Positions 1-64,000 of a stretch of 64,000 bases of DNA are shown piece by piece (position 1 is the stretch's first letter; the number at the start of each line of letters is the position of its first letter). The position numbers and the translations under genes are program-made. Origin of the DNA: Ignavibacteriota bacterium (GTDB lineage: Bacteria > Bacteroidota > Ignavibacteria > UBA10030 > BY39); NCBI GenBank assembly GCA_003327435.1, contig QOQV01000010.1, positions 1-64,000 on the forward strand, written 5' to 3'. The notes under the pieces were generated by a model. That model had not been told where the DNA came from. It searched no databases and was given only the letters and a program-made list of their open reading frames with translations.

Positions 1-3000
1 GGTATGTCTGGAGTAGCTGGACTAATGCTTCCGGTTTGACATCGGTTGTTGCACCGCTTGTGAACACAACTTACACTGCAAACTTCACAACTCAATATTA
101 TCTAACGATGCAGGCAAATCCTGGTGGCAGTGTTACGCCACAGAGTGGCTGGTATAACAGAGCTCAACAGGTTACTATTACGGCTATTCCGGATGCAAAA
201 TATCGCTTCACTACATGGAGTGGGACTGGGACTGGTTCCTATAGTGGTTCTTCCAACCCTGCTACGGTTACCATCAACTCTCCTATCAGACAAATTGCCA
301 ACTTTACAAGAAATCCAGTGCTAATAACAATAGGTACTGAACCAGATGGAAGATCTTTCATCTATGATGGGTTCACATATACATCCTTACAAACTCGTTC
401 GGTTGAGCCTGGTTCACAACATACGATTTCTGTACAATCACCGCAACCTGATATAAATCCTGATAAACAGTATATTTGGTGGTATTGGAGCGACGGAGGA
501 GCACAGACCCATAACATCTATCCGATGACAGACTCTAACTTTACAGCATTTTTCAAAACACAATATGCAATCACTATAAACACGACTAATTCTACTGCAG
601 GTAGTGTGGAACCTTCTGGCAGAAAATTTTATACTGAGGGCGACACTTTACAGATAACAGCACGTGCGAATAAAGGATACATATTTACTGGATGGAGTGG
701 ATCAATAAACTCTACAAATAATCCAATTAATATTATAGTTGACAGTTCGAAGACCATCTATGCGAATTTTGCAGAAGCTGCTGAAATCACATTCAAAACC
801 CAACCTGAAAGTTTGAATATATTAATCAACAACACGAATTATAGAACACCTGTTAAAATAAATTTCTTAAAAGGTTCATCACATAATTTAAGTACTATAT
901 CTCCACAATACGATAGCACCGGTAAGATAAAATATGAATGGAACTCCTGGAGTGATTCTGGTGACATATCTCACAATATAACTTTCACAAAAGATTCCAC
1001 TATAATAGCAAATTTCTTAACTTATTATTATCTAATGGTTGTTGCGAATCAGGGGGGGGAAGTTGATATTCAGAGTGGTTGGCAATTAAAAGATACAACC
1101 ATTACATTAACCGCTATTCCTGATTCTGGATATCTCTTCAACGAATGGATTGGAACGGGTGAAGGCTCATATTCCGGAAATAATAATCCAACCACAGTAT
1201 TGATGAAATCTCCTATTACACAAATAGCTAATTTCAGTAAAATATTACCACCTCCGATATTAACTGGAATACCCGATAGAGCGAGCGATATTCCCACAAA
1301 TCCAAATCTAAGATGGCAATCGTATCCAGGTGCTACATATTATATTCTGCAGGTTTCAACTGATTCCACATTTTCAGATACAGGTAAACTGATAATTTCT
1401 TTGCAAACCACTGATACTACATACCAATTAAACAATCTGGTAAATCTTATTACATATTTCTGGAGAGTAAGAGCTAAAGTTGGAAACGATATAACCACAT
1501 TTTCTGCGATAAGACGGTTCACGACCATTAATGCTACTATTGTTGTACAAACGCCACTAATGAATTGGGCGTCAGGTTATAAGTACCAGATAAATTGGAC
1601 ATCAAACAACTTGAGCGGAAAAGTAAATATTGTTTTATACACCGACTCGATGCAAAAAAGAATTATATTAAAAGATAACTACGATAATAATGGTATGTTT
1701 AATTATGTGGTTCATGATTCTATTCTACAAGGTAAATTAAAAGTCGATTATTGTAAGATAAGAATTGAATCATATTTAAATAATATCGTTTATGGCGAAA
1801 GTGGAAACTTTTCAATAGTTTCCGGCACACTACCACAAAGTGTTAGATTAAGCACTCAAATACAATTCCCGCAAGAAGCTTTAAGTTCAACTTATTATCG
1901 TCTTGTTAGTTTACCGGGCATTGTTGACACAATTAAAATTGGTAATTTTATCAGTGGTAAACAAAAATTCGACTGGAGAATTTTCTCAGATAACGGAAAT
2001 CCAGATAATTTCCTTGAGGAACTATCAACAAGCGCCTCATTAAAAACTGGACAGGGATATTGGTTTATCAAAAACGGGAATCTCACAATAACAGACTTTG
2101 AGATGAGAATGCCTAAACTTGATAGCACAGCTACATTTACAATAAATCTCAACCCTGGCTGGAATATAATCGCAAATCCTTTCGACAAAACTATAACCTG
2201 GGCATCTATCTTACACTCAAATAATTTACAATTTTCTACAATATTATATGCCTATGATGGTTCATACAAATCTACTCTAACGCTCGAACCATTTAGAGGA
2301 TATTACTTCTTTAATACTAATAATTTAGCAAAACTTAAAATTCCATATCCATTTGGTTGGTTAGGTCAACAAAAAGTTACAGAGGACATCGTCTGGCAAT
2401 TACAATTAATTTATGAAACGAATGGTATTATAGATTCCAACAACTATTTAGGAGTCGCCAAGCATACCTCGTTTGATATTGATAATTACGATCAACACAA
2501 ACCTCCAATGTTTAAAGATCAAGCATATCTTTACTTTGAACAAAAAGATATTAATTCAAAATACAATAAATTTGCAACTGATTTTCGCCCTGACCTTGGT
2601 GAAGGTCAAAAATGGCAATTCATGATTACGAATCCACAGAAACAAATTTCAAGGTTGATTTTTAACAATATCGAACAGTTGCCAAATGAATACGAGATCT
2701 TTTTAGTAAATCCAAATCGAACAAAGCCAATTAACCTAAGACAGACTAATGAATTTATTTTTGATCCAACTTCAGACATAAACAAATTTGAATTAATTGT
2801 TGGCACAGTGTCATTTATTCAGAGAGAATTGCAGAAACTTATTCCAGAAAAATTTGAACTCTCACAAAATTATCCAAATCCTTTTAACAGTACAACTACG
2901 ATTCATCTAAAATTACCGGAATCAGGATATGTGGAAATGGACATATATAATTCAATTGGACAAAAAATTATCACATTAATTCAAAAGCAATTAGAAGCCG

Positions 3001-3128
3001 GCTCTTACACATATAATTGGAACGGCACAGATAATAACAAAAATGCTGTCTCATCAGGTATTTATTTCTACAGAGTTAAAATTGATGGGATAGTAAAAGA
3101 TACTAAAAAAATGATAATCATTAAATAG
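1..3128 (+). CDS. T9SS-exported repeat-rich surface protein, 5' truncated
   Basis: The reading frame is open from base 3, so the gene begins before the window; the TTG at 36 is only the first possible start codon inside it. Numbered from that TTG, the visible protein alternates two repeat types of about 70-80 residues. Type A, resembling divergent InlB B-repeats ('W.G.G.GSYSG..NP'), is at about 21-90, 177-245 and 331-400. Type B is at about 95-173 and 249-327. A fibronectin-III-like segment follows (about 405-500), and the last 85 residues form a T9SS type A sorting domain ('NYPNPFN', 'YNSIGQKI', 'SSGIYFYRVK'). It is probably a cell-surface or secreted adhesin-like protein; the ligand is unknown. 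Bases 121-300 are clearly GC-richer (48% by hand count) than the rest of the gene, and a run of eight G lies in the third A repeat. Confidence 0.85.
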   Translation, partial: YVWSSWTNASGLTSVVAPLVNTTYTANFTTQYYLTMQANPGGSVTPQSGWYNRAQQVTITAIPDAKYRFTTWSGTGTGSYSGSSNPATVTINSPIRQIANFTRNPVLITIGTEPDGRSFIYDGFTYTSLQTRSVEPGSQHTISVQSPQPDINPDKQYIWWYWSDGGAQTHNIYPMTDSNFTAFFKTQYAITINTTNSTAGSVEPSGRKFYTEGDTLQITARANKGYIFTGWSGSINSTNNPINIIVDSSKTIYANFAEAAEITFKTQPESLNILINNTNYRTPVKINFLKGSSHNLSTISPQYDSTGKIKYEWNSWSDSGDISHNITFTKDSTIIANFLTYYYLMVVANQGGEVDIQSGWQLKDTTITLTAIPDSGYLFNEWIGTGEGSYSGNNNPTTVLMKSPITQIANFSKILPPPILTGIPDRASDIPTNPNLRWQSYPGATYYILQVSTDSTFSDTGKLIISLQTTDTTYQLNNLVNLITYFWRVRAKVGNDITTFSAIRRFTTINATIVVQTPLMNWASGYKYQINWTSNNLSGKVNIVLYTDSMQKRIILKDNYDNNGMFNYVVHDSILQGKLKVDYCKIRIESYLNNIVYGESGNFSIVSGTLPQSVRLSTQIQFPQEALSSTYYRLVSLPGIVDTIKIGNFISGKQKFDWRIFSDNGNPDNFLEELSTSASLKTGQGYWFIKNGNLTITDFEMRMPKLDSTATFTINLNPGWNIIANPFDKTITWASILHSNNLQFSTILYAYDGSYKSTLTLEPFRGYYFFNTNNLAKLKIPYPFGWLGQQKVTEDIVWQLQLIYETNGIIDSNNYLGVAKHTSFDIDNYDQHKPPMFKDQAYLYFEQKDINSKYNKFATDFRPDLGEGQKWQFMITNPQKQISRLIFNNIEQLPNEYEIFLVNPNRTKPINLRQTNEFIFDPTSDINKFELIVGTVSFIQRELQKLIPEKFELSQNYPNPFNSTTTIHLKLPESGYVEMDIYNSIGQKIITLIQKQLEAGSYTYNWNGTDNNKNAVSSGIYFYRVKIDGIVKDTKKMIIIK
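1052..1059 (+). repeat. G8 homopolymer inside surface-protein gene
   Basis: Eight consecutive G residues lie in codons for Gln-Gly-Gly-Glu of the third type A repeat. The matching Gly-Gly in the first repeat is encoded GGT GGC, so the run is not forced by the protein. Poly-G runs are rare in this AT-rich window. Slippage here would frameshift the gene before its secretion tail. Phase variation is an inference. Confidence 0.6.
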
Positions 3129-3136
3129 GTGAAATT

Positions 3137-3661
3137 ATGATATTCAAATATATATCAAATAACTTAAAATGGTTCAAAAACATCCTTATAGTATTTCTAT
3201 TCAATACTTTGCTAATTGAGCCGATATTTGCACAAAGTGCAGATGAAAATGTTCTGATCCAGAATGTAAAATGGGTTATTAAGAGCGAAGTTATTATCAT
3301 CAATTACGATTTGGTAGGTTCATTAAAAGATCAATATGAAATTAAAGTGGTAATGAAAAAACAAGATGATCCTGATTTCCAATTTATCCCACGTGCTGTA
3401 GAGGGTGATATAGGAATTGGTTACTTTGCTGGTTTGAAAAAAGAAATTACCTGGTATTATAGAAGAGATATTCCCCAGGGAATAACAGCAGATGAAAAAT
3501 ATTACTTTATTGTCAATGTAAAGGAAATTAAAAGTTCAAAATCCTGGATTTATTATTTAGTTGGTGGAGTTTTAGCGACTGGAGCAGCTATAATATTATT
3601 GAGCAGTAAATCTAAGGAACAGGGGCAAAAAGAACTTCCACTGCCGCCAGGTAGACCATAA
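3137..3661 (+). CDS. Exported small protein with beta-sandwich-like domain and C-terminal membrane segment
   Basis: This 174-residue protein has an N-terminal signal sequence (hydrophobic 'ILIVFLFNTLLIEPIFAQ', cleavage after about residue 33). A domain of about 90 residues follows, of the kind 'IINYDLVGSLKDQYEIKV..VEGDIGIGYFAGLKKEITW'. Similar Ig-like domains are common in exported Bacteroidota/Ignavibacteria proteins, sometimes ahead of formylglycine-enzyme-like modules. It ends with one transmembrane helix (about 137-155) and a short, proline-rich tail. It starts 8 bases after the T9SS protein stop and is probably co-transcribed with it. The function is not recognised; a membrane-anchored accessory of the upstream surface protein is possible but unsupported. 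Confidence 0.75.
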   Translation: MIFKYISNNLKWFKNILIVFLFNTLLIEPIFAQSADENVLIQNVKWVIKSEVIIINYDLVGSLKDQYEIKVVMKKQDDPDFQFIPRAVEGDIGIGYFAGLKKEITWYYRRDIPQGITADEKYYFIVNVKEIKSSKSWIYYLVGGVLATGAAIILLSSKSKEQGQKELPLPPGRP

Positions 3662-3674
3662 ATTGGAGAGAATT

Positions 3675-4658
3675 ATGAAATTTTCGAGAGATGTACTGAA
3701 GATAAACGAACAAGAAGAAATCGAAAAAATAACAACAACGATCAGAACACAGGTGTTTTCTGAACTACATAGAAAGGGTGCAGTGTTAGGTCTCTCAGGT
3801 GGAATTGATAGTTCTGTCTGTGCAGCACTATGTGTTAAAGCACTTGGAGCTGAAAATGTATTTGCTATTCTAATGCCTGAAAAAGATTCGTCTCAAGAAA
3901 GTATTGAACTTGGTAAATTAGTAGCTGATTCCCTAAACATAAATTATGAAATTAATGACATTACTAATCTTTTACAAGCAAGTGGTTGCTACAAATTCCA
4001 GGTTGAAGCAATAAGAGAAATAATTCCTGAGTATGGTGAAGATTGGAAATGTAAAGTCATAATACCATCAATTTTGGATAAGGACAGATTAAATATATTC
4101 CATATAACTGTTCAATCTCCAGATGGTAAAATGCAAACAAGGCGGTTTACACCAACAAGTTACCTTAAACTAATTGCAGCAACTAACTGGAAACAAAGAA
4201 TTCGAAAATGTATTGAATATTATCATGCAGATCGATTATACTATGCTGTATGTGGAACACCAAACAGACTAGAATATGATCAGGGTTTTTTTGTTAAGAA
4301 TGGTGACGGAAGCGCTGATTTTAAACCAATCGCTCACCTGTATAAATCTCAGGTTTATATGCTTGCAAAAGCTCTAGGATTACCCGAAAAAATAATTCAT
4401 CGGCCACCTACAACCGATACATTTTCACTCGCTCAAACGCAGGAAGAATTCTTTTTTGCAGTGTCTTACGAAATAATGGACTTGTGCCTTTATGCATACA
4501 ATCATAATATTGAACCAAAATTTGTTGCCTCTGAAATCAATTTAACAGAGGAACAGGTGAAAAGAATTTATAAAGATATAGAATCAAAAAGAAAAGCAAC
4601 AAGATATTTACACATGAAACCACTTTTAGTAGAAAAAATTTTAAATCCAGAATTATAA
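3675..4658 (+). CDS. nadE: NAD(+) synthase (NadE) family ATP-pyrophosphatase, possibly a divergent paralogue
   Basis: The start is the ATG at 3675, preceded by TTGGAGAG; the longer frame would need the TTG at 3663, inside that Shine-Dalgarno. The 327-residue protein has the adenylating P-loop SGGIDSS (41-47) and NadE-type blocks 'GTPNRLE' (194-200), 'GDGSADFKPI' (210-219), 'LYKSQV' and 'RPPTTDTF'. NH3-dependent NadE amidates deamido-NAD+ after adenylation. Two features differ from the family norm of about 245-280 residues: an insertion at about 105-167, and 'QTQEEFF' where the 'QTDEDELG'-like block normally lies. The next gene encodes a glutamine amidotransferase and the one after an acyl carrier protein, so it may act on another carboxylate. 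The family is certain; the substrate is not. Confidence 0.8.
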   Translation: MKFSRDVLKINEQEEIEKITTTIRTQVFSELHRKGAVLGLSGGIDSSVCAALCVKALGAENVFAILMPEKDSSQESIELGKLVADSLNINYEINDITNLLQASGCYKFQVEAIREIIPEYGEDWKCKVIIPSILDKDRLNIFHITVQSPDGKMQTRRFTPTSYLKLIAATNWKQRIRKCIEYYHADRLYYAVCGTPNRLEYDQGFFVKNGDGSADFKPIAHLYKSQVYMLAKALGLPEKIIHRPPTTDTFSLAQTQEEFFFAVSYEIMDLCLYAYNHNIEPKFVASEINLTEEQVKRIYKDIESKRKATRYLHMKPLLVEKILNPEL

Positions 4659-4663
4659 ATGAT

Positions 4664-6685
4664 ATGTGTGGGATAGCGGGAAAAATAGACTTTTCCGATA
4701 AGGCTGAGCCAGTTTCAATCGAATTTCTAAAAAATATGGTGAGTACTCTAAGGCATCGTGGTCCTGATGAATTTGGATACTACAGAGACAACAATGCAGG
4801 ATTAGTTCATGCTCGCCTTTCAATTATCGATATTACAAGTGGACAACAACCAATGTCCAATGAAAATAATACACTCTGGATCGTTTTTAATGGAGAAATT
4901 TTTAATTATTTAGAACTCAGAAAGATTTTGCAAAATCATAACCACAAATTTAAAACTAAATCCGACACAGAAGTGATTCTTCATGCTTATGAACAATGGG
5001 GTCTGGATTGTTTTACAAAATTCAACGGTCAGTGGGCAATTGCCATGTGGGATAATCAGAATAAAAAACTCATTTTTTCGCGTGACCATGTTGGAATACT
5101 TCCTCTATTTATTAAGGAGGAAAATAATACAATATGGTTTGCAAGCGAAATCAAGGCAATATTTACTGATCCAGAAGTTAAACGAGAAATTGACATTTTC
5201 GCTTTACAACAGATATTTACATTCTGGACTACAATTACCCCTTATACGACTTTTTCAGGAATATTCGAAATTAAACCGGGCACAACAGTGGTTTATTCTG
5301 CTAACGGAAAGAAACAAGAACACATACATTGGAAACTAAATTTTCAAGATCCATCGAATACTTCGACAACAAAAAACAAATATTCATTCAAAGATGCAGC
5401 AAAAGAATTAGAACAGAAATTACTTGATGCAACTAAACTGAGAATGTTAAGGGCAGATGTACCCGTAGGAAGCTATCTATCAGGTGGACTGGATAGTTCT
5501 GTTGTTGCCTGGATGGGAAGGCAAACCAAATCTGGCACCTTCCAAACTTTTTCCATCAGATTCGAAGACCAACAGTTCGATGAAACCAGATATCAAAAAA
5601 TGTTAGTATCGATGCTGAATAGCAATCATGAAGAAATCCTTGTAAAGAAAAGAGATATAAGTCAGGTATTTCAGGAGGTAATTTATCATACCGAAAAGCC
5701 CATTTTAAGAGCAGCACCAGCTCCATTATTTATTTTATCGAAACTTGTTCACGATTCTAATTTCAAAGCTGTTGTTACTGGTGAGGGCGCAGACGAATTC
5801 CTCTTAGGTTATGATATTTTCAGGGAAACTAAAATCCGCCAATTTATGTCAAATCAACCTGAATCCAGAATTAGACCTCTTTTACTACAACGGCTTTATC
5901 CTTATCTTACAGATTCATTATTTAAAGCAAAAGGTGCATCTTTCGAGTTCTGGAAAAAAAATTTCACCGAGTTAAATCGAATTGACTACTCACATATATT
6001 AAGATGGGACACAACATCAAAAATAATAAATTTCTTGACAGATTCGATTCAGATGCATTTACAAGATGATCTAATGGAACTTGTAAGAGATATTTTACCG
6101 GAGAATTTTTTAAAACTAGATCCAGTTATCAGAGCACAGATTTTAGAAATAATGATACTATTTTCTGGTTATATCATATCATCTCAAGGAGATAGAATGT
6201 TAATGTCGCATTCAGTAGAAGGTAGATTTCCATTCCTTGATATTGATGTTATTAATTTTTTAAATCATTTACCAATTGATTACAAACTTATAGGCTTAGA
6301 CGAAAAAATTATCCTAAAACACATCGCTAAAGGCAAAATTCCTGATGAGATTATAAATAGAAAAAAACAACCATATAGAGCCCCTGATGCTGCAAGCTTT
6401 ATATTTGACAAACCAGAAGATTATGTGACGGAAATGTTCTCTGAAAAAATATTAAAAGATTTTGCTATATTCAATCCAGAGAAAGTAAGCATATTGTACA
6501 ATAAATGTTTGAACAAAATTTCTAACAATCCTGATGGTTCACAAATAAGCAATTTTGAAAATATGAGCTTTGTTGGAATATTATCAACACAATTATTGTA
6601 TTACATGTTCATAAAGAATAAACCCAGATATAATAATAACATTAATTTCACAACTAAAATAGATATGGTTAAAGAAAATGCATAA
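4664..6685 (+). CDS. asnB: Asparagine synthase (glutamine-hydrolysing) family amidotransferase
   Basis: The protein starts MCGIAG, giving the Cys2 nucleophile of a class II (Ntn) glutaminase domain; 'RHRGPDEFG', 'RLSIID' and 'FNGEIFNY' are the usual glutaminase blocks. The synthetase half has the P-loop SGGLDSS at residues 273-279 and 'GEGADEFLLGYD'. At 673 residues it is longer than housekeeping AsnB (about 555) and nearer the forms found in polysaccharide and natural-product clusters. It lies 5 bases after the NadE-like gene and overlaps the acyl carrier protein gene by 8 bases, so it is probably in the same operon. The reaction is ATP-dependent amidation of a carboxylate with Gln-derived ammonia; aspartate is the default substrate, but the neighbours suggest a specialised one. 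Confidence 0.85.
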   Translation: MCGIAGKIDFSDKAEPVSIEFLKNMVSTLRHRGPDEFGYYRDNNAGLVHARLSIIDITSGQQPMSNENNTLWIVFNGEIFNYLELRKILQNHNHKFKTKSDTEVILHAYEQWGLDCFTKFNGQWAIAMWDNQNKKLIFSRDHVGILPLFIKEENNTIWFASEIKAIFTDPEVKREIDIFALQQIFTFWTTITPYTTFSGIFEIKPGTTVVYSANGKKQEHIHWKLNFQDPSNTSTTKNKYSFKDAAKELEQKLLDATKLRMLRADVPVGSYLSGGLDSSVVAWMGRQTKSGTFQTFSIRFEDQQFDETRYQKMLVSMLNSNHEEILVKKRDISQVFQEVIYHTEKPILRAAPAPLFILSKLVHDSNFKAVVTGEGADEFLLGYDIFRETKIRQFMSNQPESRIRPLLLQRLYPYLTDSLFKAKGASFEFWKKNFTELNRIDYSHILRWDTTSKIINFLTDSIQMHLQDDLMELVRDILPENFLKLDPVIRAQILEIMILFSGYIISSQGDRMLMSHSVEGRFPFLDIDVINFLNHLPIDYKLIGLDEKIILKHIAKGKIPDEIINRKKQPYRAPDAASFIFDKPEDYVTEMFSEKILKDFAIFNPEKVSILYNKCLNKISNNPDGSQISNFENMSFVGILSTQLLYYMFIKNKPRYNNNINFTTKIDMVKENA

Positions 6686-6938
6686 AGAAGAAATTACCCT
6701 GATTGTTTCCAATTACATTAAAAAGAATTTCTTGTTTGATGAGAAAAAGGAAGTTGATAACGACATTTCTCTTTATCAAAGTGGAATAATTGATTCAATG
6801 GGAACAATTGAATTAATTTCCTTTTTAGAGAATACATATAAAATCCGCTTTGATGATGATGAGCTTATTGCTGAAAATTTCGATTCAATAAATGCTATAT
6901 CAAATTTTTTATATAATAAACTGCAGAACATCAAATAG
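6678..6938 (+). CDS. Acyl carrier protein
   Basis: An 86-residue acyl carrier protein: helix I, then 'GIIDSMGTIELI' with Ser40 as the phosphopantetheine attachment site (DSMG in place of the common DSLG), then acidic helices II-III. It starts inside the end of the AsnB-type gene (8-base overlap), implying translational coupling. Its own 3' end overlaps by 8 bases the 3' end of the convergent acyl-ligase gene. It is not next to fab genes, so it is probably a dedicated carrier for an acyl or aminoacyl group used by this cluster and not the fatty-acid synthase ACP. Confidence 0.85.
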   Translation: MHKEEITLIVSNYIKKNFLFDEKKEVDNDISLYQSGIIDSMGTIELISFLENTYKIRFDDDELIAENFDSINAISNFLYNKLQNIK

Positions 6939-8454
6939 CCTGACTATTTAAAAACATTTCCTTTAATTTTATCCGATCTGGTTTACCAGTAGTTGTTTGA
7001 GGAATCTGGTTGACAACCCAAATTTTACCTGGAACCATATACGGTGGCATAACCTCCTTGCAATATGCTAAGAGTTCGTTTTCTATAAAACCTTGATGCG
7101 ACTTTGGCATTACCGCCGCCACTATGATATCTTCAACACCTTCAGAGGGAACTGTAAAAACAACTGCATGAGAAACTTGATTCGATTGAAAGATATATTC
7201 TTCCACTTCTTCAGGACTTATTCTAAAACCGCTAATTTTGAACATCTGATCTTTCCTGCCTATATAATACAAATCTCCATCCTCATCATATTTCACAGAA
7301 TCGCCTGAAAATACGACTTTTTCTAAATAGTTTCCATCATATCGCGGAATTGAAATTGTTTTAAATCTCTCTTCAGTACTCTTTTCATCTCTCCAGTATC
7401 CGAGTGAAACACAGGCACCTCTGTGAACCAATTCACCAACCTCGCCTGGTTTGCAAATTTCTCCCTTTTCATTTAAAACCATAATTTCCACATTTGGAAT
7501 TGCTTTGCCGATTGAGTTTGGTTTAAGATCAATTTTCGATGGATCAAGATAAGTTGAACGAAATGCCTCTGTTAATCCATACATCAAATAAATTTTCAAA
7601 TTTGGATGCACCCTCCTGAACAACCTTGTAATATATTCAGGCATTCTACCACCAGAATTTGTTATGTATCTTAAGCTTGGAAAATTCTTTTTTATGAATG
7701 GAGAGCGTTCTTGTGCAAGTTGCTGCCATAGCAATGGCACTCCTGCCATCCCAGTTACATTTTCTTTTAATATCGTATTGCATATATCCGCTGGAAATAC
7801 AGAATTTTGCAATACAATCTTTCCCCCTACCAAAATTGTTGTCAGCAATTGATTTAATCCATAATCAAAACTAAAAGGGAGTAAACTTATAATGATATCG
7901 TCTTTTGTCAGTTGCAAATAATCCGAAACTATTATAGCACCAGAAAGCAAATTTGTATGACTTAACATTACACCTTTTGGCATTCCTGTTGAACCAGAAG
8001 TATAAATAATTAAAGCTAAGTCATTACCAATAATATTGATTCTTTCCGAATATTCGTTATTGAACTCTTCCCTATCTATATTTAATATTTTATCTTTTTC
8101 AAAACTGAGCGCACCGGCATTCTTTAAAGCCGTATCATTAGTAATCAACATTGAAGCTTGAGAGTGGTTAAGAATATACTCTACCTGATTTTTTTTCAAT
8201 ACCTCGTTGATAATTACTGCAACGCCACCATTCAACCATACAGCAAATAACGATGCTATCAGGTCTAATGATTTTTTTAAATAGATACCTACTCTATCAC
8301 CTCTTTCTATACCATTAGATCTTAAAGTGTAGCGATACAAATATATTTTATGCTTGAGAGTTTTAAAATCAACTCTGATATCTCCATCAACAATAATCTC
8401 TTTTGTTTCTGGGATGTTTTTATTATATATCAAATCGCATAATGTATACAACAT
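6931..8454 (-). CDS. AMP-dependent acyl-CoA/acyl-ACP ligase (ANL superfamily)
   Basis: A 507-residue ANL enzyme. It has the P-loop-like motif 'YTSGSTGMPKG', the core motif 'YLMYGLTEAFRSTYL', the hinge 'GRKDQMFKISGFRISP' and the C-terminal catalytic Lys in 'QTTTGKPDR'. It would adenylate a carboxylic acid and load it on CoA or, given the ACP gene that converges on it, on that carrier. The start is an ATG with AAGGAGC just upstream. It lies 15 bases downstream of the GNAT-like gene on the same strand. Similar ligases occur in exosortase-associated and other surface-polymer loci; the substrate cannot be read from the sequence. Confidence 0.85.
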   Translation of the reverse strand: MLYTLCDLIYNKNIPETKEIIVDGDIRVDFKTLKHKIYLYRYTLRSNGIERGDRVGIYLKKSLDLIASLFAVWLNGGVAVIINEVLKKNQVEYILNHSQASMLITNDTALKNAGALSFEKDKILNIDREEFNNEYSERINIIGNDLALIIYTSGSTGMPKGVMLSHTNLLSGAIIVSDYLQLTKDDIIISLLPFSFDYGLNQLLTTILVGGKIVLQNSVFPADICNTILKENVTGMAGVPLLWQQLAQERSPFIKKNFPSLRYITNSGGRMPEYITRLFRRVHPNLKIYLMYGLTEAFRSTYLDPSKIDLKPNSIGKAIPNVEIMVLNEKGEICKPGEVGELVHRGACVSLGYWRDEKSTEERFKTISIPRYDGNYLEKVVFSGDSVKYDEDGDLYYIGRKDQMFKISGFRISPEEVEEYIFQSNQVSHAVVFTVPSEGVEDIIVAAVMPKSHQGFIENELLAYCKEVMPPYMVPGKIWVVNQIPQTTTGKPDRIKLKEMFLNSQAI

Positions 8455-8469
8455 ATAAAAGCTCCTTTT

Positions 8470-9540
8470 TTAGAAAAACCACAGGTCGCCTTCTAAACGA
8501 GTGAAAAACGCTCTATTTGAATGTAAAGCATCGATAATTTCTTTTCTTCTTGAATGAGCCAGCATCCAATTTCTTCCTGGCATAAAAAAACATCTACGGT
8601 CAAAGAATGTTCTCATAAATTCTGGATCTAATCTACCAATCAATTCAATAGCACCTTTACACCAGGCATGATAAAATAATGCATTGATTACCGTTTCTAT
8701 AGTTTGGTCATCAGCAACAATTTGCAAGACATTACTTGAACCATTTTTTAGTAAATTATACAAAAACCACCCCATCACTATACCTTCTTTGTTAAGAACT
8801 ACAATTTTCTGAAATTCTCCAAATCTCTTTTCATTTTTCAATCTTTCAAATAACCACAGCAACGATTTAGAATCATAGACAGGTTTCAATGATTTATGCT
8901 CATAAAATCTATTTAAGTTTATCAGAAAATCATTTACCTCCAATTCTTTTAGTTCAAAATTATTTAATCCAAATTTTTGTTGTGAAAAAGATGGTCTGGA
9001 TAAAATATAATCAGCAATTTTAAAAATACTTCTAATTGGTAAAAACACTCTTGCATTATAAAGCTTTGGTTTTGTCATCAAAAGAGCAAAGCTAATTGGT
9101 TTTAAAGGCTTACGCCAGTATATACTGTGTAGGTAAATTGTTTCACCTCCCAGCCTTTCCCATAAAGGTCTACCAACATCCACAGCCATATCAGTAATGG
9201 AAAGATCCTGGGGTCCAGCGAAAAACTCCTTAAAAAGTTGAAGACTTGCCAACGGAACCTTATCAACCATAAGATGTTGACCAACCCCTATTAGTATATC
9301 TTTACCCTCAAAATGAAATTTTCTGGGCACAACTCCCAAAAATCCCTTAATTTTTCCATTAGAATCTTCGTAAACTAAGGATCTGACTTCTTCATTATAC
9401 CAAGGATTATTAAAACAAACTTCTTTAAAAATTTCATATTGAACTTCTCGCGACAAATCTTTACTCCTCACAAAAGATTTGATATTCAGGTCTATAACCT
9501 GTTCAATGTCTTCTAATTCAAATTTTCTCACTCTACCCAT
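8470..9540 (-). CDS. GNAT-like N-acyltransferase
   Basis: A 356-residue protein whose N-terminal part follows the GNAT pattern ('FELEDIEQVIDLNIKSF', then 'GKIKGFLGVVPRKF' and 'VGQHLMVD'); the remainder reads as a second, weaker acyltransferase-like half. It would move an acyl group from CoA or ACP to an amine. It lies between hypE (46 bases upstream, no terminator seen) and the acyl ligase (15 bases downstream), so it is probably transcribed with both. I see no good Shine-Dalgarno. The coupling with ligase and ACP suggests N-acylation with a ligase-activated acid; that is inference. Confidence 0.65.
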   Translation of the reverse strand: MGRVRKFELEDIEQVIDLNIKSFVRSKDLSREVQYEIFKEVCFNNPWYNEEVRSLVYEDSNGKIKGFLGVVPRKFHFEGKDILIGVGQHLMVDKVPLASLQLFKEFFAGPQDLSITDMAVDVGRPLWERLGGETIYLHSIYWRKPLKPISFALLMTKPKLYNARVFLPIRSIFKIADYILSRPSFSQQKFGLNNFELKELEVNDFLINLNRFYEHKSLKPVYDSKSLLWLFERLKNEKRFGEFQKIVVLNKEGIVMGWFLYNLLKNGSSNVLQIVADDQTIETVINALFYHAWCKGAIELIGRLDPEFMRTFFDRRCFFMPGRNWMLAHSRRKEIIDALHSNRAFFTRLEGDLWFF

Positions 9541-9586
9541 ATAAAATAATCTTGATAATTTTTTCTATTTGTAAATAATAAAAAAT

Positions 9587-10651
9587 TTAACATATCCTTG
9601 GTAATTGTTCACCAGATATCATATCTACAATTCTATTGCTTCCAATAATGGTTTTCATTATAACTGTTTTTTTGTGATTAGCAACCACCTTACCGATAAT
9701 CTGAGCATCTTTACCTAATGGATCTGATTGAATTATTGCTAAAACTTTTTCTGATTCTTGAGGATCAACAAATGCTATAAATTTACCTTCGTTAGCCACA
9801 TATAGCGGATCAAATCCAAGAATTTCACATGCTCCTCTGACCTGTTCATCAATTGGTATCTTTTCTTCATATATTTCAATTCCAACATCAGCAATTGAGG
9901 CGATTTCGTTCAATGTACTTGCAACGCCACCTCTTGTTGGATCTCGCAAGACATGAATTTTATCTGAATTCTTTATCAATTTCTCTATGATATGGTTTAA
10001 TGGTGCTGTATCACTTTGTATGGAGGTTTCAAAATTTAGACCACTTCGAGCAGACATAATCGCAATACCATGTTCAGCAATTTTACCACTTATTATAATA
10101 TCATCACCAACTTTACAATTTAATGGAGAAATTTCAGCAACTATCTTTCCAACACCAGTTGTATTAATAAAGATCTTATCTGCTTTACCGTGTTCAACAA
10201 CTTTTGTATCACCTGTTACAATTTTTACACCGGATCTCTCTGCTGCTTTTTTTATGGACAATATAATTTTCCATAAATCTGCTACTTTTAATCCCTCTTC
10301 TAAAACAAAGCCAAGAGAAATAAAAAGGGGTTTAGCACCACACATTGCAAGGTCGTTTACAGTACCATAAACAGCGAGTTCACCAATATCACCACCCGGG
10401 AAAAATATTGGTTGTACCACATAAGTGTCTGTTGAAAAAGCAATTTTATTACTATCAATTTCCAATATCGCACCATCGTGCTGTAGATTCAAGTATTGAT
10501 TATCAAACTGACTCAAAAACATTTTTTGAATCAGTTGATGCATTAAAGTTCCTCCACCACCATGAGCAATCGTAATGGTATCATATTCGGAGATTGGAAT
10601 TGGACAGCTCAGATTAAAATCTCTTTCATTAATAGTTTGTTTGTCTTCCAT
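9587..10651 (-). CDS. hypE: Hydrogenase maturation protein HypE
   Basis: The 354-residue protein has the glycine-rich start 'TIAHGGGGTLMHQLI', the PurM-like ATP-binding fold ('STDTYVVQPIFFPGGDIG', 'TGDTKVVEHGK', 'RDPTRGGVAS') and ends in PRIC. The C-terminal Cys is the residue carbamoylated by HypF and dehydrated to thiocyanate, the source of the CN ligands of the NiFe active site. It follows hypD by 5 bases in the order hypF-hypC-hypD-hypE. The length is normal. No hydrogenase structural genes are in the window. Confidence 0.97.
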   Translation of the reverse strand: MEDKQTINERDFNLSCPIPISEYDTITIAHGGGGTLMHQLIQKMFLSQFDNQYLNLQHDGAILEIDSNKIAFSTDTYVVQPIFFPGGDIGELAVYGTVNDLAMCGAKPLFISLGFVLEEGLKVADLWKIILSIKKAAERSGVKIVTGDTKVVEHGKADKIFINTTGVGKIVAEISPLNCKVGDDIIISGKIAEHGIAIMSARSGLNFETSIQSDTAPLNHIIEKLIKNSDKIHVLRDPTRGGVASTLNEIASIADVGIEIYEEKIPIDEQVRGACEILGFDPLYVANEGKFIAFVDPQESEKVLAIIQSDPLGKDAQIIGKVVANHKKTVIMKTIIGSNRIVDMISGEQLPRIC

Positions 10652-10656
10652 AAATT

Positions 10657-11742
10657 TTAAATTTTTTTATAACGATAATAAGCTGCGCAAGCCCCCTCTG
10701 AAGAAACCATCGGTGCACCAAGCGGTGTTTCAGGTTTACAAATAGTGGCAAATGCATTACATTCAGTAGGTTTTTTTAAACCCTGTAATACTTCACCAGC
10801 AATACATAACTCTGATTCATTTCTGTTTAAATTTTGTAGTTGAAATTTTTTTTCAGCATCAAACATTTCCAATTCAGGTTTCAATTTTAACCCACTCATT
10901 GGTATTATACCAATACCACGCCATTGTCTATCTACAACATCAAATGTATCATTTAAAATTTTCTTCGCATGAATATTTCCTTCTTTTTTAACAGAGCGGG
11001 AGTATTGATTTTCTACAAAATACATTCCTGATTCTAATTGTTTTATTGCCATAAATATTCCCTCAAGAATATCAAGAGGTTCAAAGCCGGTAACAATAAT
11101 AGGAACCTTAAATTTTTCAGCTATGGGAATATATTCCTCATACCCCATAACTGTGCAGACATGCCCAGCTGCCAGAAATGCTTGAATTCTTGAATTATTT
11201 GAAGAAAGCAATGCCTTTATTGCTGGTGGAACAAGCACATGCGAGCAGATAATTGAAAAATTTTGAATGTTTCTGCGCTTTGCTTCGAGAACTGACATAG
11301 CGTTAGGAGGTGCGGTTGTCTCGAACCCAACAGCAAAGAAAACCACTTCCTTCGAGGGATTTTCCTCTGCAATTTTTAAAGCTTCTAAAGAAGAATATAC
11401 TATTCTTACATCTGCTCCTTTTGCTTTAACACTTAATAAATCATATTCTGAACCAGGAACTCTTAACATATCTCCATAAGAAGTAAATACCACATTGTTC
11501 TGTGAGGCAATTGTAACTGCTTTATCAATCATTTCAAGCGGTGTAACACAAACAGGGCAACCAGGTCCATGAATAAGATTAATACTTTCTGGTAACAAAT
11601 CTTCAATACCGTACTTTAAGATGGTATGAGTTTGACCACCACAAATTTCCATTATGGTCCAATTGTGTTTCGCAAGCTTTTTAATTTCTTTCAACAATAC
11701 CTCAACAGCATTTCTATTGCGAAATTCATCTATATATTTCAT
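10657..11742 (-). CDS. hypD: Hydrogenase maturation protein HypD
   Basis: A 361-residue HypD. It carries '[20 protein letters not shown]', the cluster motif '[11 protein letters not shown]', 'AVGFETTAP' and '[12 protein letters not shown]', with further cysteines near the C-terminus ('CIAGEVLQG', '[15 protein letters not shown]'). HypD is the [4Fe-4S] scaffold that, with HypC, assembles Fe(CN)2CO for NiFe hydrogenase. Its ATG overlaps the hypC stop by 4 bases, so the partners are translationally coupled. Confidence 0.97.
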
Positions 11743-11993
11743 AATTCGTTTTGTTCTTCTCTATTTTGTGTTTCTTCTATCTGTTTAAAAAGCTTCAATG
11801 TCTCTTCAGCTTCCTTTTCATCTACAATACTCAATGCAAAACCCACATGTACAATCACATAATCACCGATTTTGGCTTCTGGTACCCATTCCAGACAAAC
11901 ATCCTTTACGATACCACTAAAACTCACTTTCCCCATAAGGGGTTGAGTATTATTTTGAATTTTTATAATTTTTCCAGGTATTGCTAAACACAT
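11739..11993 (-). CDS. hypC: HypC/HybG/HupF family hydrogenase maturation chaperone
   Basis: An 84-residue protein starting MCLAIPGKI. Cys2 is the iron-binding residue exposed after Met removal. The beta-barrel part ('[20 protein letters not shown]', '[13 protein letters not shown]') is typical, and a short charged tail follows. HypC carries the Fe(CN)2CO unit with HypD and hands it to the hydrogenase large subunit. It lies 10 bases after hypF and overlaps hypD by 4 bases. Confidence 0.96.
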
Positions 11994-12003
11994 ACTAATT
12001 TCC

Positions 12004-14289
12004 TTACAATTCTTTATTATAATTTTTAAGTGCTAAGTATGCCTGGCCTAATGCAATTCCACCGTCATTTGGTGGAATTCTCTGATGCCAGAATACTCTT
12101 CTACCATCCGTTTCTAACAATTTTATTGTTTCTTCCAATAATAAAACATTCTGGAAGCAACCACCACTCAATACAATTTTTTTCAGATCCTTTATTTCAG
12201 CAACCTTTTTTATTATTTTTGCCATTGTATTATGAAATTTTCTAGCAATAATTTCTTTCGGCTTTTTAGTCGAGTCGAAAATTAATTCTTCAATCATTTT
12301 TTTCCAATCAATTATGTATAAGCTCTCTTCTTTGATTGAGATTTCATAATAATCTGATGTATTTCCTTCTATTGCAGCATATTCAAGCATCATTGCCGCC
12401 TGACCCTCAAAAGCAGAAACATCTCTGATATTTAAGATTGATGCAACCGCATCAAAAATTCTACCTGCGCTCGTAGTAAGAGGTGAGTTAATTTTATTAA
12501 TCAACATATTTTTTATCAATCTAATTTCTTTATCTGAGAATTTTTCATTTATAAATTCTCGATAAATGTCGAAAACTTTTTCACCGTTAATTTCATACAG
12601 CATTCCCATAACAGCTCGTCTGGGTTCTCGAATTGCGATTTCACCACCAGGTAAAGGGAATTCTCGAAATGAAGCAACTCTTTCGAATTTTTTCAAATCC
12701 GTAACAAAAAATTCACCACCCCATATTTTACCATCCTCACCATACCCAGTTCCGTCCCATGCAACACCCAGAACTTCTCCTTCCAATTTATTTTCAGCAT
12801 AGCATGCAGCTATATGAGCTTTATGATGTTGTATTCTTATTGAATGAAATCCAGAATTTTGTGAATATTTTGTAGACAAATAATCAGGATGTAAATCACT
12901 AACATAAACTGGATTCTCTGAAGGATAGAGTTGCAGAAAATCCTGAGTAATTCTTGTAAATGCATTGTAAGATTCCTGAGTTGATAAATCTCCAATGTGC
13001 TGACTTATAAAAATGTTCTTGGAGTTGGTAAGTGCAATTGTGTTCTTTAAATGTGCACCAACAGCAATGAAAGTATTTTTATTTTCATCGAATTCATTTT
13101 CTATTGATATTGGCAATGGTGCATATCCTCTCGCTCTTCTTAATACCATTTCTCTATTTTTTACAATTCTAACAATTGAATCATCAACGTGACGAACAAT
13201 TGGACGATTATGCACAAGAAAATAATCAGCAATTCCTTTTAATCTCAGCAATGCTTCGCGTTCATCGATACACATTGGTTCTTCTGAAAGATTTCCACTT
13301 GTGGCAACAATTGGCTTATTCACCAATTTCATTAACAGATGATGAAGCGGAGTATATGGTAACATTATACCAAAATATGGATTATTGGGTGCCACCAAAT
13401 TTGAGATAATATCGTTTTCCCCTGATTTTCTTTTCAGTAAAACTATCGGTGCTTCCGGTGAAAGTAATGCCCTCTTTTCAAAATCAGATACATCACACAC
13501 TTCCATTACTCTTTGAACATCTGAAAACATCAAAGCAAAAGGTTTTTCTTCCCTTATCTTACGTCTGCGTAATTCGTTTAATGCCAAATCATTTGTTGCA
13601 TCGACGATGAGCTGAAAACCACCAAGTCCTTTTAAAGCAATAATTTTCCCTTTCAGAATCAGGTCTGCGGCTACTTCCAAAGACGAATTATATTTTTCTA
13701 ATAATTTTCCCTCAGCATCCCATAGTTCTAAGTGAGGGCCACAAACAGGACAGGCAATTGGTTGAGCATGAAATCTTCTATCTTCAGGATTTTCATACTC
13801 ACTTTTGCATTTATCACACATTTGAAAATTTTTCATAGAAGTATTTGGACGATCATAAGGTAGAGATTCGATAATGGAGAATCTTGTACCACAATTTGTA
13901 CAATTAATGAATGGATATAAATATCTTCTATCATTTACATCAAACAATTCATTAAGGCAATCATTGCAAACAGCAATATCTGGTAGGATTATAGCCGATT
14001 TTTCCTCATCGGAATCACTTTCTCTTATAGAAAACTCCTCATAACCAGATGGTTCTAAAAATGAAAATTCTAAGCTGTTAATGAAAGATCTTGGAGGTTT
14101 TTCCTTTTCAATCCTGAGGATAAACTCCTCTAATTTACATCTATCACCCTCTGCTTCAATAAACACACCTTTTGAAGAGTTAAAAACAAAACCCTTCAAA
14201 CCAATTTCTTTTGCGAGCCTGTAAATGAACGGTCTAAATCCAACGCCTTGAACAGCACCGCGAATTGATATATTTACACGAGATATCAT
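12004..14289 (-). CDS. hypF: Carbamoyltransferase HypF
   Basis: I chose the ATG at 14289 (MISRVNISIRG); the frame extends 12 codons further to a TTG, but the acylphosphatase domain begins right after this ATG. The protein has about 761 residues. In order it has acylphosphatase ('GAVQGVGFRPFIYRLA'), two Cys4 zinc fingers (CNDC...CTNC and CDKC...CPVC), a YrdC-like domain ('GLGGFQLIVDATN', 'ATSGNLSEEPM') and a Kae1-like domain ('HHKAHIAACYAE', 'WDGTGYGEDGKIWGGEF', 'LSGGCFQNVLL'). It makes carbamoyl-AMP and transfers the carbamoyl group to the HypE C-terminal Cys. It is first in the hypFCDE row. There is no Shine-Dalgarno, and the promoter ends 7 bases before the ATG. Confidence 0.96.
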   Translation of the reverse strand: MISRVNISIRGAVQGVGFRPFIYRLAKEIGLKGFVFNSSKGVFIEAEGDRCKLEEFILRIEKEKPPRSFINSLEFSFLEPSGYEEFSIRESDSDEEKSAIILPDIAVCNDCLNELFDVNDRRYLYPFINCTNCGTRFSIIESLPYDRPNTSMKNFQMCDKCKSEYENPEDRRFHAQPIACPVCGPHLELWDAEGKLLEKYNSSLEVAADLILKGKIIALKGLGGFQLIVDATNDLALNELRRRKIREEKPFALMFSDVQRVMEVCDVSDFEKRALLSPEAPIVLLKRKSGENDIISNLVAPNNPYFGIMLPYTPLHHLLMKLVNKPIVATSGNLSEEPMCIDEREALLRLKGIADYFLVHNRPIVRHVDDSIVRIVKNREMVLRRARGYAPLPISIENEFDENKNTFIAVGAHLKNTIALTNSKNIFISQHIGDLSTQESYNAFTRITQDFLQLYPSENPVYVSDLHPDYLSTKYSQNSGFHSIRIQHHKAHIAACYAENKLEGEVLGVAWDGTGYGEDGKIWGGEFFVTDLKKFERVASFREFPLPGGEIAIREPRRAVMGMLYEINGEKVFDIYREFINEKFSDKEIRLIKNMLINKINSPLTTSAGRIFDAVASILNIRDVSAFEGQAAMMLEYAAIEGNTSDYYEISIKEESLYIIDWKKMIEELIFDSTKKPKEIIARKFHNTMAKIIKKVAEIKDLKKIVLSGGCFQNVLLLEETIKLLETDGRRVFWHQRIPPNDGGIALGQAYLALKNYNKEL

Positions 14290-14319
14290 CGGTTTAAATA
14301 TAAAATATATACCGATGAT
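14285..14319. promoter_or_regulatory. Inverted repeat bracketing the hypF promoter, candidate operator
   Basis: ATCATCGGT (14285-14293) and ACCGATGAT (14311-14319) are perfect 9-base complements 17 bases apart; pairing resumes outside a one-base bulge (GAT/ATC). One arm covers the hypF start codon and the expected transcription start, the other the -35/spacer region. This suits a dimeric regulator controlling hydrogenase maturation genes. If transcription starts further upstream, the same arms would fold into a hairpin hiding the AUG. Confidence 0.45.
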
Positions 14320-14325
14320 TATCAA
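14297..14325 (-). promoter_or_regulatory. hypF promoter, possibly leaderless
   Basis: On the minus strand TTGATA (14325-14320), a 17-base spacer and TATATT (14302-14297) form a good sigma-70-type promoter. Only 7 bases (TAAACCG) separate the -10 box from the hypF ATG, so transcription should start at or one base from the start codon. Confidence 0.55.
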
Positions 14326-14376
14326 ATGAACTTAAGCTTACAATTATGGTGATCTAATTAAATTTAAAAAAATAGT

Positions 14377-17300
14377 TTATTTTATATAAACCATTCTTTT
14401 TATTTCTGTAAATTCTTTATGTTTATTTTCATCAGAAGAATGCAGTGAAACTGAAAATTTATAATAATAAATACCAGATGCAAGTTTCAATTGATCGGCT
14501 GAAATCTCCACTTCGTTCCAGCCTCCATCAAATTCCTGTTTGTTCAGAATGGTTGCGACTCTTTGCCCCAGGACATTATATAATTCGACAGTAACAATTG
14601 CTTCTTCAGGTAAATAAAACTCAATTAGCGTATTAGGATTAAAAGGATTTGGATAATTTTGGAGTAAAACAAATTTATCTGGAATTTCAATGCTCTCTTC
14701 ATCATGAATGGGGTATGATACAAAATTATAAGAAGAGTCTAATCTAAGAAATGGAACTTCTGATAATAGTTTTACTGGTTTAAGTTGGAGTCTCGAGGCA
14801 AAACTTATTGTATCAATTGGTCCACAAAAAGCATCATTGATCATTCTAATTTTTGTATACAATGTTTCAGGGTCTAATCCACTCCATACAGGTGGCATCA
14901 AACATTGAGGCGAGATGGAGAAATCATCATAGGACGACATATAGAGGTCCAAAGTGGTTGCAATCCCTCTAATCGACATACCATTCATCGGATTGTCGCC
15001 ACCTTCATCAAAAATCAAATTACCAAATCCTTGAGGAATGATACCAAAATCACTAGCCTTAATGTTTGCTTTCAGAGCGACTGCCTCAGCAAATAATTTA
15101 TTATTTCCTTTTGTTGGGGTTAAACTATTTTGTTGCCTCTTAATTGAAACCCTATTTGTAAATTTATCAAGGCATCTTGCATCTCCAATATGCATTCTGC
15201 CGTATTTATCTATAAGGGATTTCATCACATCCTTATATGTTCTATGTAATACTGTATGTGGACCACCTATCCCAACTCTTAAATTATTTCCAGCGCCTGC
15301 TTCAAGTACGTTTACAGCATTAGGCATCGGATAGCGTGCTTCATAAAAATCAATTAGATTAACAAACCGTTTCGTACTTACTGAATCATCATATCTGAAA
15401 ATTATCCATTTAGTGGCTTGTGGTTTTAATTTCATCGACAAGCCGCTTATTTTTATACTATCGTCGGGTTGGAGATATTGATTGAAAAATATTGTTAATT
15501 GATTCAGGTCTATAGAAACTGAACAGATTTTTGTAACACTTATACTACCCAAAATCGGTGGTCTTTTGAACGATATAGTAACGCTTTTAACTGAATCCAT
15601 AATAGAAAAATCTGAGGGTTTAATCCAATTTGTTTGCCAGAAAATTTTATCTGGTTTCTTTTTAACAGGTTTATATGCTAATGCGAAACTATCCGAATTA
15701 AAAGTTCTGAATGCAAGATTGAATGTTGTATCATAAATATTTCCGAAATAGATATCACTTCTTACTTCTTCCGGTCCAAGCTGAACAAAATGTGGCTGAA
15801 GTGCTGTTGGGTATGTTTGTCTCCAGCTACTTTTTGCAATCTGATTGACTGTATAATTTCCAGGCAAAAGATTTTCAAATGTGAACTCGCCCTGTGAATT
15901 GGTTAGGGTAGAGAGATTGACAAATGTGTTATAATGTGAATTCCCTTCCAAAATAACATACCAGTTACTAAGTCCACTATCCTGATCATCCTTGATGTTG
16001 TTTCCATTTATATCGTGAAAAATCATACCAGAAATAGAACCAAACCCAATTTGGTAATTACCAAAATCAAGAGTATCGAATTCTACTTCGGAAGCCATAT
16101 CAACAATATAAAATGAATCTGGTAAGGATTGCCACCATCCAATAACAGGAACTTCAGTAACTTTATAAACATTCGGTGGTAAATTTAAGAATGAATAATA
16201 TCCATTGCTATCGGTAAGAACTTGCCTGAAATTTACAAATTGATTTCCTGCTTTTTTCATCAATTTTATTTTAAAGTTAGCTAATCCAACCTCATTAGAA
16301 TCCCTAACACCATTCCGATTTTCATCAAAAAATTTATAACCTGATACATAATTTTGTAGTGTTGTACCATAGTTACCAAAATCCAGATTTGAGAGTATTG
16401 TATCGAGATTGTTTATTGTAACAGAATATATTCCTTCTGGTGGATAGGTCTGTGTCCAACCGTATTTACTTATTTCTTCTAATTGATATTCGCCAGCACT
16501 GAGCACAAAAAAATTATATGTGCCAAGTGAATCAGTTTTATCATAGTCGATTAAGTTCCATCCTTCATCTTGAGAATACTGATAAAGCCAGATTTTCCAT
16601 CCGGTAATTAATGTATCCTCTGGATCTTTTTGAGAGTTTTGGTTCAGGTCATTGAATTTCACCCCACTGAGAAAAGCTGATTGAGTATAGTTACCAAAAT
16701 GCAAACTATCAATTAGTGAATCTGGAGATATTAATTCGATCGAGTACTGACCAGCGATAGGACAGGTTTGTGTCCAACCAGTTCTGTTTTCTTCAGTAAT
16801 AAGATAATTTCCAAGTGGTAATGGAATTTGATATCTGCCTCTAATATTTGTCTTAGCTGTAATACTAATTCCGTTACCGTTAGCATTAATATACCAATCC
16901 TTAATTCCCTTATCTTCGATATCTTTAATGCCATTTTGATTAAAATCAAAAAATTTCTTTCCTGAGATTAATCCACCTTGATCATATATTAAAATATCAT
17001 CCACAAGCCAACCAGGAAACTCATTGAATAGATTATCTCCGGTATCAAATAAAAATCTAATCAAAACATTATTTCCCACATACGGAGAAAGGTCTAACAG
17101 ACTCAATTGCCAACCATCACTTGAACCATTTGGTGCAGAACCATAACCACCTCTTAAATGATTCCAGCTCGAACCACCATCAGTTGAAATATCAACCATA
17201 CAGAAGTCCCAACCTTGTTCTGTTTCATATTTTTCAGCAAAAAGAAGATGTACAGGAGCAACTGCACTATTTAAATCTATCGTAGGTGAAATTAGCGCAT

Positions 17301-17694
17301 TTAATATTCGTTCACCTGTATTATAATTTCCATTATCTTCTATACCACACCAATAACTTGTTTGCCCGGAAGTTGCATCAGTTGTAGTCTTATGCCACAT
17401 ATCTGTCCCCTCATATGCAAGTGTAGTCCATTGACTCGAAATCCCTTCAAAGTTATCAAAAAAATAAATTATAGAATTTGATTTATAATTATCACTAATA
17501 TAAATACCTACTTTAGAAAAGTTACTTCTAAATTTAGATGCTTGTTTACCAACAGTTAGTTTGAGAAATTTTTTATAACTTTCCATTTGTTCGTTAGCAT
17601 TAATGGATCTTAAGTCATTCAACTTGGGATGGTCTTGAGCTAAAGAGTTGGTAAATAAAAGACATATCATAAATATCATAATTCTCGTTTTCAT
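14377..17694 (-). CDS. Large T9SS-exported protein with SdrD-like B domains
   Basis: A 1105-residue protein with a signal peptide ('MIFMICLLFTNSLAQ'). An N-terminal jelly-roll-like segment ('FFDNFEGISSQW', 'DISTDGGSSW', 'PGWLVDDI') is followed by four SdrD B-like modules, each opening like 'SGKKFFDFNQNGIKD' (near residues 240, 340, 445 and 550); the D-x-N-x-N/D pattern suggests calcium binding. A long unassigned region follows, and the end is a T9SS type A sorting domain ('LLQNYPNPFNPNT', 'LYNVLGQRV', 'SGIYYYKF'). The ATG has GGAG about 8 bases upstream. A weak promoter (TTGCTT-17-TAAATT) lies before it. It is probably monocistronic, between hypF and the ATPase gene. It is a surface or secreted structural protein of unknown role. 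Confidence 0.85.
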   Translation of the reverse strand: MKTRIMIFMICLLFTNSLAQDHPKLNDLRSINANEQMESYKKFLKLTVGKQASKFRSNFSKVGIYISDNYKSNSIIYFFDNFEGISSQWTTLAYEGTDMWHKTTTDATSGQTSYWCGIEDNGNYNTGERILNALISPTIDLNSAVAPVHLLFAEKYETEQGWDFCMVDISTDGGSSWNHLRGGYGSAPNGSSDGWQLSLLDLSPYVGNNVLIRFLFDTGDNLFNEFPGWLVDDILIYDQGGLISGKKFFDFNQNGIKDIEDKGIKDWYINANGNGISITAKTNIRGRYQIPLPLGNYLITEENRTGWTQTCPIAGQYSIELISPDSLIDSLHFGNYTQSAFLSGVKFNDLNQNSQKDPEDTLITGWKIWLYQYSQDEGWNLIDYDKTDSLGTYNFFVLSAGEYQLEEISKYGWTQTYPPEGIYSVTINNLDTILSNLDFGNYGTTLQNYVSGYKFFDENRNGVRDSNEVGLANFKIKLMKKAGNQFVNFRQVLTDSNGYYSFLNLPPNVYKVTEVPVIGWWQSLPDSFYIVDMASEVEFDTLDFGNYQIGFGSISGMIFHDINGNNIKDDQDSGLSNWYVILEGNSHYNTFVNLSTLTNSQGEFTFENLLPGNYTVNQIAKSSWRQTYPTALQPHFVQLGPEEVRSDIYFGNIYDTTFNLAFRTFNSDSFALAYKPVKKKPDKIFWQTNWIKPSDFSIMDSVKSVTISFKRPPILGSISVTKICSVSIDLNQLTIFFNQYLQPDDSIKISGLSMKLKPQATKWIIFRYDDSVSTKRFVNLIDFYEARYPMPNAVNVLEAGAGNNLRVGIGGPHTVLHRTYKDVMKSLIDKYGRMHIGDARCLDKFTNRVSIKRQQNSLTPTKGNNKLFAEAVALKANIKASDFGIIPQGFGNLIFDEGGDNPMNGMSIRGIATTLDLYMSSYDDFSISPQCLMPPVWSGLDPETLYTKIRMINDAFCGPIDTISFASRLQLKPVKLLSEVPFLRLDSSYNFVSYPIHDEESIEIPDKFVLLQNYPNPFNPNTLIEFYLPEEAIVTVELYNVLGQRVATILNKQEFDGGWNEVEISADQLKLASGIYYYKFSVSLHSSDENKHKEFTEIKRMVYIK

Positions 17695-17733
17695 AATTTC
17701 AATCTCCTAATTATTTTGTTAATTTCTAATATA

Positions 17734-17762
17734 AATTTAGAAATATTACTAAATAAAAGCAA
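17734..17762 (-). promoter_or_regulatory. Possible promoter of the SdrD-like T9SS protein gene
   Basis: On the minus strand TTGCTT (17762-17757), a 17-base spacer and TAAATT (17739-17734), 40 bases before the ATG. Both boxes are imperfect. Confidence 0.3.
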
Positions 17763-17831
17763 ATTTCTATTCATTACTTAACATTACAATTGCTTCATTT
17801 TAAATAAGTTATGAAAATTAATAAAAATATA

Positions 17832-17858
17832 AGCCCGGGCTTTATCTTGACCCGGGCT
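17832..17858 (-). terminator. Rho-independent terminator after the GspE-type gene
   Basis: AGCCCGGG (17832-17839) and CCCGGGCT (17851-17858) form an 8-bp GC-rich stem with an 11-base loop. Read on the minus strand it is followed by TTATATTTTTATT, and it lies 57 bases past the ATPase gene stop. It separates that gene from the T9SS gene downstream. Confidence 0.65.
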
Positions 17859-17870
17859 CGGAGGTTTGTT

Positions 17871-17918
17871 ATGAGGGATTTATTGGTGCGATTTACGGCT
17901 GTAGGACCGTCTTTTTAA
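17871..17918 (+). CDS. Candidate 15-residue peptide with good Shine-Dalgarno
   Basis: A 15-codon frame (MRDLLVRFTAVGPSF) starts 7 bases after GGAGG, on the plus strand opposite the 3' untranslated region of the ATPase gene; its TAA overlaps the stop codon of that gene. No promoter is evident and the plus-strand hairpin sits just upstream. It could be chance; I do not recognise the peptide. Confidence 0.15.
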   Translation: MRDLLVRFTAVGPSF

Positions 17919-19978
17919 AAATCATCTATTGCGATTCCAGAAATTTCTTGCAATGAAGTTATACCAGATTGAGCAAGATTAATTGCTGATTGCCTTAAGG
18001 TTACCAAACCATTTTTTATAGCAAGAGTTCTGATCGCATCTTCATCTATAAAATCTTTTGATTTCAAAATAAGTTTCCTCATATCTTTACTCATTGTAAA
18101 CGCTTCGTAAATACCAATTCTACCTTTGTAACCTTTGATACATCGAGGACATCCGACCGGTTTATAAAATGTTGAATTAAGTAATTCTTCTTCCTTAAAA
18201 CCTAAATCAATGTATAAATCATAATCTATATCATCATCAACAGCTTTACACTTATCGCATAATCTACGAACAAGACGTTGCGCAATGACAATATTTATTG
18301 TGTATGCTAATAGGAATGGTTCTATTCCCATATTATACAATCTCGTTATAGCACTCACCGAGTCATTTGTATGCAATGTTGAAAAAACCAAATGGCCTGT
18401 ATTGGCTAACTTAACAGCAATATCTGCTGATGTTTTATCTCTCATTTCTCCAACCATTACAACATCCGGATCATGCCGCAGGATACCTCTTAAAGCACTT
18501 TCAAAATCAAGTTTGTGATTAAGCTTAACCTGTCTGCAACCTTCAATTAAATATTCAACTGGATCTTCAATAGTTATAATGTTAATTGAAGGATCCATAA
18601 TGGTCTTAATTGCTGCGAGCTGAGTGGTACTTTTCCCACTTCCTGTAGGACCTGTTAAAATTACTATACCCTGAGGTTTTCGTATAGCTTTGTGAAATAA
18701 TGAAGCAGTGTGCTTATCCATTCCAAGAGAATCAAATCCAGTAATTACTTCAGAACCTCTCAAGATTCTAATAACTATTGATTCCAATTTACTTCTTAAA
18801 TCTCCACCATAGATTGGCATTGTAGAAAATCTAAAACGGATAACCTGATTATCAATAGTTCTTTGAGCGAAACCATCCTGCGATAAAAATTTCTCGAATC
18901 TATCAACATTCTTTGCTCTATCTTTCACGACAGCCAAAACACCTTCTGAGCGAATATCAGTTATAGACGACCAGAGTGTTAATTTTCCATCAATCCTGAA
19001 ATATATTTCAGTTCTGAGAACACCTTTTGGAACGAAATGGATATCACTTGCACCAGTACGCACACCATCCACCAATATGCTCTCAACAAGATCAGCTAAT
19101 TTTCCTTGACCAATGCTTTCTTCTATCGATTTTTCAAGTTCTGCTTCATAATCCAATCTTGATACCTGTATAAAATCTTCTATATCATCTAATCCGGGTG
19201 GTTTCAAACCCTGATCAAAAGCCAGTTGACGCCACAATTCGTTATAATCTGCCAACGATATGTATTTAACTTCATATTTCTCGTACCTGAAGGCACTTGC
19301 AACTTTGTGAATATCTGGATGAGTGGGATCTGGTGTAACAAGGATTAATTTGTTAATTCCATTTGTAGATAGCTCAAAAGGTAAGACTTTCCTCTGTATC
19401 GCTATTTCATAAAAATATGAGTGTAGATTATTCAACAATTTTTTTATGAACTGAAGTCGTTCTTTATCACCAAACACTTTTGTAGCATCAACTGATTCAA
19501 AAGAATAATGCTTGGCTAAATATCTAAATATTTCATCCCTATCTGCAGATAGATCTTCAATCAAAATATCCACCAGTCTCCTCTTCTTCTCATCTTTTTG
19601 TCTGATCTCTAAGGCGCGAACAACCATATCAAGGGTTACAACATTATTTTGTAGCAATACCTCAATAAACCTTGGAATATTAGGCGATTTTGATTCTTTA
19701 TCAACACCTACACCCTTTTTGCTCTTTATCGCGCTGATTTCTGATTGAATTGCAGAAATTGATTGACCTATATCCGCTTCAATATTGGGATTGGGTGAAC
19801 TATCTAAAGATTCGACACAATTTGATTTGTTAATATCCTCTTCAGCAATATTTTCGCTAAGTTCAGCTTCCAGCTGCTGATTTAATAAATCGCTGAAAAC
19901 CGCACCTTTCGGTAACTCATTACCTATCTTTAATTCCAATTTTAAAGATAGGTCGTCTTTTGTATCATCCTTATACAT
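17915..19978 (-). CDS. GspE/PulE/PilB family type II/IV secretion ATPase
   Basis: A 687-residue AAA-type secretion ATPase. After about 95 charged N-terminal residues come GspE N-domain (MshEN-like) segments (about 100-260), then the ATPase core: Walker A 'GPTGSGKST' near 443, Asp box 'ITIEDPVEY', Walker B 'DPDVVMVGEMRD', His box 'STLHTNDS', and the CDKC...CPRC tetracysteine zinc motif. It powers assembly of type IV pilus or type II secretion pseudopili at the inner membrane. No other pilus gene is present, so it is an orphan in this window. The ATG follows GAGG by 5 bases. A CRP-like palindrome lies about 85 bases upstream and a GC-rich terminator follows. Confidence 0.92.
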   Translation of the reverse strand: MYKDDTKDDLSLKLELKIGNELPKGAVFSDLLNQQLEAELSENIAEEDINKSNCVESLDSSPNPNIEADIGQSISAIQSEISAIKSKKGVGVDKESKSPNIPRFIEVLLQNNVVTLDMVVRALEIRQKDEKKRRLVDILIEDLSADRDEIFRYLAKHYSFESVDATKVFGDKERLQFIKKLLNNLHSYFYEIAIQRKVLPFELSTNGINKLILVTPDPTHPDIHKVASAFRYEKYEVKYISLADYNELWRQLAFDQGLKPPGLDDIEDFIQVSRLDYEAELEKSIEESIGQGKLADLVESILVDGVRTGASDIHFVPKGVLRTEIYFRIDGKLTLWSSITDIRSEGVLAVVKDRAKNVDRFEKFLSQDGFAQRTIDNQVIRFRFSTMPIYGGDLRSKLESIVIRILRGSEVITGFDSLGMDKHTASLFHKAIRKPQGIVILTGPTGSGKSTTQLAAIKTIMDPSINIITIEDPVEYLIEGCRQVKLNHKLDFESALRGILRHDPDVVMVGEMRDKTSADIAVKLANTGHLVFSTLHTNDSVSAITRLYNMGIEPFLLAYTINIVIAQRLVRRLCDKCKAVDDDIDYDLYIDLGFKEEELLNSTFYKPVGCPRCIKGYKGRIGIYEAFTMSKDMRKLILKSKDFIDEDAIRTLAIKNGLVTLRQSAINLAQSGITSLQEISGIAIDDF

Positions 19979-20055
19979 AACAACCTCTTTTTATTTTTGT
20001 TTCGCTATAAAAATAATATAATAGTTGCGCTTCGGATGTGATTTATAACAAGTTA

Positions 20056-20071
20056 TGTGATAAATATCACA
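20056..20071. promoter_or_regulatory. CRP/FNR-family binding site
   Basis: TGTGA-TAAATA-TCACA is an exact match to the CRP core TGTGA-N6-TCACA; the palindrome extends to TATGTGAT/ATCACATA (20054-20073). It is centred about 85 bases before the ATPase ATG and about 55-60 bases before the start expected from a TATATT at 20020-20015, close to class I CRP spacing. No good -35 box accompanies that -10, as expected for an activated promoter. Confidence 0.55.
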
Positions 20072-20101
20072 TAGTAACTTTCATAGATAAGGAGGTAAGA
20101 A

Positions 20102-20161
20102 ATGATTATTTATATAGAACTGATTAAGATTCGATCTATTAACTTTTCTATTCCCTTTTGA
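20102..20161 (+). CDS. Candidate 19-residue peptide with consensus Shine-Dalgarno
   Basis: A 19-residue frame (MIIYIELIKIRSINFSIPF) starts 5 bases after TAAGGAGGT, a nearly perfect anti-SD match, on the plus strand. It is antisense to the 3' end of the aminotransferase gene. The CRP-like palindrome lies 20 bases upstream of the SD. Expression is unsupported; it may be chance. Confidence 0.15.
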   Translation: MIIYIELIKIRSINFSIPF

Positions 20162-21285
20162 AATTTATGGGGACTAACAATCAAGCTTAATACAATACAA
20201 CTATCATATTCGAAATCATAAAAATAACCTGGATGTACATAGACACCGCAATCATTTAAGAACATTTCTACCCATTGTTCATCTTTATAAATATTTGGTA
20301 ACCGCAATATTGCGTTCCATCCTCCTTCTATATTAAAAAGTTGTACAGGAATATCACTATTAATTTTTTGTACCAAAAAATTATAATTCTCTTTAATCCT
20401 CCTTTTCAAATCGTAATGAATATCATTCATCGTATAAAACCAATCTGACAAAGCATTTTGTGATGGAATATTCACAGATAAAAATGTATCGGAAATAATC
20501 TCAATCCTATTAAGCGCTTCTTTTTTAAAATCCGCCGGACCATTTATTATAATCCATCCCAATTTCATTTGAGGCAATACTAACAATTTAGAGATTCCAT
20601 TAATAGTAAAATTAGGAACCTCTTGACAATTACTAAACGAAATAATAGATGCAGTATCCTCTAAAATTTTATAATCCCAGAATACTTCGTCTGAAACTAT
20701 AATTAAATTATTTGCAATAGCCATCTTGATTACCTTCTCATATTCAAATCTCTTAACATACGAACCTGTAGGATTATTAGGATTGATACAAATTAATATT
20801 TTAGTTTTAGGTGATAATGATTTTTTCATCGAGTCAAAATCTATATGCCACTCACCGTCATATATTAATCGATAACTTTTCAATACTATATCGTTTATTT
20901 GAGATAGATGTGATAAAAGTGGATAGCTTGGAGCTGGAACTAAAATTTCATCACCTGGCTCTGTAATCAGGCGAAAAATATAATTATAAGCTTCACTGCT
21001 ACCGGATGTAAGTACCAAATCTTCAGGATTTAAATCAATTCCTTTTTGCTCATAATATCTACATATCGATTCTCTTGTTCCAATTAAACCTTTTGGATCA
21101 GGAGAATATATCAAATTTTGGAGGTTGTTTAATGGTTTTAATATTTTCTCTGAATAATTTAAATCCACCAATGTTGGATTGGACTCAGTCAAATTAATAA
21201 TATTTTCAGCATTACTTAAATACTGATTTAATAATTCTGTAATCCTATTAACTTTCAAATCCCATGATGTTCTTTTAGAAAACAT
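20110..21285 (-). CDS. PLP-dependent class I/II aminotransferase
   Basis: The start is the ATG at 21285 (MFSKRTSWD), with GAAGG 8 bases upstream; the longer frame needs a TTG. The 391-residue protein is a fold-type I aminotransferase: 'LTSGSSEAYNYIF' (cofactor phosphate site), 'PSYPLLSHL', 'INPNNPTGSYV' (PLP ring Asn), 'IIVSDEVFWDYK' (Asp/Tyr) and 'GISKLLVLPQMKLGW', whose Lys forms the Schiff base. The N-terminal 'WDLKVNRITELL...LTESNPTLV' resembles an aspartate/alanine-aminotransferase-like subgroup. The substrate is not determined. It stands alone between the divergent TonB-like gene and the ATPase gene. Confidence 0.88.
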   Translation of the reverse strand: MFSKRTSWDLKVNRITELLNQYLSNAENIINLTESNPTLVDLNYSEKILKPLNNLQNLIYSPDPKGLIGTRESICRYYEQKGIDLNPEDLVLTSGSSEAYNYIFRLITEPGDEILVPAPSYPLLSHLSQINDIVLKSYRLIYDGEWHIDFDSMKKSLSPKTKILICINPNNPTGSYVKRFEYEKVIKMAIANNLIIVSDEVFWDYKILEDTASIISFSNCQEVPNFTINGISKLLVLPQMKLGWIIINGPADFKKEALNRIEIISDTFLSVNIPSQNALSDWFYTMNDIHYDLKRRIKENYNFLVQKINSDIPVQLFNIEGGWNAILRLPNIYKDEQWVEMFLNDCGVYVHPGYFYDFEYDSCIVLSLIVSPHKFQKGIEKLIDRILISSI

Positions 21286-21303
21286 ACATTTACCTTCAAG
21301 AAA

Positions 21304-21332
21304 TTGCAAATATTTATTTGTTTATCTATATT
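21304..21332 (+). promoter_or_regulatory. Promoter of the TonB-receptor-like gene
   Basis: TTGCAA (21304-21309), a 17-base spacer and TATATT (21327-21332). The expected start is near 21339, giving a leader of about 22 bases before the TTG start codon. The sequence is identical in both boxes and spacing to the lepA and UPF0173 promoters. Confidence 0.65.
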
Positions 21333-21361
21333 TTAAAGAAAATTCTTTTAAACAGCAATAA

Positions 21362-23341
21362 TTGAACAGTCATAATAACAAAATATTTTACGCTTCTCTC
21401 ATTTTAATCCTCACTATTTTTTGCTCTATCTACCCACAAGATATAGAATCAACAAATATTCAAACTTCTAACGACACAACAAATAGTTTCTTTTTACAAA
21501 GTAACGACAGCACATTAAATTCAATTACTTTTTCTAATAGGTTCAAACACACTCTAAACGATTCTTTTATTAATTTTTCTTATTATCAGGACCTAAAGGA
21601 ATTGCTTTATTATTTCCCCGGCGTTTTTATTAACGAATTAGGGAGCTTTGGATATAACCACGGGATTATGATTGATTATATGGACCACAGAAGAATAGAA
21701 ATACTTAATAATTACGCCACTTCAAACGAACCATTGACAGGTTTAATTGATATTAATACTCTCACAGTTGAGGATCTCTCAAGGATTGAATATATAAACG
21801 GTGTAAAATCTTTTTTGTATGGATTCAACTCCAATTCAGGAGTTATAAATCTAATAAAGAAAAAATGGGCTCATACAAAAACTTTCTCAAAAATAAGATA
21901 TAGTGAGTCAGCATATGAAGAAACTTCTTTAGATGGAATATTCAGTAAAAATATTCTTAGTAACTGGAATACTACAATTGGTTTTCGACGCGACGCAACC
22001 GACGGTAGATACACAAATAGCGAATACGATTCCTGGAATCTGAGATTTGTTACGCATTATACATTTGAGAATCAAATCAATACATATTTTAGTGTAGCAT
22101 ACAATCAGAAAAAAGTAGGAGCAAATGGTGGAATAGATCTGGACAGAACCAACCCTGCAGAAACATATGATAGATTAAAAGCATCAGTAATGTTCGAAAA
22201 TGCATACCATAAAACTGCTCAAAACGATTTCCAGCTTGGCCTAACAGGAAATCTTCTGAATAACCCTTTGCATCTAACGAATTTGTTGTTATATCTGAGT
22301 AATAGAATGTTTTATTTCAAAAATATAGGATCAAATACAGACACAACACTCAATTACATAAAAAATCACACAAGGTGGATGGGAATAAAATTTGACCACA
22401 GTACTAATTTATCAGATTTACTCCTAAAACCGGAATTGAAATTGGGTTTTGAAATAAGGTCATCTCAGATAATGCAATCTTCAATCATAGAATATAAGCG
22501 CTGGACTCAAGGAAAAATAACAGCCGACTTAAATATTTCACCCTTAAATATAATTAAGATAAATATGTTCTCCAGATTGATAAATTATAAACAGACAAAC
22601 GCTATTGATGCAGGAATGATATTGGAAATCAATCCATATGATTTTATCTCATTGAATCTTGGTTACTCTCATTCACATCGTATACCATATGAAATAGAAC
22701 AGATATTCAACGAAACACAAGCACAAAATTTATCATTGGAAAAACACAATACGACTGAACTAATGTTTACTATTAAACCATTACAAAATACAAGTTTCTC
22801 AATATCTTATTTTACAAAAGACATAGATGACGCTATTTTAATACAACCAAATTTAGAGAATAACACCAAATCAGATTTTAAATATTCAACCTCTGGCAAA
22901 GTCAAGCAAAATTTGCTAAACTTCAATATTAATTCAAATATCTGGAAATTTGAAGGTTTGCTAAACCTCCTATTTAACATCAGGGATATTTATGAAAAAC
23001 CATTACAAGTTCATCCAAAATTTTTCTTATTTACTGAAATTTATTTCAAAGAAAAGTTATTTAATGATAAACTGTTTGGTAAAATTGGTTTAAGAACGCG
23101 TTTTTATTCTGAGCAAAATGGATACAAATTAGATAACAGATATAACATATTTTATCCGAACCTGAATTATATTCTTGGTGATCTATTGTATATGGATGCA
23201 ATTCTCTTCTTGCAAATTGGAAATGCCATAGTCAATATCACACTTGAAAATATTTTAAACAACGAATGTATATTAACATACTACTACCCTTTAAAAGACA
23301 GAAGTTTAAGATTAGGAATAAACTGGAGATTTGAGGATTAA
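21362..23341 (+). CDS. TonB-dependent receptor-like outer membrane protein
   Basis: A 659-residue protein with a signal peptide ('FYASLILILTIFCSIYPQ'). A plug-like domain (about 55-165; 'LKELLYYFPGVFINELG', 'DLSRIEYINGVKSFLYG', 'SGVINLI') is followed by beta-barrel sequence ending '...LRLGINWRFED', with alternating hydrophobic strands and a terminal aromatic. No TonB box or carboxypeptidase-like N-domain is visible, so the ligand and energy coupling are unclear. The only usable start is the TTG at 21362: an in-frame TAA lies directly before it and the next ATG is about 105 codons in. There is no clear Shine-Dalgarno. It is followed after one base by the LOG-family gene. Confidence 0.8.
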   Translation: MNSHNNKIFYASLILILTIFCSIYPQDIESTNIQTSNDTTNSFFLQSNDSTLNSITFSNRFKHTLNDSFINFSYYQDLKELLYYFPGVFINELGSFGYNHGIMIDYMDHRRIEILNNYATSNEPLTGLIDINTLTVEDLSRIEYINGVKSFLYGFNSNSGVINLIKKKWAHTKTFSKIRYSESAYEETSLDGIFSKNILSNWNTTIGFRRDATDGRYTNSEYDSWNLRFVTHYTFENQINTYFSVAYNQKKVGANGGIDLDRTNPAETYDRLKASVMFENAYHKTAQNDFQLGLTGNLLNNPLHLTNLLLYLSNRMFYFKNIGSNTDTTLNYIKNHTRWMGIKFDHSTNLSDLLLKPELKLGFEIRSSQIMQSSIIEYKRWTQGKITADLNISPLNIIKINMFSRLINYKQTNAIDAGMILEINPYDFISLNLGYSHSHRIPYEIEQIFNETQAQNLSLEKHNTTELMFTIKPLQNTSFSISYFTKDIDDAILIQPNLENNTKSDFKYSTSGKVKQNLLNFNINSNIWKFEGLLNLLFNIRDIYEKPLQVHPKFFLFTEIYFKEKLFNDKLFGKIGLRTRFYSEQNGYKLDNRYNIFYPNLNYILGDLLYMDAILFLQIGNAIVNITLENILNNECILTYYYPLKDRSLRLGINWRFED

Positions 23342-23342
23342 T

Positions 23343-23885
23343 ATGCAAAACCTTACTATTACGGTTTTTGGAAGTGGAAAAGTTAAGGAAGGTTCAAGTG
23401 AATACAGAGAAGCATATAATTTAGGAAAATTAATTGCTGAAGCTGGATATATTTTGTGTAATGGTGGTTATGGAGGCATTATGGAAGCAACTGCTGCAGG
23501 AGCAAAATCGAGAGGGGGAAAAACTATTGGTATTCTGGTAGAAAGTTTTGGTACCACATCAAATAAATATATTGATGAGAAAATTGTTACGAAATCACTG
23601 CTTGAAAGACTTGCGTTACTAATAGAGCTTGGACGAGCATATATAATACTTCCTGGAGCTAGCGGGACTCTTGTAGAACTAGCAACTGTGTGGGAATACA
23701 TGATAAAAGGTTTAATGAATATAAGACCAATTATAACTATTGGTAATTTCTGGGATAATATTACGAATACAATAAACTCAAGATTAATATATGAAGATAA
23801 TGAACGATTTACTCGGCTCGTTAAAAAAGTAAATGATGCAGAAGAATGTGTAAAACTTCTAAACCAGCATTTTTATTCCAGATAA
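23343..23885 (+). CDS. LOG/TIGR00725-family Rossmann protein
   Basis: The start is the ATG at 23343, with GAGG inside the preceding gene; the longer frame begins at a TTG overlapping that signal. The 180-residue protein has the Rossmann start 'ITVFGSGKVKEGS', 'LCNGGYGGIMEATAAGA' and 'ILPGASGTLVELATVWE', the lysine-decarboxylase-like/LOG signature with Ala in place of the second Gly of PGGxGT. LOG enzymes are nucleoside 5'-monophosphate phosphoribohydrolases; the TIGR00725 branch is mostly uncharacterised. It starts one base after the TonB-like gene and ends against the convergent glycosyltransferase gene. Confidence 0.85.
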   Translation: MQNLTITVFGSGKVKEGSSEYREAYNLGKLIAEAGYILCNGGYGGIMEATAAGAKSRGGKTIGILVESFGTTSNKYIDEKIVTKSLLERLALLIELGRAYIILPGASGTLVELATVWEYMIKGLMNIRPIITIGNFWDNITNTINSRLIYEDNERFTRLVKKVNDAEECVKLLNQHFYSR

Positions 23886-24917
23886 TCAGTTATTCAATAA
23901 TTTTAAATAAACATCCATCGTTTTCTTGCCCACATTTTCCCAAAGGAATTGTTCTTTAATAAAATTTTTGAGCTCATCAGATTTAGGTCTTGCAAGAGCG
24001 TTCTTTATACCCTCCACGATGGAATCAACAGAAAAAGGATCAACATAGTCAGCATAATTTTTAAAATACTCCTGTGTCCCGCCATATTTTGTTATCACGA
24101 TTTTAGCGCCAGCCAGTGCCGCTTCAAGTGCTGCGATACCGGGTGTTTCAAATAAGGATGGTAACACAAAAACATCGCAAGCAGCATAAGCTGATGCCAA
24201 TAATTCAGATTCATTCGGTAAATTATCAAGAAGCAATGTTCTTTGTGAACTATTTTTTCTAATTTTTTCATATTCTATACCTTTCTCGACCCTTCCAATA
24301 ATTACCGATGGAACATCAAAAGATTTTAGTGCCTGAACAAGCCGTAAAAGATTTTTTCTACCAGGTCCAATATGACCCACATTTAAAATAAAATTTTTAA
24401 GATTATAATGTTTTACAAATATTTCCGGATTTGCATTCAAAAATTTAGAATTTACCCCATTGGGAACCACGAAAATTTTTTCATCTGATATATTAAATCC
24501 TTTTTTAATTAACATCGCCTCACTATTTGTGTTTGGCAATATTGCATCAGCCCAACGGCACATATCAGATACTAAACGATAATCAATCCAGATACCTCTC
24601 AGTCTACTGAATATCAATCGGTCAAGAACCAATACATTCTTAATGAAAGAAGCAGAATGCGTTGAATAAAATATTGGAGACAGAACAATCTTTATTCCAA
24701 GCTTTGACATCTCTCTCATAAAATGATAGTTAGAAATTCCAGTACCAAAAATATGAAACAAATCATAGGATTTAGGATCAAATTTCTCCCACATATTATA
24801 AAGAGAGACTGAGACGCCGAGTTCTTCAAGAACACGTTTTGTTTCAAATATTTGAGTTTGCGGACCACCAGATAACAACCTTATTGCCTGATAGGATACA
24901 AAACACACTTTAATCAT
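23886..24917 (-). CDS. Glycosyltransferase family 4 protein
   Basis: A 343-residue GT-B glycosyltransferase. The C-terminal nucleotide-sugar site has 'NVGHIGPGRKNLLRLVQAL', 'VFVLPSLFETPGIAALE' and 'ITKYGGTQEYF'; the N-terminal 'LLSGGPQTQIFETKRVLEELG' is the usual GT4 opening. It is cytoplasmic or membrane-associated and adds a sugar to a lipid-linked glycan. It is the last of six genes in the minus-strand glycan block, with its start overlapping the deacetylase-like gene by 4 bases. Donor and acceptor are unknown. Confidence 0.88.
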   Translation of the reverse strand: MIKVCFVSYQAIRLLSGGPQTQIFETKRVLEELGVSVSLYNMWEKFDPKSYDLFHIFGTGISNYHFMREMSKLGIKIVLSPIFYSTHSASFIKNVLVLDRLIFSRLRGIWIDYRLVSDMCRWADAILPNTNSEAMLIKKGFNISDEKIFVVPNGVNSKFLNANPEIFVKHYNLKNFILNVGHIGPGRKNLLRLVQALKSFDVPSVIIGRVEKGIEYEKIRKNSSQRTLLLDNLPNESELLASAYAACDVFVLPSLFETPGIAALEAALAGAKIVITKYGGTQEYFKNYADYVDPFSVDSIVEGIKNALARPKSDELKNFIKEQFLWENVGKKTMDVYLKLLNN

Positions 24918-26437
24918 ATCATATCTTCCAATTTATTTATAATCTTCCAGATATTCATTTTATATATCTTATTAAAATCCCTTGGTAATTCTGAGGGTAC
25001 AGGTTTCATTTGCCATTTTAATTGACTGATATCATAAGAACCAGAATTGCTTATAAATGTCTCCTGGTTTTCTTTGTTAGTAATTCTCAAAGCACATTTA
25101 TTCGACTCTTTGAACTCTACTTCCAAGGATTTATTCTCAAACCTTGCTGAATAATCCACCTCTACTCTATTCTTCCACCATTTAGCATAACTTAAAAATG
25201 AATATGCAGGTATTTGAAGATTTTTTATTTTATTGAATAAATAATGAACTACTTCGATGTTCTCGTCATTTGGATGATGATAAAATATCAGAGGTTCTTG
25301 ATTATTAATTTTTTTCTGCGTTATCAGTTCAAAATATCGAATCATATCTGAAGCCGAATGCCCCTGACGTCTTAAACTACCTACACATATCGGATGAACC
25401 GGTATCTGCAAATTTTCATTTTCATCAAAACAGGGCAGATTGTCATAATCAAAACAAAACTCTGAAGAATATTCAAAATCAAAATCTTTTATTACATTCG
25501 AAATTTCCCTATTCCATTTTCCATACACAGCTGCAAAACCTTCCGGATAAATCTCATATTTATGTAAATACTCAATTGCAGTTGCTAAATCGGACATATA
25601 TTCTCCAGCATTTTTAAATTCTCTATGCTCAAAACAATGCAAAGCAAGCTCCTGATTTTGTATTTTAGTATAAAATTCCAGAATATCTTTCTGTGACTTT
25701 ACATCGATAAACCAGGTTATCGGTATATTGTGTTCTAAAGCCAACTGATAAAGGTCACTTATATTTTGAAATTTACCATAATCAGTATCGACTCTAAACA
25801 AGAAAACATTTTTTTCTGTAGCAGGAAAATACCATTTATGACAATATAATAAATTTTGCGAGTGGAATAAATATTCAAGAGAATTACTTACAATTTTGCG
25901 TACAGGCCCTTTAGATACTTTTGCAACTCTTTCGTGCGGTAAACGATTCTTGTATGAATAAAAAGATTTATGTTTATACGAATGGTCATCATATAAGCTT
26001 CCAGCATCAAATGGCAATAATATTACCTTCCCGTCACCATAATTCATCTCCGTTAAAGTAAATTCCCCAATGTTAGATTTCAAGTGCTCAGCGTAATCCA
26101 GGTAAACGATATTCCTCCACAAATCAATAAATTCACCAATATTAAAATACCCATCCCTATCAGTCAACAAAAATTTGACATATCTTTCTTTTAAATTTTT
26201 TACTGCATTATTTTGATAAAATTTTTTTGTTGAACAAAGTAATGAACCACCTGTTTCTACATACTTTTTTGCCTGAATTATATCATGATTGCTTGCCGAT
26301 TCTGATAGTACAATAACAGGGTATTGTAATAGCTGGTTAGTCGAGGTATCCACCAGCAGATCGAACTTAATTCCAATCTGTTTAAGAATCTGAACCCAAC
26401 CGTAACTCTTGCCAATCAAAGCGATTTTTAAGTCCAT
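24914..26437 (-). CDS. Polysaccharide-deacetylase-like protein with N-terminal amidotransferase-like domain
   Basis: A 507-residue protein without a signal peptide. Residues 1-140 ('VIVLSESASNHDIIQAKKYV', 'GGSLLCSTKKFY') look like a flavodoxin/class-I-amidotransferase-like fold lacking catalytic residues I can identify. Residues about 205-400 are a NodB-like TIM barrel with the metal motif 'FRVDTDYGKF', a His pair in 'LHCFEHREF', and 'FAAVYGKWNREIS'. A beta-rich C-terminal part follows. It probably removes an N- or O-acyl group from the glycan built by its neighbours. It overlaps the flippase gene by 10 bases and the GT4 gene by 4. Confidence 0.65.
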   Translation of the reverse strand: MDLKIALIGKSYGWVQILKQIGIKFDLLVDTSTNQLLQYPVIVLSESASNHDIIQAKKYVETGGSLLCSTKKFYQNNAVKNLKERYVKFLLTDRDGYFNIGEFIDLWRNIVYLDYAEHLKSNIGEFTLTEMNYGDGKVILLPFDAGSLYDDHSYKHKSFYSYKNRLPHERVAKVSKGPVRKIVSNSLEYLFHSQNLLYCHKWYFPATEKNVFLFRVDTDYGKFQNISDLYQLALEHNIPITWFIDVKSQKDILEFYTKIQNQELALHCFEHREFKNAGEYMSDLATAIEYLHKYEIYPEGFAAVYGKWNREISNVIKDFDFEYSSEFCFDYDNLPCFDENENLQIPVHPICVGSLRRQGHSASDMIRYFELITQKKINNQEPLIFYHHPNDENIEVVHYLFNKIKNLQIPAYSFLSYAKWWKNRVEVDYSARFENKSLEVEFKESNKCALRITNKENQETFISNSGSYDISQLKWQMKPVPSELPRDFNKIYKMNIWKIINKLEDMI

Positions 26438-27825
26438 ATCTTATCTTTTAGTAAAGTCCAATCATTATTTGATATTAACCTAATGAGAAAAATTCCAGTT
26501 ATGTACACAGTAGTCCCAACGATAACAGAAAATATTTCGTTTATATTTCTCATATATAATGTAATTATGCTAACTATACCAGCGAGCGCCATCAGTTGTA
26601 AAATATATTTTTTAATCTTTAATTCAAAAAATCTTTTAAAGCGAATGATCATGGAAATCATTATAAAGAATTCCACAAGAACAATTGACAATGCAGCTCC
26701 TACTACACCATAAATGTTAATCAATGAAAATAATAATATGGCATTTGAAATTAAACTTATAACAATCACTCTCAAATAATATCTTTCCTCACCAATCGCA
26801 ATTAAGCTAAAAGAAAATACTGAATTCATAATTGTGAATATGAAGTAAAATATTAATAATTTAAACACAAATGCTGAATTAATATACTCCACACCAAATA
26901 TCAATGTGATCAAGGGTTCAGCAAATATTAGACACAACATGGCAACAAATATTAACAATATCATAGTAATTCTCAATGTGGTATTGAAAAATACCTCTGT
27001 TAATTCTTTAGAAGAATTATAAATCCTGGTAAATGCCGGGAAAAATATTGAATAGTAATATCTATCCAGCATTAGCAGGAAGAAGATCAATTTATATGCT
27101 GCAGAAAAGATGCCTGCATCGTATGCACCTAAAAAAATGCCAATCAACAAAATTGGTAGATTTACATTCAATTGTGATAATACTGTAGCAAGAGATAATG
27201 GTAATGATTCTTTCAGAATAGTTGACCATTTGCGAATGGATAAGGCATACATTATTTTATTTTGTTTTAAATAGTCAATTCCCAGGTATAGTGCACAAAT
27301 CATATTAGCAAACAAGAAAGCCAGTCCAACTAAAACAACACTCTTTTTAAAATACAAAGCAACAACACAAAACAAGAAGTATGTAGAAGCTATTATCAGT
27401 TTACCAAGAGCTACAGGTTTCAAATTTTCTTTGGCTTGAAAATACCAGTCCAAAAAAAAAGCACTTGGTATTAAACTTAAAGAAAAATAAAAAACAAGGT
27501 TTTGTAAATCTGATTTACTATCCAGCAACAAGGTTATCACAATTATAATTATTAAAGCAAATAAAGCGAGTATAAAACGTATTGATGTCAATCTGGTTAC
27601 GAAATCAGCATTTTCTCCTGAGGATATTTTTTTGATACCAAATGGATTAAGCCAGTGAACGCTCAGTAACACTGCATAGCCATATATTGCGGTGGCAATG
27701 CTAATATATCCATAATCTTCTACTGAAAATACTCTAATAAGCAAAATCGTAGTTAAGAAACTCAAAATTCTACTACCAGATTCCCCAAAACTTACAAAAA
27801 AGATATTTTTGAAAAGTGTTTTCAA
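26428..27825 (-). CDS. Wzx-type polysaccharide flippase
   Basis: A 465-residue integral membrane protein with about 12-14 helices. The N-terminal block 'FVSFGESGSRILSFLTTILL' and 'FSVEDYGYISIATAIYGYA' is typical of the oligosaccharide flippase (MOP/PST) family. It would translocate a polyprenyl-linked glycan across the inner membrane. It overlaps the upstream GT4 gene by 4 bases and the downstream deacetylase-like gene by 10, so it is part of one translationally coupled unit. No wzy polymerase or ligase is recognised unless the DUF2723 protein upstream fills a transfer role. Confidence 0.88.
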   Translation of the reverse strand: MKTLFKNIFFVSFGESGSRILSFLTTILLIRVFSVEDYGYISIATAIYGYAVLLSVHWLNPFGIKKISSGENADFVTRLTSIRFILALFALIIIIVITLLLDSKSDLQNLVFYFSLSLIPSAFFLDWYFQAKENLKPVALGKLIIASTYFLFCVVALYFKKSVVLVGLAFLFANMICALYLGIDYLKQNKIMYALSIRKWSTILKESLPLSLATVLSQLNVNLPILLIGIFLGAYDAGIFSAAYKLIFFLLMLDRYYYSIFFPAFTRIYNSSKELTEVFFNTTLRITMILLIFVAMLCLIFAEPLITLIFGVEYINSAFVFKLLIFYFIFTIMNSVFSFSLIAIGEERYYLRVIVISLISNAILLFSLINIYGVVGAALSIVLVEFFIMISMIIRFKRFFELKIKKYILQLMALAGIVSIITLYMRNINEIFSVIVGTTVYITGIFLIRLISNNDWTLLKDKIWT

Positions 27826-28811
27826 TATATTGTTTGGTTGATTAGTTCTATGAGTTGAGACTCGCGTCTGGATTTGTGGAAGTTCTGAATTATGTAATTT
27901 CGTGCCAGAATACCATATTCTTCAGATTTTGATAATGCTTCTTTTATAGCATCAACCAATTTTGGGATATTTCCATACTCAACAATAAAACCAGCATTAT
28001 CAATTGCAGTCGGAATACCACCTCTATTTGTACCGACAGGAATGCACCCACATAACATTGCCTCACAAAGTGCATTTGGCAATCCTTCTGTGTATGATAC
28101 CTGGCAATAAACCTTTGCTTTTTGATAATACCTCAACAGTTCTTTTTGTGACACAAATTTTATTAATTCAATATTTTGAGGTAAATCGGTTTTAATTTTA
28201 TTTATTAAACTTTCAGATATCCCAATTATTACAAACTTAACATCCGAAATTTGTTGTGCAGCTTCAATTAATTTATCAAACCCCTTTTTGACAAAGCGCC
28301 ATTCATCCTCACATGCTCCAACACTTAACACAAATTTTTCTTTTGCACCTTCAGGAAACCATTCCTCTGGATCATATCCAGTTGGCAAATATACAAGATT
28401 ATTACCATCGTATTTTGCCAAACGCTTTGCCTCTACTATTAGGGAAGGATCAACAGCTAATACCTTTGTAGCATTTCTGATTGAATAACCTACAAGTTTT
28501 CCTTTCCACCAATTTAACCAGATACCATAATTAATTTCCCTGTAATCTGCTACATCCACTCCCCCAACTACAATAAAAGATTTTTTTTTAAATATCTTTG
28601 TTAATAGTACTACCAAGAATGAATATGTTGAAGCAAACCAGGTAAAAGTTAAATCTACTTTTGGTACTTTAGAAAGAATTTTTATAATAGCTGGAATGCC
28701 TTTTTCAATAATACTGAAAACATTATAATTTTTTTCAAAGAATATTTTATCTCTTATTATAAAATTGTTGTGAAGCGTTGAGGTAAACAAAATGTTTATT
28801 TTACCCGACAC
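27822..28811 (-). CDS. Glycosyltransferase family 4 protein
   Basis: A 329-residue GT-B enzyme. The C-terminal part has 'VGACEDEWRFVKKGFDKLI', 'VSYTEGLPNALCEAM', 'GCIPVGTNRGGIPTAI' and 'AGFIVEYG', the donor-binding region of GT4. The N-terminal half ('FSIIEKGIPAIIKIL', 'KVDLTFTWFAS') is short and diverged. It overlaps the GT9 gene by 11 bases and the flippase gene by 4. It is predicted to extend the lipid-linked glycan in the cytoplasm; the sugar is unknown. Confidence 0.87.
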   Translation of the reverse strand: MSGKINILFTSTLHNNFIIRDKIFFEKNYNVFSIIEKGIPAIIKILSKVPKVDLTFTWFASTYSFLVVLLTKIFKKKSFIVVGGVDVADYREINYGIWLNWWKGKLVGYSIRNATKVLAVDPSLIVEAKRLAKYDGNNLVYLPTGYDPEEWFPEGAKEKFVLSVGACEDEWRFVKKGFDKLIEAAQQISDVKFVIIGISESLINKIKTDLPQNIELIKFVSQKELLRYYQKAKVYCQVSYTEGLPNALCEAMLCGCIPVGTNRGGIPTAIDNAGFIVEYGNIPKLVDAIKEALSKSEEYGILARNYIIQNFHKSRRESQLIELINQTIY

Positions 28812-29883
28812 TAACAGCTCCAGTTTTTATTAACATCTTCTCTACCTGAAGGAATACCTCATTTACAGATATTTCGCGTATGCACTTAAACTTGTTCTCT
28901 TTTAATTTGCATTTTGCAGGTCTGGGAGAGTAATAAAAACAAGGACTGCATTCCAATTCGTGTCTAACCAGGATATAATCGGTCATCCATGGATGGACAT
29001 AATTAGGATTTGTATAAGCAAAAATTGTCACAACTGGCAATTGTAATCCAGATGCTATATGCATAAGCCCGGAATCATTCACCACAAACACTTTACATTT
29101 TCTCATAAGTGCAGCAGTGGTCATTAAAGATTTCACTTTTACAACATAACAAGCCGTACCTGTTAATGAATTAATGTTATCATTCAGTTCATATTCATCT
29201 GGGCCGCCGAAAAGTAGCACTTTAGCTTTGTACTTATCTATTAAAATTTTGGCTAACTCTGCAAATTTTTCAGGTGCCCACCTACGATTAATATGATTCT
29301 TCAAAGTAGCTGAACCAGCATGAAAACCAACAATTAAATCGGATGAATTTATTTGTGCATCGATTAACCATTGCTCTGCGCTGGTCTCATCATCCTTTGT
29401 TAATATGACCTGAAGTGGAGGCACAGCTTGGGAAACATTTATGTTCAGAAACTCGAGTAGAGCTACATTTTCTAACACATTATGTTTTAAATCGTCTTCT
29501 TTAATTTTCCTGTTATTAAGAAAATTTAATGAGCGGAAGTTGGTATGGTTATAAATATGTCCAATTCTAATAGGTGCACCAATAAGAAAACTTATCAAAT
29601 TGTAAGGCCAGCGATTTGATGGATAAACATTAATTGTTGCATCGTATCTAATTTTCCTAAGCTCCAATACAAAGAGTAAGGATTTAACAGGATTCTCTTT
29701 CATGAAATTCCAGTAATAGACATTAGAAATATCCGGATTACGCAGATATAATTCTTCCACCCCCTTAAACATAGAAAGCAAATCTATTTGAGAAGATTCA
29801 TATTTTTGTCTTAGCAATTTCAGGGCTGGCGAGAACATCAGAGCATCACCAATTCCAGAAAGTGCTATTATCAAAATCTTCAT
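28801..29883 (-). CDS. Glycosyltransferase family 9 (heptosyltransferase-like)
   Basis: A 360-residue protein. The start 'MKILIIALSGIGDALMFSPA' is the GT9 signature (ADP-heptose:LPS heptosyltransferase family); 'GFHAGSATLKNHINRRWAP' and 'VVNDSGLMHIASGLQLPVVT' complete it. The family normally transfers L,D-heptose to LPS core, but in this phylum GT9 members also serve other surface glycans. A Cys-rich C-terminal stretch ('ECSPCFYYSPRPAKC') is also seen in other GT9 proteins. It is preceded by the DUF2723 gene (21 bases) and overlaps the next GT4 gene by 11. Confidence 0.88.
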   Translation of the reverse strand: MKILIIALSGIGDALMFSPALKLLRQKYESSQIDLLSMFKGVEELYLRNPDISNVYYWNFMKENPVKSLLFVLELRKIRYDATINVYPSNRWPYNLISFLIGAPIRIGHIYNHTNFRSLNFLNNRKIKEDDLKHNVLENVALLEFLNINVSQAVPPLQVILTKDDETSAEQWLIDAQINSSDLIVGFHAGSATLKNHINRRWAPEKFAELAKILIDKYKAKVLLFGGPDEYELNDNINSLTGTACYVVKVKSLMTTAALMRKCKVFVVNDSGLMHIASGLQLPVVTIFAYTNPNYVHPWMTDYILVRHELECSPCFYYSPRPAKCKLKENKFKCIREISVNEVFLQVEKMLIKTGAVSVG

Positions 29884-29904
29884 TTATTTTATCGCCAGGA
29901 ATAT

Positions 29905-32589
29905 TTACTTCGATATTGTATCTTTTGGTAAATTCCTGCTTTTAGCTTCTAATTCTAAAATTCTACTACGGATTGAGGGGTCGTTCGGATAAAAAGCTAA
30001 AACCCGGTTAAGAACATCGATAGCTTTTTTATAATCTTCTCGAGCTTCATAAATCTCCAGCAATATTCTATATGGATTATAATAAGTAGAAATTTCAGCT
30101 TGATTAGAATTGATCAATTTCCAGCATTCTTTTTCCAGATACTTGGCATATTCTTCCTGTTTTGATTTGTCACCGAGTTTTGAATAGAAGGACATGACAT
30201 CAGCAGCAAGTCGCCAATCAAATTTTACACCATTAATTGGAATTACTTCGTCCATTTTATGCAATATTTGAAGAGCTTTCTCTGGATTTTTTTCTACATT
30301 TTGATAATAGATTGCCAAGCGTATAAAACCTGAACGGTAATTTACACTCAGACGTGTAATGTTTTCATCGAAATATATTGTAGTATCATTAAGACCTCTA
30401 TAAAGATATCCGTATTGAGGTTCTTTTGATGGTATGACATTTTCAGCAAGAACATTTGCTTCCATAATATCTTTATGAATACCTGATTCTGGAGAAGTTT
30501 TGACTGGTTTCAGGCGCCATGCCAGTCCATCCATCCACATATATTCGTCCAAACCGATCTTACTATCAGGAGAAACAGTCACAGCAAAGTAAATAGGACG
30601 CTCCCACTTATTTGTCATAATTATATCTCTAACCATTATATCCTGAACTCTAAGAAGATTATATTGACCATAAGAAACAGTGGGTTTCATAGTGAAGGTG
30701 ATTTTACCAGCATTAATTAGAGCTGTATCAGCAATTCCGAATTTCTGAAACACCTCTTTTGGTACTGGAATACTCATCTGTCGTGTGTTCCACTGTATAG
30801 GTTGAAGGTTGTCAATCTGTTCATCGGTAAAGCTTATTGGTACTTTTTTAGCACCGTGAGGTTCATAATTTTTCAATTGTTTGATATACCAGGAAGTATT
30901 TACGAGGCTCAAATTGACAATTCTAATATCGCGCCTCACACCCTCTACATCCTGTAAATACCAGAGTGGAAATGTGTCATTATCACCATTAGTAAAAATT
31001 ATAGCATCTTTTTCACAGGTTTGAAGAATGTTATATGAATAATCCCATGCTACATAGTTTTTACTGCGATCCCTTTCATGCCAATTAATTCTTAAAAAAT
31101 TAATAGGAACTGCAAAAAGGAAAACAGACAGGACGACGATATTCGCAGTATTTTGAAGATTTGGTGATTTGAGATATTTTTTTAAAAAATCAACTATACC
31201 AATTAATCCAATCGCAATCCACATTGAAAAAACGAAGAATGAACCCACATAGAAATAATCACGTTCGCGCGGTTGTGGTTCTTGTTGATTCTGATAAAGT
31301 GCCAGAATTACACCCATTATTAAAAACAAAACCAAGAAAGGTAACGCCATCTTCCAATCCTTACGAAAATGATAATACAAACCTAAAAGTCCAAGTAAAA
31401 AGGGTATTCCCAGCGTATCCTTCCAGCTGACACCAGCATCCTGCCAATCTCCCTCTACACCAACATAATTCCATAAAAGATATCTGGTATACATATGATT
31501 TATTTGATAACGCCACATAAAGTCCATATCACTTGAATAATTCTGCCATGTGGGAGTGTGCATTGGTTCGCGACTATATCTCCTTTGCAATACAGGTGCT
31601 TCACCATATTGTTCTCTTCCAAGATAACTTACCAACCTTGCCATATTGCTCGGATCGTTTTCGTTCATAGGCATATTTGGTACATTTGCTCTTATTAACA
31701 CAAGAGTATAGGTAGAATAACCTAATACAATCAACAGAAATGAGAGTAATGCAATATTAAGCATCTTCATCTTATTTTTTATAGAATAGTACACGCCATA
31801 TAATGAACCAATGATTAAAATTATTGGTATATAAGTTAAAATTTCGCTCTTTGTACCTCCAAACTCACCGTCAAGCAAAGATGGAAGGTATTTAACAACA
31901 CCCGGATATATTACAAAAAATATGATGAGTGAAATAATACTAAACTTTATGAATGTTGGGGTATTGAATTCATAGTTTTTAAAATAAATAATTAAAAGGA
32001 CTGTAAAGATTGTTAGAACCGCTAAAAGGTGAACACCTACCGATAAACCAATCAAATATGCAATTATAAAAATATACTTTTCGTTATGTGCCTCGTGTGA
32101 ATGATCATACCATTTAATTATTAACCAGATAATCAATGCTACGAATAACATACTCAAACCGTAAACTTCAGCTTCTGTTGCGTTGAACCAGAAAGTAGTG
32201 CTGTAAGCCAAAGATAATGCCCCGATGATTGAAGCTCCATAGACAGTTAATTGATCTATGAACTTTTCTGGATAACCTCTAAAAGCTATTATTACTCTAA
32301 CAGTTACAAGAAATAATAATGTAACTGTTATAGCACTGGAAAGAGCTGATATAAGATGCATTTTAACAGCAAAATCGCTTATAATAGGTAACCATCCTAC
32401 CAAACGCCCAAGCAATAAGAACAACGGGGCTCCAGGTGGATGTGGCACCTGTAAAAGATATGCTGCAGCACAAAATTCACCAACATCCCAGAAAACAACT
32501 GTTGGTGGAAGAGTAAGATAATAAACAAAAAGCGATGCAAAAAATACAAAAAAAGCTGAAAACTTATAAAATAAATTCTTTTGTTTCAT
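29905..32589 (-). CDS. DUF2723 GT-C-like membrane protein with C-terminal TPR-like region
   Basis: An 894-residue protein with about 12 transmembrane helices. The start 'LTLPPTVVFWDVGEF' and 'YLLQVPHPPGAPLFLLLGRL' is the DUF2723 hallmark: an acidic residue in the first periplasmic loop, as in protein O-mannosyltransferase-like GT-C enzymes. A soluble periplasmic part follows ('YSYNILQTCEKDAIIFTNGDNDTFP') and the end has TPR-like helices (about 760-885). It probably transfers a sugar from a polyprenyl donor to an exported protein or glycan. It lies at the head of the glycan gene row with GAGG before the ATG. A TTGCAA-type promoter may precede it. Confidence 0.85.
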   Translation of the reverse strand: MKQKNLFYKFSAFFVFFASLFVYYLTLPPTVVFWDVGEFCAAAYLLQVPHPPGAPLFLLLGRLVGWLPIISDFAVKMHLISALSSAITVTLLFLVTVRVIIAFRGYPEKFIDQLTVYGASIIGALSLAYSTTFWFNATEAEVYGLSMLFVALIIWLIIKWYDHSHEAHNEKYIFIIAYLIGLSVGVHLLAVLTIFTVLLIIYFKNYEFNTPTFIKFSIISLIIFFVIYPGVVKYLPSLLDGEFGGTKSEILTYIPIILIIGSLYGVYYSIKNKMKMLNIALLSFLLIVLGYSTYTLVLIRANVPNMPMNENDPSNMARLVSYLGREQYGEAPVLQRRYSREPMHTPTWQNYSSDMDFMWRYQINHMYTRYLLWNYVGVEGDWQDAGVSWKDTLGIPFLLGLLGLYYHFRKDWKMALPFLVLFLIMGVILALYQNQQEPQPRERDYFYVGSFFVFSMWIAIGLIGIVDFLKKYLKSPNLQNTANIVVLSVFLFAVPINFLRINWHERDRSKNYVAWDYSYNILQTCEKDAIIFTNGDNDTFPLWYLQDVEGVRRDIRIVNLSLVNTSWYIKQLKNYEPHGAKKVPISFTDEQIDNLQPIQWNTRQMSIPVPKEVFQKFGIADTALINAGKITFTMKPTVSYGQYNLLRVQDIMVRDIIMTNKWERPIYFAVTVSPDSKIGLDEYMWMDGLAWRLKPVKTSPESGIHKDIMEANVLAENVIPSKEPQYGYLYRGLNDTTIYFDENITRLSVNYRSGFIRLAIYYQNVEKNPEKALQILHKMDEVIPINGVKFDWRLAADVMSFYSKLGDKSKQEEYAKYLEKECWKLINSNQAEISTYYNPYRILLEIYEAREDYKKAIDVLNRVLAFYPNDPSIRSRILELEAKSRNLPKDTISK

Positions 32590-32610
32590 TAATTCCTCAT
32601 TTTAATTACA

Positions 32611-32640
32611 AATTTATTAAATATATCTCAAATCTTGCAA
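32611..32640 (-). promoter_or_regulatory. Possible promoter before the DUF2723/glycan genes
   Basis: On the minus strand TTGCAA (32640-32635), an 18-base spacer and TAAATT (32616-32611), 21 bases before the ATG. The -35 is the same as in the strong promoters of this window; the -10 is weak. Confidence 0.35.
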
Positions 32641-32654
32641 AAACACAAGAATAG

Positions 32655-33779
32655 TTATATTGCTAATTTTGAAACGATCTCGTCAGTAATCAGATATCCT
32701 TTTGTAGTCAAGCGTAAAATATTTTGTTCAAATGTTGCAAAATTATCCTCAACAAGTTTATTAATTTCTTCAATGTTAGGTTTAATGAAATCTTTATTAA
32801 ACATTTTATTCATTTTTTTAAAATCAATGCCACCATTTCTCAAACCTAAAAACAGCATCTCATTTATAATTTGCGTTTCCGTAAGCTCCTCGCTATCAGC
32901 AACTGGCAAAAGATTATTATTCAACCGACTATAATAGCTGAATATGGTATCAACATTCCACCATCTTTTCCAATTCCAGAAGGAGTGAGCTGATGGTCCA
33001 CAACCAATGTAATTTGAGTGATTCCAGTAATTTAAATTATGTTTTGATTCATATCCAGATTTGGCAAAATTTGAAACCTCATATTGTTTAAAACCATTTT
33101 GTGTTAAAAAATTGATAACAAACTCCATCATCATAGCTTCTAACTCTTCTGGCACAGGTTTGATTTTTGATTCTCGCACCATACTTGCCAATGGAGTATT
33201 TTGTTCAATAATTAACGAGTAGGCTGAGATATGTTTTAAAGGATATGAAATCGCTTGTGTTAAATTATTTTCAAGCGTACTAATTGTCTGTGTTGGTAAG
33301 GCATATATCAAATCTATTGAAACATTCTCAAATCCTGCATTCAATGCATCTATGATACATTTCCTGGCTTCTTCTGAATTATGAATTCGATTAAGAAATT
33401 TCAGATCCTCATCCATAAAGGATTGTACACCAATGCTGATACGATTTATTCCAGAATTTCTATATGCTTTTAATTTTTTTTCATTTACTGTACCTGGATT
33501 TACTTCAATAGTAACTTCAGGAGAGGTACTTAACTGAAATGATTTATTGATTTCTTTCAGGATGGTTTCCACCTGCGATTGATCCAAAATGCTTGGAGTT
33601 CCGCCACCCAAGTAAATCGTTGAAAAGTTTTCATCCCGATACTTTTCACTATATAGATTGATTTCTTTTAATAAAAATGAAATAAAAATATCAAAGTCTT
33701 TATTATCAGCAAGTGAATAGAAGTCACAGTAAACACATTTGCGCTGGCAAAATGGGATATGTATATAAATTCCAGCCAT
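32655..33779 (-). CDS. hemW: Radical SAM haem chaperone HemW
   Basis: A 374-residue protein. 'YIHIPFCQRKCVYCDFYS' gives the CxxxCxxC motif for the radical-SAM [4Fe-4S] cluster plus the extra HemW Cys; 'YLGGGTPSIL', 'EVNPGTVNEKKL', 'RISIGVQSF' and the C-terminal HemN domain ('EVSNFAKSGYESKHNLNYW') agree. HemW lacks coproporphyrinogen oxidase activity and delivers haem, which fits a genome making cytochromes c. It starts 4 bases after the second signal peptidase gene in the lepA-lepB-lepB-hemW row. Confidence 0.93.
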   Translation of the reverse strand: MAGIYIHIPFCQRKCVYCDFYSLADNKDFDIFISFLLKEINLYSEKYRDENFSTIYLGGGTPSILDQSQVETILKEINKSFQLSTSPEVTIEVNPGTVNEKKLKAYRNSGINRISIGVQSFMDEDLKFLNRIHNSEEARKCIIDALNAGFENVSIDLIYALPTQTISTLENNLTQAISYPLKHISAYSLIIEQNTPLASMVRESKIKPVPEELEAMMMEFVINFLTQNGFKQYEVSNFAKSGYESKHNLNYWNHSNYIGCGPSAHSFWNWKRWWNVDTIFSYYSRLNNNLLPVADSEELTETQIINEMLFLGLRNGGIDFKKMNKMFNKDFIKPNIEEINKLVEDNFATFEQNILRLTTKGYLITDEIVSKLAI

Positions 33780-33783
33780 CAGT

Positions 33784-34509
33784 TTACCATACCAACATAC
33801 CTAAACGATTCCATCGAATTTTGTGTATAAAACTTTTCACCATATTATCCATATTTAACGACCAGTATACAAGTACTACTTTCCCGATAATATCTTTCTC
33901 TGGTATCGGTCCAAAATTACGACTATCAACACTATTTGTAACATTATCACCAACAAAATAATAAAAATCATTTTGAAATTTGTAATGATTTACAGGTTTG
34001 TCATTTATGTAAATTAAACTATCTGACCTGATCTCTACCTTGTTACCATCTCTGAGAATTAAAGGTTTTAAATCATTGATATTTGTTTTATCTACATATA
34101 TATGGTCACCTTCTTCAGGCAAGCAATACTGTGTATTATTTATTTTGATAGAATCACCGGGTCCAGCCACACATCTTTTAACAAAAGTCATAGGGTTTGA
34201 ATCTTTACCATCAAAATTATATAAATAAAAAGCGACCACATCTCCCTTCTTGGGTTTGCTGAAAGACAATATCTTTGTGGGTTTTATTTCGATATTTGTT
34301 AACGGGATATAATTTGGGATTTTTAGATTATAATAAAACTTGTTTACAACAACAAAATCTCCGGGTAAAAGTGTCTTTTCCATAGATGAACTTGGAATCT
34401 TAAGAGTATCCAGAAAGAACATTTTTAATAAATAAGCAAGCAATATCACTATAAAAGTTATCTGAAGGATATCCTTCAACTTAATTATTTTTTTCTTCCA
34501 TTCCTTCAT
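33784..34509 (-). CDS. lepB: Signal peptidase I (second, shorter copy)
   Basis: A 241-residue S26 peptidase with one N-terminal membrane helix ('LQITFIVILLAYLLKMFFL'). The catalytic Ser lies in 'PSSSMEKTLLPGD' and the Lys base in 'FVKRCVAGPGDSI'; 'GDNVTNSVDSRNFGPIP' is box E. It removes signal peptides at the outer face of the inner membrane. It is only 3 bases downstream of a 299-residue paralogue, so the pair is a tandem duplication that has since diverged. Confidence 0.93.
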   Translation of the reverse strand: MKEWKKKIIKLKDILQITFIVILLAYLLKMFFLDTLKIPSSSMEKTLLPGDFVVVNKFYYNLKIPNYIPLTNIEIKPTKILSFSKPKKGDVVAFYLYNFDGKDSNPMTFVKRCVAGPGDSIKINNTQYCLPEEGDHIYVDKTNINDLKPLILRDGNKVEIRSDSLIYINDKPVNHYKFQNDFYYFVGDNVTNSVDSRNFGPIPEKDIIGKVVLVYWSLNMDNMVKSFIHKIRWNRLGMLVW

Positions 34510-34512
34510 TTA

Positions 34513-35412
34513 TTATTTAACAATTTTCCCTATTCGATTAAATCGTATAGAGGCAAGTTTATTTCCGATATCCCAGAGTGGAATATCAGGATTCCAACTC
34601 CAATAAAGTATTAATGGTGTTCCGACTACATCCTTTTCAGGAATGAACCCCCAGAATCTACTATCCAGGCTATTGTCACGATTATCCCCCATACCAAAAA
34701 CATAATCTCTTTCGACTGTGTATTCATTTCTTTCGACACCATCAACAAAAATTTTTCCATCTTTCAATATTATATCATGACCTTCACGCTTGATAAAAAT
34801 TTCCCATTGTTCAAAATTATCAGGATTGAGTTTAATCACATCACCTTTCTTAGGTATTCTAATAGGTCCATAGTTATCTTCGTTATATGGAGCACCTTTA
34901 GGAAAGATTCTCGGATCTGCATAATTCGGAGGTTTAATTAAACCGGAATTAAAATTAATATTTCGCGGTGGTTCAGATACTTTACCATTTACATAAACGA
35001 TACGATTAATAATTTGTAAGGTATCACCAGCAATTGCAATTGCTCTTTTAAGATAATAAGCAAACGGTTCAGCTTCTACTTCATCACGCATACCAGGAAA
35101 AGCAAACACAATTACGTCACCTCTTTCGACCTTCCACAAGGCTGGTAGTTTGAAATACGGAATTTTGACATCTGTAAAAGGTATGGTTCTTGGTGTCGTA
35201 CCTCCAAAAACAAATTTGTTAACAAGTAAAAAATCACCGGGTAAAATCTCCTTTTCCATCGAACCGGTTGGTACTTCAAATGAGGCAATAACAAAGCTAT
35301 TAAGCACCAGAAAAATTAGAAGTATAGTACCAGTTTCCTTAAGAAAATGGATTGTTTTTTCTTTAAATGATAACTTTTCCGGTCTTTCTTTTTCTGATTT
35401 CTGTTTTGTCAT
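34513..35412 (-). CDS. lepB: Signal peptidase I (first, longer copy)
   Basis: A 299-residue S26 peptidase. After a charged 20-residue N-tail comes a membrane helix ('TGTILLIFLVLNSFVIASF'), then Ser in 'PTGSMEKEILPGD', Lys in 'YLKRAIAIAGDTL' and box E 'GMGDNRDNSLDSRFWGFIP'. An insertion of about 45 residues between the Lys block and box E explains the larger size relative to the next copy. It follows lepA by 15 bases, the common lepA-lepB arrangement. Many exported T9SS and lipid-linked substrates are expected in this organism. Confidence 0.94.
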   Translation of the reverse strand: MTKQKSEKERPEKLSFKEKTIHFLKETGTILLIFLVLNSFVIASFEVPTGSMEKEILPGDFLLVNKFVFGGTTPRTIPFTDVKIPYFKLPALWKVERGDVIVFAFPGMRDEVEAEPFAYYLKRAIAIAGDTLQIINRIVYVNGKVSEPPRNINFNSGLIKPPNYADPRIFPKGAPYNEDNYGPIRIPKKGDVIKLNPDNFEQWEIFIKREGHDIILKDGKIFVDGVERNEYTVERDYVFGMGDNRDNSLDSRFWGFIPEKDVVGTPLILYWSWNPDIPLWDIGNKLASIRFNRIGKIVK

Positions 35413-35427
35413 CTCTTCATCCTATAT

Positions 35428-37224
35428 TTATTCTTCAATTGATAATATTGCAAGAAAAGCTTCTTGAGGAATTTCCACTTTTCCGACCTGCTTCATACGC
35501 TTTTTACCTTCTTTTTGTTTCTCAAGAAGTTTTCGCTTTCGGGTAATATCGCCACCATAACATTTAGCGAGGACATTTTTTCGAAGGGGTGATATTGAAT
35601 CTCTCGCAATTATTTTACTACCTATTGCTGCTTGAATTACCACTTCAAACATTTGTCTTGGAATCAGTTTCCTTAATCTTGCACATAATTTTTTACCCCA
35701 TTCATAAGCTTTATCCCGATGGACGATGGTTGATAAAGCATCTACTGGTTCACCATTTAGCAAGATATCAATTTTAACTAAATCTGAAACTCTATATTCA
35801 AGGAATTCATAATCGAAAGATGCGTATCCGCGTGTGGTGGATTTAAGCTTATCGTAAAAATCAAAAATTATTTCCGAAAGCGGAATTTCGTAACGGAGAT
35901 CTGCTCTTGTAGGATCAAGGTATGTTGTGTTTTTATAGATCGCTCTCCGTTCAGTGCAAAGTTTCATTATATTTCCAATATACTCAGATGGAGTTATAAT
36001 TTGAGCAGCAATATAAGGCTCTTCAATATGTTCAATATCTCCGATTGGTGGCATCAAAGCTGGATTATCGACTAAAACAACTTCTCCATTTTTTTTCAAA
36101 ACACGGTACTCTACATTAGGCACTGTGGTAATTAAATTCTGTTTATACTCTCTTTCGAGACGCTCTTGAACAATTTCCATATGAAGTAACCCCAGAAACC
36201 CACATCTGAAACCGAAACCCAATGCAGTAGATGTTTCCGGTTGAAAAACGAGAGCTGCGTCATTCAGTCGCAATTTCTCAAGTGAATCCCTTAATAACTC
36301 AAATTCATCTGCATTCGTAGGATATAATCCCGCAAATACCATAGACTTTACTTCTTTATATCCTGGTAGCGGTTTTTCCGCTGGGTTTTCAGCATTTGTT
36401 ATAGTATCGCCGACACGAGCATCATGCACATCTTTTATTCCAGCAATTAAATATCCTACATCTCCTGCTTTAAGAATGCCTGTACGCTGTCTTTTCATCT
36501 CTAGTATACCAACTTCTTCCGCCTCATACACCTTATCGTGAGTAAAAAACTTAATTTTGTCTTTTTCTTTCAATGTGCCTTCGAATACTCGCAGATACAC
36601 AATCGCACCACGATAAGTATCAAAGATTGAATCAAAGATTAGGGCTCTCAAAGGCAAACTTACATCTCCACTAGGAGGAGGGATTCGTTTCACAATTGCT
36701 TCCAGAATCTCATCAATACCAATTTTATTTTTGGCGCTCGCTAAGATGATTTCCCCCTCTTGGCAACCAATTAAATCTATAATTTGTCTTTTAGTAGTTT
36801 CAATCATCGCACCAGGTAAATCAATTTTATTTATAATCGGGATTATTTCAAGACCGGCATCAATCGCAAGGTAAAGATTGCTTATAGTTTGTGCTTCAAC
36901 ACCTTGTGAAGCATCTACGACCAAAAGTGCACCTTCACAGGCAGCAAGGGATCTGGAAACTTCATATGAAAAATCAACATGTCCTGGTGTATCAATTAAA
37001 TTGAGGATGTATTTATTTCCATCAGAAGCAATATAATTCATTTGAACTGCATGCAATTTTATAGTAATTCCTCTTTCCTGTTCGAGCTCCATATCGTCCA
37101 GGACCTGATTAACCTTCATTTCACGGGGAGTTATTGTACCGGTTCTTTCAAGTAGACGATCGGCGATTGTACTTTTCCCGTGATCAATATGTGCGATTAT
37201 ACAAAAATTTCGAATATTATTCAT
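35428..37224 (-). CDS. lepA: Elongation factor 4 (LepA)
   Basis: A 598-residue translational GTPase. It has G1 'AHIDHGKST', G2 'ERGITIK', G3 'DTPGHVDF' and G4 'NKIDLPGA', followed by domains II, III and V, and the LepA-specific C-terminal domain ('[20 protein letters not shown]'). It acts on ribosomes (back-translocation/initiation quality). The length matches E. coli LepA. It is first in the row lepA-lepB-lepB-hemW and has a clear upstream promoter; the leader would begin with a tight hairpin. Confidence 0.98.
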
Positions 37225-37250
37225 AGATAAATAAGCTTAAAATAAAATAA

Positions 37251-37263
37251 CCGCCAACGGCGG
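37251..37263 (-). other. 5'-terminal hairpin in lepA leader
   Basis: CCGCC-GTT-GGCGG on the minus strand: a 5-bp all-GC stem with a 3-base loop. The upstream promoter puts the transcription start at about 37264, so the lepA mRNA would begin with this hairpin. It could protect the 5' end or be an operator just inside the transcript. Confidence 0.4.
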
Positions 37264-37270
37264 ACATTAA

Positions 37271-37299
37271 AATATACGATATTTTGCGTAAACTTGCAA
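37271..37299 (-). promoter_or_regulatory. lepA promoter
   Basis: On the minus strand TTGCAA (37299-37294), a 17-base spacer and TATATT (37276-37271), about 47 bases before the lepA ATG. It lies just past the terminator of the cytochrome gene, so it would restart transcription. Confidence 0.65.
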
Positions 37300-37315
37300 T
37301 GAAAAACAAAAAAGA

Positions 37316-37348
37316 AAGGGCTGATATTTTCTAAAAATATCAGCCCTT
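37316..37348 (-). terminator. Rho-independent terminator after the cytochrome gene
   Basis: Two perfectly complementary 15-base arms (37316-37330 and 37334-37348; AAGGGCTGAT...) flank a 3-base loop. On the minus strand a T-rich tract (TTCTTTTTTGTTTTT) follows. It starts 20 bases after the cytochrome stop codon. Confidence 0.85.
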
Positions 37349-37367
37349 GTATAAAAAAAGTGAGGAT

Positions 37368-38726
37368 TTATTTTGTTAAGATCATTTTTTTGGTAAAGGA
37401 TTTTCCATCTGCTTCCAATCTGTATACATATACTCCACTTGGCAAGTTCCTTCCGTTAAACACTATAGAATGTGTTCCTGCTGAATAAATCCGGTTATTT
37501 ATCAAAGTTTGAACTTCTTTACCAAGTAGATTATAAACCTTCAGAGTTACACTTGTAGTTTTTGGTAATTGGAATTCGATACTTGTAGTTGGATTAAATG
37601 GATTTGGGTAATTTTGTTTAAGATTAAAATCTTTTGGAATTGCATTTTCATCCTTTACACCTACAGAAATTGATAACTTTGCCATATCGCTTGATGTAAG
37701 TGTATCGAGATATAACATATGAGCGCCATCGAAACCCGACTTTAAGAAAATCCAAAGAGCTGGATTTGTTGCAGAATCTACAGGACCTGTATAATCAACA
37801 AAGTCCATTGCGAATGATTGCTTCCAATCGGATGGGACAGGAATAACAGCTTTAGTATTAAGTAATTTATTTTGACCAGCATCCCATTTTGTTATAGTTA
37901 TCTTTCCTGTTTGATTATATTCCTGAATTACCGAATTATTATGACAATCACTGCATTGACGACCGACACTATCGATAGTATGAGCATTATAAGGACCCAT
38001 CGCAAAGAATGATTGTCCATTATAAGTTAATCCCATCATCGTCGCAGTTGTAATCTTATTATTGGACTGGCGGCGTGCTAGAATAATAAAATCTCTGAAC
38101 TGTGAATATGGTCGCTTTATGTTACCATTTACTTCACTTTCGAAATGGCAATTGAAGCAGCTTATGACTGTTTTGGAGTGGCAGGCTTTACATTCTAAAT
38201 TGTCACCATGGACAGTATGGGATAAAGTATTTGGTTGTGTAGTATGGCAATCCTCACATTTGCGTTCCATAGCTCCAACTTCAAACATAGAATTATAGGA
38301 ATTCCCATCACCGTGCATTTCTTTTTTTGTATGACAGGAAGTACATACCATCCCTTTACTTCTGTGTACATCAGAGTACAGATTAATTTCAGCTTTTTGT
38401 CTGCTATGACATTTTAAACATTGATTTTCTGCAACGGAGCTTCCCTGAGCAAAATTATGACAATCATTACAATTTGGTGTATAGGTTGCAGGATCTACTG
38501 TGCTACCATCTGCATATGTACCAGGATGACACTTTGTACATTTCAAGTTGCTCATTGGAATATTTGTTAATGACTCAAATCCACCATTTTCGGTCTTATA
38601 CCAATAAGCTTTCCCAGCTCGAGTGGCATGCAAACTTGTTGAAAAATTACCTGGGGATTGAGCCAAAACTAGAACATTTGTTACTAAAAACAGCAAAACC
38701 AAACCAAGTATTTGCAATTTTTTCAT
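37368..38726 (-). CDS. Octahaem cytochrome c with T9SS sorting domain
   Basis: A 452-residue protein with a signal peptide ('ILGLVLLFLVTNVLVLAQ'). Eight CxxCH haem motifs lie between about residues 62 and 290 (CTKCH, CNDCH, CLKCH, CTSCH, CEDCH, CKACH, CFNCH, CSDCH). The last 80 residues are a T9SS type A sorting domain ('LKQNYPNPFNPTTSIEF', 'VYNLLGKEVQTL', 'LPSGVYVYRLEADGKSF'). It is therefore predicted to be haem-loaded in the periplasm and then exported through the outer membrane. Electron transfer with extracellular donors or acceptors is the obvious role but is inferred. No CcmF/ResB or porin-cytochrome partner is adjacent. It ends in a strong terminator. Confidence 0.9.
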   Translation of the reverse strand: MKKLQILGLVLLFLVTNVLVLAQSPGNFSTSLHATRAGKAYWYKTENGGFESLTNIPMSNLKCTKCHPGTYADGSTVDPATYTPNCNDCHNFAQGSSVAENQCLKCHSRQKAEINLYSDVHRSKGMVCTSCHTKKEMHGDGNSYNSMFEVGAMERKCEDCHTTQPNTLSHTVHGDNLECKACHSKTVISCFNCHFESEVNGNIKRPYSQFRDFIILARRQSNNKITTATMMGLTYNGQSFFAMGPYNAHTIDSVGRQCSDCHNNSVIQEYNQTGKITITKWDAGQNKLLNTKAVIPVPSDWKQSFAMDFVDYTGPVDSATNPALWIFLKSGFDGAHMLYLDTLTSSDMAKLSISVGVKDENAIPKDFNLKQNYPNPFNPTTSIEFQLPKTTSVTLKVYNLLGKEVQTLINNRIYSAGTHSIVFNGRNLPSGVYVYRLEADGKSFTKKMILTK

Positions 38727-38873
38727 AAAATGACCCTTTCTTTTTGTTAAACATAGTGAATTACTTCAATATTTATGCCATATAAAAACCGCTTATTTTA
38801 ATATATTATTTTATTTCTTTAAAAAAAATTCCAACTTTTAGAAATCTTAACAATAATTTTCTCATTTTTAAGA

Positions 38874-41324
38874 TTAAAAATTTAACCAATAATTCAATTT
38901 AATTAAAAAGACATTATCCGGAATAATTTTGAAAATTTCTGAAATATCTCTGTTTAGTTTATTGAAATATAAATTATTAATATTTTCTTTCATATGAGTC
39001 CAAACAAAAAACAGGGTACTGCCTGGTAAGAACTCCCATCTAAGGACAACATTTGTATTCATAATTTTAAAATTTAAATCTTGATAATAGAATGGAAAAT
39101 CAATTAATTCAAAAGTATCAAGATTTGTTAACTTTTTAAAATTTCTATAGTGCCATTTATAAAACATTAGCTGATAGAAAAATTGAACGCTAAGTTTATT
39201 AGATAAAGTAACAATTCCTCTCATTGCGATATCAAAATAGTTTAAATCTCTATCACCGAATACTGTAAAGTCTCGATTAGTGATAGAATCATAACTAGTT
39301 ACATAGCGTGAACCGAGGAGCAAACCTGTTTCCTCATTCCATCTCTTCGCATATGTTAACATTGGTGTAAGCTCGATCCAGGTGGTTGGTTTATATGTAA
39401 AATCAAAAGACGTTAAATATTCTTTTTTTTGCTTTTTATCTATCTCATAAATTAGATGAGATTTAACACTAATGATTTTTCTCGTATCGGATTGTATTAT
39501 TGCCTGAAAGGAATGGACAGTTGGAGTTTTGTAGATATCTATAATTCCCCGTTCAGAACCATTATAAACTGATAGCTGGTTTATCTGAAAGAGCGAAAGA
39601 GTCCAGAAATTCTTAAATATAAAATTAGAACCCATGCCAATATTTTTTGTAGTATTCAAATTTTGATAATTCCAGCGGTAATCAGCCTGCATTAAAACAT
39701 TATATCTTAAAAAAATATTTTCAGCTTGATCTTCTTTATAAATTATTTGAGTGGTTCCGCCATGTTCTCTGGGTTGACTGAAGTAACCAAGTTCATCAAT
39801 TGAAAAATTCTTAGTTGCGAAATCATAAGATGTGTTAAATAACCAATGTTTAGCTGCAATTCTTCCGATAAATATTTTTCCCGCTGTCCCATCAAATGTT
39901 TGTCTTTGAAATGCATCGTTTTGCCTGGAAAACACAATATAACCATCTACTGCATACTGATAATTTGATATTCTAAAATTCCAATCAAAACCACCAGCAA
40001 GCGAAGGTGAATAATTTTTTAAGAAAGCACCGGTACCCATAAATCCAACTGATGAATTTTCTCCTATCTCCTGGGATAACCTTAGCACATTGTAAGAAGC
40101 CATAGGTTCTATTAAAAGATACTTTTTATGATCAGAAGTATCTTTATAAACTAATCTTTCTTCATCCGTGATAGTTGAAATAAAACCTACATCCGTACCA
40201 TACTTATTTTTTCCAGTAAGCTTAGCAGCACCAATGATAGTTGTGTTTTTCGGATAACGAAGTATCTCTTTTACATCATCAGGTAAATCAAAGCGCGGTT
40301 TTCTACCAATACGACGTGTATAGAAAAGTTTAAAATCTTTTTCATCGGCACTGATACCAAATTTGAAAATATGCCCGCCTTCAAGAAAAAATGGCCGCTT
40401 TTCAGGAAAATGTGTCTCAAATACAGTTAGATTCATTACCTCCTGATCAACTTCCACCTGACCAAAATCAGGATTGATTGCAGCGTCGAGCGTAAAATTA
40501 CTTGTTAAGCCATACTTAATATCAACACCAATATCTTTAAAGAATACTTTATCAAAATTATAGGGTTTAAGTTCCTGTTCAAAGTTTGTTCTTGCAAGTG
40601 CATAAGGAAGTATACTTAGGTGTAATGATTGGCTTATATCTTTTAAACCTGAAAGATTTCCAATTTTCGATATAGAACCCGTTTCACTTCTGGGTATCAA
40701 CACCCATTCAATAATTTCTTTCTTTCTTGAAATATACCTTCTGAAATTAATACCCCAGACATATTCATCTTCCTGTTTTTGAAATCGTAGCGCACTAAAA
40801 GGAATTTCAAATTCTGCAGACCAACCATCAGTTGTAATAGTTGCTTCATAATTCCATATCGCATCCCATTCTATATCATAAAAGATACCATCATGATACA
40901 ATACACCATCAGATTGAACACCTGAAACATTACCCACAAAAACAAAACCAGTTTGACCATCATTATAAGAATCGATCGTGATACTAAATCTATCTGCTTC
41001 ACTTGAACGGTCACGCCGGGTTAGCTGTTGCCTGATTTTTGATGGTTCAGAATCATAACAAATTACGCCAACATACAGCGCATAATCATTGTATAAAATT
41101 CTTACAGATGTTCGCTCTGTTGGTGGAGCACCTTCCACAGGGTCATATTGAACAAAATCCGAAACTGGCACTGCTTTATTCCAATCTCCTTCGCTGAGCA
41201 AACCGTCGATCTTTATTTTTGATTCCGTTTTGGTTGCGACTATGTTCTTATGACTCGAACCTGAAAATCCCAGATTATATGTAAATACAAAAATCAACAA
41301 TGCCAATAATCTGCAGAGTGCCAT
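38874..41324 (-). CDS. DUF5916 protein with CBM9-like N-domain and beta-barrel C-part
   Basis: I chose the ATG at 41324 (MALCRLLALL): GAGG lies 8 bases upstream, and a promoter at 41384-41356 would start the mRNA near 41349. The longer frame begins at a TTG. The 816-residue protein has a signal peptide, a carbohydrate-binding family 9-like domain (about residues 30-220: 'KIDGLLSEGDWNKAVPVSDF', 'YVGVICYDSEP', 'GWSAEFEIPFSALRF'), then DUF5916 outer-membrane barrel-like sequence ('FFLEGGHIFKFG', 'FYTRRIGRKPRFDLPDD'). It is probably an outer membrane protein; the substrate is unknown. Confidence 0.85.
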   Translation of the reverse strand: MALCRLLALLIFVFTYNLGFSGSSHKNIVATKTESKIKIDGLLSEGDWNKAVPVSDFVQYDPVEGAPPTERTSVRILYNDYALYVGVICYDSEPSKIRQQLTRRDRSSEADRFSITIDSYNDGQTGFVFVGNVSGVQSDGVLYHDGIFYDIEWDAIWNYEATITTDGWSAEFEIPFSALRFQKQEDEYVWGINFRRYISRKKEIIEWVLIPRSETGSISKIGNLSGLKDISQSLHLSILPYALARTNFEQELKPYNFDKVFFKDIGVDIKYGLTSNFTLDAAINPDFGQVEVDQEVMNLTVFETHFPEKRPFFLEGGHIFKFGISADEKDFKLFYTRRIGRKPRFDLPDDVKEILRYPKNTTIIGAAKLTGKNKYGTDVGFISTITDEERLVYKDTSDHKKYLLIEPMASYNVLRLSQEIGENSSVGFMGTGAFLKNYSPSLAGGFDWNFRISNYQYAVDGYIVFSRQNDAFQRQTFDGTAGKIFIGRIAAKHWLFNTSYDFATKNFSIDELGYFSQPREHGGTTQIIYKEDQAENIFLRYNVLMQADYRWNYQNLNTTKNIGMGSNFIFKNFWTLSLFQINQLSVYNGSERGIIDIYKTPTVHSFQAIIQSDTRKIISVKSHLIYEIDKKQKKEYLTSFDFTYKPTTWIELTPMLTYAKRWNEETGLLLGSRYVTSYDSITNRDFTVFGDRDLNYFDIAMRGIVTLSNKLSVQFFYQLMFYKWHYRNFKKLTNLDTFELIDFPFYYQDLNFKIMNTNVVLRWEFLPGSTLFFVWTHMKENINNLYFNKLNRDISEIFKIIPDNVFLIKLNYWLNF

Positions 41325-41355
41325 TGTATGTTGCCTCATTAGGATTACTTTAATT

Positions 41356-41384
41356 TTTATAGTAATAAAAGAAATTCTTTTCAA
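41356..41384 (-). promoter_or_regulatory. Promoter of the DUF5916 gene
   Basis: On the minus strand TTGAAA (41384-41379), a 17-base spacer and TATAAA (41361-41356). The expected transcription start, near 41349, leaves a leader of about 25 bases to the chosen ATG. Confidence 0.5.
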
Positions 41385-41420
41385 AAAGTCAAATTATTTT
41401 TAAAAATTCGCTAAAAATTA

Positions 41421-42824
41421 TTATTTCAAAGATTCTAAGACCGCAATTGATTCTATATGATATGTTTGTGGGAACATATCCACCGGTTGAATAAACAATA
41501 CTTGATATTCACTTTGAGATAAAATTTTTAAATCACGAGATAAAGTTGTCGGATTACAACTTACATATGTAATAATTCTTGGTCTAACATCCGATACAAC
41601 TTTTAATACGGTAGGATGTACTCCACTTCGTGGTGGATCTAAAATTACAATATCTGGCTTAATTCCCGACTTTTTAAAATCCTTACTGGTTAAAATTTCT
41701 TTCAAATCACCCTGAATGAAAATACAATTTTTGATATTATTTAATTCAACATTTTTTCTTGCATCATTAACAGCACTTTCAACTAATTCTATACCTATAA
41801 CTTCTTTAACATAATCCGAGATGTAAATTGCAATAGAACCAGTACCGCAATATAAGTCATAAACTACATCCGTATTTTTAAAATTTGAGTAATCTTTTAC
41901 AAGATCATATAACTTTGCTGCTTGTTCTGTATTTGTTTGAAAAAAGGAATTAGCTGAAATTTTAAACAAGCATTTTCCTAATTTTTCCAGTATGTAGCCA
42001 TTACCATAATAGACTTTTTCTTCCTCACCTATAGCAACTTTCGACATTCTTGTTGTTACATTATTCACAACTGTAGTCACCTCTGGAACATTTTTAATAA
42101 TATGTTCTGTGTATCTATCCATAACTTCTAAATTATGTGTAGAGGTCACAAGATTAATCATTATCTCTCCTGAGTAAGCACTTGTACGAATCATGAGGTG
42201 TCTTAAATATCCTTCGTGTGTTTTATTAGAATAAACAGATAATTTTTGTTCCTTAACAAAATCTCTTGTTAAATTTAAAATTCTATTAAATACTTCATTT
42301 TGTAACCAACATTTTTCAATGTCGAGTACCTTATCATATCTATTTGGAATATGAAGTCCCAAGCCAAAGCTGTCCTTAAATATTGTTTCACTCAATTTAT
42401 CTTCCTCAAGGAGCCACTTCTTATCTGAAAATGTAAATTCCATCTTATTTCTGTAGTGAAAAATATTATCTGCACCAATGATTGGTAATACTTTTGCTTC
42501 AGAAAGTCCACCAATATGTCTTAGTGCATCTTCCACAGCCTTTTGTTTATATTGCAGTTGGTCTTCATATCCTATATGTTGTAATCTACAACCTCCACAT
42601 ACACCGAAGTGTTTACATAATGGAACAATTCTTTTTCCAGAAGGTCTTAATATCTCAATTATTTCAGCTTCTGCGTATGATTTACGGGATTTTTTAATCT
42701 TACATTTAACGACATCCCCCGGGACTCCACCAGCAACAAAATATACCTTACCTTCAAAATGCGCAACCCCTTTCCCTTCAAATTCAAGGGCTTCTATATT
42801 GAGTACTATTTCTTTTGATTGCAT
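41421..42824 (-). CDS. rlmD: 23S rRNA (uracil-C5)-methyltransferase, RlmD/TrmA family
   Basis: A 467-residue protein. An N-terminal TRAM domain (about 1-60) is followed by iron-sulphur cysteines in 'CKHFGVCGGCRLQHIGY' and a later 'DIEKCWLQ', the SAM site 'VYDLYCGTGSIAIYIS', 'DIVILDPPRSGVHP' and the catalytic Cys of 'YVSCNPTTLSRDL'. It methylates C5 of a uridine in 23S rRNA; whether it is RlmD or RlmCD cannot be decided from sequence alone. It is preceded by a hairpin 12 bases before its ATG that probably ends the pepD transcript. Confidence 0.9.
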   Translation of the reverse strand: MQSKEIVLNIEALEFEGKGVAHFEGKVYFVAGGVPGDVVKCKIKKSRKSYAEAEIIEILRPSGKRIVPLCKHFGVCGGCRLQHIGYEDQLQYKQKAVEDALRHIGGLSEAKVLPIIGADNIFHYRNKMEFTFSDKKWLLEEDKLSETIFKDSFGLGLHIPNRYDKVLDIEKCWLQNEVFNRILNLTRDFVKEQKLSVYSNKTHEGYLRHLMIRTSAYSGEIMINLVTSTHNLEVMDRYTEHIIKNVPEVTTVVNNVTTRMSKVAIGEEEKVYYGNGYILEKLGKCLFKISANSFFQTNTEQAAKLYDLVKDYSNFKNTDVVYDLYCGTGSIAIYISDYVKEVIGIELVESAVNDARKNVELNNIKNCIFIQGDLKEILTSKDFKKSGIKPDIVILDPPRSGVHPTVLKVVSDVRPRIITYVSCNPTTLSRDLKILSQSEYQVLFIQPVDMFPQTYHIESIAVLESLK

Positions 42825-42836
42825 TCTATACTAAAA

Positions 42837-42868
42837 TGGGGTTGTAAATATTTTCTTTTACAACCCCA
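42837..42868 (-). terminator. Terminator after pepD, directly before rlmD
   Basis: TGGGGTTGTAAA (42837-42848) and TTTACAACCCCA (42857-42868) form a perfect 12-bp stem with an 8-base loop, followed on the minus strand by TTTTAGTATAG. It lies 15 bases past the pepD stop and 12 bases before the rlmD start, so read-through control of rlmD is possible. Confidence 0.65.
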
Positions 42869-42883
42869 CAATTAATAAAAGTA

Positions 42884-44335
42884 TTAATTAATATTCTTTA
42901 AAATTTCAAGCAGATATTTCCAGAACTTTTCTACTGTATCAATGTAGATCTTTTCGTCCGGTGAATGGACTGCTTCAAGAGTAGGTCCCATGGATATCAT
43001 ATCCATGCCCGGAAATTTTTCTCCAATGATTCCGCATTCTAAACCAGCATGAATTGCTTTAATTTCCGGTTCTTTACCAAATAATTTTTTATAAATTTCC
43101 TTTGATATAGATAAAATCTTTGAATTAAGATTCGGTTTCCATCCAGGGTAACCATCGGTATTCTCAACCTTCGCACCAGCCAAGCGAAAAACAGAACTTA
43201 CCTGATAGACAATATCTTTCTTACAACTTTCAACTGAACTCCGCTGACTTGTTGCGATTACAATATTATTTTCATTAAAATTAATTATAGCAAGATTTGT
43301 TGATGTCTCGACTAGATTTGGAATATCTGCACTCATCGCTACAACACCATGAGGTAAACTATAGAGCAGATTTAATAATTTGTTAGAATCATTTTTTTTG
43401 AGAACTTTGCTTTTTGAAGTTTCTGTGATTGTAAGTTTTACACCACTATCTACCTTTGCATATTCCATTGCAAACAAATTCTGAAAGTTTTGGATTTCAC
43501 TCTTAACAAATGCAGATTTATCTTTTGGAATACATATAACAGCTTCTGCTTCTCGAGGTATCGCATTTCGTTTACTACCACCTTCAAATTTTGAGATCCG
43601 CAAATCTAATTTTTCATTAAGATTCCACAATACCCGATTTAAAAGTTTTAGTGCGTTTGCTCTACCTGCATTAATATCAAGGCCAGAATGCCCGCCTCTG
43701 AGGCCAGTTATAGAAATTGTAAACGCACTATAATCTTCCGGTGCATTTTCCCATTCAATACTCAACGTGCCAATAGTATCCTGGCCACCAGAACATCCAA
43801 CATATAGAGCACCTTCTTCTTCTGAATCAAGGTTTATAAGAATCTTTCCCTTTAAAAAATCACTCTGTAAGTTTTGTGCACCGGTTAAACCTGTTTCTTC
43901 ATCCACGGTAAATAAAAATTCGAGTGGTCCGTGCACAAGCGACTTATCTTCCATTATCGCAAGCGAAATTGCAACACCAATGCCATTATCAGCACCAAGT
44001 GTAGTCCCATTAGCCCGTATAATATTACCTTCTCTTATTAATTCAATAGGATCTCTGGTAAAATCATGAATTTTGTCTTTATTTTTTTCACATACCATAT
44101 CCAAGTGGCCCTGTAATACAACAGTCGGAACATTTTCTTTTCCGGAAGATGCTGGTTTCGTAACAGCTACATTACCAATTCTATCTTTTTTTGCTTCAAG
44201 ACCCAATTTTTTTGCAGTTTCTAAAACATAATTAATTATCGCTGTTTCGTTTTTTGAGCCTCTGGGTATTTTACTTATCTCAGCAAAATATTTCCATACT
44301 AATTCTGGTTTTAATCCTTCTATTGCAGATGTCAT
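42884..44335 (-). CDS. pepD: Cytosolic dipeptidase PepD (aminoacyl-histidine dipeptidase, M20 family)
   Basis: A 483-residue M20C metallopeptidase. Zinc ligands and catalytic residues are visible in 'VVLQGHLDMVCEK', 'TLGADNGIGVA', 'TVDEETGLTGA', 'LINLDSEEEGALYVGC' and the late 'LEAVHSPDE'. It hydrolyses Xaa-His and other dipeptides in the cytoplasm. The ATG has AAGGAG. It is last in the row proline dehydrogenase, OPT transporter, PqqD-like, PepD, which suggests uptake and breakdown of peptides. A terminator follows. Confidence 0.95.
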   Translation of the reverse strand: MTSAIEGLKPELVWKYFAEISKIPRGSKNETAIINYVLETAKKLGLEAKKDRIGNVAVTKPASSGKENVPTVVLQGHLDMVCEKNKDKIHDFTRDPIELIREGNIIRANGTTLGADNGIGVAISLAIMEDKSLVHGPLEFLFTVDEETGLTGAQNLQSDFLKGKILINLDSEEEGALYVGCSGGQDTIGTLSIEWENAPEDYSAFTISITGLRGGHSGLDINAGRANALKLLNRVLWNLNEKLDLRISKFEGGSKRNAIPREAEAVICIPKDKSAFVKSEIQNFQNLFAMEYAKVDSGVKLTITETSKSKVLKKNDSNKLLNLLYSLPHGVVAMSADIPNLVETSTNLAIINFNENNIVIATSQRSSVESCKKDIVYQVSSVFRLAGAKVENTDGYPGWKPNLNSKILSISKEIYKKLFGKEPEIKAIHAGLECGIIGEKFPGMDMISMGPTLEAVHSPDEKIYIDTVEKFWKYLLEILKNIN

Positions 44336-44359
44336 TATTTAACTCCTTTTATTTTTTTA

Positions 44360-44713
44360 TTATATGTTGAATGTTATACAATCACCTCTGTACAATTGTT
44401 GTATAAATCTGGCGACTCGTTCATCAGCTGGTTCTGCTGCATCACCAAATTGTTTCTTTAATTTTTCAGCTAATTCTCGTACAGTTGTTTGACCATCACA
44501 ATTCAACCACACGAAACTTCCAAGAGTATCGAGTTTTACTTTGAAGAATTTTTTTTTAATTATTGGTTGGAGATATTTTCCTAAAATTTTATCACGAAAC
44601 TTCGGGATAAGTAAAGTTACTTTATAATCATCCTGTATAACAAATTCGAATGTTCTTACTGGCTTTAAATCTAACAGGTTTAGCCCTTCATATATGTTTT
44701 TCTTCTTAAACAT
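44360..44713 (-). CDS. PqqD-family peptide-binding protein, stand-alone
   Basis: I chose the ATG at 44713 over the TTG at 44719 because AAAGG lies about 6 bases before it. The 117-residue protein carries a PqqD/RRE-like domain: beta-strand region, then 'KLDTLGSFVWLNCDGQTTVRELAEKL' and 'VARFIQQLYRGDCI', the winged-helix pattern that holds precursor peptides in RiPP pathways. No radical SAM enzyme or small precursor gene is adjacent; its neighbours are an oligopeptide transporter (18 bases upstream) and a dipeptidase (24 bases downstream). Its role is unknown. Confidence 0.8.
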   Translation of the reverse strand: MFKKKNIYEGLNLLDLKPVRTFEFVIQDDYKVTLLIPKFRDKILGKYLQPIIKKKFFKVKLDTLGSFVWLNCDGQTTVRELAEKLKKQFGDAAEPADERVARFIQQLYRGDCITFNI

Positions 44714-44731
44714 CTCCAACCTTTATTAATC

Positions 44732-46756
44732 CTATATAACTGCTGTTGGTGGAGCAGGTTCATCGGCTTTTCCAGCATTCTTTAAAGGTACTTGGATAAG
44801 TATAAAAGCGATGATAACAAAAATTACTAAACTTGTAATGAATGATGGCTCAGCAAAAATTGCAAAAAGTGGAATTTCGCCGAAGGCTAAAGCTGCAAAA
44901 ACCAGTCCAATCAGAGCTTCTCCTGCTATTAATCCTGCGGCTAATAAAACTCCAGTATTCTCGACTCGGGCTTTTTGTGCATCGTTGTGTTGTCGTTTAA
45001 CATTAAATCTTTCCACGATACCTTTGATTAAACCACCAATAAAGATAGCGAATGTTGTTTCAAGTGGTAAATACATACCAACGCTAACAAGCATAGGGCT
45101 TCGTACTTGCATTAAAATAAAACCAAAACCCATCAACATACCAACAATTATCAGAGGCCATGCCATTTCACCTTTTACAATTCCCTGTGATAGCAATGCC
45201 ATTAAACTTGCCTGTGGAGCTGGTAAATTTTTACCACCAAATCCAGTACCACCTGTGTTAATATCACCCTGATGAAGGACTACTAATGGTAAAAACATTA
45301 CCAAACCAGCAAGGCCGACACCGAAGAGATCTCCAACTTGCATTTTCCAGGGTGTACCTCCTAAGATGTGTCCAACTTTCAGATCCTGCAACATTTCTCC
45401 AGCCACAGCAGCTGAAACGCAAACAACTGCTGCGACACCAAGAACTGCAGCAACACCAGTAGTACCTGTCATACCAAGTGCAACCATCAATAAAGCTGCT
45501 ACTAATAATGTCGAAAGTGTTAGTCCACTTATTGGATTGTTACTTGAACCAATTATTCCAACCAGATAACCAGATACTGCGGCAAAGAAGAATCCTGCAA
45601 CAATCATAACTATTGTTGCAACAAGAGCTGCTACTACATCTTGGGCAAAATAATTATAAATGAAAAAAGTGGCTATTGCAGCAATTCCTATTCCAACCAT
45701 TATCCATTTAAAATTAATATCCTGTTCAATTCTGTTAGTTGTATGTTCACCTGCAGCGGCTTTTTTCACATCGCCTATTGAGCGTTTTATACCTGTTGCA
45801 AGACTCTTTCTCATTCTAAATAATGTAAATCCAGCACCTACGAGCATACCTCCAATTGCGATAGGTCTTACTATAAATTTCCATATATTTATCGCATTTG
45901 CAATCCAGGTTTTTTCGTCCATTACACCACTTTCGGGAATCATTGAAGGACCAAGGAAATACATAATAATTGGAACAAAGAGTCCCCAAGCCAGCAGTCC
46001 ACCACTAAAATTCAATGATGCCAACTTAGGACCGATGATATAACCGACACCAATGTAAGCAGGTGAAACACCAGGAGAACTTAACAATATACCACCCTGA
46101 GCAGCAGCTTCACCACTTCCACGCAGGTTTATTGTAGCTTTTGAGAAGTGAACGAATTTTTCCCAGGAAGTTGCAAAAAACTTGAGTTGTCCAAGAGCCT
46201 GAATTAAAGCGCCAACGCCCATTGCAGAGAATAGAAACTTAGCGCCTGTACCACCTGTTCTTCCAGCTTTGTGAATTTCACCAGCTGCTACTGATTCAGG
46301 GAATGGTAATTCCACATCCTCAACCATAACTCTGCGGAGTAATGCAACAAACATTATTCCGAGTACACCACCCGCAATCATAATAGCTGTTGATTCGAGG
46401 TAGTGACCTGTAGTAGCAAATTCAGGCCAGATGCCAGCAATATAAAAAGCAGGTATTGTGAATATTGCACCGGCTGCAACCGATTCGCCAATTGAACCTA
46501 CAGTTCGTGCAAAATTTTCTTCTAATATAGTACCCTTCATAACTCTTAACAGCGCCATTCCTATCACCGCAGCTGGATATGTTGCGGCAATTGTCATTCC
46601 TGCTTTTAATCCCAAATATGCATTTGCAGCACCAAGTACAACACTCATAATCAGACCGATTAATAACGCTTTAAGTGTAAACTCCTTCATATCAGTTGTG
46701 GCTGGAACATAAGGTGTGTACCTTAATGCAGGACCTTTAGAAGTTGGATCTGCCAT
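44732..46756 (-). CDS. OPT family oligopeptide transporter
   Basis: A 674-residue polytopic membrane protein (about 14-16 helices). 'FTLKALLIGLIMSVVLGAAN', 'AYLGLKAGMTIAATYPAAV' and 'ENFARTVGSIGESVAAGAIF' are the bacterial OPT signature; members import oligopeptides or metal-chelate peptides with protons. The ATG has AAGGAG. It lies 35 bases after the proline dehydrogenase gene and 18 before the PqqD-like gene; with the dipeptidase downstream, a peptide import and degradation operon is likely. Confidence 0.93.
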   Translation of the reverse strand: MADPTSKGPALRYTPYVPATTDMKEFTLKALLIGLIMSVVLGAANAYLGLKAGMTIAATYPAAVIGMALLRVMKGTILEENFARTVGSIGESVAAGAIFTIPAFYIAGIWPEFATTGHYLESTAIMIAGGVLGIMFVALLRRVMVEDVELPFPESVAAGEIHKAGRTGGTGAKFLFSAMGVGALIQALGQLKFFATSWEKFVHFSKATINLRGSGEAAAQGGILLSSPGVSPAYIGVGYIIGPKLASLNFSGGLLAWGLFVPIIMYFLGPSMIPESGVMDEKTWIANAINIWKFIVRPIAIGGMLVGAGFTLFRMRKSLATGIKRSIGDVKKAAAGEHTTNRIEQDINFKWIMVGIGIAAIATFFIYNYFAQDVVAALVATIVMIVAGFFFAAVSGYLVGIIGSSNNPISGLTLSTLLVAALLMVALGMTGTTGVAAVLGVAAVVCVSAAVAGEMLQDLKVGHILGGTPWKMQVGDLFGVGLAGLVMFLPLVVLHQGDINTGGTGFGGKNLPAPQASLMALLSQGIVKGEMAWPLIIVGMLMGFGFILMQVRSPMLVSVGMYLPLETTFAIFIGGLIKGIVERFNVKRQHNDAQKARVENTGVLLAAGLIAGEALIGLVFAALAFGEIPLFAIFAEPSFITSLVIFVIIAFILIQVPLKNAGKADEPAPPTAVI

Positions 46757-46791
46757 ATTAGTCTCCTTTTTTAGTTGATTTATTGTTTAAT

Positions 46792-47703
46792 TCATTTAAA
46801 TGTATTTCTTGTGAAGATGCTCTTAAATACATAACCAGCAATCTCTGGATTTTCTTTAAATCTCCTTATAGAATATTTATACCAGTGATGCCCATAAGGT
46901 ACATAAACTCTCAAACGATGACCATCTTTTACAATGTTAGATCTTAGCTCAGGCCTTACACCCAATAACATTTGAAATTCATATTCATCCTTTTTCAATC
47001 CCATATCGGAAATTAATTTGTAGGAATTCATTACAAGTTCTTCATCATGTGTAGCAATACCAACATAAGCTTTATTTTCAAACATTATCTTCAGTACTTT
47101 CATAAAGTTTTGATTAATTTCACTTTTCTTTTTGAAAGCAATTGTAGGCGGTTCTATATATATGCCTTTACATAGTCGGAAGTTTTTTAATCCGTTATTC
47201 ATTAGCATAATTGCATCAGTCTCAGTTCGTTTTAAATACGCTTGCAGGACAATACCAACATTAGTAAATTCCTTCCGTAACTTCATATAAATTTCAATTG
47301 TATCATCTGTGCAACTTGAATCTTCCATATCGATTCTTACAAAGTTTTTTAATTCAGCTGCAGTTTTTACAATATCCCTGACATTCTGAAAACAAAATTC
47401 TTTATCTAATTTTAACCCAAGTTGCGTTAATTTTATTGAAAGATTTGAATTTAAATTTTCATTTGTTATAGTTTTCAATGTTGTTATTGCTGCCTGTTTC
47501 GCATTAAGAGCCTCCTCCTCCTTGGTAATAGATTCCCCAAGTACATCCATTGTTGCCATCATATTTTGAGAATTTAAAAACCGAACAGTGTTCACAGCAT
47601 CGATTAACTCTTCGCCTGCAATATATCTATTTGCAAAATATCTTACAATAGGACGTGGGACCAAAGGTATGGTTGCAACGATAAACTTGTTGAGTATTTG
47701 CAT
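46792..47703 (-). CDS. Proline dehydrogenase
   Basis: A 303-residue TIM-barrel flavoenzyme: 'DVLGESITKEEEA', 'IRIDMEDSSCTDDTI'-like block, 'VLQAYLKRTE', 'LCKGIYIEP', 'GIATHDEELV', 'EFQMLLGVRPEL' and the C-terminal substrate motif 'RVYVPYGHHWYKYSIRR'. It oxidises proline to pyrroline-5-carboxylate with FAD. It is monofunctional (no P5C dehydrogenase domain). It heads the peptide-use row with the OPT transporter and PepD, which can release proline. No Shine-Dalgarno is obvious. Confidence 0.93.
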   Translation of the reverse strand: MQILNKFIVATIPLVPRPIVRYFANRYIAGEELIDAVNTVRFLNSQNMMATMDVLGESITKEEEALNAKQAAITTLKTITNENLNSNLSIKLTQLGLKLDKEFCFQNVRDIVKTAAELKNFVRIDMEDSSCTDDTIEIYMKLRKEFTNVGIVLQAYLKRTETDAIMLMNNGLKNFRLCKGIYIEPPTIAFKKKSEINQNFMKVLKIMFENKAYVGIATHDEELVMNSYKLISDMGLKKDEYEFQMLLGVRPELRSNIVKDGHRLRVYVPYGHHWYKYSIRRFKENPEIAGYVFKSIFTRNTFK

Positions 47704-47724
47704 TCTACAATTTTATTTTTTGTG

Positions 47725-47752
47725 GATTTATTTTTATTAAATTTTATTGCAA
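47725..47752 (-). promoter_or_regulatory. Possible promoter of the proline dehydrogenase row
   Basis: On the minus strand TTGCAA (47752-47747), a 16-base spacer and TAAATC (47730-47725), about 20 bases before the ATG. The -10 is weak. Confidence 0.3.
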
Positions 47753-47791
47753 TATATGTAAGATGCACTTAAAAATCAAACTTAAAGTATT

Positions 47792-48334
47792 TTATTTAAA
47801 CAATAGATTGACTACCCAAACCGACATTAAAATGCTAGCGATATCGGCTATAATTCCAGCCGGAACCGCGTGACGAGTCCTGGTTATGCTCACGGATCCA
47901 AAATAAACTGCAAGCACATAAAAAGTGGTTTCACCACTCCCCATCATCACTGATACCATTCGTCCAATTAATGAATCTGCTCCATGTGCCTTTATTATTT
48001 CTGACATTACGCCTAATGCGCCACTACCAGAAAGTGGACGCATTATTGCCATTGGTAAGGCTTCGGCAGGCATCCCAATTAAATTTGTAACTGGAGAAAG
48101 TATTGTAGTCAAAATATCCATTGCACCACCAGTACGAAAAACTCCGATCGCAACTAACATTGCAACTAAATAAGGAATGATCCTAACCCCAACATTAAAT
48201 CCTTCCTTTGCACCCTCAATAAATACTTCATATATTTTTACTTTTTTTATTGCACCATAACTTACGATGAATAACACTAACAAAGGAATTGCAACAATTG
48301 ATAATATCTGAATAAAACTTACAATTGAGTCCAT
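47792..48334 (-). CDS. spmB: SpmB-like nucleoside-recognition (Gate) membrane protein
   Basis: A 180-residue membrane protein with about 5 helices. 'GAKEGFNVGVRIIPYLVAML', 'ALPMAIMRPLSGSGALGVM' and 'VMMGSGETTFYVLAVYFGSV' match SpmB. SpmA/SpmB are named for spore maturation in Bacillus, where they affect core dehydration, but homologous pairs occur in many non-sporing bacteria with unknown role. Its ATG shares one base with the spmA stop codon (TAATG), implying coupling. Confidence 0.88.
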   Translation of the reverse strand: MDSIVSFIQILSIVAIPLLVLFIVSYGAIKKVKIYEVFIEGAKEGFNVGVRIIPYLVAMLVAIGVFRTGGAMDILTTILSPVTNLIGMPAEALPMAIMRPLSGSGALGVMSEIIKAHGADSLIGRMVSVMMGSGETTFYVLAVYFGSVSITRTRHAVPAGIIADIASILMSVWVVNLLFK

Positions 48335-49320
48335 TACTTTGAATTCTCCTCCAGTTGTTTTCTAAAAATCTTTAACTTTGATAGCAACTTCACAGTTATA
48401 ACACCTACTATCGTACTAACAGTAGTTGCAACAATCACAGGACCTAATATTTCTGTAGGATTGGCAGAACCACTTGCAGCTCTTATTGCAATTACCGTAG
48501 CAGGTATCAATTGCACATTACTTGTGTTGATTACCAGAAATGTGCACATAGCATCTGTTGCAGTGCCTAATTTTTTATTCAGCTTATTCAGTTCCTGCAT
48601 TGCTTTTAAACCCAATGGAGTTGCAGCATTTGCAAGTCCTAAAATATTTGCCGAGATATTCATTATCATTGCACCCATAGCAGGATGATCAGCTGGAACA
48701 TCAGGGAATAATTTCACAGTTATAGGTTTTAACCAACCCGCTATCTTTTGAACAAGTCCAGAAGCTTCAGCAATTTTCATTAACCCAAGCCACAAAGTCA
48801 TAATACCGATTAAGCCAATCGAGAGCTCAACAGCAGTGCGAGCATATTTAACTATTCCTTCGTTGGTAACAGAATTTAATCTTACAAATTTTACTGGATC
48901 CACAATTAATTGCACATTAAAATTCTTATCAGATTCCTTCTCAAAATATATTTTACCGTGTAGTATATTTCCATCTTTTTGTTGGCCTTTGGACTGTTCC
49001 TTCCAGATAGAAGGTGAATTGGAGTCAAGTTTTATTTCTATATATGCTGTATTGTTATCAATAAAAGTTATATCCGCTTGCTGAATTAAATCCTCGGTAA
49101 GATTAACATTATAAAGTTTTTTAATTTCTTGCTTATTTATTCTAATCGAGCAAAGATACTTTTCCCCTCGCTCGCGAATGATGATGGGATTATTAATAAT
49201 TACTGTTGCGGATATTTTTTTCCCAGTCTGATATCTATCAGTCGAAACATCATATAAATCCAGACTAATAGCAGTTAAAATTCCAATCAGGATTAAAGTT
49301 AACCAGATATAGTTAAGCAT
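48334..49320 (-). CDS. spmA: SpmA-like nucleoside-recognition (Gate) membrane protein with large insertion
   Basis: A 328-residue protein. The N-terminal helix 'MLNYIWLTLILIGILTAI' and the region from about residue 165 ('TAVELSIGLIGIMTLWLGLM', 'NISANILGLANAATPLG', 'TSNVQLIPATVIAIR') match SpmA, normally about 200 residues. Residues about 28-160 are an inserted polar domain, presumably on the far side of the membrane. It is coupled to spmB. Transport or membrane homeostasis is possible; the substrate is unknown. Confidence 0.87.
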   Translation of the reverse strand: MLNYIWLTLILIGILTAISLDLYDVSTDRYQTGKKISATVIINNPIIIRERGEKYLCSIRINKQEIKKLYNVNLTEDLIQQADITFIDNNTAYIEIKLDSNSPSIWKEQSKGQQKDGNILHGKIYFEKESDKNFNVQLIVDPVKFVRLNSVTNEGIVKYARTAVELSIGLIGIMTLWLGLMKIAEASGLVQKIAGWLKPITVKLFPDVPADHPAMGAMIMNISANILGLANAATPLGLKAMQELNKLNKKLGTATDAMCTFLVINTSNVQLIPATVIAIRAASGSANPTEILGPVIVATTVSTIVGVITVKLLSKLKIFRKQLEENSK

Positions 49321-49381
49321 AGATAATCTTTTCGTATAGGATTCTGATTTTATATAAATTGAAACTAAAAAAAATTCTAAC

Positions 49382-49909
49382 TTAAAAATGTATTTTGATA
49401 CTTATACTTAGTGGACTGTAATACTTAAGTGTACTCAAATCATCACCAACATCAAATTCAAACAAATTTGCATCGACATAAGCGTCTAAAATGTTTGCAA
49501 AATATAGGATACCTAAATACCAGGCGAATTTATCCCGTTCAGTTCTGTAAAAATCCCTGATCACTTTGTATTGATAATTACCACTTGGCGGAAATAATAC
49601 CAAACTTTCGGAATATAGTTTTTTATAATTTCTATAATTTTTATTTAAATCATTCCATTCATACCCCCAATAAGCTGCCAATCCTAAAATGATTGGTATT
49701 TTCCAGTACGATTCATTATAAAATTGTCCAGCTCCAGGCAACAGAGCTGAATAAAGCATTGCCATAGTAGGAGACTTTCTGTTATGAACCTTACTTTCAA
49801 GCTTGTTAGAATCCTGATCTGCAAACCTGATCATATGTTGTGAAAATGATGAGTTATAGTAGAAGATAACCAAGTATATAAACAATAATCTTAAAAAGAG
49901 CCGATGCAT
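49382..49909 (-). CDS. DUF5683 membrane protein
   Basis: A 175-residue protein with a signal-like first helix ('LFIYLVIFYYNSSFSQ'). The core 'SALLPGAGQFYNESYWKIPI' with a second hydrophobic stretch and 'YRTERDKFAWYLGILYFANI', 'LDAYVDANLFEFDV' is the DUF5683 pattern. The function is unknown; it is probably an envelope protein. It follows ridA by 9 bases, at the end of the UPF0173-parA-parB-ridA row. Confidence 0.82.
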   Translation of the reverse strand: MHRLFLRLLFIYLVIFYYNSSFSQHMIRFADQDSNKLESKVHNRKSPTMAMLYSALLPGAGQFYNESYWKIPIILGLAAYWGYEWNDLNKNYRNYKKLYSESLVLFPPSGNYQYKVIRDFYRTERDKFAWYLGILYFANILDAYVDANLFEFDVGDDLSTLKYYSPLSISIKIHF

Positions 49910-49918
49910 AGTTCAAAT

Positions 49919-50308
49919 TTAAACATTAACAACTAAGGCAATTACTTCTATTTCAATTTTTGCATCACGAGGTAATTTTGAAACTTCAACCGTTGTTCGC
50001 GCTGGTATTGATTCCGAAAAATATTCATTATATACTTCATTCATCCCTGCAAAATCTTTCATATCCGCCAGATAAACTGTTGTTTTCAGGACAGAATGTA
50101 AAGTTGCCCCTGATGCTGCCAATACAGCAGAGAGGTTATTCAATACCTGCCTGGTCTGCACTTTTATATCACCCTCCACAAGATTTCCAGTTTGAGGATC
50201 AATTGGTATTTGTCCAGCAGTAAAAACGAAACAACCTGATCCTATTACAGCTTGACTGTATGGTCCGATCGGTGCTGGGGCATTCTCAGTATAAATTTTT
50301 TTCCTCAT
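49919..50308 (-). CDS. ridA: RidA family enamine/imine deaminase
   Basis: A 129-residue YjgF/YER057c/UK114 protein with '[20 protein letters not shown]', '[11 protein letters not shown]', '[14 protein letters not shown]' and '[20 protein letters not shown]', including the conserved active-site Arg and the final Glu. It hydrolyses reactive 2-aminoacrylate and other imines released by PLP enzymes. The ATG has GAGG. It lies 7 bases after parB. Confidence 0.95.
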
Positions 50309-50315
50309 AATTGCC

Positions 50316-51239
50316 TCATATATTGTTTTTTAGGTTCATAATTAATTCTATTAATCTATCTAAATCTTCATTCGAGTAAAATTCAATAATTATTTCTCCC
50401 TTACCATCTTTCTTAGGGTTAATATTTACTTTTGTACCAAGCAACTGTCTAAGTTTTTGTTCGATATCGATTAAAGATGTACCCTTAACTTCTTGATTTT
50501 CTTTAATCTTAATTTCCGGTTTTTTATTGATGTCGCGTACTAATCTTTCGACCTGTCGAACATTCAAGTCATTCTTTATAATCTTATTAAATATTTTAAA
50601 TTGAGTTTTTTCATCAGGTAAACTTACAAGCATTCGAGCATGGCCAGCAGATATTTTATTCTCTCTTAGAGCTTTCTGTATTGGTTCTGGTAATCGCAGT
50701 AACCTGATAAAATTAATCACAGTCGTACGATCCTTACCGATACGCTCCGCTACCTGTTCATAAGTTAAATTACACTCAGTAATTAATCTTTGATACGAAA
50801 TTGCTATTTCAATTGGATTTAAATATTCTCTTTGCAAATTTTCGATCAGTGCAAGCTCGAGCATCTCCTCATCCGATTTTACCTCGATTATGTATGCTGG
50901 TATTTTATTCATTCCCGCATCAGTAGCTGCTCTGACCCTTCTTTCACCTGCAATAAGTTCAAAATAATCTTCTTTTCTTCTTACTGTGATTGGTTGAATA
51001 ATACCTTTTTCAAGAATTGATTTTTTTAATTCATCAAGGGCTTTTTCGTCAAAATCGGCACGAGGTTGAAAAGGATTTGGTCGAATCTTCTCTATATCAA
51101 TAAGCACTATACCTTCAGTTTCACGAACCACTGTTTCAACCTTTTTATCAATTTTCTGTTCAACTGGTTGAGTTTCTCCTTCAACTGGACCAATTAATGC
51201 AGCTAATCCTTTGCCAAGGCCACCTTTAATTTTGGACAT
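50316..51239 (-). CDS. parB: Chromosome partitioning protein ParB
   Basis: I chose the ATG at 51239 ([17 protein letters not shown]); a GTG two codons earlier is also possible. The 307-residue protein has the ParA-stimulating N-terminal motif ('[10 protein letters not shown]'), the CTPase/ParB core 'IRPNPFQPR', '[10 protein letters not shown]', '[12 protein letters not shown]' and '[20 protein letters not shown]', a helix-turn-helix ('[20 protein letters not shown]') and a C-terminal dimerisation part. It overlaps parA by 14 bases. No parS site is visible in the window. Confidence 0.96.
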
Positions 51240-52029
51240 TTTCACTTACCTGTTCTTTTTGAAAATGATTATTTCGGTACAAAAATTCCTGGGCTAAACC
51301 CATATAATTTCTTGCACCACTCGATACAGCATCATAAAGTAAGATTGGTTTACCATAACTTGGAGCTTCACTCAATCTTACATTTCTTGAAATTACAGTT
51401 CGATATACTTTTTCACCGAAGTATTTCTTAACTTCTTCTACTATTTGATTGGATAGCCTTAATCTTCCATCAAACATCGTCATAACCACTCCTTCAATTT
51501 CAAGTCGGTGGTTTATATTTTTCTTCACCAAATTAATTGTATTCAATAATTGAGTTAAACCTTCAAGCGCATAATATTCACACTGGACTGGAATTAATAC
51601 AGAATCGGCAGCCACAAGAGCATTTAAAGTAATTAAACCGAGTGAGGGTGGGCAATCTATGAAAATGAACTCATAATTATTTTTTAACTTCTCAACAACT
51701 CGAGCAAGAAGTTTTTCCCTTCCTTCTATTTCAACTAACTCCACTTCAGCACCCACAAGATTGATGTTTGATGGAAGTAAAGATAAGTATGGCATTTCAG
51801 TTTTCTTTATCACAGAAGCTGGTTCAACTTCATTAATAAGTACATCATAAATACTTGGTTCGATGCTTCTGTGGTCAAAACCCAAACCCGAAGTGGCATT
51901 GGATTGAGGATCGCTATCAATCAACAAAACATTAACTTCAGCTGCGGCAATAAATGCAGAAAGATTGATAGCAGTAGTTGTTTTGCCAACCCCACCTTTC
52001 TGATTCGCAATAGTGACAACTTTACTCAC
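51226..52029 (-). CDS. parA: Chromosome partitioning ATPase ParA (Soj)
   Basis: A 267-residue Walker-type ATPase with 'IANQKGGVGKTTTAINL' (deviant Walker A), 'LLIDSDPQSNATSGLG' and 'FIDCPPSLGLITLNAL'. The start is a GTG. Its size fits chromosomal Soj, without the N-terminal DNA-binding domain of plasmid ParA. It acts with ParB in origin segregation. It lies 11 bases after the UPF0173 gene. Confidence 0.96.
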   Translation of the reverse strand: MSKVVTIANQKGGVGKTTTAINLSAFIAAAEVNVLLIDSDPQSNATSGLGFDHRSIEPSIYDVLINEVEPASVIKKTEMPYLSLLPSNINLVGAEVELVEIEGREKLLARVVEKLKNNYEFIFIDCPPSLGLITLNALVAADSVLIPVQCEYYALEGLTQLLNTINLVKKNINHRLEIEGVVMTMFDGRLRLSNQIVEEVKKYFGEKVYRTVISRNVRLSEAPSYGKPILLYDAVSSGARNYMGLAQEFLYRNNHFQKEQVSENVQN

Positions 52030-52040
52030 AATATTCTCTT

Positions 52041-52718
52041 TCAGATTTCAATCGTTTCACCAAAACCTAATACTTTACCTTCGTAACCTTTATCTTGAAT
52101 TTTCTTAACAAACAAATCCGGATCTGCTTTTATCACTGGAAAAGTATTATAGTGCATTGGAATAACAAACTTTGGATTAACAAGTTCGACAGCTTTAACG
52201 GCATCATCAATTCCCATTGTAAAATTATCACCAATCGGTACAAGCATTAAATCTACAGGATTCATTTCACCAATTAATTTCATATCTGCAAACAAGCCAG
52301 TATCCCCTGTATGATATACAGTTTTATTATCCATTGTCACAAGAGCACCTGAGGGTTCACCTGTATAGGTTCCTTCTGCCGAAGAGGAACCATGATGAGC
52401 AATTGTAAATTTGACTTTACCAAATGGAAAATTATAACTCCCCCCAATATGCATATTATGGGCTTTAGCACCTTTTGCAGCGACATAATTTGCAAGCTCA
52501 TTCACAGCAATTATAGTAGCATTATTTCTCTTTGCAATACTAACAGAATCACCCAAGTGATCTCCGTGCCCATGTGTGACCACTATATAATCTACAACTA
52601 TATCTTTCTCTCTTACAGGAGAAAGAGGATTTCCCTCAATAAACGGATCGATTATCAGTTTATATTTTCCGTCATTCAGCAAAAATACTGAATGTCCATA
52701 GTATGTAATTTTTAACAT
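52041..52718 (-). CDS. UPF0173 metal-dependent hydrolase (metallo-beta-lactamase fold)
   Basis: A 225-residue protein with 'ITYYGHSVFLL', 'KLIIDPFIEGNPLSP', the metal site 'VVTHGHGDHLGD', 'IAHHGSSSAEG', 'YHTGDTGLFADM' and 'VIPMHYNTFP'. This is UPF0173/YtkL, an uncharacterised hydrolase family. The ATG has GGAGG. It has its own TTGCAA-type promoter, divergent from the Bat operon, and leads into parA-parB-ridA-DUF5683. Confidence 0.92.
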   Translation of the reverse strand: MLKITYYGHSVFLLNDGKYKLIIDPFIEGNPLSPVREKDIVVDYIVVTHGHGDHLGDSVSIAKRNNATIIAVNELANYVAAKGAKAHNMHIGGSYNFPFGKVKFTIAHHGSSSAEGTYTGEPSGALVTMDNKTVYHTGDTGLFADMKLIGEMNPVDLMLVPIGDNFTMGIDDAVKAVELVNPKFVIPMHYNTFPVIKADPDLFVKKIQDKGYEGKVLGFGETIEI

Positions 52719-52758
52719 AGAACCTCCATTTATTTGGAAATTAAGTTAATTACATTCA

Positions 52759-52787
52759 AATATAATTTTTTTTTAAAACTATTGCAA
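52759..52787 (-). promoter_or_regulatory. Promoter of the UPF0173-parAB row
   Basis: On the minus strand TTGCAA (52787-52782), a 17-base spacer containing an A9 tract, and TATATT (52764-52759); it continues TATATTTG, which also fits the Bacteroidota -7 pattern TAnnTTTG. Confidence 0.6.
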
Positions 52788-52835
52788 AGATTTAATGAAA
52801 CCACTAACTCAATAAGTCCGTAAATTTCCGAAAAA

Positions 52836-52864
52836 TTGCAAAATATTCATTTTTTTTTTATAAT
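52836..52864 (+). promoter_or_regulatory. Promoter of the Bat operon
   Basis: TTGCAA (52836-52841), a 17-base spacer containing a T9 run, and TATAAT (52859-52864). The expected start near 52871 gives a leader of about 50 bases with AAGGAG before the MoxR ATG. Confidence 0.65.
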
Positions 52865-52921
52865 TTTAAACTTATTCATTAAAAAAACCATCAAATATAC
52901 CAATCAACAAAGGAGCTCGAA

Positions 52922-53908
52922 ATGACAGATATTAAGGCACTAAATGAAAAAATCCAAAAGGAAAGCGCATTTATTGATTTATTAATGATGGAAATTGGAA
53001 AAGTCATAGTCGGACAAAAATATATGCTTGAGCGGCTTATTATTGGTCTATTATCAAACGGACATATTTTGCTTGAAGGAGTTCCCGGACTTGCAAAAAC
53101 GCTTGCAATTAAAACTTTAGCAGCCGCAGTGCAAACTAAATTTCAAAGAATACAATTTACTCCTGATCTCCTACCAGCTGATCTAATCGGTACAATGATT
53201 TATAACCAACGAAAGGAAGAATTTACAGTTCGCAAGGGTCCTATATTTGCAAATTTTATTCTTGCAGATGAAATCAATAGAGCACCGGCAAAAGTCCAAT
53301 CGGCACTTCTGGAAGCGATGCAGGAACGCCAGGTGACTATAGGTGAGGAAACCTACAAACTCGATGAGCCATTCCTGGTTTTAGCAACACAGAACCCTAT
53401 TGAACAGGAAGGAACATATCCATTACCCGAAGCACAGGTAGATAGATTTATGTTAAAAATCAAAATCACATATCCAAATCGTGATGAGGAAAGATTAATT
53501 ATTCGGCAAAATATAACTGATTCAATTCCAAAAGTCAAACAGGTTATTTCTCCAGCTGAAATTCTGAAAGCACGAACTGTAGTACAGGAAGTTTACATGG
53601 ATGAAAAAATTGAAAAGTATATTTTGGATATTGTGTTCGCTACACGGGAACCAAAAAACTATAACCTTGAAAAAATCTCATCCTTCATCAGTTACGGTGC
53701 ATCACCAAGAGCAAGTATTTACATGGCTCTGGCATCAAAAGCATATGCTTTCATAAAGCGGCGTGGCTATGTGATTCCTGAGGATGTGCGAGCAGTTTGT
53801 CATGATGTGTTAAGACATAGAATCGCTGTTACATATGAAGCAGAAGCGGAAAACATTAATTCAGAAGATATAATCAACGAAATTCTTAATACTATAGAAG
53901 TTCCATAA
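52922..53908 (+). CDS. MoxR family AAA+ ATPase
   Basis: A 328-residue AAA+ protein with Walker A 'EGVPGLAKTLAIKTLA', 'IQFTPDLLPADLIGT', Walker B 'FILADEINRAPAKVQ', 'LLEAMQERQVTIGEE', sensor 'VLATQNPIEQEGTYPLPEAQ' and 'GASPRASIYM'. MoxR ATPases act as chaperones that mature or activate VWA-domain partners, here the DUF58 and BatA/BatB proteins downstream. The ATG has AAGGAG. It is first in an eight-gene row with gaps of 3 bases or fewer, or overlaps. Confidence 0.95.
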   Translation: MTDIKALNEKIQKESAFIDLLMMEIGKVIVGQKYMLERLIIGLLSNGHILLEGVPGLAKTLAIKTLAAAVQTKFQRIQFTPDLLPADLIGTMIYNQRKEEFTVRKGPIFANFILADEINRAPAKVQSALLEAMQERQVTIGEETYKLDEPFLVLATQNPIEQEGTYPLPEAQVDRFMLKIKITYPNRDEERLIIRQNITDSIPKVKQVISPAEILKARTVVQEVYMDEKIEKYILDIVFATREPKNYNLEKISSFISYGASPRASIYMALASKAYAFIKRRGYVIPEDVRAVCHDVLRHRIAVTYEAEAENINSEDIINEILNTIEVP

Positions 53909-53910
53909 AA

Positions 53911-54786
53911 ATGGAAACCTCTGAACTACTAAAAAAAGTTAGAAAAATTGAAATTAAAACTCGAGGACTTGCAAATCAGATATTCTCTGGTGAATACCAT
54001 AGTGTTTTTAAAGGTAGAGGTATGGCTTTCAGTGAAGTTAGAGAATATCAGATTGGTGACGATATTCGTTCAATAGATTGGAATGTAACCGCAAGATTTA
54101 ATCATCCATATGTTAAAGTATATGAAGAAGAAAGAGAACTTACTGTAATGATTCTTGTAGATGTCAGTGGTTCAGAAGTATTTGGTACATCTACACAGTT
54201 GAAGAAGGATCTCGCAATTGAGCTTTGCGCAGTTCTTGCTTTTTCTGCTATTCAAAATAATGACAAAGTTGGAATAATTTTTTTCAGCGATATAATTGAA
54301 AAATTTATCCCACCCAAAAAAGGTAGAACACATATTTTAAGAATTATTAGAGAACTTATTGATTTCAAACCACAACACAACAAAACTAACATAAGCGAAG
54401 CTCTGATTTATTTGAGAAATGTCATAAAGAAAAGAAGTATTGCTTTTTTAATTTCTGATTTTATCGACCAGGGTTTTGAAGACGCATTAAAAATAGCAAA
54501 TAAGAAACATGATGTTGTTGCAATCAATATCTACGACTATCGGGAAAAAGAATTACCTAAAATTGGATTATTAAGTTTGTTTGACGCTGAAACAGGAGTT
54601 TACCAACTTGTTGATACATCGAATACTATGGTCATTGAAAAATACAAAAACTGGTATAGAAAAAGAGATGAAAATCTCAAACAAATTTTTCGTCGTTGCG
54701 GGGTCGATTCTATTAAAATCCGTACAGATGAATCATATGTTCAACCATTGATGAACTTTTTCAGATTAAGAGAAAAAAGATGGTAG
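53911..54786 (+). CDS. DUF58 (VWA-like) protein
   Basis: A 291-residue protein with 'GEYHSVFKGRGMAFSEVREY', 'GDDIRSIDWNVTARF', 'PYVKVYEEERELTVMILVDV' and a MIDAS-like 'DVSGSEVFG'. DUF58 proteins are the usual second component of MoxR-VWA systems. It starts 2 bases after moxR and overlaps the next gene by 7 bases. It is soluble; the partner is probably the MoxR ATPase. Confidence 0.93.
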   Translation: METSELLKKVRKIEIKTRGLANQIFSGEYHSVFKGRGMAFSEVREYQIGDDIRSIDWNVTARFNHPYVKVYEEERELTVMILVDVSGSEVFGTSTQLKKDLAIELCAVLAFSAIQNNDKVGIIFFSDIIEKFIPPKKGRTHILRIIRELIDFKPQHNKTNISEALIYLRNVIKKRSIAFLISDFIDQGFEDALKIANKKHDVVAINIYDYREKELPKIGLLSLFDAETGVYQLVDTSNTMVIEKYKNWYRKRDENLKQIFRRCGVDSIKIRTDESYVQPLMNFFRLREKRW

Positions 54787-55751
54787 AATTTAATCAGATG
54801 AAATTTAAAAGTTTCCTGCTGATATTTTGGGTTATAATTAATTTTGCATTTTTTTCTAATGCATATACACAGGAAATTGAGGTCTCTGCAAAAGTTGATT
54901 CAAACAACTATCTGATAGGAGATTGGATTCGTCTTAAGATTGAGGTAAAGTATAAAGAAGGAATGAAGATAATTTATCCCTCTGTTCTGGATTCAATCGC
55001 AGGACTCGAGTTAGTGGAACGAACTCCAGCAATGGTAGATAAAAAAGGGAATGATATCACTGAAAAGGTAATTTTCACCTTTACGGCATTTGATTCAGGT
55101 ATGTTTGTAATACCCCAGTTAAATTTTGAATATTTCACCGAGAACGATACCACAAAACATATAACATCCACATCACCAATTCCAATTTTTGTGCATAAAA
55201 TTGGAGTTGATTTAACTAAGGACATCAAAGACATCAAACCACCTTTAAGTGTCCCTATTTCGATATATGAAATACTTAAATATGTACTTGCAATCTTAAT
55301 AATTGGTGTGATTGTATTTGCTTCTTATTATTTTTATAAACATCGTAAAACAAAGAATATACTGGAAGTGTTTAAAGCACCTAAACGTCCACCTCACGAG
55401 GTTGCTCTCGAAGCGCTTCAAGCACTCGAATCAGAAAATCTATGGCAAAGAGGCGAAGTAAAACAATATCACAGTAAGATCACGGATATTATTCGAGCAT
55501 ACATCGAAGATAGATTTCAGACAAAAGCTCTTGAATCGACAACAGAAGAGATATTGAACGATTTAACCAGCTTAAACAATTTAGATAAGGAAATAATAAA
55601 TAAATTAAAAGAGATACTCACCAGAGCTGATCTTGTTAAATTTGCAAAAGCTCAACCCTTTGCAGATGAAAATGAGAGAAGTCTACTTTTAGCTTACGAA
55701 TTTGTCAGAGCAACAATACCCGTTGAACAACTTGAGGGATCAAAACAATGA
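54780..55751 (+). CDS. BatD-like single-pass membrane protein of the Bat operon
   Basis: A 323-residue protein with a signal sequence. The start at 54780 overlaps the DUF58 gene; an ATG at 54798 (MKFKSFLLIFW) would give a more typical signal peptide. A periplasmic beta-sandwich ('KVDSNNYLIGDWIRLKIEVK', 'FTAFDSGMFVIPQLNF') resembles the repeat of BatD. It is followed by one helix (about 166-186) and a cytoplasmic helical part ('HEVALEALQALESENLW', 'ITDIIRAYIEDRF'), like the C-terminal region of BatD/DUF4381 proteins. It lies between DUF58 and batA, a usual place for such a protein. Confidence 0.78.
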   Translation: MVEFNQMKFKSFLLIFWVIINFAFFSNAYTQEIEVSAKVDSNNYLIGDWIRLKIEVKYKEGMKIIYPSVLDSIAGLELVERTPAMVDKKGNDITEKVIFTFTAFDSGMFVIPQLNFEYFTENDTTKHITSTSPIPIFVHKIGVDLTKDIKDIKPPLSVPISIYEILKYVLAILIIGVIVFASYYFYKHRKTKNILEVFKAPKRPPHEVALEALQALESENLWQRGEVKQYHSKITDIIRAYIEDRFQTKALESTTEEILNDLTSLNNLDKEIINKLKEILTRADLVKFAKAQPFADENERSLLLAYEFVRATIPVEQLEGSKQ

Positions 55752-56740
55752 ATGAAATCTCATTTGCATCACCTCAATATTTTTATCTTTTAATACTCGT
55801 ACCATTTTTAATTTATTGGTACATAAAAAGGCAAAACAGTCAATTATTAAAATTACAGTTTTCAACCGTAGAAGTATTTAAAACCATCCCAGGAACATTT
55901 CGACAGAAATTCAGACATTCACTTTTCATATTAAGGATACTTGCGTTTGTCTTATTTGTGATCGCACTTGCCAGGCCTCAATCATCATCTCATAGAGAAA
56001 AAGTTACAACCGAAGGAATTGATATAATTCTTGTTATGGATATTTCCGGAAGTATGCTTGCAGAAGATTTCAAACCAAATAGAATTGAAGCTGCCAAAAA
56101 AGTTGCGATGGATTTTATTGATGGAAGAGAAAATGATAGAATTGGATTAGTAATCTTCTCGGGAGAAAGTTTTACACAATGTCCATTAACTACTGATAGA
56201 CCTGTTGTAAAAAATTTATTAAAAGAAATTCGAAGTGGCATGATTGAAGATGGTACCGCAATTGGTATGGGACTTGCGACAGCTGTAAGTCGCCTAAAAG
56301 ATAGCAAGGCAAAGAGCAAAGTAATTATCTTGCTAACCGATGGAATAAACAACAGAGGATTTATTGATCCACTAACCGCTGCCCAAATAGCTCAATCATT
56401 TGGAATTAAAGTATACACTATCGGTGTCGGAACAATCGGACTGGCACCATATCCTGTTCAGACACCCTTTGGAACTCAATATCAGAATGTACCTGTTCAA
56501 ATTGATGAAGAACTTTTACAAAAAATATCAAATATGACAAACGGAAAATACTTTCGTGCTACAGATAACAACAAATTAAAAGCTATTTATAACGAGATTG
56601 ATAGACTCGAAAAATCAAAAATTGAAGTAACTGAGTACAGGAAAAAATCAGAAGAGTTCAGATACGCTGCAATTCTGGCAACAATATTTCTGATATTCGA
56701 ATTGTTATTTAGATACACGATATTTAGAACGATTCCTTGA
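55748..56740 (+). CDS. batA: BatA, VWA-domain membrane protein
   Basis: A 330-residue protein with an N-terminal helix ('FYLLILVPFLIYWYI'), a second helix ('FILRILAFVLFVIALARPQ'), a VWA domain with MIDAS 'IILVMDISGSMLAEDF', and a final helix. 'TAIGMGLATAVSRLK' carries the MIDAS Thr and 'ILLTDGINNRG' the Asp. BatA is part of the aerotolerance (Bat) complex first named in Bacteroides; the molecular role is not settled. It overlaps the preceding gene by 4 bases. Confidence 0.93.
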   Translation: MNEISFASPQYFYLLILVPFLIYWYIKRQNSQLLKLQFSTVEVFKTIPGTFRQKFRHSLFILRILAFVLFVIALARPQSSSHREKVTTEGIDIILVMDISGSMLAEDFKPNRIEAAKKVAMDFIDGRENDRIGLVIFSGESFTQCPLTTDRPVVKNLLKEIRSGMIEDGTAIGMGLATAVSRLKDSKAKSKVIILLTDGINNRGFIDPLTAAQIAQSFGIKVYTIGVGTIGLAPYPVQTPFGTQYQNVPVQIDEELLQKISNMTNGKYFRATDNNKLKAIYNEIDRLEKSKIEVTEYRKKSEEFRYAAILATIFLIFELLFRYTIFRTIP

Positions 56741-56743
56741 GAT

Positions 56744-57790
56744 ATGTTACGATTCCAAAACATAGAGTATCTTTATTTACTTACAATTGTTCCGATAATT
56801 ATATTAATCTTTGTTCTATCGCAATTAATCAAAAAGAAAAACCTGGAAAAGCTTGGTAACACTAAACTCTTATTTGAATTAATACCTGATTTACCAAAAT
56901 ATAAACCCTTGATTAAATTCTCACTTTTATCTCTGGCATTAATATCATCTATTTTTGCCCTGGCTAACTTACAAATTGGTTCAAAACTTGAGGAAGTTAA
57001 AAGAGAAGGAATTGATGCAATATTTGCTATTGATGTATCCAACAGCATGAAAGCAGAAGATATCAAACCTAATCGGCTGGAAAGTACCAAACAAGCTATT
57101 TCTCGACTTGTAGACAAGCTGCGTGATGATCGAATAGGTCTTATTGTTTTTGCTGGAGATGCCTACCTGCAATTACCATTAACTCCAGACCATTCAGCTG
57201 TAAAACTTTTATTGGACGCAATAGATACTGATGTTGTCCCGATTCAGGGAACGGCAATTGGCTCTGCAATCCGTCTTGCGATAAAAGCACTTCCACAGGA
57301 TGATAAGAAACACAAGGTATTAATTATTATAACAGACGGTGAAAATCATGAAGATGATGCTATTGGTGAAGCAAAAAATGCCGCTTCACAAGGTTTAGTC
57401 GTACATACAATCGGTATCGGTTCACCCCTTGGTGCACCCATCCCGATTTATCAAAACAACCAAATTGTAGGTTATAAAAAAGATAAACAAGGTAACATAA
57501 TAATCACCAAGCTTGATGAATCAGCACTTCAACAAATTGCAATTGCAGGCAATGGTAAATATTTTCAGGTCTCATCGCAACAGAGAGAATTAGATAACAT
57601 ACTTAATGAAATAGCTTCAATGGAGAAAAAAGAATTTTCAGCAAAAATTTTTACTGAATATAATGATCAGTTTCAATATTTTTTGATAATGACGATTGTA
57701 TTAATATTGATTGAATTTTTCATCTCAGAAAAAAGAAACAAGTGGTTGAAAAAACTGAACCTTTTTGAGGGAAAGAAATTATGGAAATGA
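56744..57790 (+). CDS. batB: BatB, VWA-domain membrane protein
   Basis: A 348-residue paralogue of BatA with the same layout: N-terminal helix, second helix ('FSLLSLALISSIFALANLQ'), VWA domain with MIDAS 'FAIDVSNSMKAEDIKPNRLE', 'QGTAIGSAIRLAIKAL', 'IIITDGENHEDD' and a C-terminal helix. The MIDAS is D-x-S-N-S where BatA has D-x-S-G-S; both keep the metal ligands. It starts 3 bases after batA and overlaps batC by 10. Confidence 0.93.
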   Translation: MLRFQNIEYLYLLTIVPIIILIFVLSQLIKKKNLEKLGNTKLLFELIPDLPKYKPLIKFSLLSLALISSIFALANLQIGSKLEEVKREGIDAIFAIDVSNSMKAEDIKPNRLESTKQAISRLVDKLRDDRIGLIVFAGDAYLQLPLTPDHSAVKLLLDAIDTDVVPIQGTAIGSAIRLAIKALPQDDKKHKVLIIITDGENHEDDAIGEAKNAASQGLVVHTIGIGSPLGAPIPIYQNNQIVGYKKDKQGNIIITKLDESALQQIAIAGNGKYFQVSSQQRELDNILNEIASMEKKEFSAKIFTEYNDQFQYFLIMTIVLILIEFFISEKRNKWLKKLNLFEGKKLWK

Positions 57791-58428
57791 TTCTGGTTTT
57801 AATACTATTTGTAACGAATATATTTGCACAAACTGAACGTTCATTGATTAATTCAGGAAACAAAAAATTTAAGGATAAAAAATATATAGAATCTGAAGTT
57901 GATTACAGAAAAGCCCTAGACAAAAATAAAGAATCTTTTTACGGAACCTTTAACTTAGGCGATGCACTATATAAACAGGAAAAATATTCAGAAGCGGCTG
58001 AAGAATTTAATAAAGCTCTTGCAAAAACACCTGATAAGGAACAAAAAGCCAAAGTTTATCATAATCTGGGTAATTCTTTACTAAAAGCTCAAAAAATCCC
58101 AGAGAGCATAGAAGCATATAAGAACGCTCTCAAACTAAATCCTAAAGATATTGATACAAAATACAACTTAGAATTTGCAAAATTACTATTACAACAACAG
58201 CAAAATCAAAAACAGGAACAACAGCAGCAGAAAGAAGATAAAAAAGAGCAGAATAAACAAAAAGAAAGTCAACAGAATCAGCAACAACAAAATCAACAGC
58301 AAGAACAGAAAATATCTAAAGAAGACGCAGAACGAATGCTCGAAGCATTAAGAAATGAAGAGAAGGATGTTCAAAAGAAATTAAAGAAAAAAGCACCAGC
58401 AAGAATTACAATTGAAAAAGATTGGTGA
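57781..58428 (+). CDS. batC: BatC, TPR protein
   Basis: A 215-residue protein with a short signal sequence ('MILVLILFVTNIFAQ') and three TPR-like units ('SLINSGNKKFKDKKYIESEV', 'GTFNLGDALYKQEKYSEAA', 'VYHNLGNSLLKAQKIPESIE'). A low-complexity Gln/Lys/Glu stretch follows (about 138-180), then a short conserved C-terminus. It is probably a periplasmic scaffold for BatA/BatB. It overlaps batB by 10 bases and batD by 7. Confidence 0.88.
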   Translation: MEMILVLILFVTNIFAQTERSLINSGNKKFKDKKYIESEVDYRKALDKNKESFYGTFNLGDALYKQEKYSEAAEEFNKALAKTPDKEQKAKVYHNLGNSLLKAQKIPESIEAYKNALKLNPKDIDTKYNLEFAKLLLQQQQNQKQEQQQQKEDKKEQNKQKESQQNQQQQNQQQEQKISKEDAERMLEALRNEEKDVQKKLKKKAPARITIEKDW

Positions 58429-60245
58429 TATCTATGAAAAGATTAGCATTGTATATATTTCTATTCCTTATAATATTTAAGAGTTTACATACACAGGAAT
58501 CAACATTCACTGCATCAACTTCGAGCGATAAGGTAACAATGGGCGAACAATTCGAAGTAACATTCACTTTAAATGGAAGCGGTAAAAACTTTAAGGCACC
58601 TGCTTTCGATGATTTTATTGTTTTATCAGGACCTAACCAATCCCAAAGTATACAGATCATCAATGGACAATTATCACAGACTGTTACTTACTCGTACATT
58701 TTACAACCACGCAGTGAGGGGAAATTTACCATACCTCCAGCCAGTATCGAGATTGGAGGTAAAAGAATTCAAAGCAATTCATTGACAATTGAAGTACTGA
58801 AAGGAACAGCAAAACCTCAAACCAGAAATCAACAAAAATCCATAGAAGATGAAAACTTGACCAAACAAATTGGACAGAACCTTTTTATACGAGCAACTGT
58901 AGATAAATCCGAAGTATTTCAGGGTGAACAACTCACCGTTACATACAAACTCTATACAAGATTGAATATAATTAATTCATCAATAAGTAAAGTACCTGCA
59001 TTTACAGGTTTCTGGGCACAGGATATTGAACTGGATCGAAACCAGAATTACACAATTGAGACAATTGATGGCGTACAATATAGGGCAATTCCGGTGAAAA
59101 AAACTGCTCTTTTCCCACAGAGAAGTGGTAACTTAGAAATTGATCCGATGGAAGCAAATTTTGTTGTTCAAGTCCAACTCAAAAAAAGAACCAACGATTG
59201 GTTTGATCAATTTTTTAACGATCCTTTTTTCGGGAATGTAGTGAACAAAGAATTTACTGCTAAAAGTAACAGTATCAGAATCCGAGTTAAACCACTCCCA
59301 GAAAACCCACCTGCTACATTTAATGGAGCTGTTGGAAAATTTGATTTAGATGCGTGGCTGGATAAAACAGAAACAAAATCAAATGAGCCTGTAACGCTAA
59401 AAATAAAAATCACTGGTAAAGGTAACTTAAAATTGATGGAACCTATAAAACTTAATTTCCCGATTGATTTTGAAAGTTATGAGCCCAAAATATCAGATAA
59501 TATAAATCAGAAAACGACTACAATTTCCGGAAGCAGAACATTTGAATATTTACTCATTCCACGCCGCCAGGGTAACTACAAAATTCCAGAAATCAAATTC
59601 ACATATTTTGATATTGAACGAAAATCATATCAGACACTGACATTTCCTGAAATGAAACTGGTAGTAACAAAGGGTACTGATATCGTAGGCAGTCCAATTG
59701 CCGGATTAACAAAAGAAGAAATCAAACTAATAGGCCAGGACATAAGGTTTATAAAAAGCGGATCAACTAAATTTATAAGAAATGGTTCAAGCTTTCTAAA
59801 CTCTACAAAGTTCTTTCTTCTCTTTTTCACACCTTTTCTTATACTAATTCTATCCATTCTGATAATTAACAAATATGAATCAAATTTACAGGATATTGTA
59901 GGATATAAAAATCGGCGAGCCACAAAAATAGCAAAGAAAAGATTAAATTTAGCCAGAAAATTAATGGAAAATCAAAACAAAGAAAAATTCTACGAAGAAG
60001 TAAATAAAGCTCTCTGGGGATACCTCAGTGATAAACTAAGCATTCAATTAGCAGAATTAAACAAAGATAATGTTACTTCAACATTAAAAGCCAAGAATGT
60101 TAAGGAAGAAACAACCAATAGATTATTAAAAATTTTAGAAGAATGCGAATATTATAGATTTGCTCCTTCAAGCGATTCAACAAATATGAAAAATATTTAT
60201 GAAGAAGCAATAAAAATTGTCATAGACATTGAGGATGAGTTATGA
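58422..60245 (+). CDS. batD: BatD, membrane protein with beta-sandwich repeats
   Basis: A 607-residue protein with a signal peptide ('LALYIFLFLIIFKSLHTQ') and repeated periplasmic beta-sandwich domains ('TASTSSDKVTMGEQFEVTFT', 'RATVDKSEVFQGEQLTVTYK', 'DAWLDKTETKSNEPVTLKIK'). One helix ('FFLLFFTPFLILILSILII', about 466-484) precedes a cytoplasmic helical tail. It matches the BatD 'oxygen tolerance' family. It overlaps batC by 7 bases and batE by 4. Confidence 0.92.
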   Translation: MVISMKRLALYIFLFLIIFKSLHTQESTFTASTSSDKVTMGEQFEVTFTLNGSGKNFKAPAFDDFIVLSGPNQSQSIQIINGQLSQTVTYSYILQPRSEGKFTIPPASIEIGGKRIQSNSLTIEVLKGTAKPQTRNQQKSIEDENLTKQIGQNLFIRATVDKSEVFQGEQLTVTYKLYTRLNIINSSISKVPAFTGFWAQDIELDRNQNYTIETIDGVQYRAIPVKKTALFPQRSGNLEIDPMEANFVVQVQLKKRTNDWFDQFFNDPFFGNVVNKEFTAKSNSIRIRVKPLPENPPATFNGAVGKFDLDAWLDKTETKSNEPVTLKIKITGKGNLKLMEPIKLNFPIDFESYEPKISDNINQKTTTISGSRTFEYLLIPRRQGNYKIPEIKFTYFDIERKSYQTLTFPEMKLVVTKGTDIVGSPIAGLTKEEIKLIGQDIRFIKSGSTKFIRNGSSFLNSTKFFLLFFTPFLILILSILIINKYESNLQDIVGYKNRRATKIAKKRLNLARKLMENQNKEKFYEEVNKALWGYLSDKLSIQLAELNKDNVTSTLKAKNVKEETTNRLLKILEECEYYRFAPSSDSTNMKNIYEEAIKIVIDIEDEL

Positions 60246-60991
60246 AAAATTTTCTCTTTTTGTTTTTAATCTTATACTCATTTGTAAAATGTGATGAAGT
60301 TCATCAACAGTTCGAATTAGCAAATGAACTGTATCGCAAAGGTGAATATGAACAAGCCTTATCAAAATATGAACAGATAATTAAAAATGGATATATAAGT
60401 TCAGATTTGTACTATAACATTGGCAATGTTTATTTTAAATTGGAAAATATACCAGCTGCAATTTTGTATTATGAGAGAGCAAAAAGGCTATCCCCAAACG
60501 ATGAAGATATAGATTTCAATTTAAAAATTGCTAACCTAAGAGTAGTGGATAAAATTGACCCTCTGCCAAAAATATTCTTTATAAATTGGTGGTATTCAAT
60601 CTCCAATATCAACAATTCAGAGAATTGGGCAATAATTGCAATCATATTTTCTTGGATCTCTATTGGCTTATTTTTAGTATTTCGAATCAGTAAAATTTCA
60701 ATCATCAAGAAATCAGCATTTATGTCTGGATCAATTTTACTAATCTTTATGATGTTAGTTCTTTCATTTGCGTATACACAATATCGATATGAAACTGATA
60801 ATACAACGGGAATAATATTTTCGAATAACGCATCAGTTAAAAGTTCACCAGACGAAGCTGGAACCGACCTATTTGTAATCCATGAAGGGGTCAAAGTTGA
60901 GATACTTGATGAAGTGGGTAATTGGAAAAAAATTAGATTAGCTGATGGAAAAGTTGGTTGGATTGTTGCTGATGATATTCAAATAATTTAA
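60242..60991 (+). CDS. batE: BatE, TPR plus SH3-like domain membrane protein
   Basis: A 249-residue protein with a signal peptide, TPR units ('FELANELYRKGEYEQALSKY', 'DLYYNIGNVYFKLENIPAAI'), two helices (about 127-147 and 157-180) and a C-terminal bacterial SH3 domain ('ASVKSSPDEAGTDLFVIHEG', 'GNWKKIRLADGKVGWI'). This layout is typical of BatE. It is last in the operon. No terminator separates it from the histidine kinase gene 53 bases downstream, but an inverted repeat lies in the gap. Confidence 0.9.
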   Translation: MKNFLFLFLILYSFVKCDEVHQQFELANELYRKGEYEQALSKYEQIIKNGYISSDLYYNIGNVYFKLENIPAAILYYERAKRLSPNDEDIDFNLKIANLRVVDKIDPLPKIFFINWWYSISNINNSENWAIIAIIFSWISIGLFLVFRISKISIIKKSAFMSGSILLIFMMLVLSFAYTQYRYETDNTTGIIFSNNASVKSSPDEAGTDLFVIHEGVKVEILDEVGNWKKIRLADGKVGWIVADDIQII

Positions 60992-60999
60992 TTTGGATA

Positions 61000-61030
61000 T
61001 TTCATACCTTTTATGCATTTTTGTATGAAA
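61000..61030. promoter_or_regulatory. Inverted repeat upstream of the histidine kinase gene
   Basis: TTTCATAC (61000-61007) and GTATGAAA (61023-61030) are perfect 8-base complements, 15 bases apart; the half-sites are 23 bases centre to centre, about two helical turns. The second arm ends 14 bases before the kinase ATG. AT-rich arms and the lack of a T tract argue for an operator and against a terminator. Confidence 0.35.
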
Positions 61031-61044
61031 GAAATACAATTTGA

Positions 61045-63018
61045 ATGAAAATATTTAAAGTTAAAAGTATCCAATCTCAATTAATTCTATATTTTACCAT
61101 CACTATTATTATTCCTGCAATTATCACAAGTATAATTGGAGTTAAAATCATTAACGATCAGGTAATAAGGCAGGCAGAAAACAAAGTTTTATCCGATTTA
61201 AATTCCGCAAGAGAGGTATATCAAAATTCAATTCAAAATATTACCAACATTACTCGAATGACTGCTGTACGAAGTTTAATTATAAAGGCATTAGAGAACA
61301 AAGACATCAACTTTTTACGACAAGATTTCAACAAAATATTAAAGAGAGAGAAACTCGATATCTTAACAATACTTGATGAATACGGAAATGTTGTTTACAG
61401 AGGTAGTAACCCGGATATTTTTGGAGACAATTTAAAATCAAATCCATTAATAAAAAATTGTCTGACCAGGAAACAAATCATTTCAGGAACAGTTATCACT
61501 CCAGCAGATGAGCTCAAAAAAGATTCACCAGAATTGGCTGAACGTGCAATAATGAAGATTATTCCTACACCAAAAGCAAAACAACGAACAGACACACTGG
61601 AAACAGCTGGCATGTTTTTAAAAACGGCAGTACCAATATTTAATGAATCTGGCCAATTTATTGGAATACTTTTAGGTGGAGTAATGATTAATAGAAATTA
61701 TGAAATTGTGGATAAAATAAAAAAATTGATGTATGAACAATCAACATACAAAGGAAAAGAGCTCAGTACAGCAACAATTTTTATGAAAGATCTTAGAATA
61801 TCTACAAATGTTAAAAACGAAGATGGAAGTCGTGCAATCGCCACTCTGGTATCAGAAGATGTCTTTAATACTGTAATTGAAAATGGTGAGAGATGGATCG
61901 GTGATGCATTTGTGGTAAACACCTGGTATATTGGTGCTTACGAACCAATACGTGACATTAATGGGGAGATTGTTGGTATTCTGTATGTTGGTACTCTAAA
62001 ATTACCATTTGATGATTTACTTCGCAACTCCCTATTAACATTTCTTGGAATTGCATTAATCGGAATTGTAATGGTCATATTTGTATCGTATCGATTATCT
62101 AAAAAGATATCTGCACCGTTGAGAAAATTAGAAACAATAGCTGATGAATTGGCATACGGCAATTATAATCTTGATTTTCAATGCAATGGCCCACGCGAAA
62201 TTGAACACCTGGCAAGTTCTTTTAAAAATATGGCACAAGAATTACAAAAAGAAAAATTAGAACTCGAAGAGTGGGCAATGACACTTGAAAAAAAAGTCCA
62301 AGAAAGAACAGATGAAATAAAAAATATTCATGCACAACTTTTCCGTTCAGAAAAATTAGCTTCGCTTGGTAAACTCGCTGCAGGTGTTGCTCACGAAATC
62401 AACAATCCACTCACTGGAATTTTAACCAATGCAAGCTTAATACTGGAAGATCTTGAACCTAATGACCCAAAAAGAGAAGATGTGGAAATAATAGTTAAGG
62501 AAACAATTCGTTGCAGAGAAATAGTTAAAAGATTATTAGATTTCGCAAAGCAAACACAACCGCAAAAAAAATTAATCAACATCAACTCACTAATTGAAAA
62601 CATAATTCTTTTAGTACGTAACCAGGCATCATTCAGGAACATACAAATAGAAAAATATTTAGATACAAACATTCCAGAAATAATGGTAGATCCAGATCAA
62701 ATTCAACAGGTTTTCATAAATATTATCATAAATGCAGCCGAAGCTATGGGTAAAGGCGGAAAGCTTTTAATTGAAACAAAACGAGATAAAAGTGGTAACA
62801 ATATAACCATAGTATTCAAAGACACCGGGCCTGGAATACCAGAACATTTAAGAGAGAAAATATTTGATCCATTTTTTACAACAAAGGAGAGTGGTACAGG
62901 TCTTGGACTTTCAATTAGTCACGGAATTATTGAACAACATGGTGGAACAATTGATCTGGATTCGAAAATAAATGAAGGAACTACATTTATGATAAACATA
63001 CCAATTAAACAACAATAA
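61045..63018 (+). CDS. Cache-HAMP sensor histidine kinase
   Basis: A 657-residue protein. One helix (about 12-33), a periplasmic single-Cache-like domain (about 35-325: '[19 protein letters not shown]', '[20 protein letters not shown]', '[13 protein letters not shown]'), a second helix (about 330-352), HAMP, then a coiled coil (about 385-430). The kinase core has the H box '[12 protein letters not shown]' with His450, N box '[11 protein letters not shown]', G1 'DTGPGIPEH', F box '[10 protein letters not shown]' and G2 'GTGLGLSIS'. It is of the NtrB/AtoS-like type that partners NtrC-like regulators, one of which follows 4 bases downstream. The signal is unknown. Confidence 0.93.
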
Positions 63019-63022
63019 TCAT

Positions 63023-64000
63023 ATGGTCGCAAATATTTTAATAATCGATGATGAATTAGTAGTATGTAAAAGCTGTGAAAAAATATTTTTAAGAGCTGGC
63101 CATAAAGTTAAGTTTTCTACTTCCGGTAAACAAGCACTTTCATTATTAGAAACAGAAAAGTTTGATATTGTATTTTGTGATTTGAAAATGTTAGATATGG
63201 GTGGATTGGAAGTATTACAAACTATCAAACAAAAACACCCAGATATTATCGTAATAATGATAACTGGTTATGCCACAATTGCTTCAGCAGTTGAGACAAT
63301 GCGTTCAGGTGCATTTGATTTTCTTCCGAAACCATTCACTCCAAATGAAATAATGGCAGTTCTGGACCGAGCACTTGAACGTAAAAAACTGATGCAAACC
63401 ATTACAGATGAATTAAAATATGAACCCTCAAGTGGTTTTGAAGGATTAATTGGTAAAAGTGAAAAGATGTTGGAAGTTTATAAACTAATACAAAAAGTTG
63501 CACCTACTGATTGTACCGTGTTAATTATTGGAGAAAGCGGAACAGGTAAAGATTTAACAGCCAAAGCGATTCACGAAAACAGTAAAAGGAAAAACGAAAA
63601 ATTTTTCGCAATCGATATATCAACCCTTTCAAGTACCTTGTTAGAAAGCGAACTTTTCGGGTACAAAAAAGGAGCCTTTACAGGTGCTGTTACAGATAAA
63701 CAAGGAATTTTTGAAGTCGTAGATAAAGGCACTATCTTTCTTGATGAAATCGGTAACTTATCGCCCGAAGTCCAATCACGGCTCCTAAGAATTCTACAAT
63801 TCAAAGAATTTATGCCAGTTGGGAGCACAACTGTAAAAAAAGTTGATGTCCGACTTATCTTTGCTACAAATCAAAATCTTAAACAACTGGTCTCTGAAGG
63901 CAAATTTAGAGAAGATTTGTATTACAGATTGAACGTCTTCCCTATTAAATTACCTCCACTCAGAGAAAGAAAAGAAGATATCCCTGAACTAATAACTTAC
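63023..64000 (+). CDS. Sigma-54-dependent response regulator (NtrC family), cut by window end
   Basis: The frame is open from the ATG at 63023 to the last base (326 codons). The receiver domain (about 1-120) has the acidic pair 'IIDDE', phospho-acceptor Asp53 in 'VFCDLKM', Thr in 'MITGYAT' and Lys in 'LPKPFTP'. The AAA+ domain has Walker A 'GESGTGKD', the sigma-54 contact loop 'GAFTGA', Walker B 'GTIFLDEIGNLSPEVQ' and 'REDLYYRLNVFPIKLPPLRE'. The C-terminal DNA-binding domain lies outside the window. It should be phosphorylated by the kinase encoded just upstream and activate RpoN promoters. Confidence 0.93.
   Translation, partial: MVANILIIDDELVVCKSCEKIFLRAGHKVKFSTSGKQALSLLETEKFDIVFCDLKMLDMGGLEVLQTIKQKHPDIIVIMITGYATIASAVETMRSGAFDFLPKPFTPNEIMAVLDRALERKKLMQTITDELKYEPSSGFEGLIGKSEKMLEVYKLIQKVAPTDCTVLIIGESGTGKDLTAKAIHENSKRKNEKFFAIDISTLSSTLLESELFGYKKGAFTGAVTDKQGIFEVVDKGTIFLDEIGNLSPEVQSRLLRILQFKEFMPVGSTTVKKVDVRLIFATNQNLKQLVSEGKFREDLYYRLNVFPIKLPPLRERKEDIPELITY

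Follow-up and report, generated by a model that had tools for sequence, protein, structure and literature searches.

Four genes, encoding a NadE-like protein (NadL), an AsnB-type amidotransferase, an acyl carrier protein (ACP) and an AMP-forming (ANL) ligase, make up a cassette that spans at least ten bacterial phyla, and they probably work together in a single, uncharacterised pathway through which surface sugars gain a group that contains an amide. Our main reading, to which we assign a probability of roughly 0.45, is that the cassette makes an ACP-bound acyl (possibly aminoacyl) unit; this unit, along with one or two carboxamides, would be placed on an amino sugar belonging to a glycan of the surface or to one that anchors proteins. 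If the genes do form one pathway, their existing annotations (where seen, NAD(+) synthase beside 'asparagine synthase', a general ACP and an adenylate-forming enzyme) mislead as a set, reconstructions of NAD and asparagine metabolism are affected in these genomes, and a widespread modification has so far been overlooked. No relevant paper on NadE, AsnB and ACP in combination emerged from a literature search.

The window (the whole 64,000-nucleotide stretch that was analysed) contains the features listed in Table 1. A check of its open reading frames placed five of them exactly as a preliminary description had done, and the couplings reported there are confirmed: NadL, AsnB and ACP follow one another on the plus strand (5-base gap from NadL stop to AsnB start, 8-base overlap of AsnB and ACP), and the ligase and GNAT-like genes (15 bases apart) face them head-on from the minus strand, the ligase and ACP stops overlapping by 8 bases. 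The NadL start is the ATG 3' of a GGAGAG Shine-Dalgarno sequence, with an in-frame TTG at 3663. Two further plus-strand genes, absent from that description, lie tightly upstream of NadL, the second starting 8 bases past the first. A homologue of the first product is encoded directly upstream of the cassette in two relatives, G001 and G003, and homologues of the second occupy the same place (79% and 51% identity, respectively); the two-gene order is retained in both relatives where visible, and the first gene is probably the start of the cassette's plus-strand run. The genome has 93 Por_Secre_tail matches, that is, it encodes type IX secretion cargo.

Table 1. Features at the cassette locus (window coordinates)
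Feature	Position	Strand	Basis
InlB-like-repeat secreted protein, type IX secretion C-terminal tail	36..3128	+	Pfam Flg_new_2, FlgD_ig, Por_Secre_tail
Small putative secreted/membrane protein, 174 aa, without Pfam family	3137..3661	+	homologues in relatives G001, G003
NadE-like amide synthetase 'NadL', NF002048/PRK00876 subfamily, 327 aa	3675..4658	+	profile, fold, substrate shell
AsnB-type glutamine-dependent amidotransferase, 673 aa	4664..6685	+	Asn_synthase and GATase domains, motifs
Acyl/aminoacyl carrier protein (ACP), 86 aa, phosphopantetheine site Ser40 (DSM)	6678..6938	+	PF00550
ANL (AMP-forming) ligase, 507 aa, near exosortase-associated ligase_PEP_1 family	6931..8454	-	TIGR03098, motifs
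Tandem-GNAT acyltransferase, 356 aa	8470..9540	-	AlphaFold2 model, fold search

NadL scores 498 bits against NCBIfam NF002048 (PRK00876; cut-off 313). Set against NH3-dependent NAD+ synthetase, it shares the fold (match to NadE structures 2e18 and 1xng, TM(target) 0.83-0.87), the SGGxDS PP-loop and the ATP/Mg residues, but differs in a 50-60-residue insertion into the NadE core around residues 97-160, in its P2 loop and substrate shell, in its constant partners and in coexisting with a canonical NadE. The SGGIDS PP-loop, Thr195, Glu200, Asp211, Lys224 and Thr246 are common to NadE-like proteins and 14 canonical NadE proteins; judged from sequence, the ATP/Mg and catalytic residues are intact. 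About 30 positions of the substrate shell and P2 loop are near-invariant within each group yet differ between them (canonical PTADLW, YGT and CAxNPIGD become PTTDTF, FFV and ADxKPIAH), in a comparison drawn with the canonical NadE of the same order rather than with every NadE type. The separate canonical nadE that the preliminary description had proposed looking for is present on another contig (280 bits), which rules out NadL as the genome's sole NadE, and is found as well in 16/16 NadE-like-bearing genomes of the order. Apart from AsnB, no protein of the genome has an Asn_synthase domain; the genome does encode the asparagine synthetase AsnA (356 bits), which weakens the case for AsnB as sole asparagine source and would make asparagine supply independent of it. 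With NadE and AsnA both encoded elsewhere, the cell should depend on neither amide-forming enzyme of the cassette for its NAD or asparagine. The NadE-like gene is present in 16 of 60 related genomes (T9SS relatives) and missing from the other 44, and is therefore not a core T9SS function.

The GTDB collection holds at least 558 loci encoding the NadE-like subfamily. Among 47 well-flanked loci from named GTDB genomes, AsnB lies nearby at 45, a ligase at 46, an ACP at 41 and all three at 41, against 0/16 canonical nadE loci of the same order with AsnB, ligase or ACP, indicating that the association is far above chance; the co-occurrence that the preliminary description had singled out for checking is thus conserved across phyla. 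The refutation set out in that description (NadL as sole NadE, with neighbours not kept in relatives) fails on both counts. The divergence of NadL and that of AsnB are correlated (r 0.76; 0/2000 permutations as high). There are two types of ligase, the window's XrtA-like type standing in for the in-operon ligase of relatives.

The partner enzymes suggest what chemistry the cassette might perform. AsnB (481 bits against TIGR01536, cut-off 267) carries MCGIAG (the Cys2 glutaminase), an SGGLDSS PP-loop and GEGADE, together with a cassette signature, RKKQP[YF]RAP. The solved proteins nearest the ligase (AMP-binding domain, 249 bits) are adenylation domains of nonribosomal peptide synthetases (NRPS), and its Asp197 sits at the position of their amine-binding Asp; an Asp at this NRPS Asp235 position is present in 51/78 ligases and absent from 27/78. 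The ACP scores 25.2 bits against PF00550 (PP-binding; cut-off 20.8), its nearest solved relatives being peptidyl and D-alanyl carrier proteins. On these resemblances, ligase and ACP look more like amino-acid-loading than fatty-acid proteins.

A ligase/ACP pair from the same asnB-ACP-ligase-nadE cassette has been studied in Sinorhizobium meliloti. The single PF00501 protein of S. meliloti 1021 pSymB (1452018-1453106) is located within the cassette, which identifies SMb20650 and SMb20651 as the cassette ligase and ACP. According to PMC7232532 and PMC5686131, citing Ramos-Vega et al. 2009, SMb20650 acylates SMb20651 in vivo, in E. coli, and the function of SMb20651 is stated there as unknown. The PMC7232532 excerpt terms SMb20650 a predicted fatty acyl ligase, leaves the acyl group unnamed, and reports that the enzyme is no substitute for FadD and does not support oleate use. 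SMb20650 is of the in-operon type, differing from the window's ligase (31-34% identity). The cassette offers a role for this orphan ACP reported in 2009. pSymB also encodes two other ACPs.

The preliminary description had grouped five genes as a unit; the four-gene core is conserved, whereas the GNAT is a frequent but not obligate partner. Neither Pfam nor NCBIfam has a match to the GNAT-like protein; its AlphaFold2 model (pLDDT 84.6) adopts a tandem GNAT fold, with bacterial GNATs, Eis and N-myristoyltransferases as fold neighbours (Z 18-20, residues 1-352); on this model, it is a GNAT-fold protein. Homologues adjoin the cassette in Alpha- and Betaproteobacteria and in relatives, the family being found at about 20/96 loci and other GNAT or FemAB proteins at some further loci.

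Polysaccharide genes lie near only a minority of loci. In Azospirillum ramasamyi and A. brasilense the cassette lies within a polysaccharide locus, flanked by polysaccharide deacetylase and GNAT (consecutively: glycosyltransferases, polysaccharide deacetylase, ACP, ligase, AsnB, NadL, GNAT), and in Manganitrophus it lies within an exosortase/EPS locus. NadL neighbours include glycosyltransferase, sugar-transferase, exosortase and FemAB families, none of which is among the families listed for a control set that differs from the NadL set in taxonomy. No deacetylase lies beside the window's cassette. The window's glycosyltransferase and flippase genes (23.9-29.9 kb) are 14 kb from it, and counting them as part of the cassette is unsupported: their retention in the same-genus genome is uninformative, that genome being colinear over the whole stretch.

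The pathway that we propose has four steps. The ligase would adenylate a carboxylic acid, probably amine-bearing, and load it on the ACP phosphopantetheine; for the S. meliloti orthologues the literature already reports loading, and the amine is our suggestion. AsnB, given its intact motifs and its uronamide-forming relatives WbpS and WbqG, would use glutamine to convert a carboxylate to a primary carboxamide. NadL, with its ATP site intact and its substrate shell changed, would adenylate a further carboxylate, one other than the NAD precursor, and amidate it with ammonia or an amine. The tandem GNAT, to judge from its neighbours, may then transfer the acyl group from ACP to a free sugar amine, exposed at some loci by the polysaccharide deacetylase; here, in an organism with type IX secretion, that product may belong to the cargo-attachment glycan. 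A fuller version, which we regard as doubtful, is that a neofunctionalised NadE and AsnB amidate two carboxylates of an ACP-borne aminoacyl sugar decoration, providing a surface glycan, or one that anchors proteins, with its amine/amide handle, in an undescribed cross-phylum pathway. That the genes build or attach an acylated or amidated group, as the preliminary description proposed, is the best available reading, given the published ligase-to-carrier acylation in S. meliloti (PMC7232532) and the polysaccharide genes that recur nearby.

The product might instead be a small molecule in free form (an osmolyte, a signal or a natural product of the acyl- or aminoacyl-amide kind), with the GNAT acylating a soluble amine. 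We consider this unlikely, if well ahead of negligible: sets of ANL ligase, carrier protein and amidotransferase are typical of small natural-product loci, the nearest solved relative of AsnB is a hydroxyamidotransferase, and many loci, including those of S. meliloti, Mesorhizobium and the window, lack a glycan gene right beside the cassette. Against it, polysaccharide and exosortase loci recur around the cassette, the wide, patchy distribution is like that of surface polysaccharide genes, and the nearest neighbours include no recurring exporter or tailoring gene except a methyltransferase (PrmC-like amide methyltransferase, about 10/111).

It is improbable that the cassette is a variant of the ligase_PEP_1/eps_aminotran_1 genes of the XrtA/PEP-CTERM EPS locus (TIGR03098, TIGR03108, TIGR03019, TIGR03006), keeping their function minus the exosortase. 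The ligase and amidotransferase are related to those of that locus, in which the Manganitrophus cassette sits, but both score under the curated cut-offs (ligase 561.4 bits against TIGR03098, cut-off 592.35; AsnB 371.3 against TIGR03108, the XrtA amidotransferase, cut-off 816.9), and the NadE-like partner is an addition without counterpart among the TIGR families met. This genome has no TIGR04178 (exosortase) match, and the order's 16 cassette-bearing genomes all lack an exosortase; exosortase dependence was rejected, an exosortase-like protein occurring in 3/60 relatives, none of these with the NadE-like gene. Haft 2006 (PMC1569441) makes no mention of a ligase, amidotransferase or ACP.

Loading of the ACP with an ordinary (hydroxy-)fatty acid, giving an acylated, amidated lipid while NadL keeps a pyridine dinucleotide or a related nucleotide as its substrate, has little probability. 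In its favour are the N-myristoyltransferase-like fold of the tandem GNAT and the retention, within the NadE substrate region, of Asp211 and the aromatic Phe205, but the substrate shell of NadL has many changes, oleate use is not supported by SMb20650 (PMC7232532), and ligase and ACP seem closer to amino-acid-loading relatives. A chance cluster of housekeeping genes (a second NAD synthase, an asparagine synthase and a fatty-acid ACP/ligase pair) would suit the TIGR01536 score of AsnB and the NAD(+) synthase annotation and retained ATP site of NadL, but is ruled out as a chance neighbourhood by the canonical-nadE control and is very improbable with canonical NadE and AsnA elsewhere, an altered substrate shell and an S. 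meliloti ligase that does not stand in for FadD.

The glycan reading has a formal parallel in the Wbp/Vim linking-sugar pathway of Porphyromonas gingivalis and Tannerella forsythia (PMC7468200), in which an AsnB-family enzyme makes a uronamide, the deacetylase VimE exposes a sugar amine onto which the GNAT-type VimA places an amino acid, and the product anchors type IX cargo. A carrier protein, a ligase and a NadE-like protein are undescribed in that pathway (PMC7468200), and the fold neighbours of the window's GNAT are of NMT/Eis type. What the two systems would have in common is an AsnB-family enzyme, a GNAT-type protein and type IX cargo.

The gene calls reproduce the five open reading frames of the preliminary description, including their strands, the 5-base gap and both 8-base overlaps, in a host genome of 2.63 Mb that is 98.6% complete. 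Family scans assign the NadE-like protein to NF002048/PRK00876, where its 498 bits exceed the cut-off of 313, and also give an AsnB-type amidotransferase, a divergent phosphopantetheine carrier (ACP) and an ANL ligase. The fifth, GNAT-like protein has no family match in these scans; its AlphaFold2 model (pLDDT 84.6, pTM 0.81) has a predicted tandem GNAT fold, for which a fold search gave bacterial GNATs, Eis and N-myristoyltransferases as the closest solved folds (Z 18-20 across the whole chain). Two upstream genes, co-directional with the cassette and nearly touching (8- and 13-base spacings), stand before it in the same order in G001 and G003, two further members of the family.

Features of the window in and around the cassette
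Feature	Position	Strand	Remark
Type IX cargo protein with InlB-like repeats, then 174-aa secreted/membrane protein	36-3661	+	Upstream of cassette
NadE-like protein (NadL)	3675-4658	+	
AsnB	4664-6685	+	
ACP	6678-6938	+	
Ligase	6931-8454	-	
Tandem GNAT	8470-9540	-	
Hydrogenase-maturation genes, presumably hypE, hypD, hypC, hypF	9587-14325	-	46-base gap to GNAT/ligase
Polysaccharide cluster: glycosyltransferases, Wzx-like flippase, GT9, TMEM260-like O-mannosyltransferase	23886-32589	-	14 kb from cassette
Two adjoining signal peptidases (Peptidase_S26), LepA next to them	33784-35412	-	
MoxR-type AAA ATPase and VWA-domain genes	52922-57790	+	Long run

The hyp names were assigned by reading the sequences; the hyp-GNAT-ligase order is retained in the same genus (locus L046) and not in G003 (L045). 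The MoxR/VWA run has no match in the compared stretch of G001, which may end short of it.

The cassette is real and widespread. The NadE-like protein is patchily distributed, being present in 16 of 60 genomes from the order and 12 of 296 from the phylum, and AsnB, ACP and ligase occur together in 13 loci among 15 relatives. Named GTDB genomes hold at least 558 NadE-like relatives, the best 80 of which span, by their record titles, Bacteroidota/Ignavibacteria, Myxococcota, Pseudomonadota, Planctomycetota, Acidobacteriota, Gemmatimonadota, Nitrospirota, Desulfobacterota, Armatimonadota, Spirochaetota and Rokubacteria. Among the 47 long-flanked loci of these 80, AsnB is present in 45, the ligase in 46, the ACP in 41 and all three in 41, whereas an identical search around 16 canonical nadE genes of the same order found none of the three at any of them; the neighbours are thus conserved, contrary to one of the two outcomes named beforehand as fatal to an acyl-amide pathway. 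Divergence of NadL and AsnB is correlated (r 0.76 across 41 loci, a value that none of 2000 permutations reached), part of which stems from common descent of the hosts. The tandem GNAT family occurs in about 20 of 96 loci (Ignavibacteria relatives, and Alpha- and Betaproteobacteria at 20-28% identity), and other GNAT or FemAB proteins occupy some other cassette loci.

The second such outcome, a NadE-like protein that is the sole NadE, is likewise contradicted: a canonical NadE (280 bits) lies on contig C15 of the host genome, and one is found in all 16 genomes of the order that carry the NadE-like protein. The host also has AsnA (contig C18), its one Asn_synthase-domain protein being the AsnB of the window. 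Therefore the NadE-like enzyme is not required for NAD nor, we infer, AsnB for asparagine.

The NadE-like model (pLDDT 90.2) matches NadE structures with a target-normalised TM of 0.83-0.87, its added length forming a predicted insertion around residues 97-160. Aligned with 14 canonical NadE proteins of the order, it keeps their ATP/Mg residues (SGGxDS, Thr195, Glu200, Asp211, Lys224, Thr246), yet at about 30 positions each group has its own, nearly invariant residue. The P2 loop is changed from PTADLW to PTTDTF, and the region generally known to hold the nicotinate end in NadE is changed from YGT to FFV and from CAxNPIGD to ADxKPIAH. Binding of the nicotinate end by that region is documented in other NadE enzymes (PMC6946656). 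Excerpts of a NAD synthetase family survey (PMC3376133) report no such gene context. Azospirillum brasilense, a plasmid of which carries the cassette, is reported to express three NadE isoforms, two of them glutamine-dependent and the third lacking a glutaminase domain (PMC7646526); this third isoform is probably the NadE-like protein.

Glutaminase and synthetase motifs of AsnB are intact, and the cassette family has the signature RKKQP[YF]RAP where Escherichia coli AsnB has RQKEQFSDG; TIGR03108 is among its nearest named relatives, with a score below the cut-off. On pSymB of Sinorhizobium meliloti 1021 the one AMP-binding protein lies inside the cassette, and in PMC7232532 SMb20650 is a pSymB gene that has an AMP-binding motif and shares a transcript with the ACP SMb20651; these are therefore the cassette ligase and ACP. 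According to that paper, holo-SMb20651 is acylated in E. coli upon SMb20650 expression, and SMb20650 does not replace FadD; PMC5686131 gives the function of SMb20651 as open. The best solved relatives of the window ligase are NRPS adenylation domains, those of its ACP are peptidyl and D-alanyl carriers, and ligase Asp197 aligns with the alpha-amine-binding Asp of NRPS domains (51 of the 78 cassette ligases have Asp there, the rest Gly, Ser, Thr or another residue), hints that are suggestive of a substrate acid bearing an amine. A different ligase type, encoded outside the operon, is found in the window and a few relatives, which have no in-operon ligase; these ligases match one another at 51-60% outside the genus and the in-operon type at about 30%, and read as its replacement. 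At L137, a deltaproteobacterial locus and possibly an intermediate in this replacement, two ACPs and both ligase types stand beside one NadE-like gene.

At some other loci the cassette keeps company with polysaccharide genes. Two Azospirillum species have glycosyltransferases, polysaccharide deacetylase, ACP, ligase, AsnB, NadE-like protein and GNAT in that order, and in Candidatus Manganitrophus the four cassette genes have an XrtA-type polysaccharide deacetylase on one side and an exosortase on the other, within an exopolysaccharide locus. Several of the commonest families in a random sample of 119 cassette neighbours (glycosyltransferases, bacterial sugar transferases, FemAB-like Acetyltransf_6, DegT, exosortase) are absent from the 25 commonest families listed for 119 canonical nadE neighbours, a sample of differing taxa. 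The commonest single additional neighbour, across several phyla, is a PrmC/HemK-like methyltransferase (loci L051, L066, L088, L103, L108, L116, L140 and others); characterised members methylate a carboxamide nitrogen. One VanZ-domain family recurs at L048, L049, L051 and L122. The genome of the window has 93 type IX secretion tails and no exosortase was found in it; three related genomes (G020, G028, G032) encode an exosortase/archaeosortase-like protein, about 200 aa long, and lack the NadE-like gene.

The guarded proposal that these genes build or attach an acylated or amidated group holds, as do the gene calls and partners behind it, and the searched literature yielded no description of the cassette as a pathway. 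Beyond the observed gene set, conservation, predicted folds, motifs and separate housekeeping copies, we infer the substrates, the order of steps and the role of the NadE-like protein: the ligase would load an acyl group onto the ACP, as published for S. meliloti, and this group would be transferred to a sugar. Alternatively, the product may be a soluble small molecule. For sugar modification a parallel is the linking sugar of Porphyromonas gingivalis type IX cargo, 2-N-seryl-3-N-acetylglucuronamide, with VimE, WbpS and VimA as proposed builders (PMC7468200); the deacetylase, amidotransferase and GNAT activities proposed there have counterparts at some cassette loci, and the cassette resembles that pathway made carrier-dependent, with an extra amide synthetase. 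The general kind of the cassette, a set of ANL enzyme, carrier, amidotransferase and acyltransferase, is recognisable, and its unusual member is what is probably a repurposed NadE.
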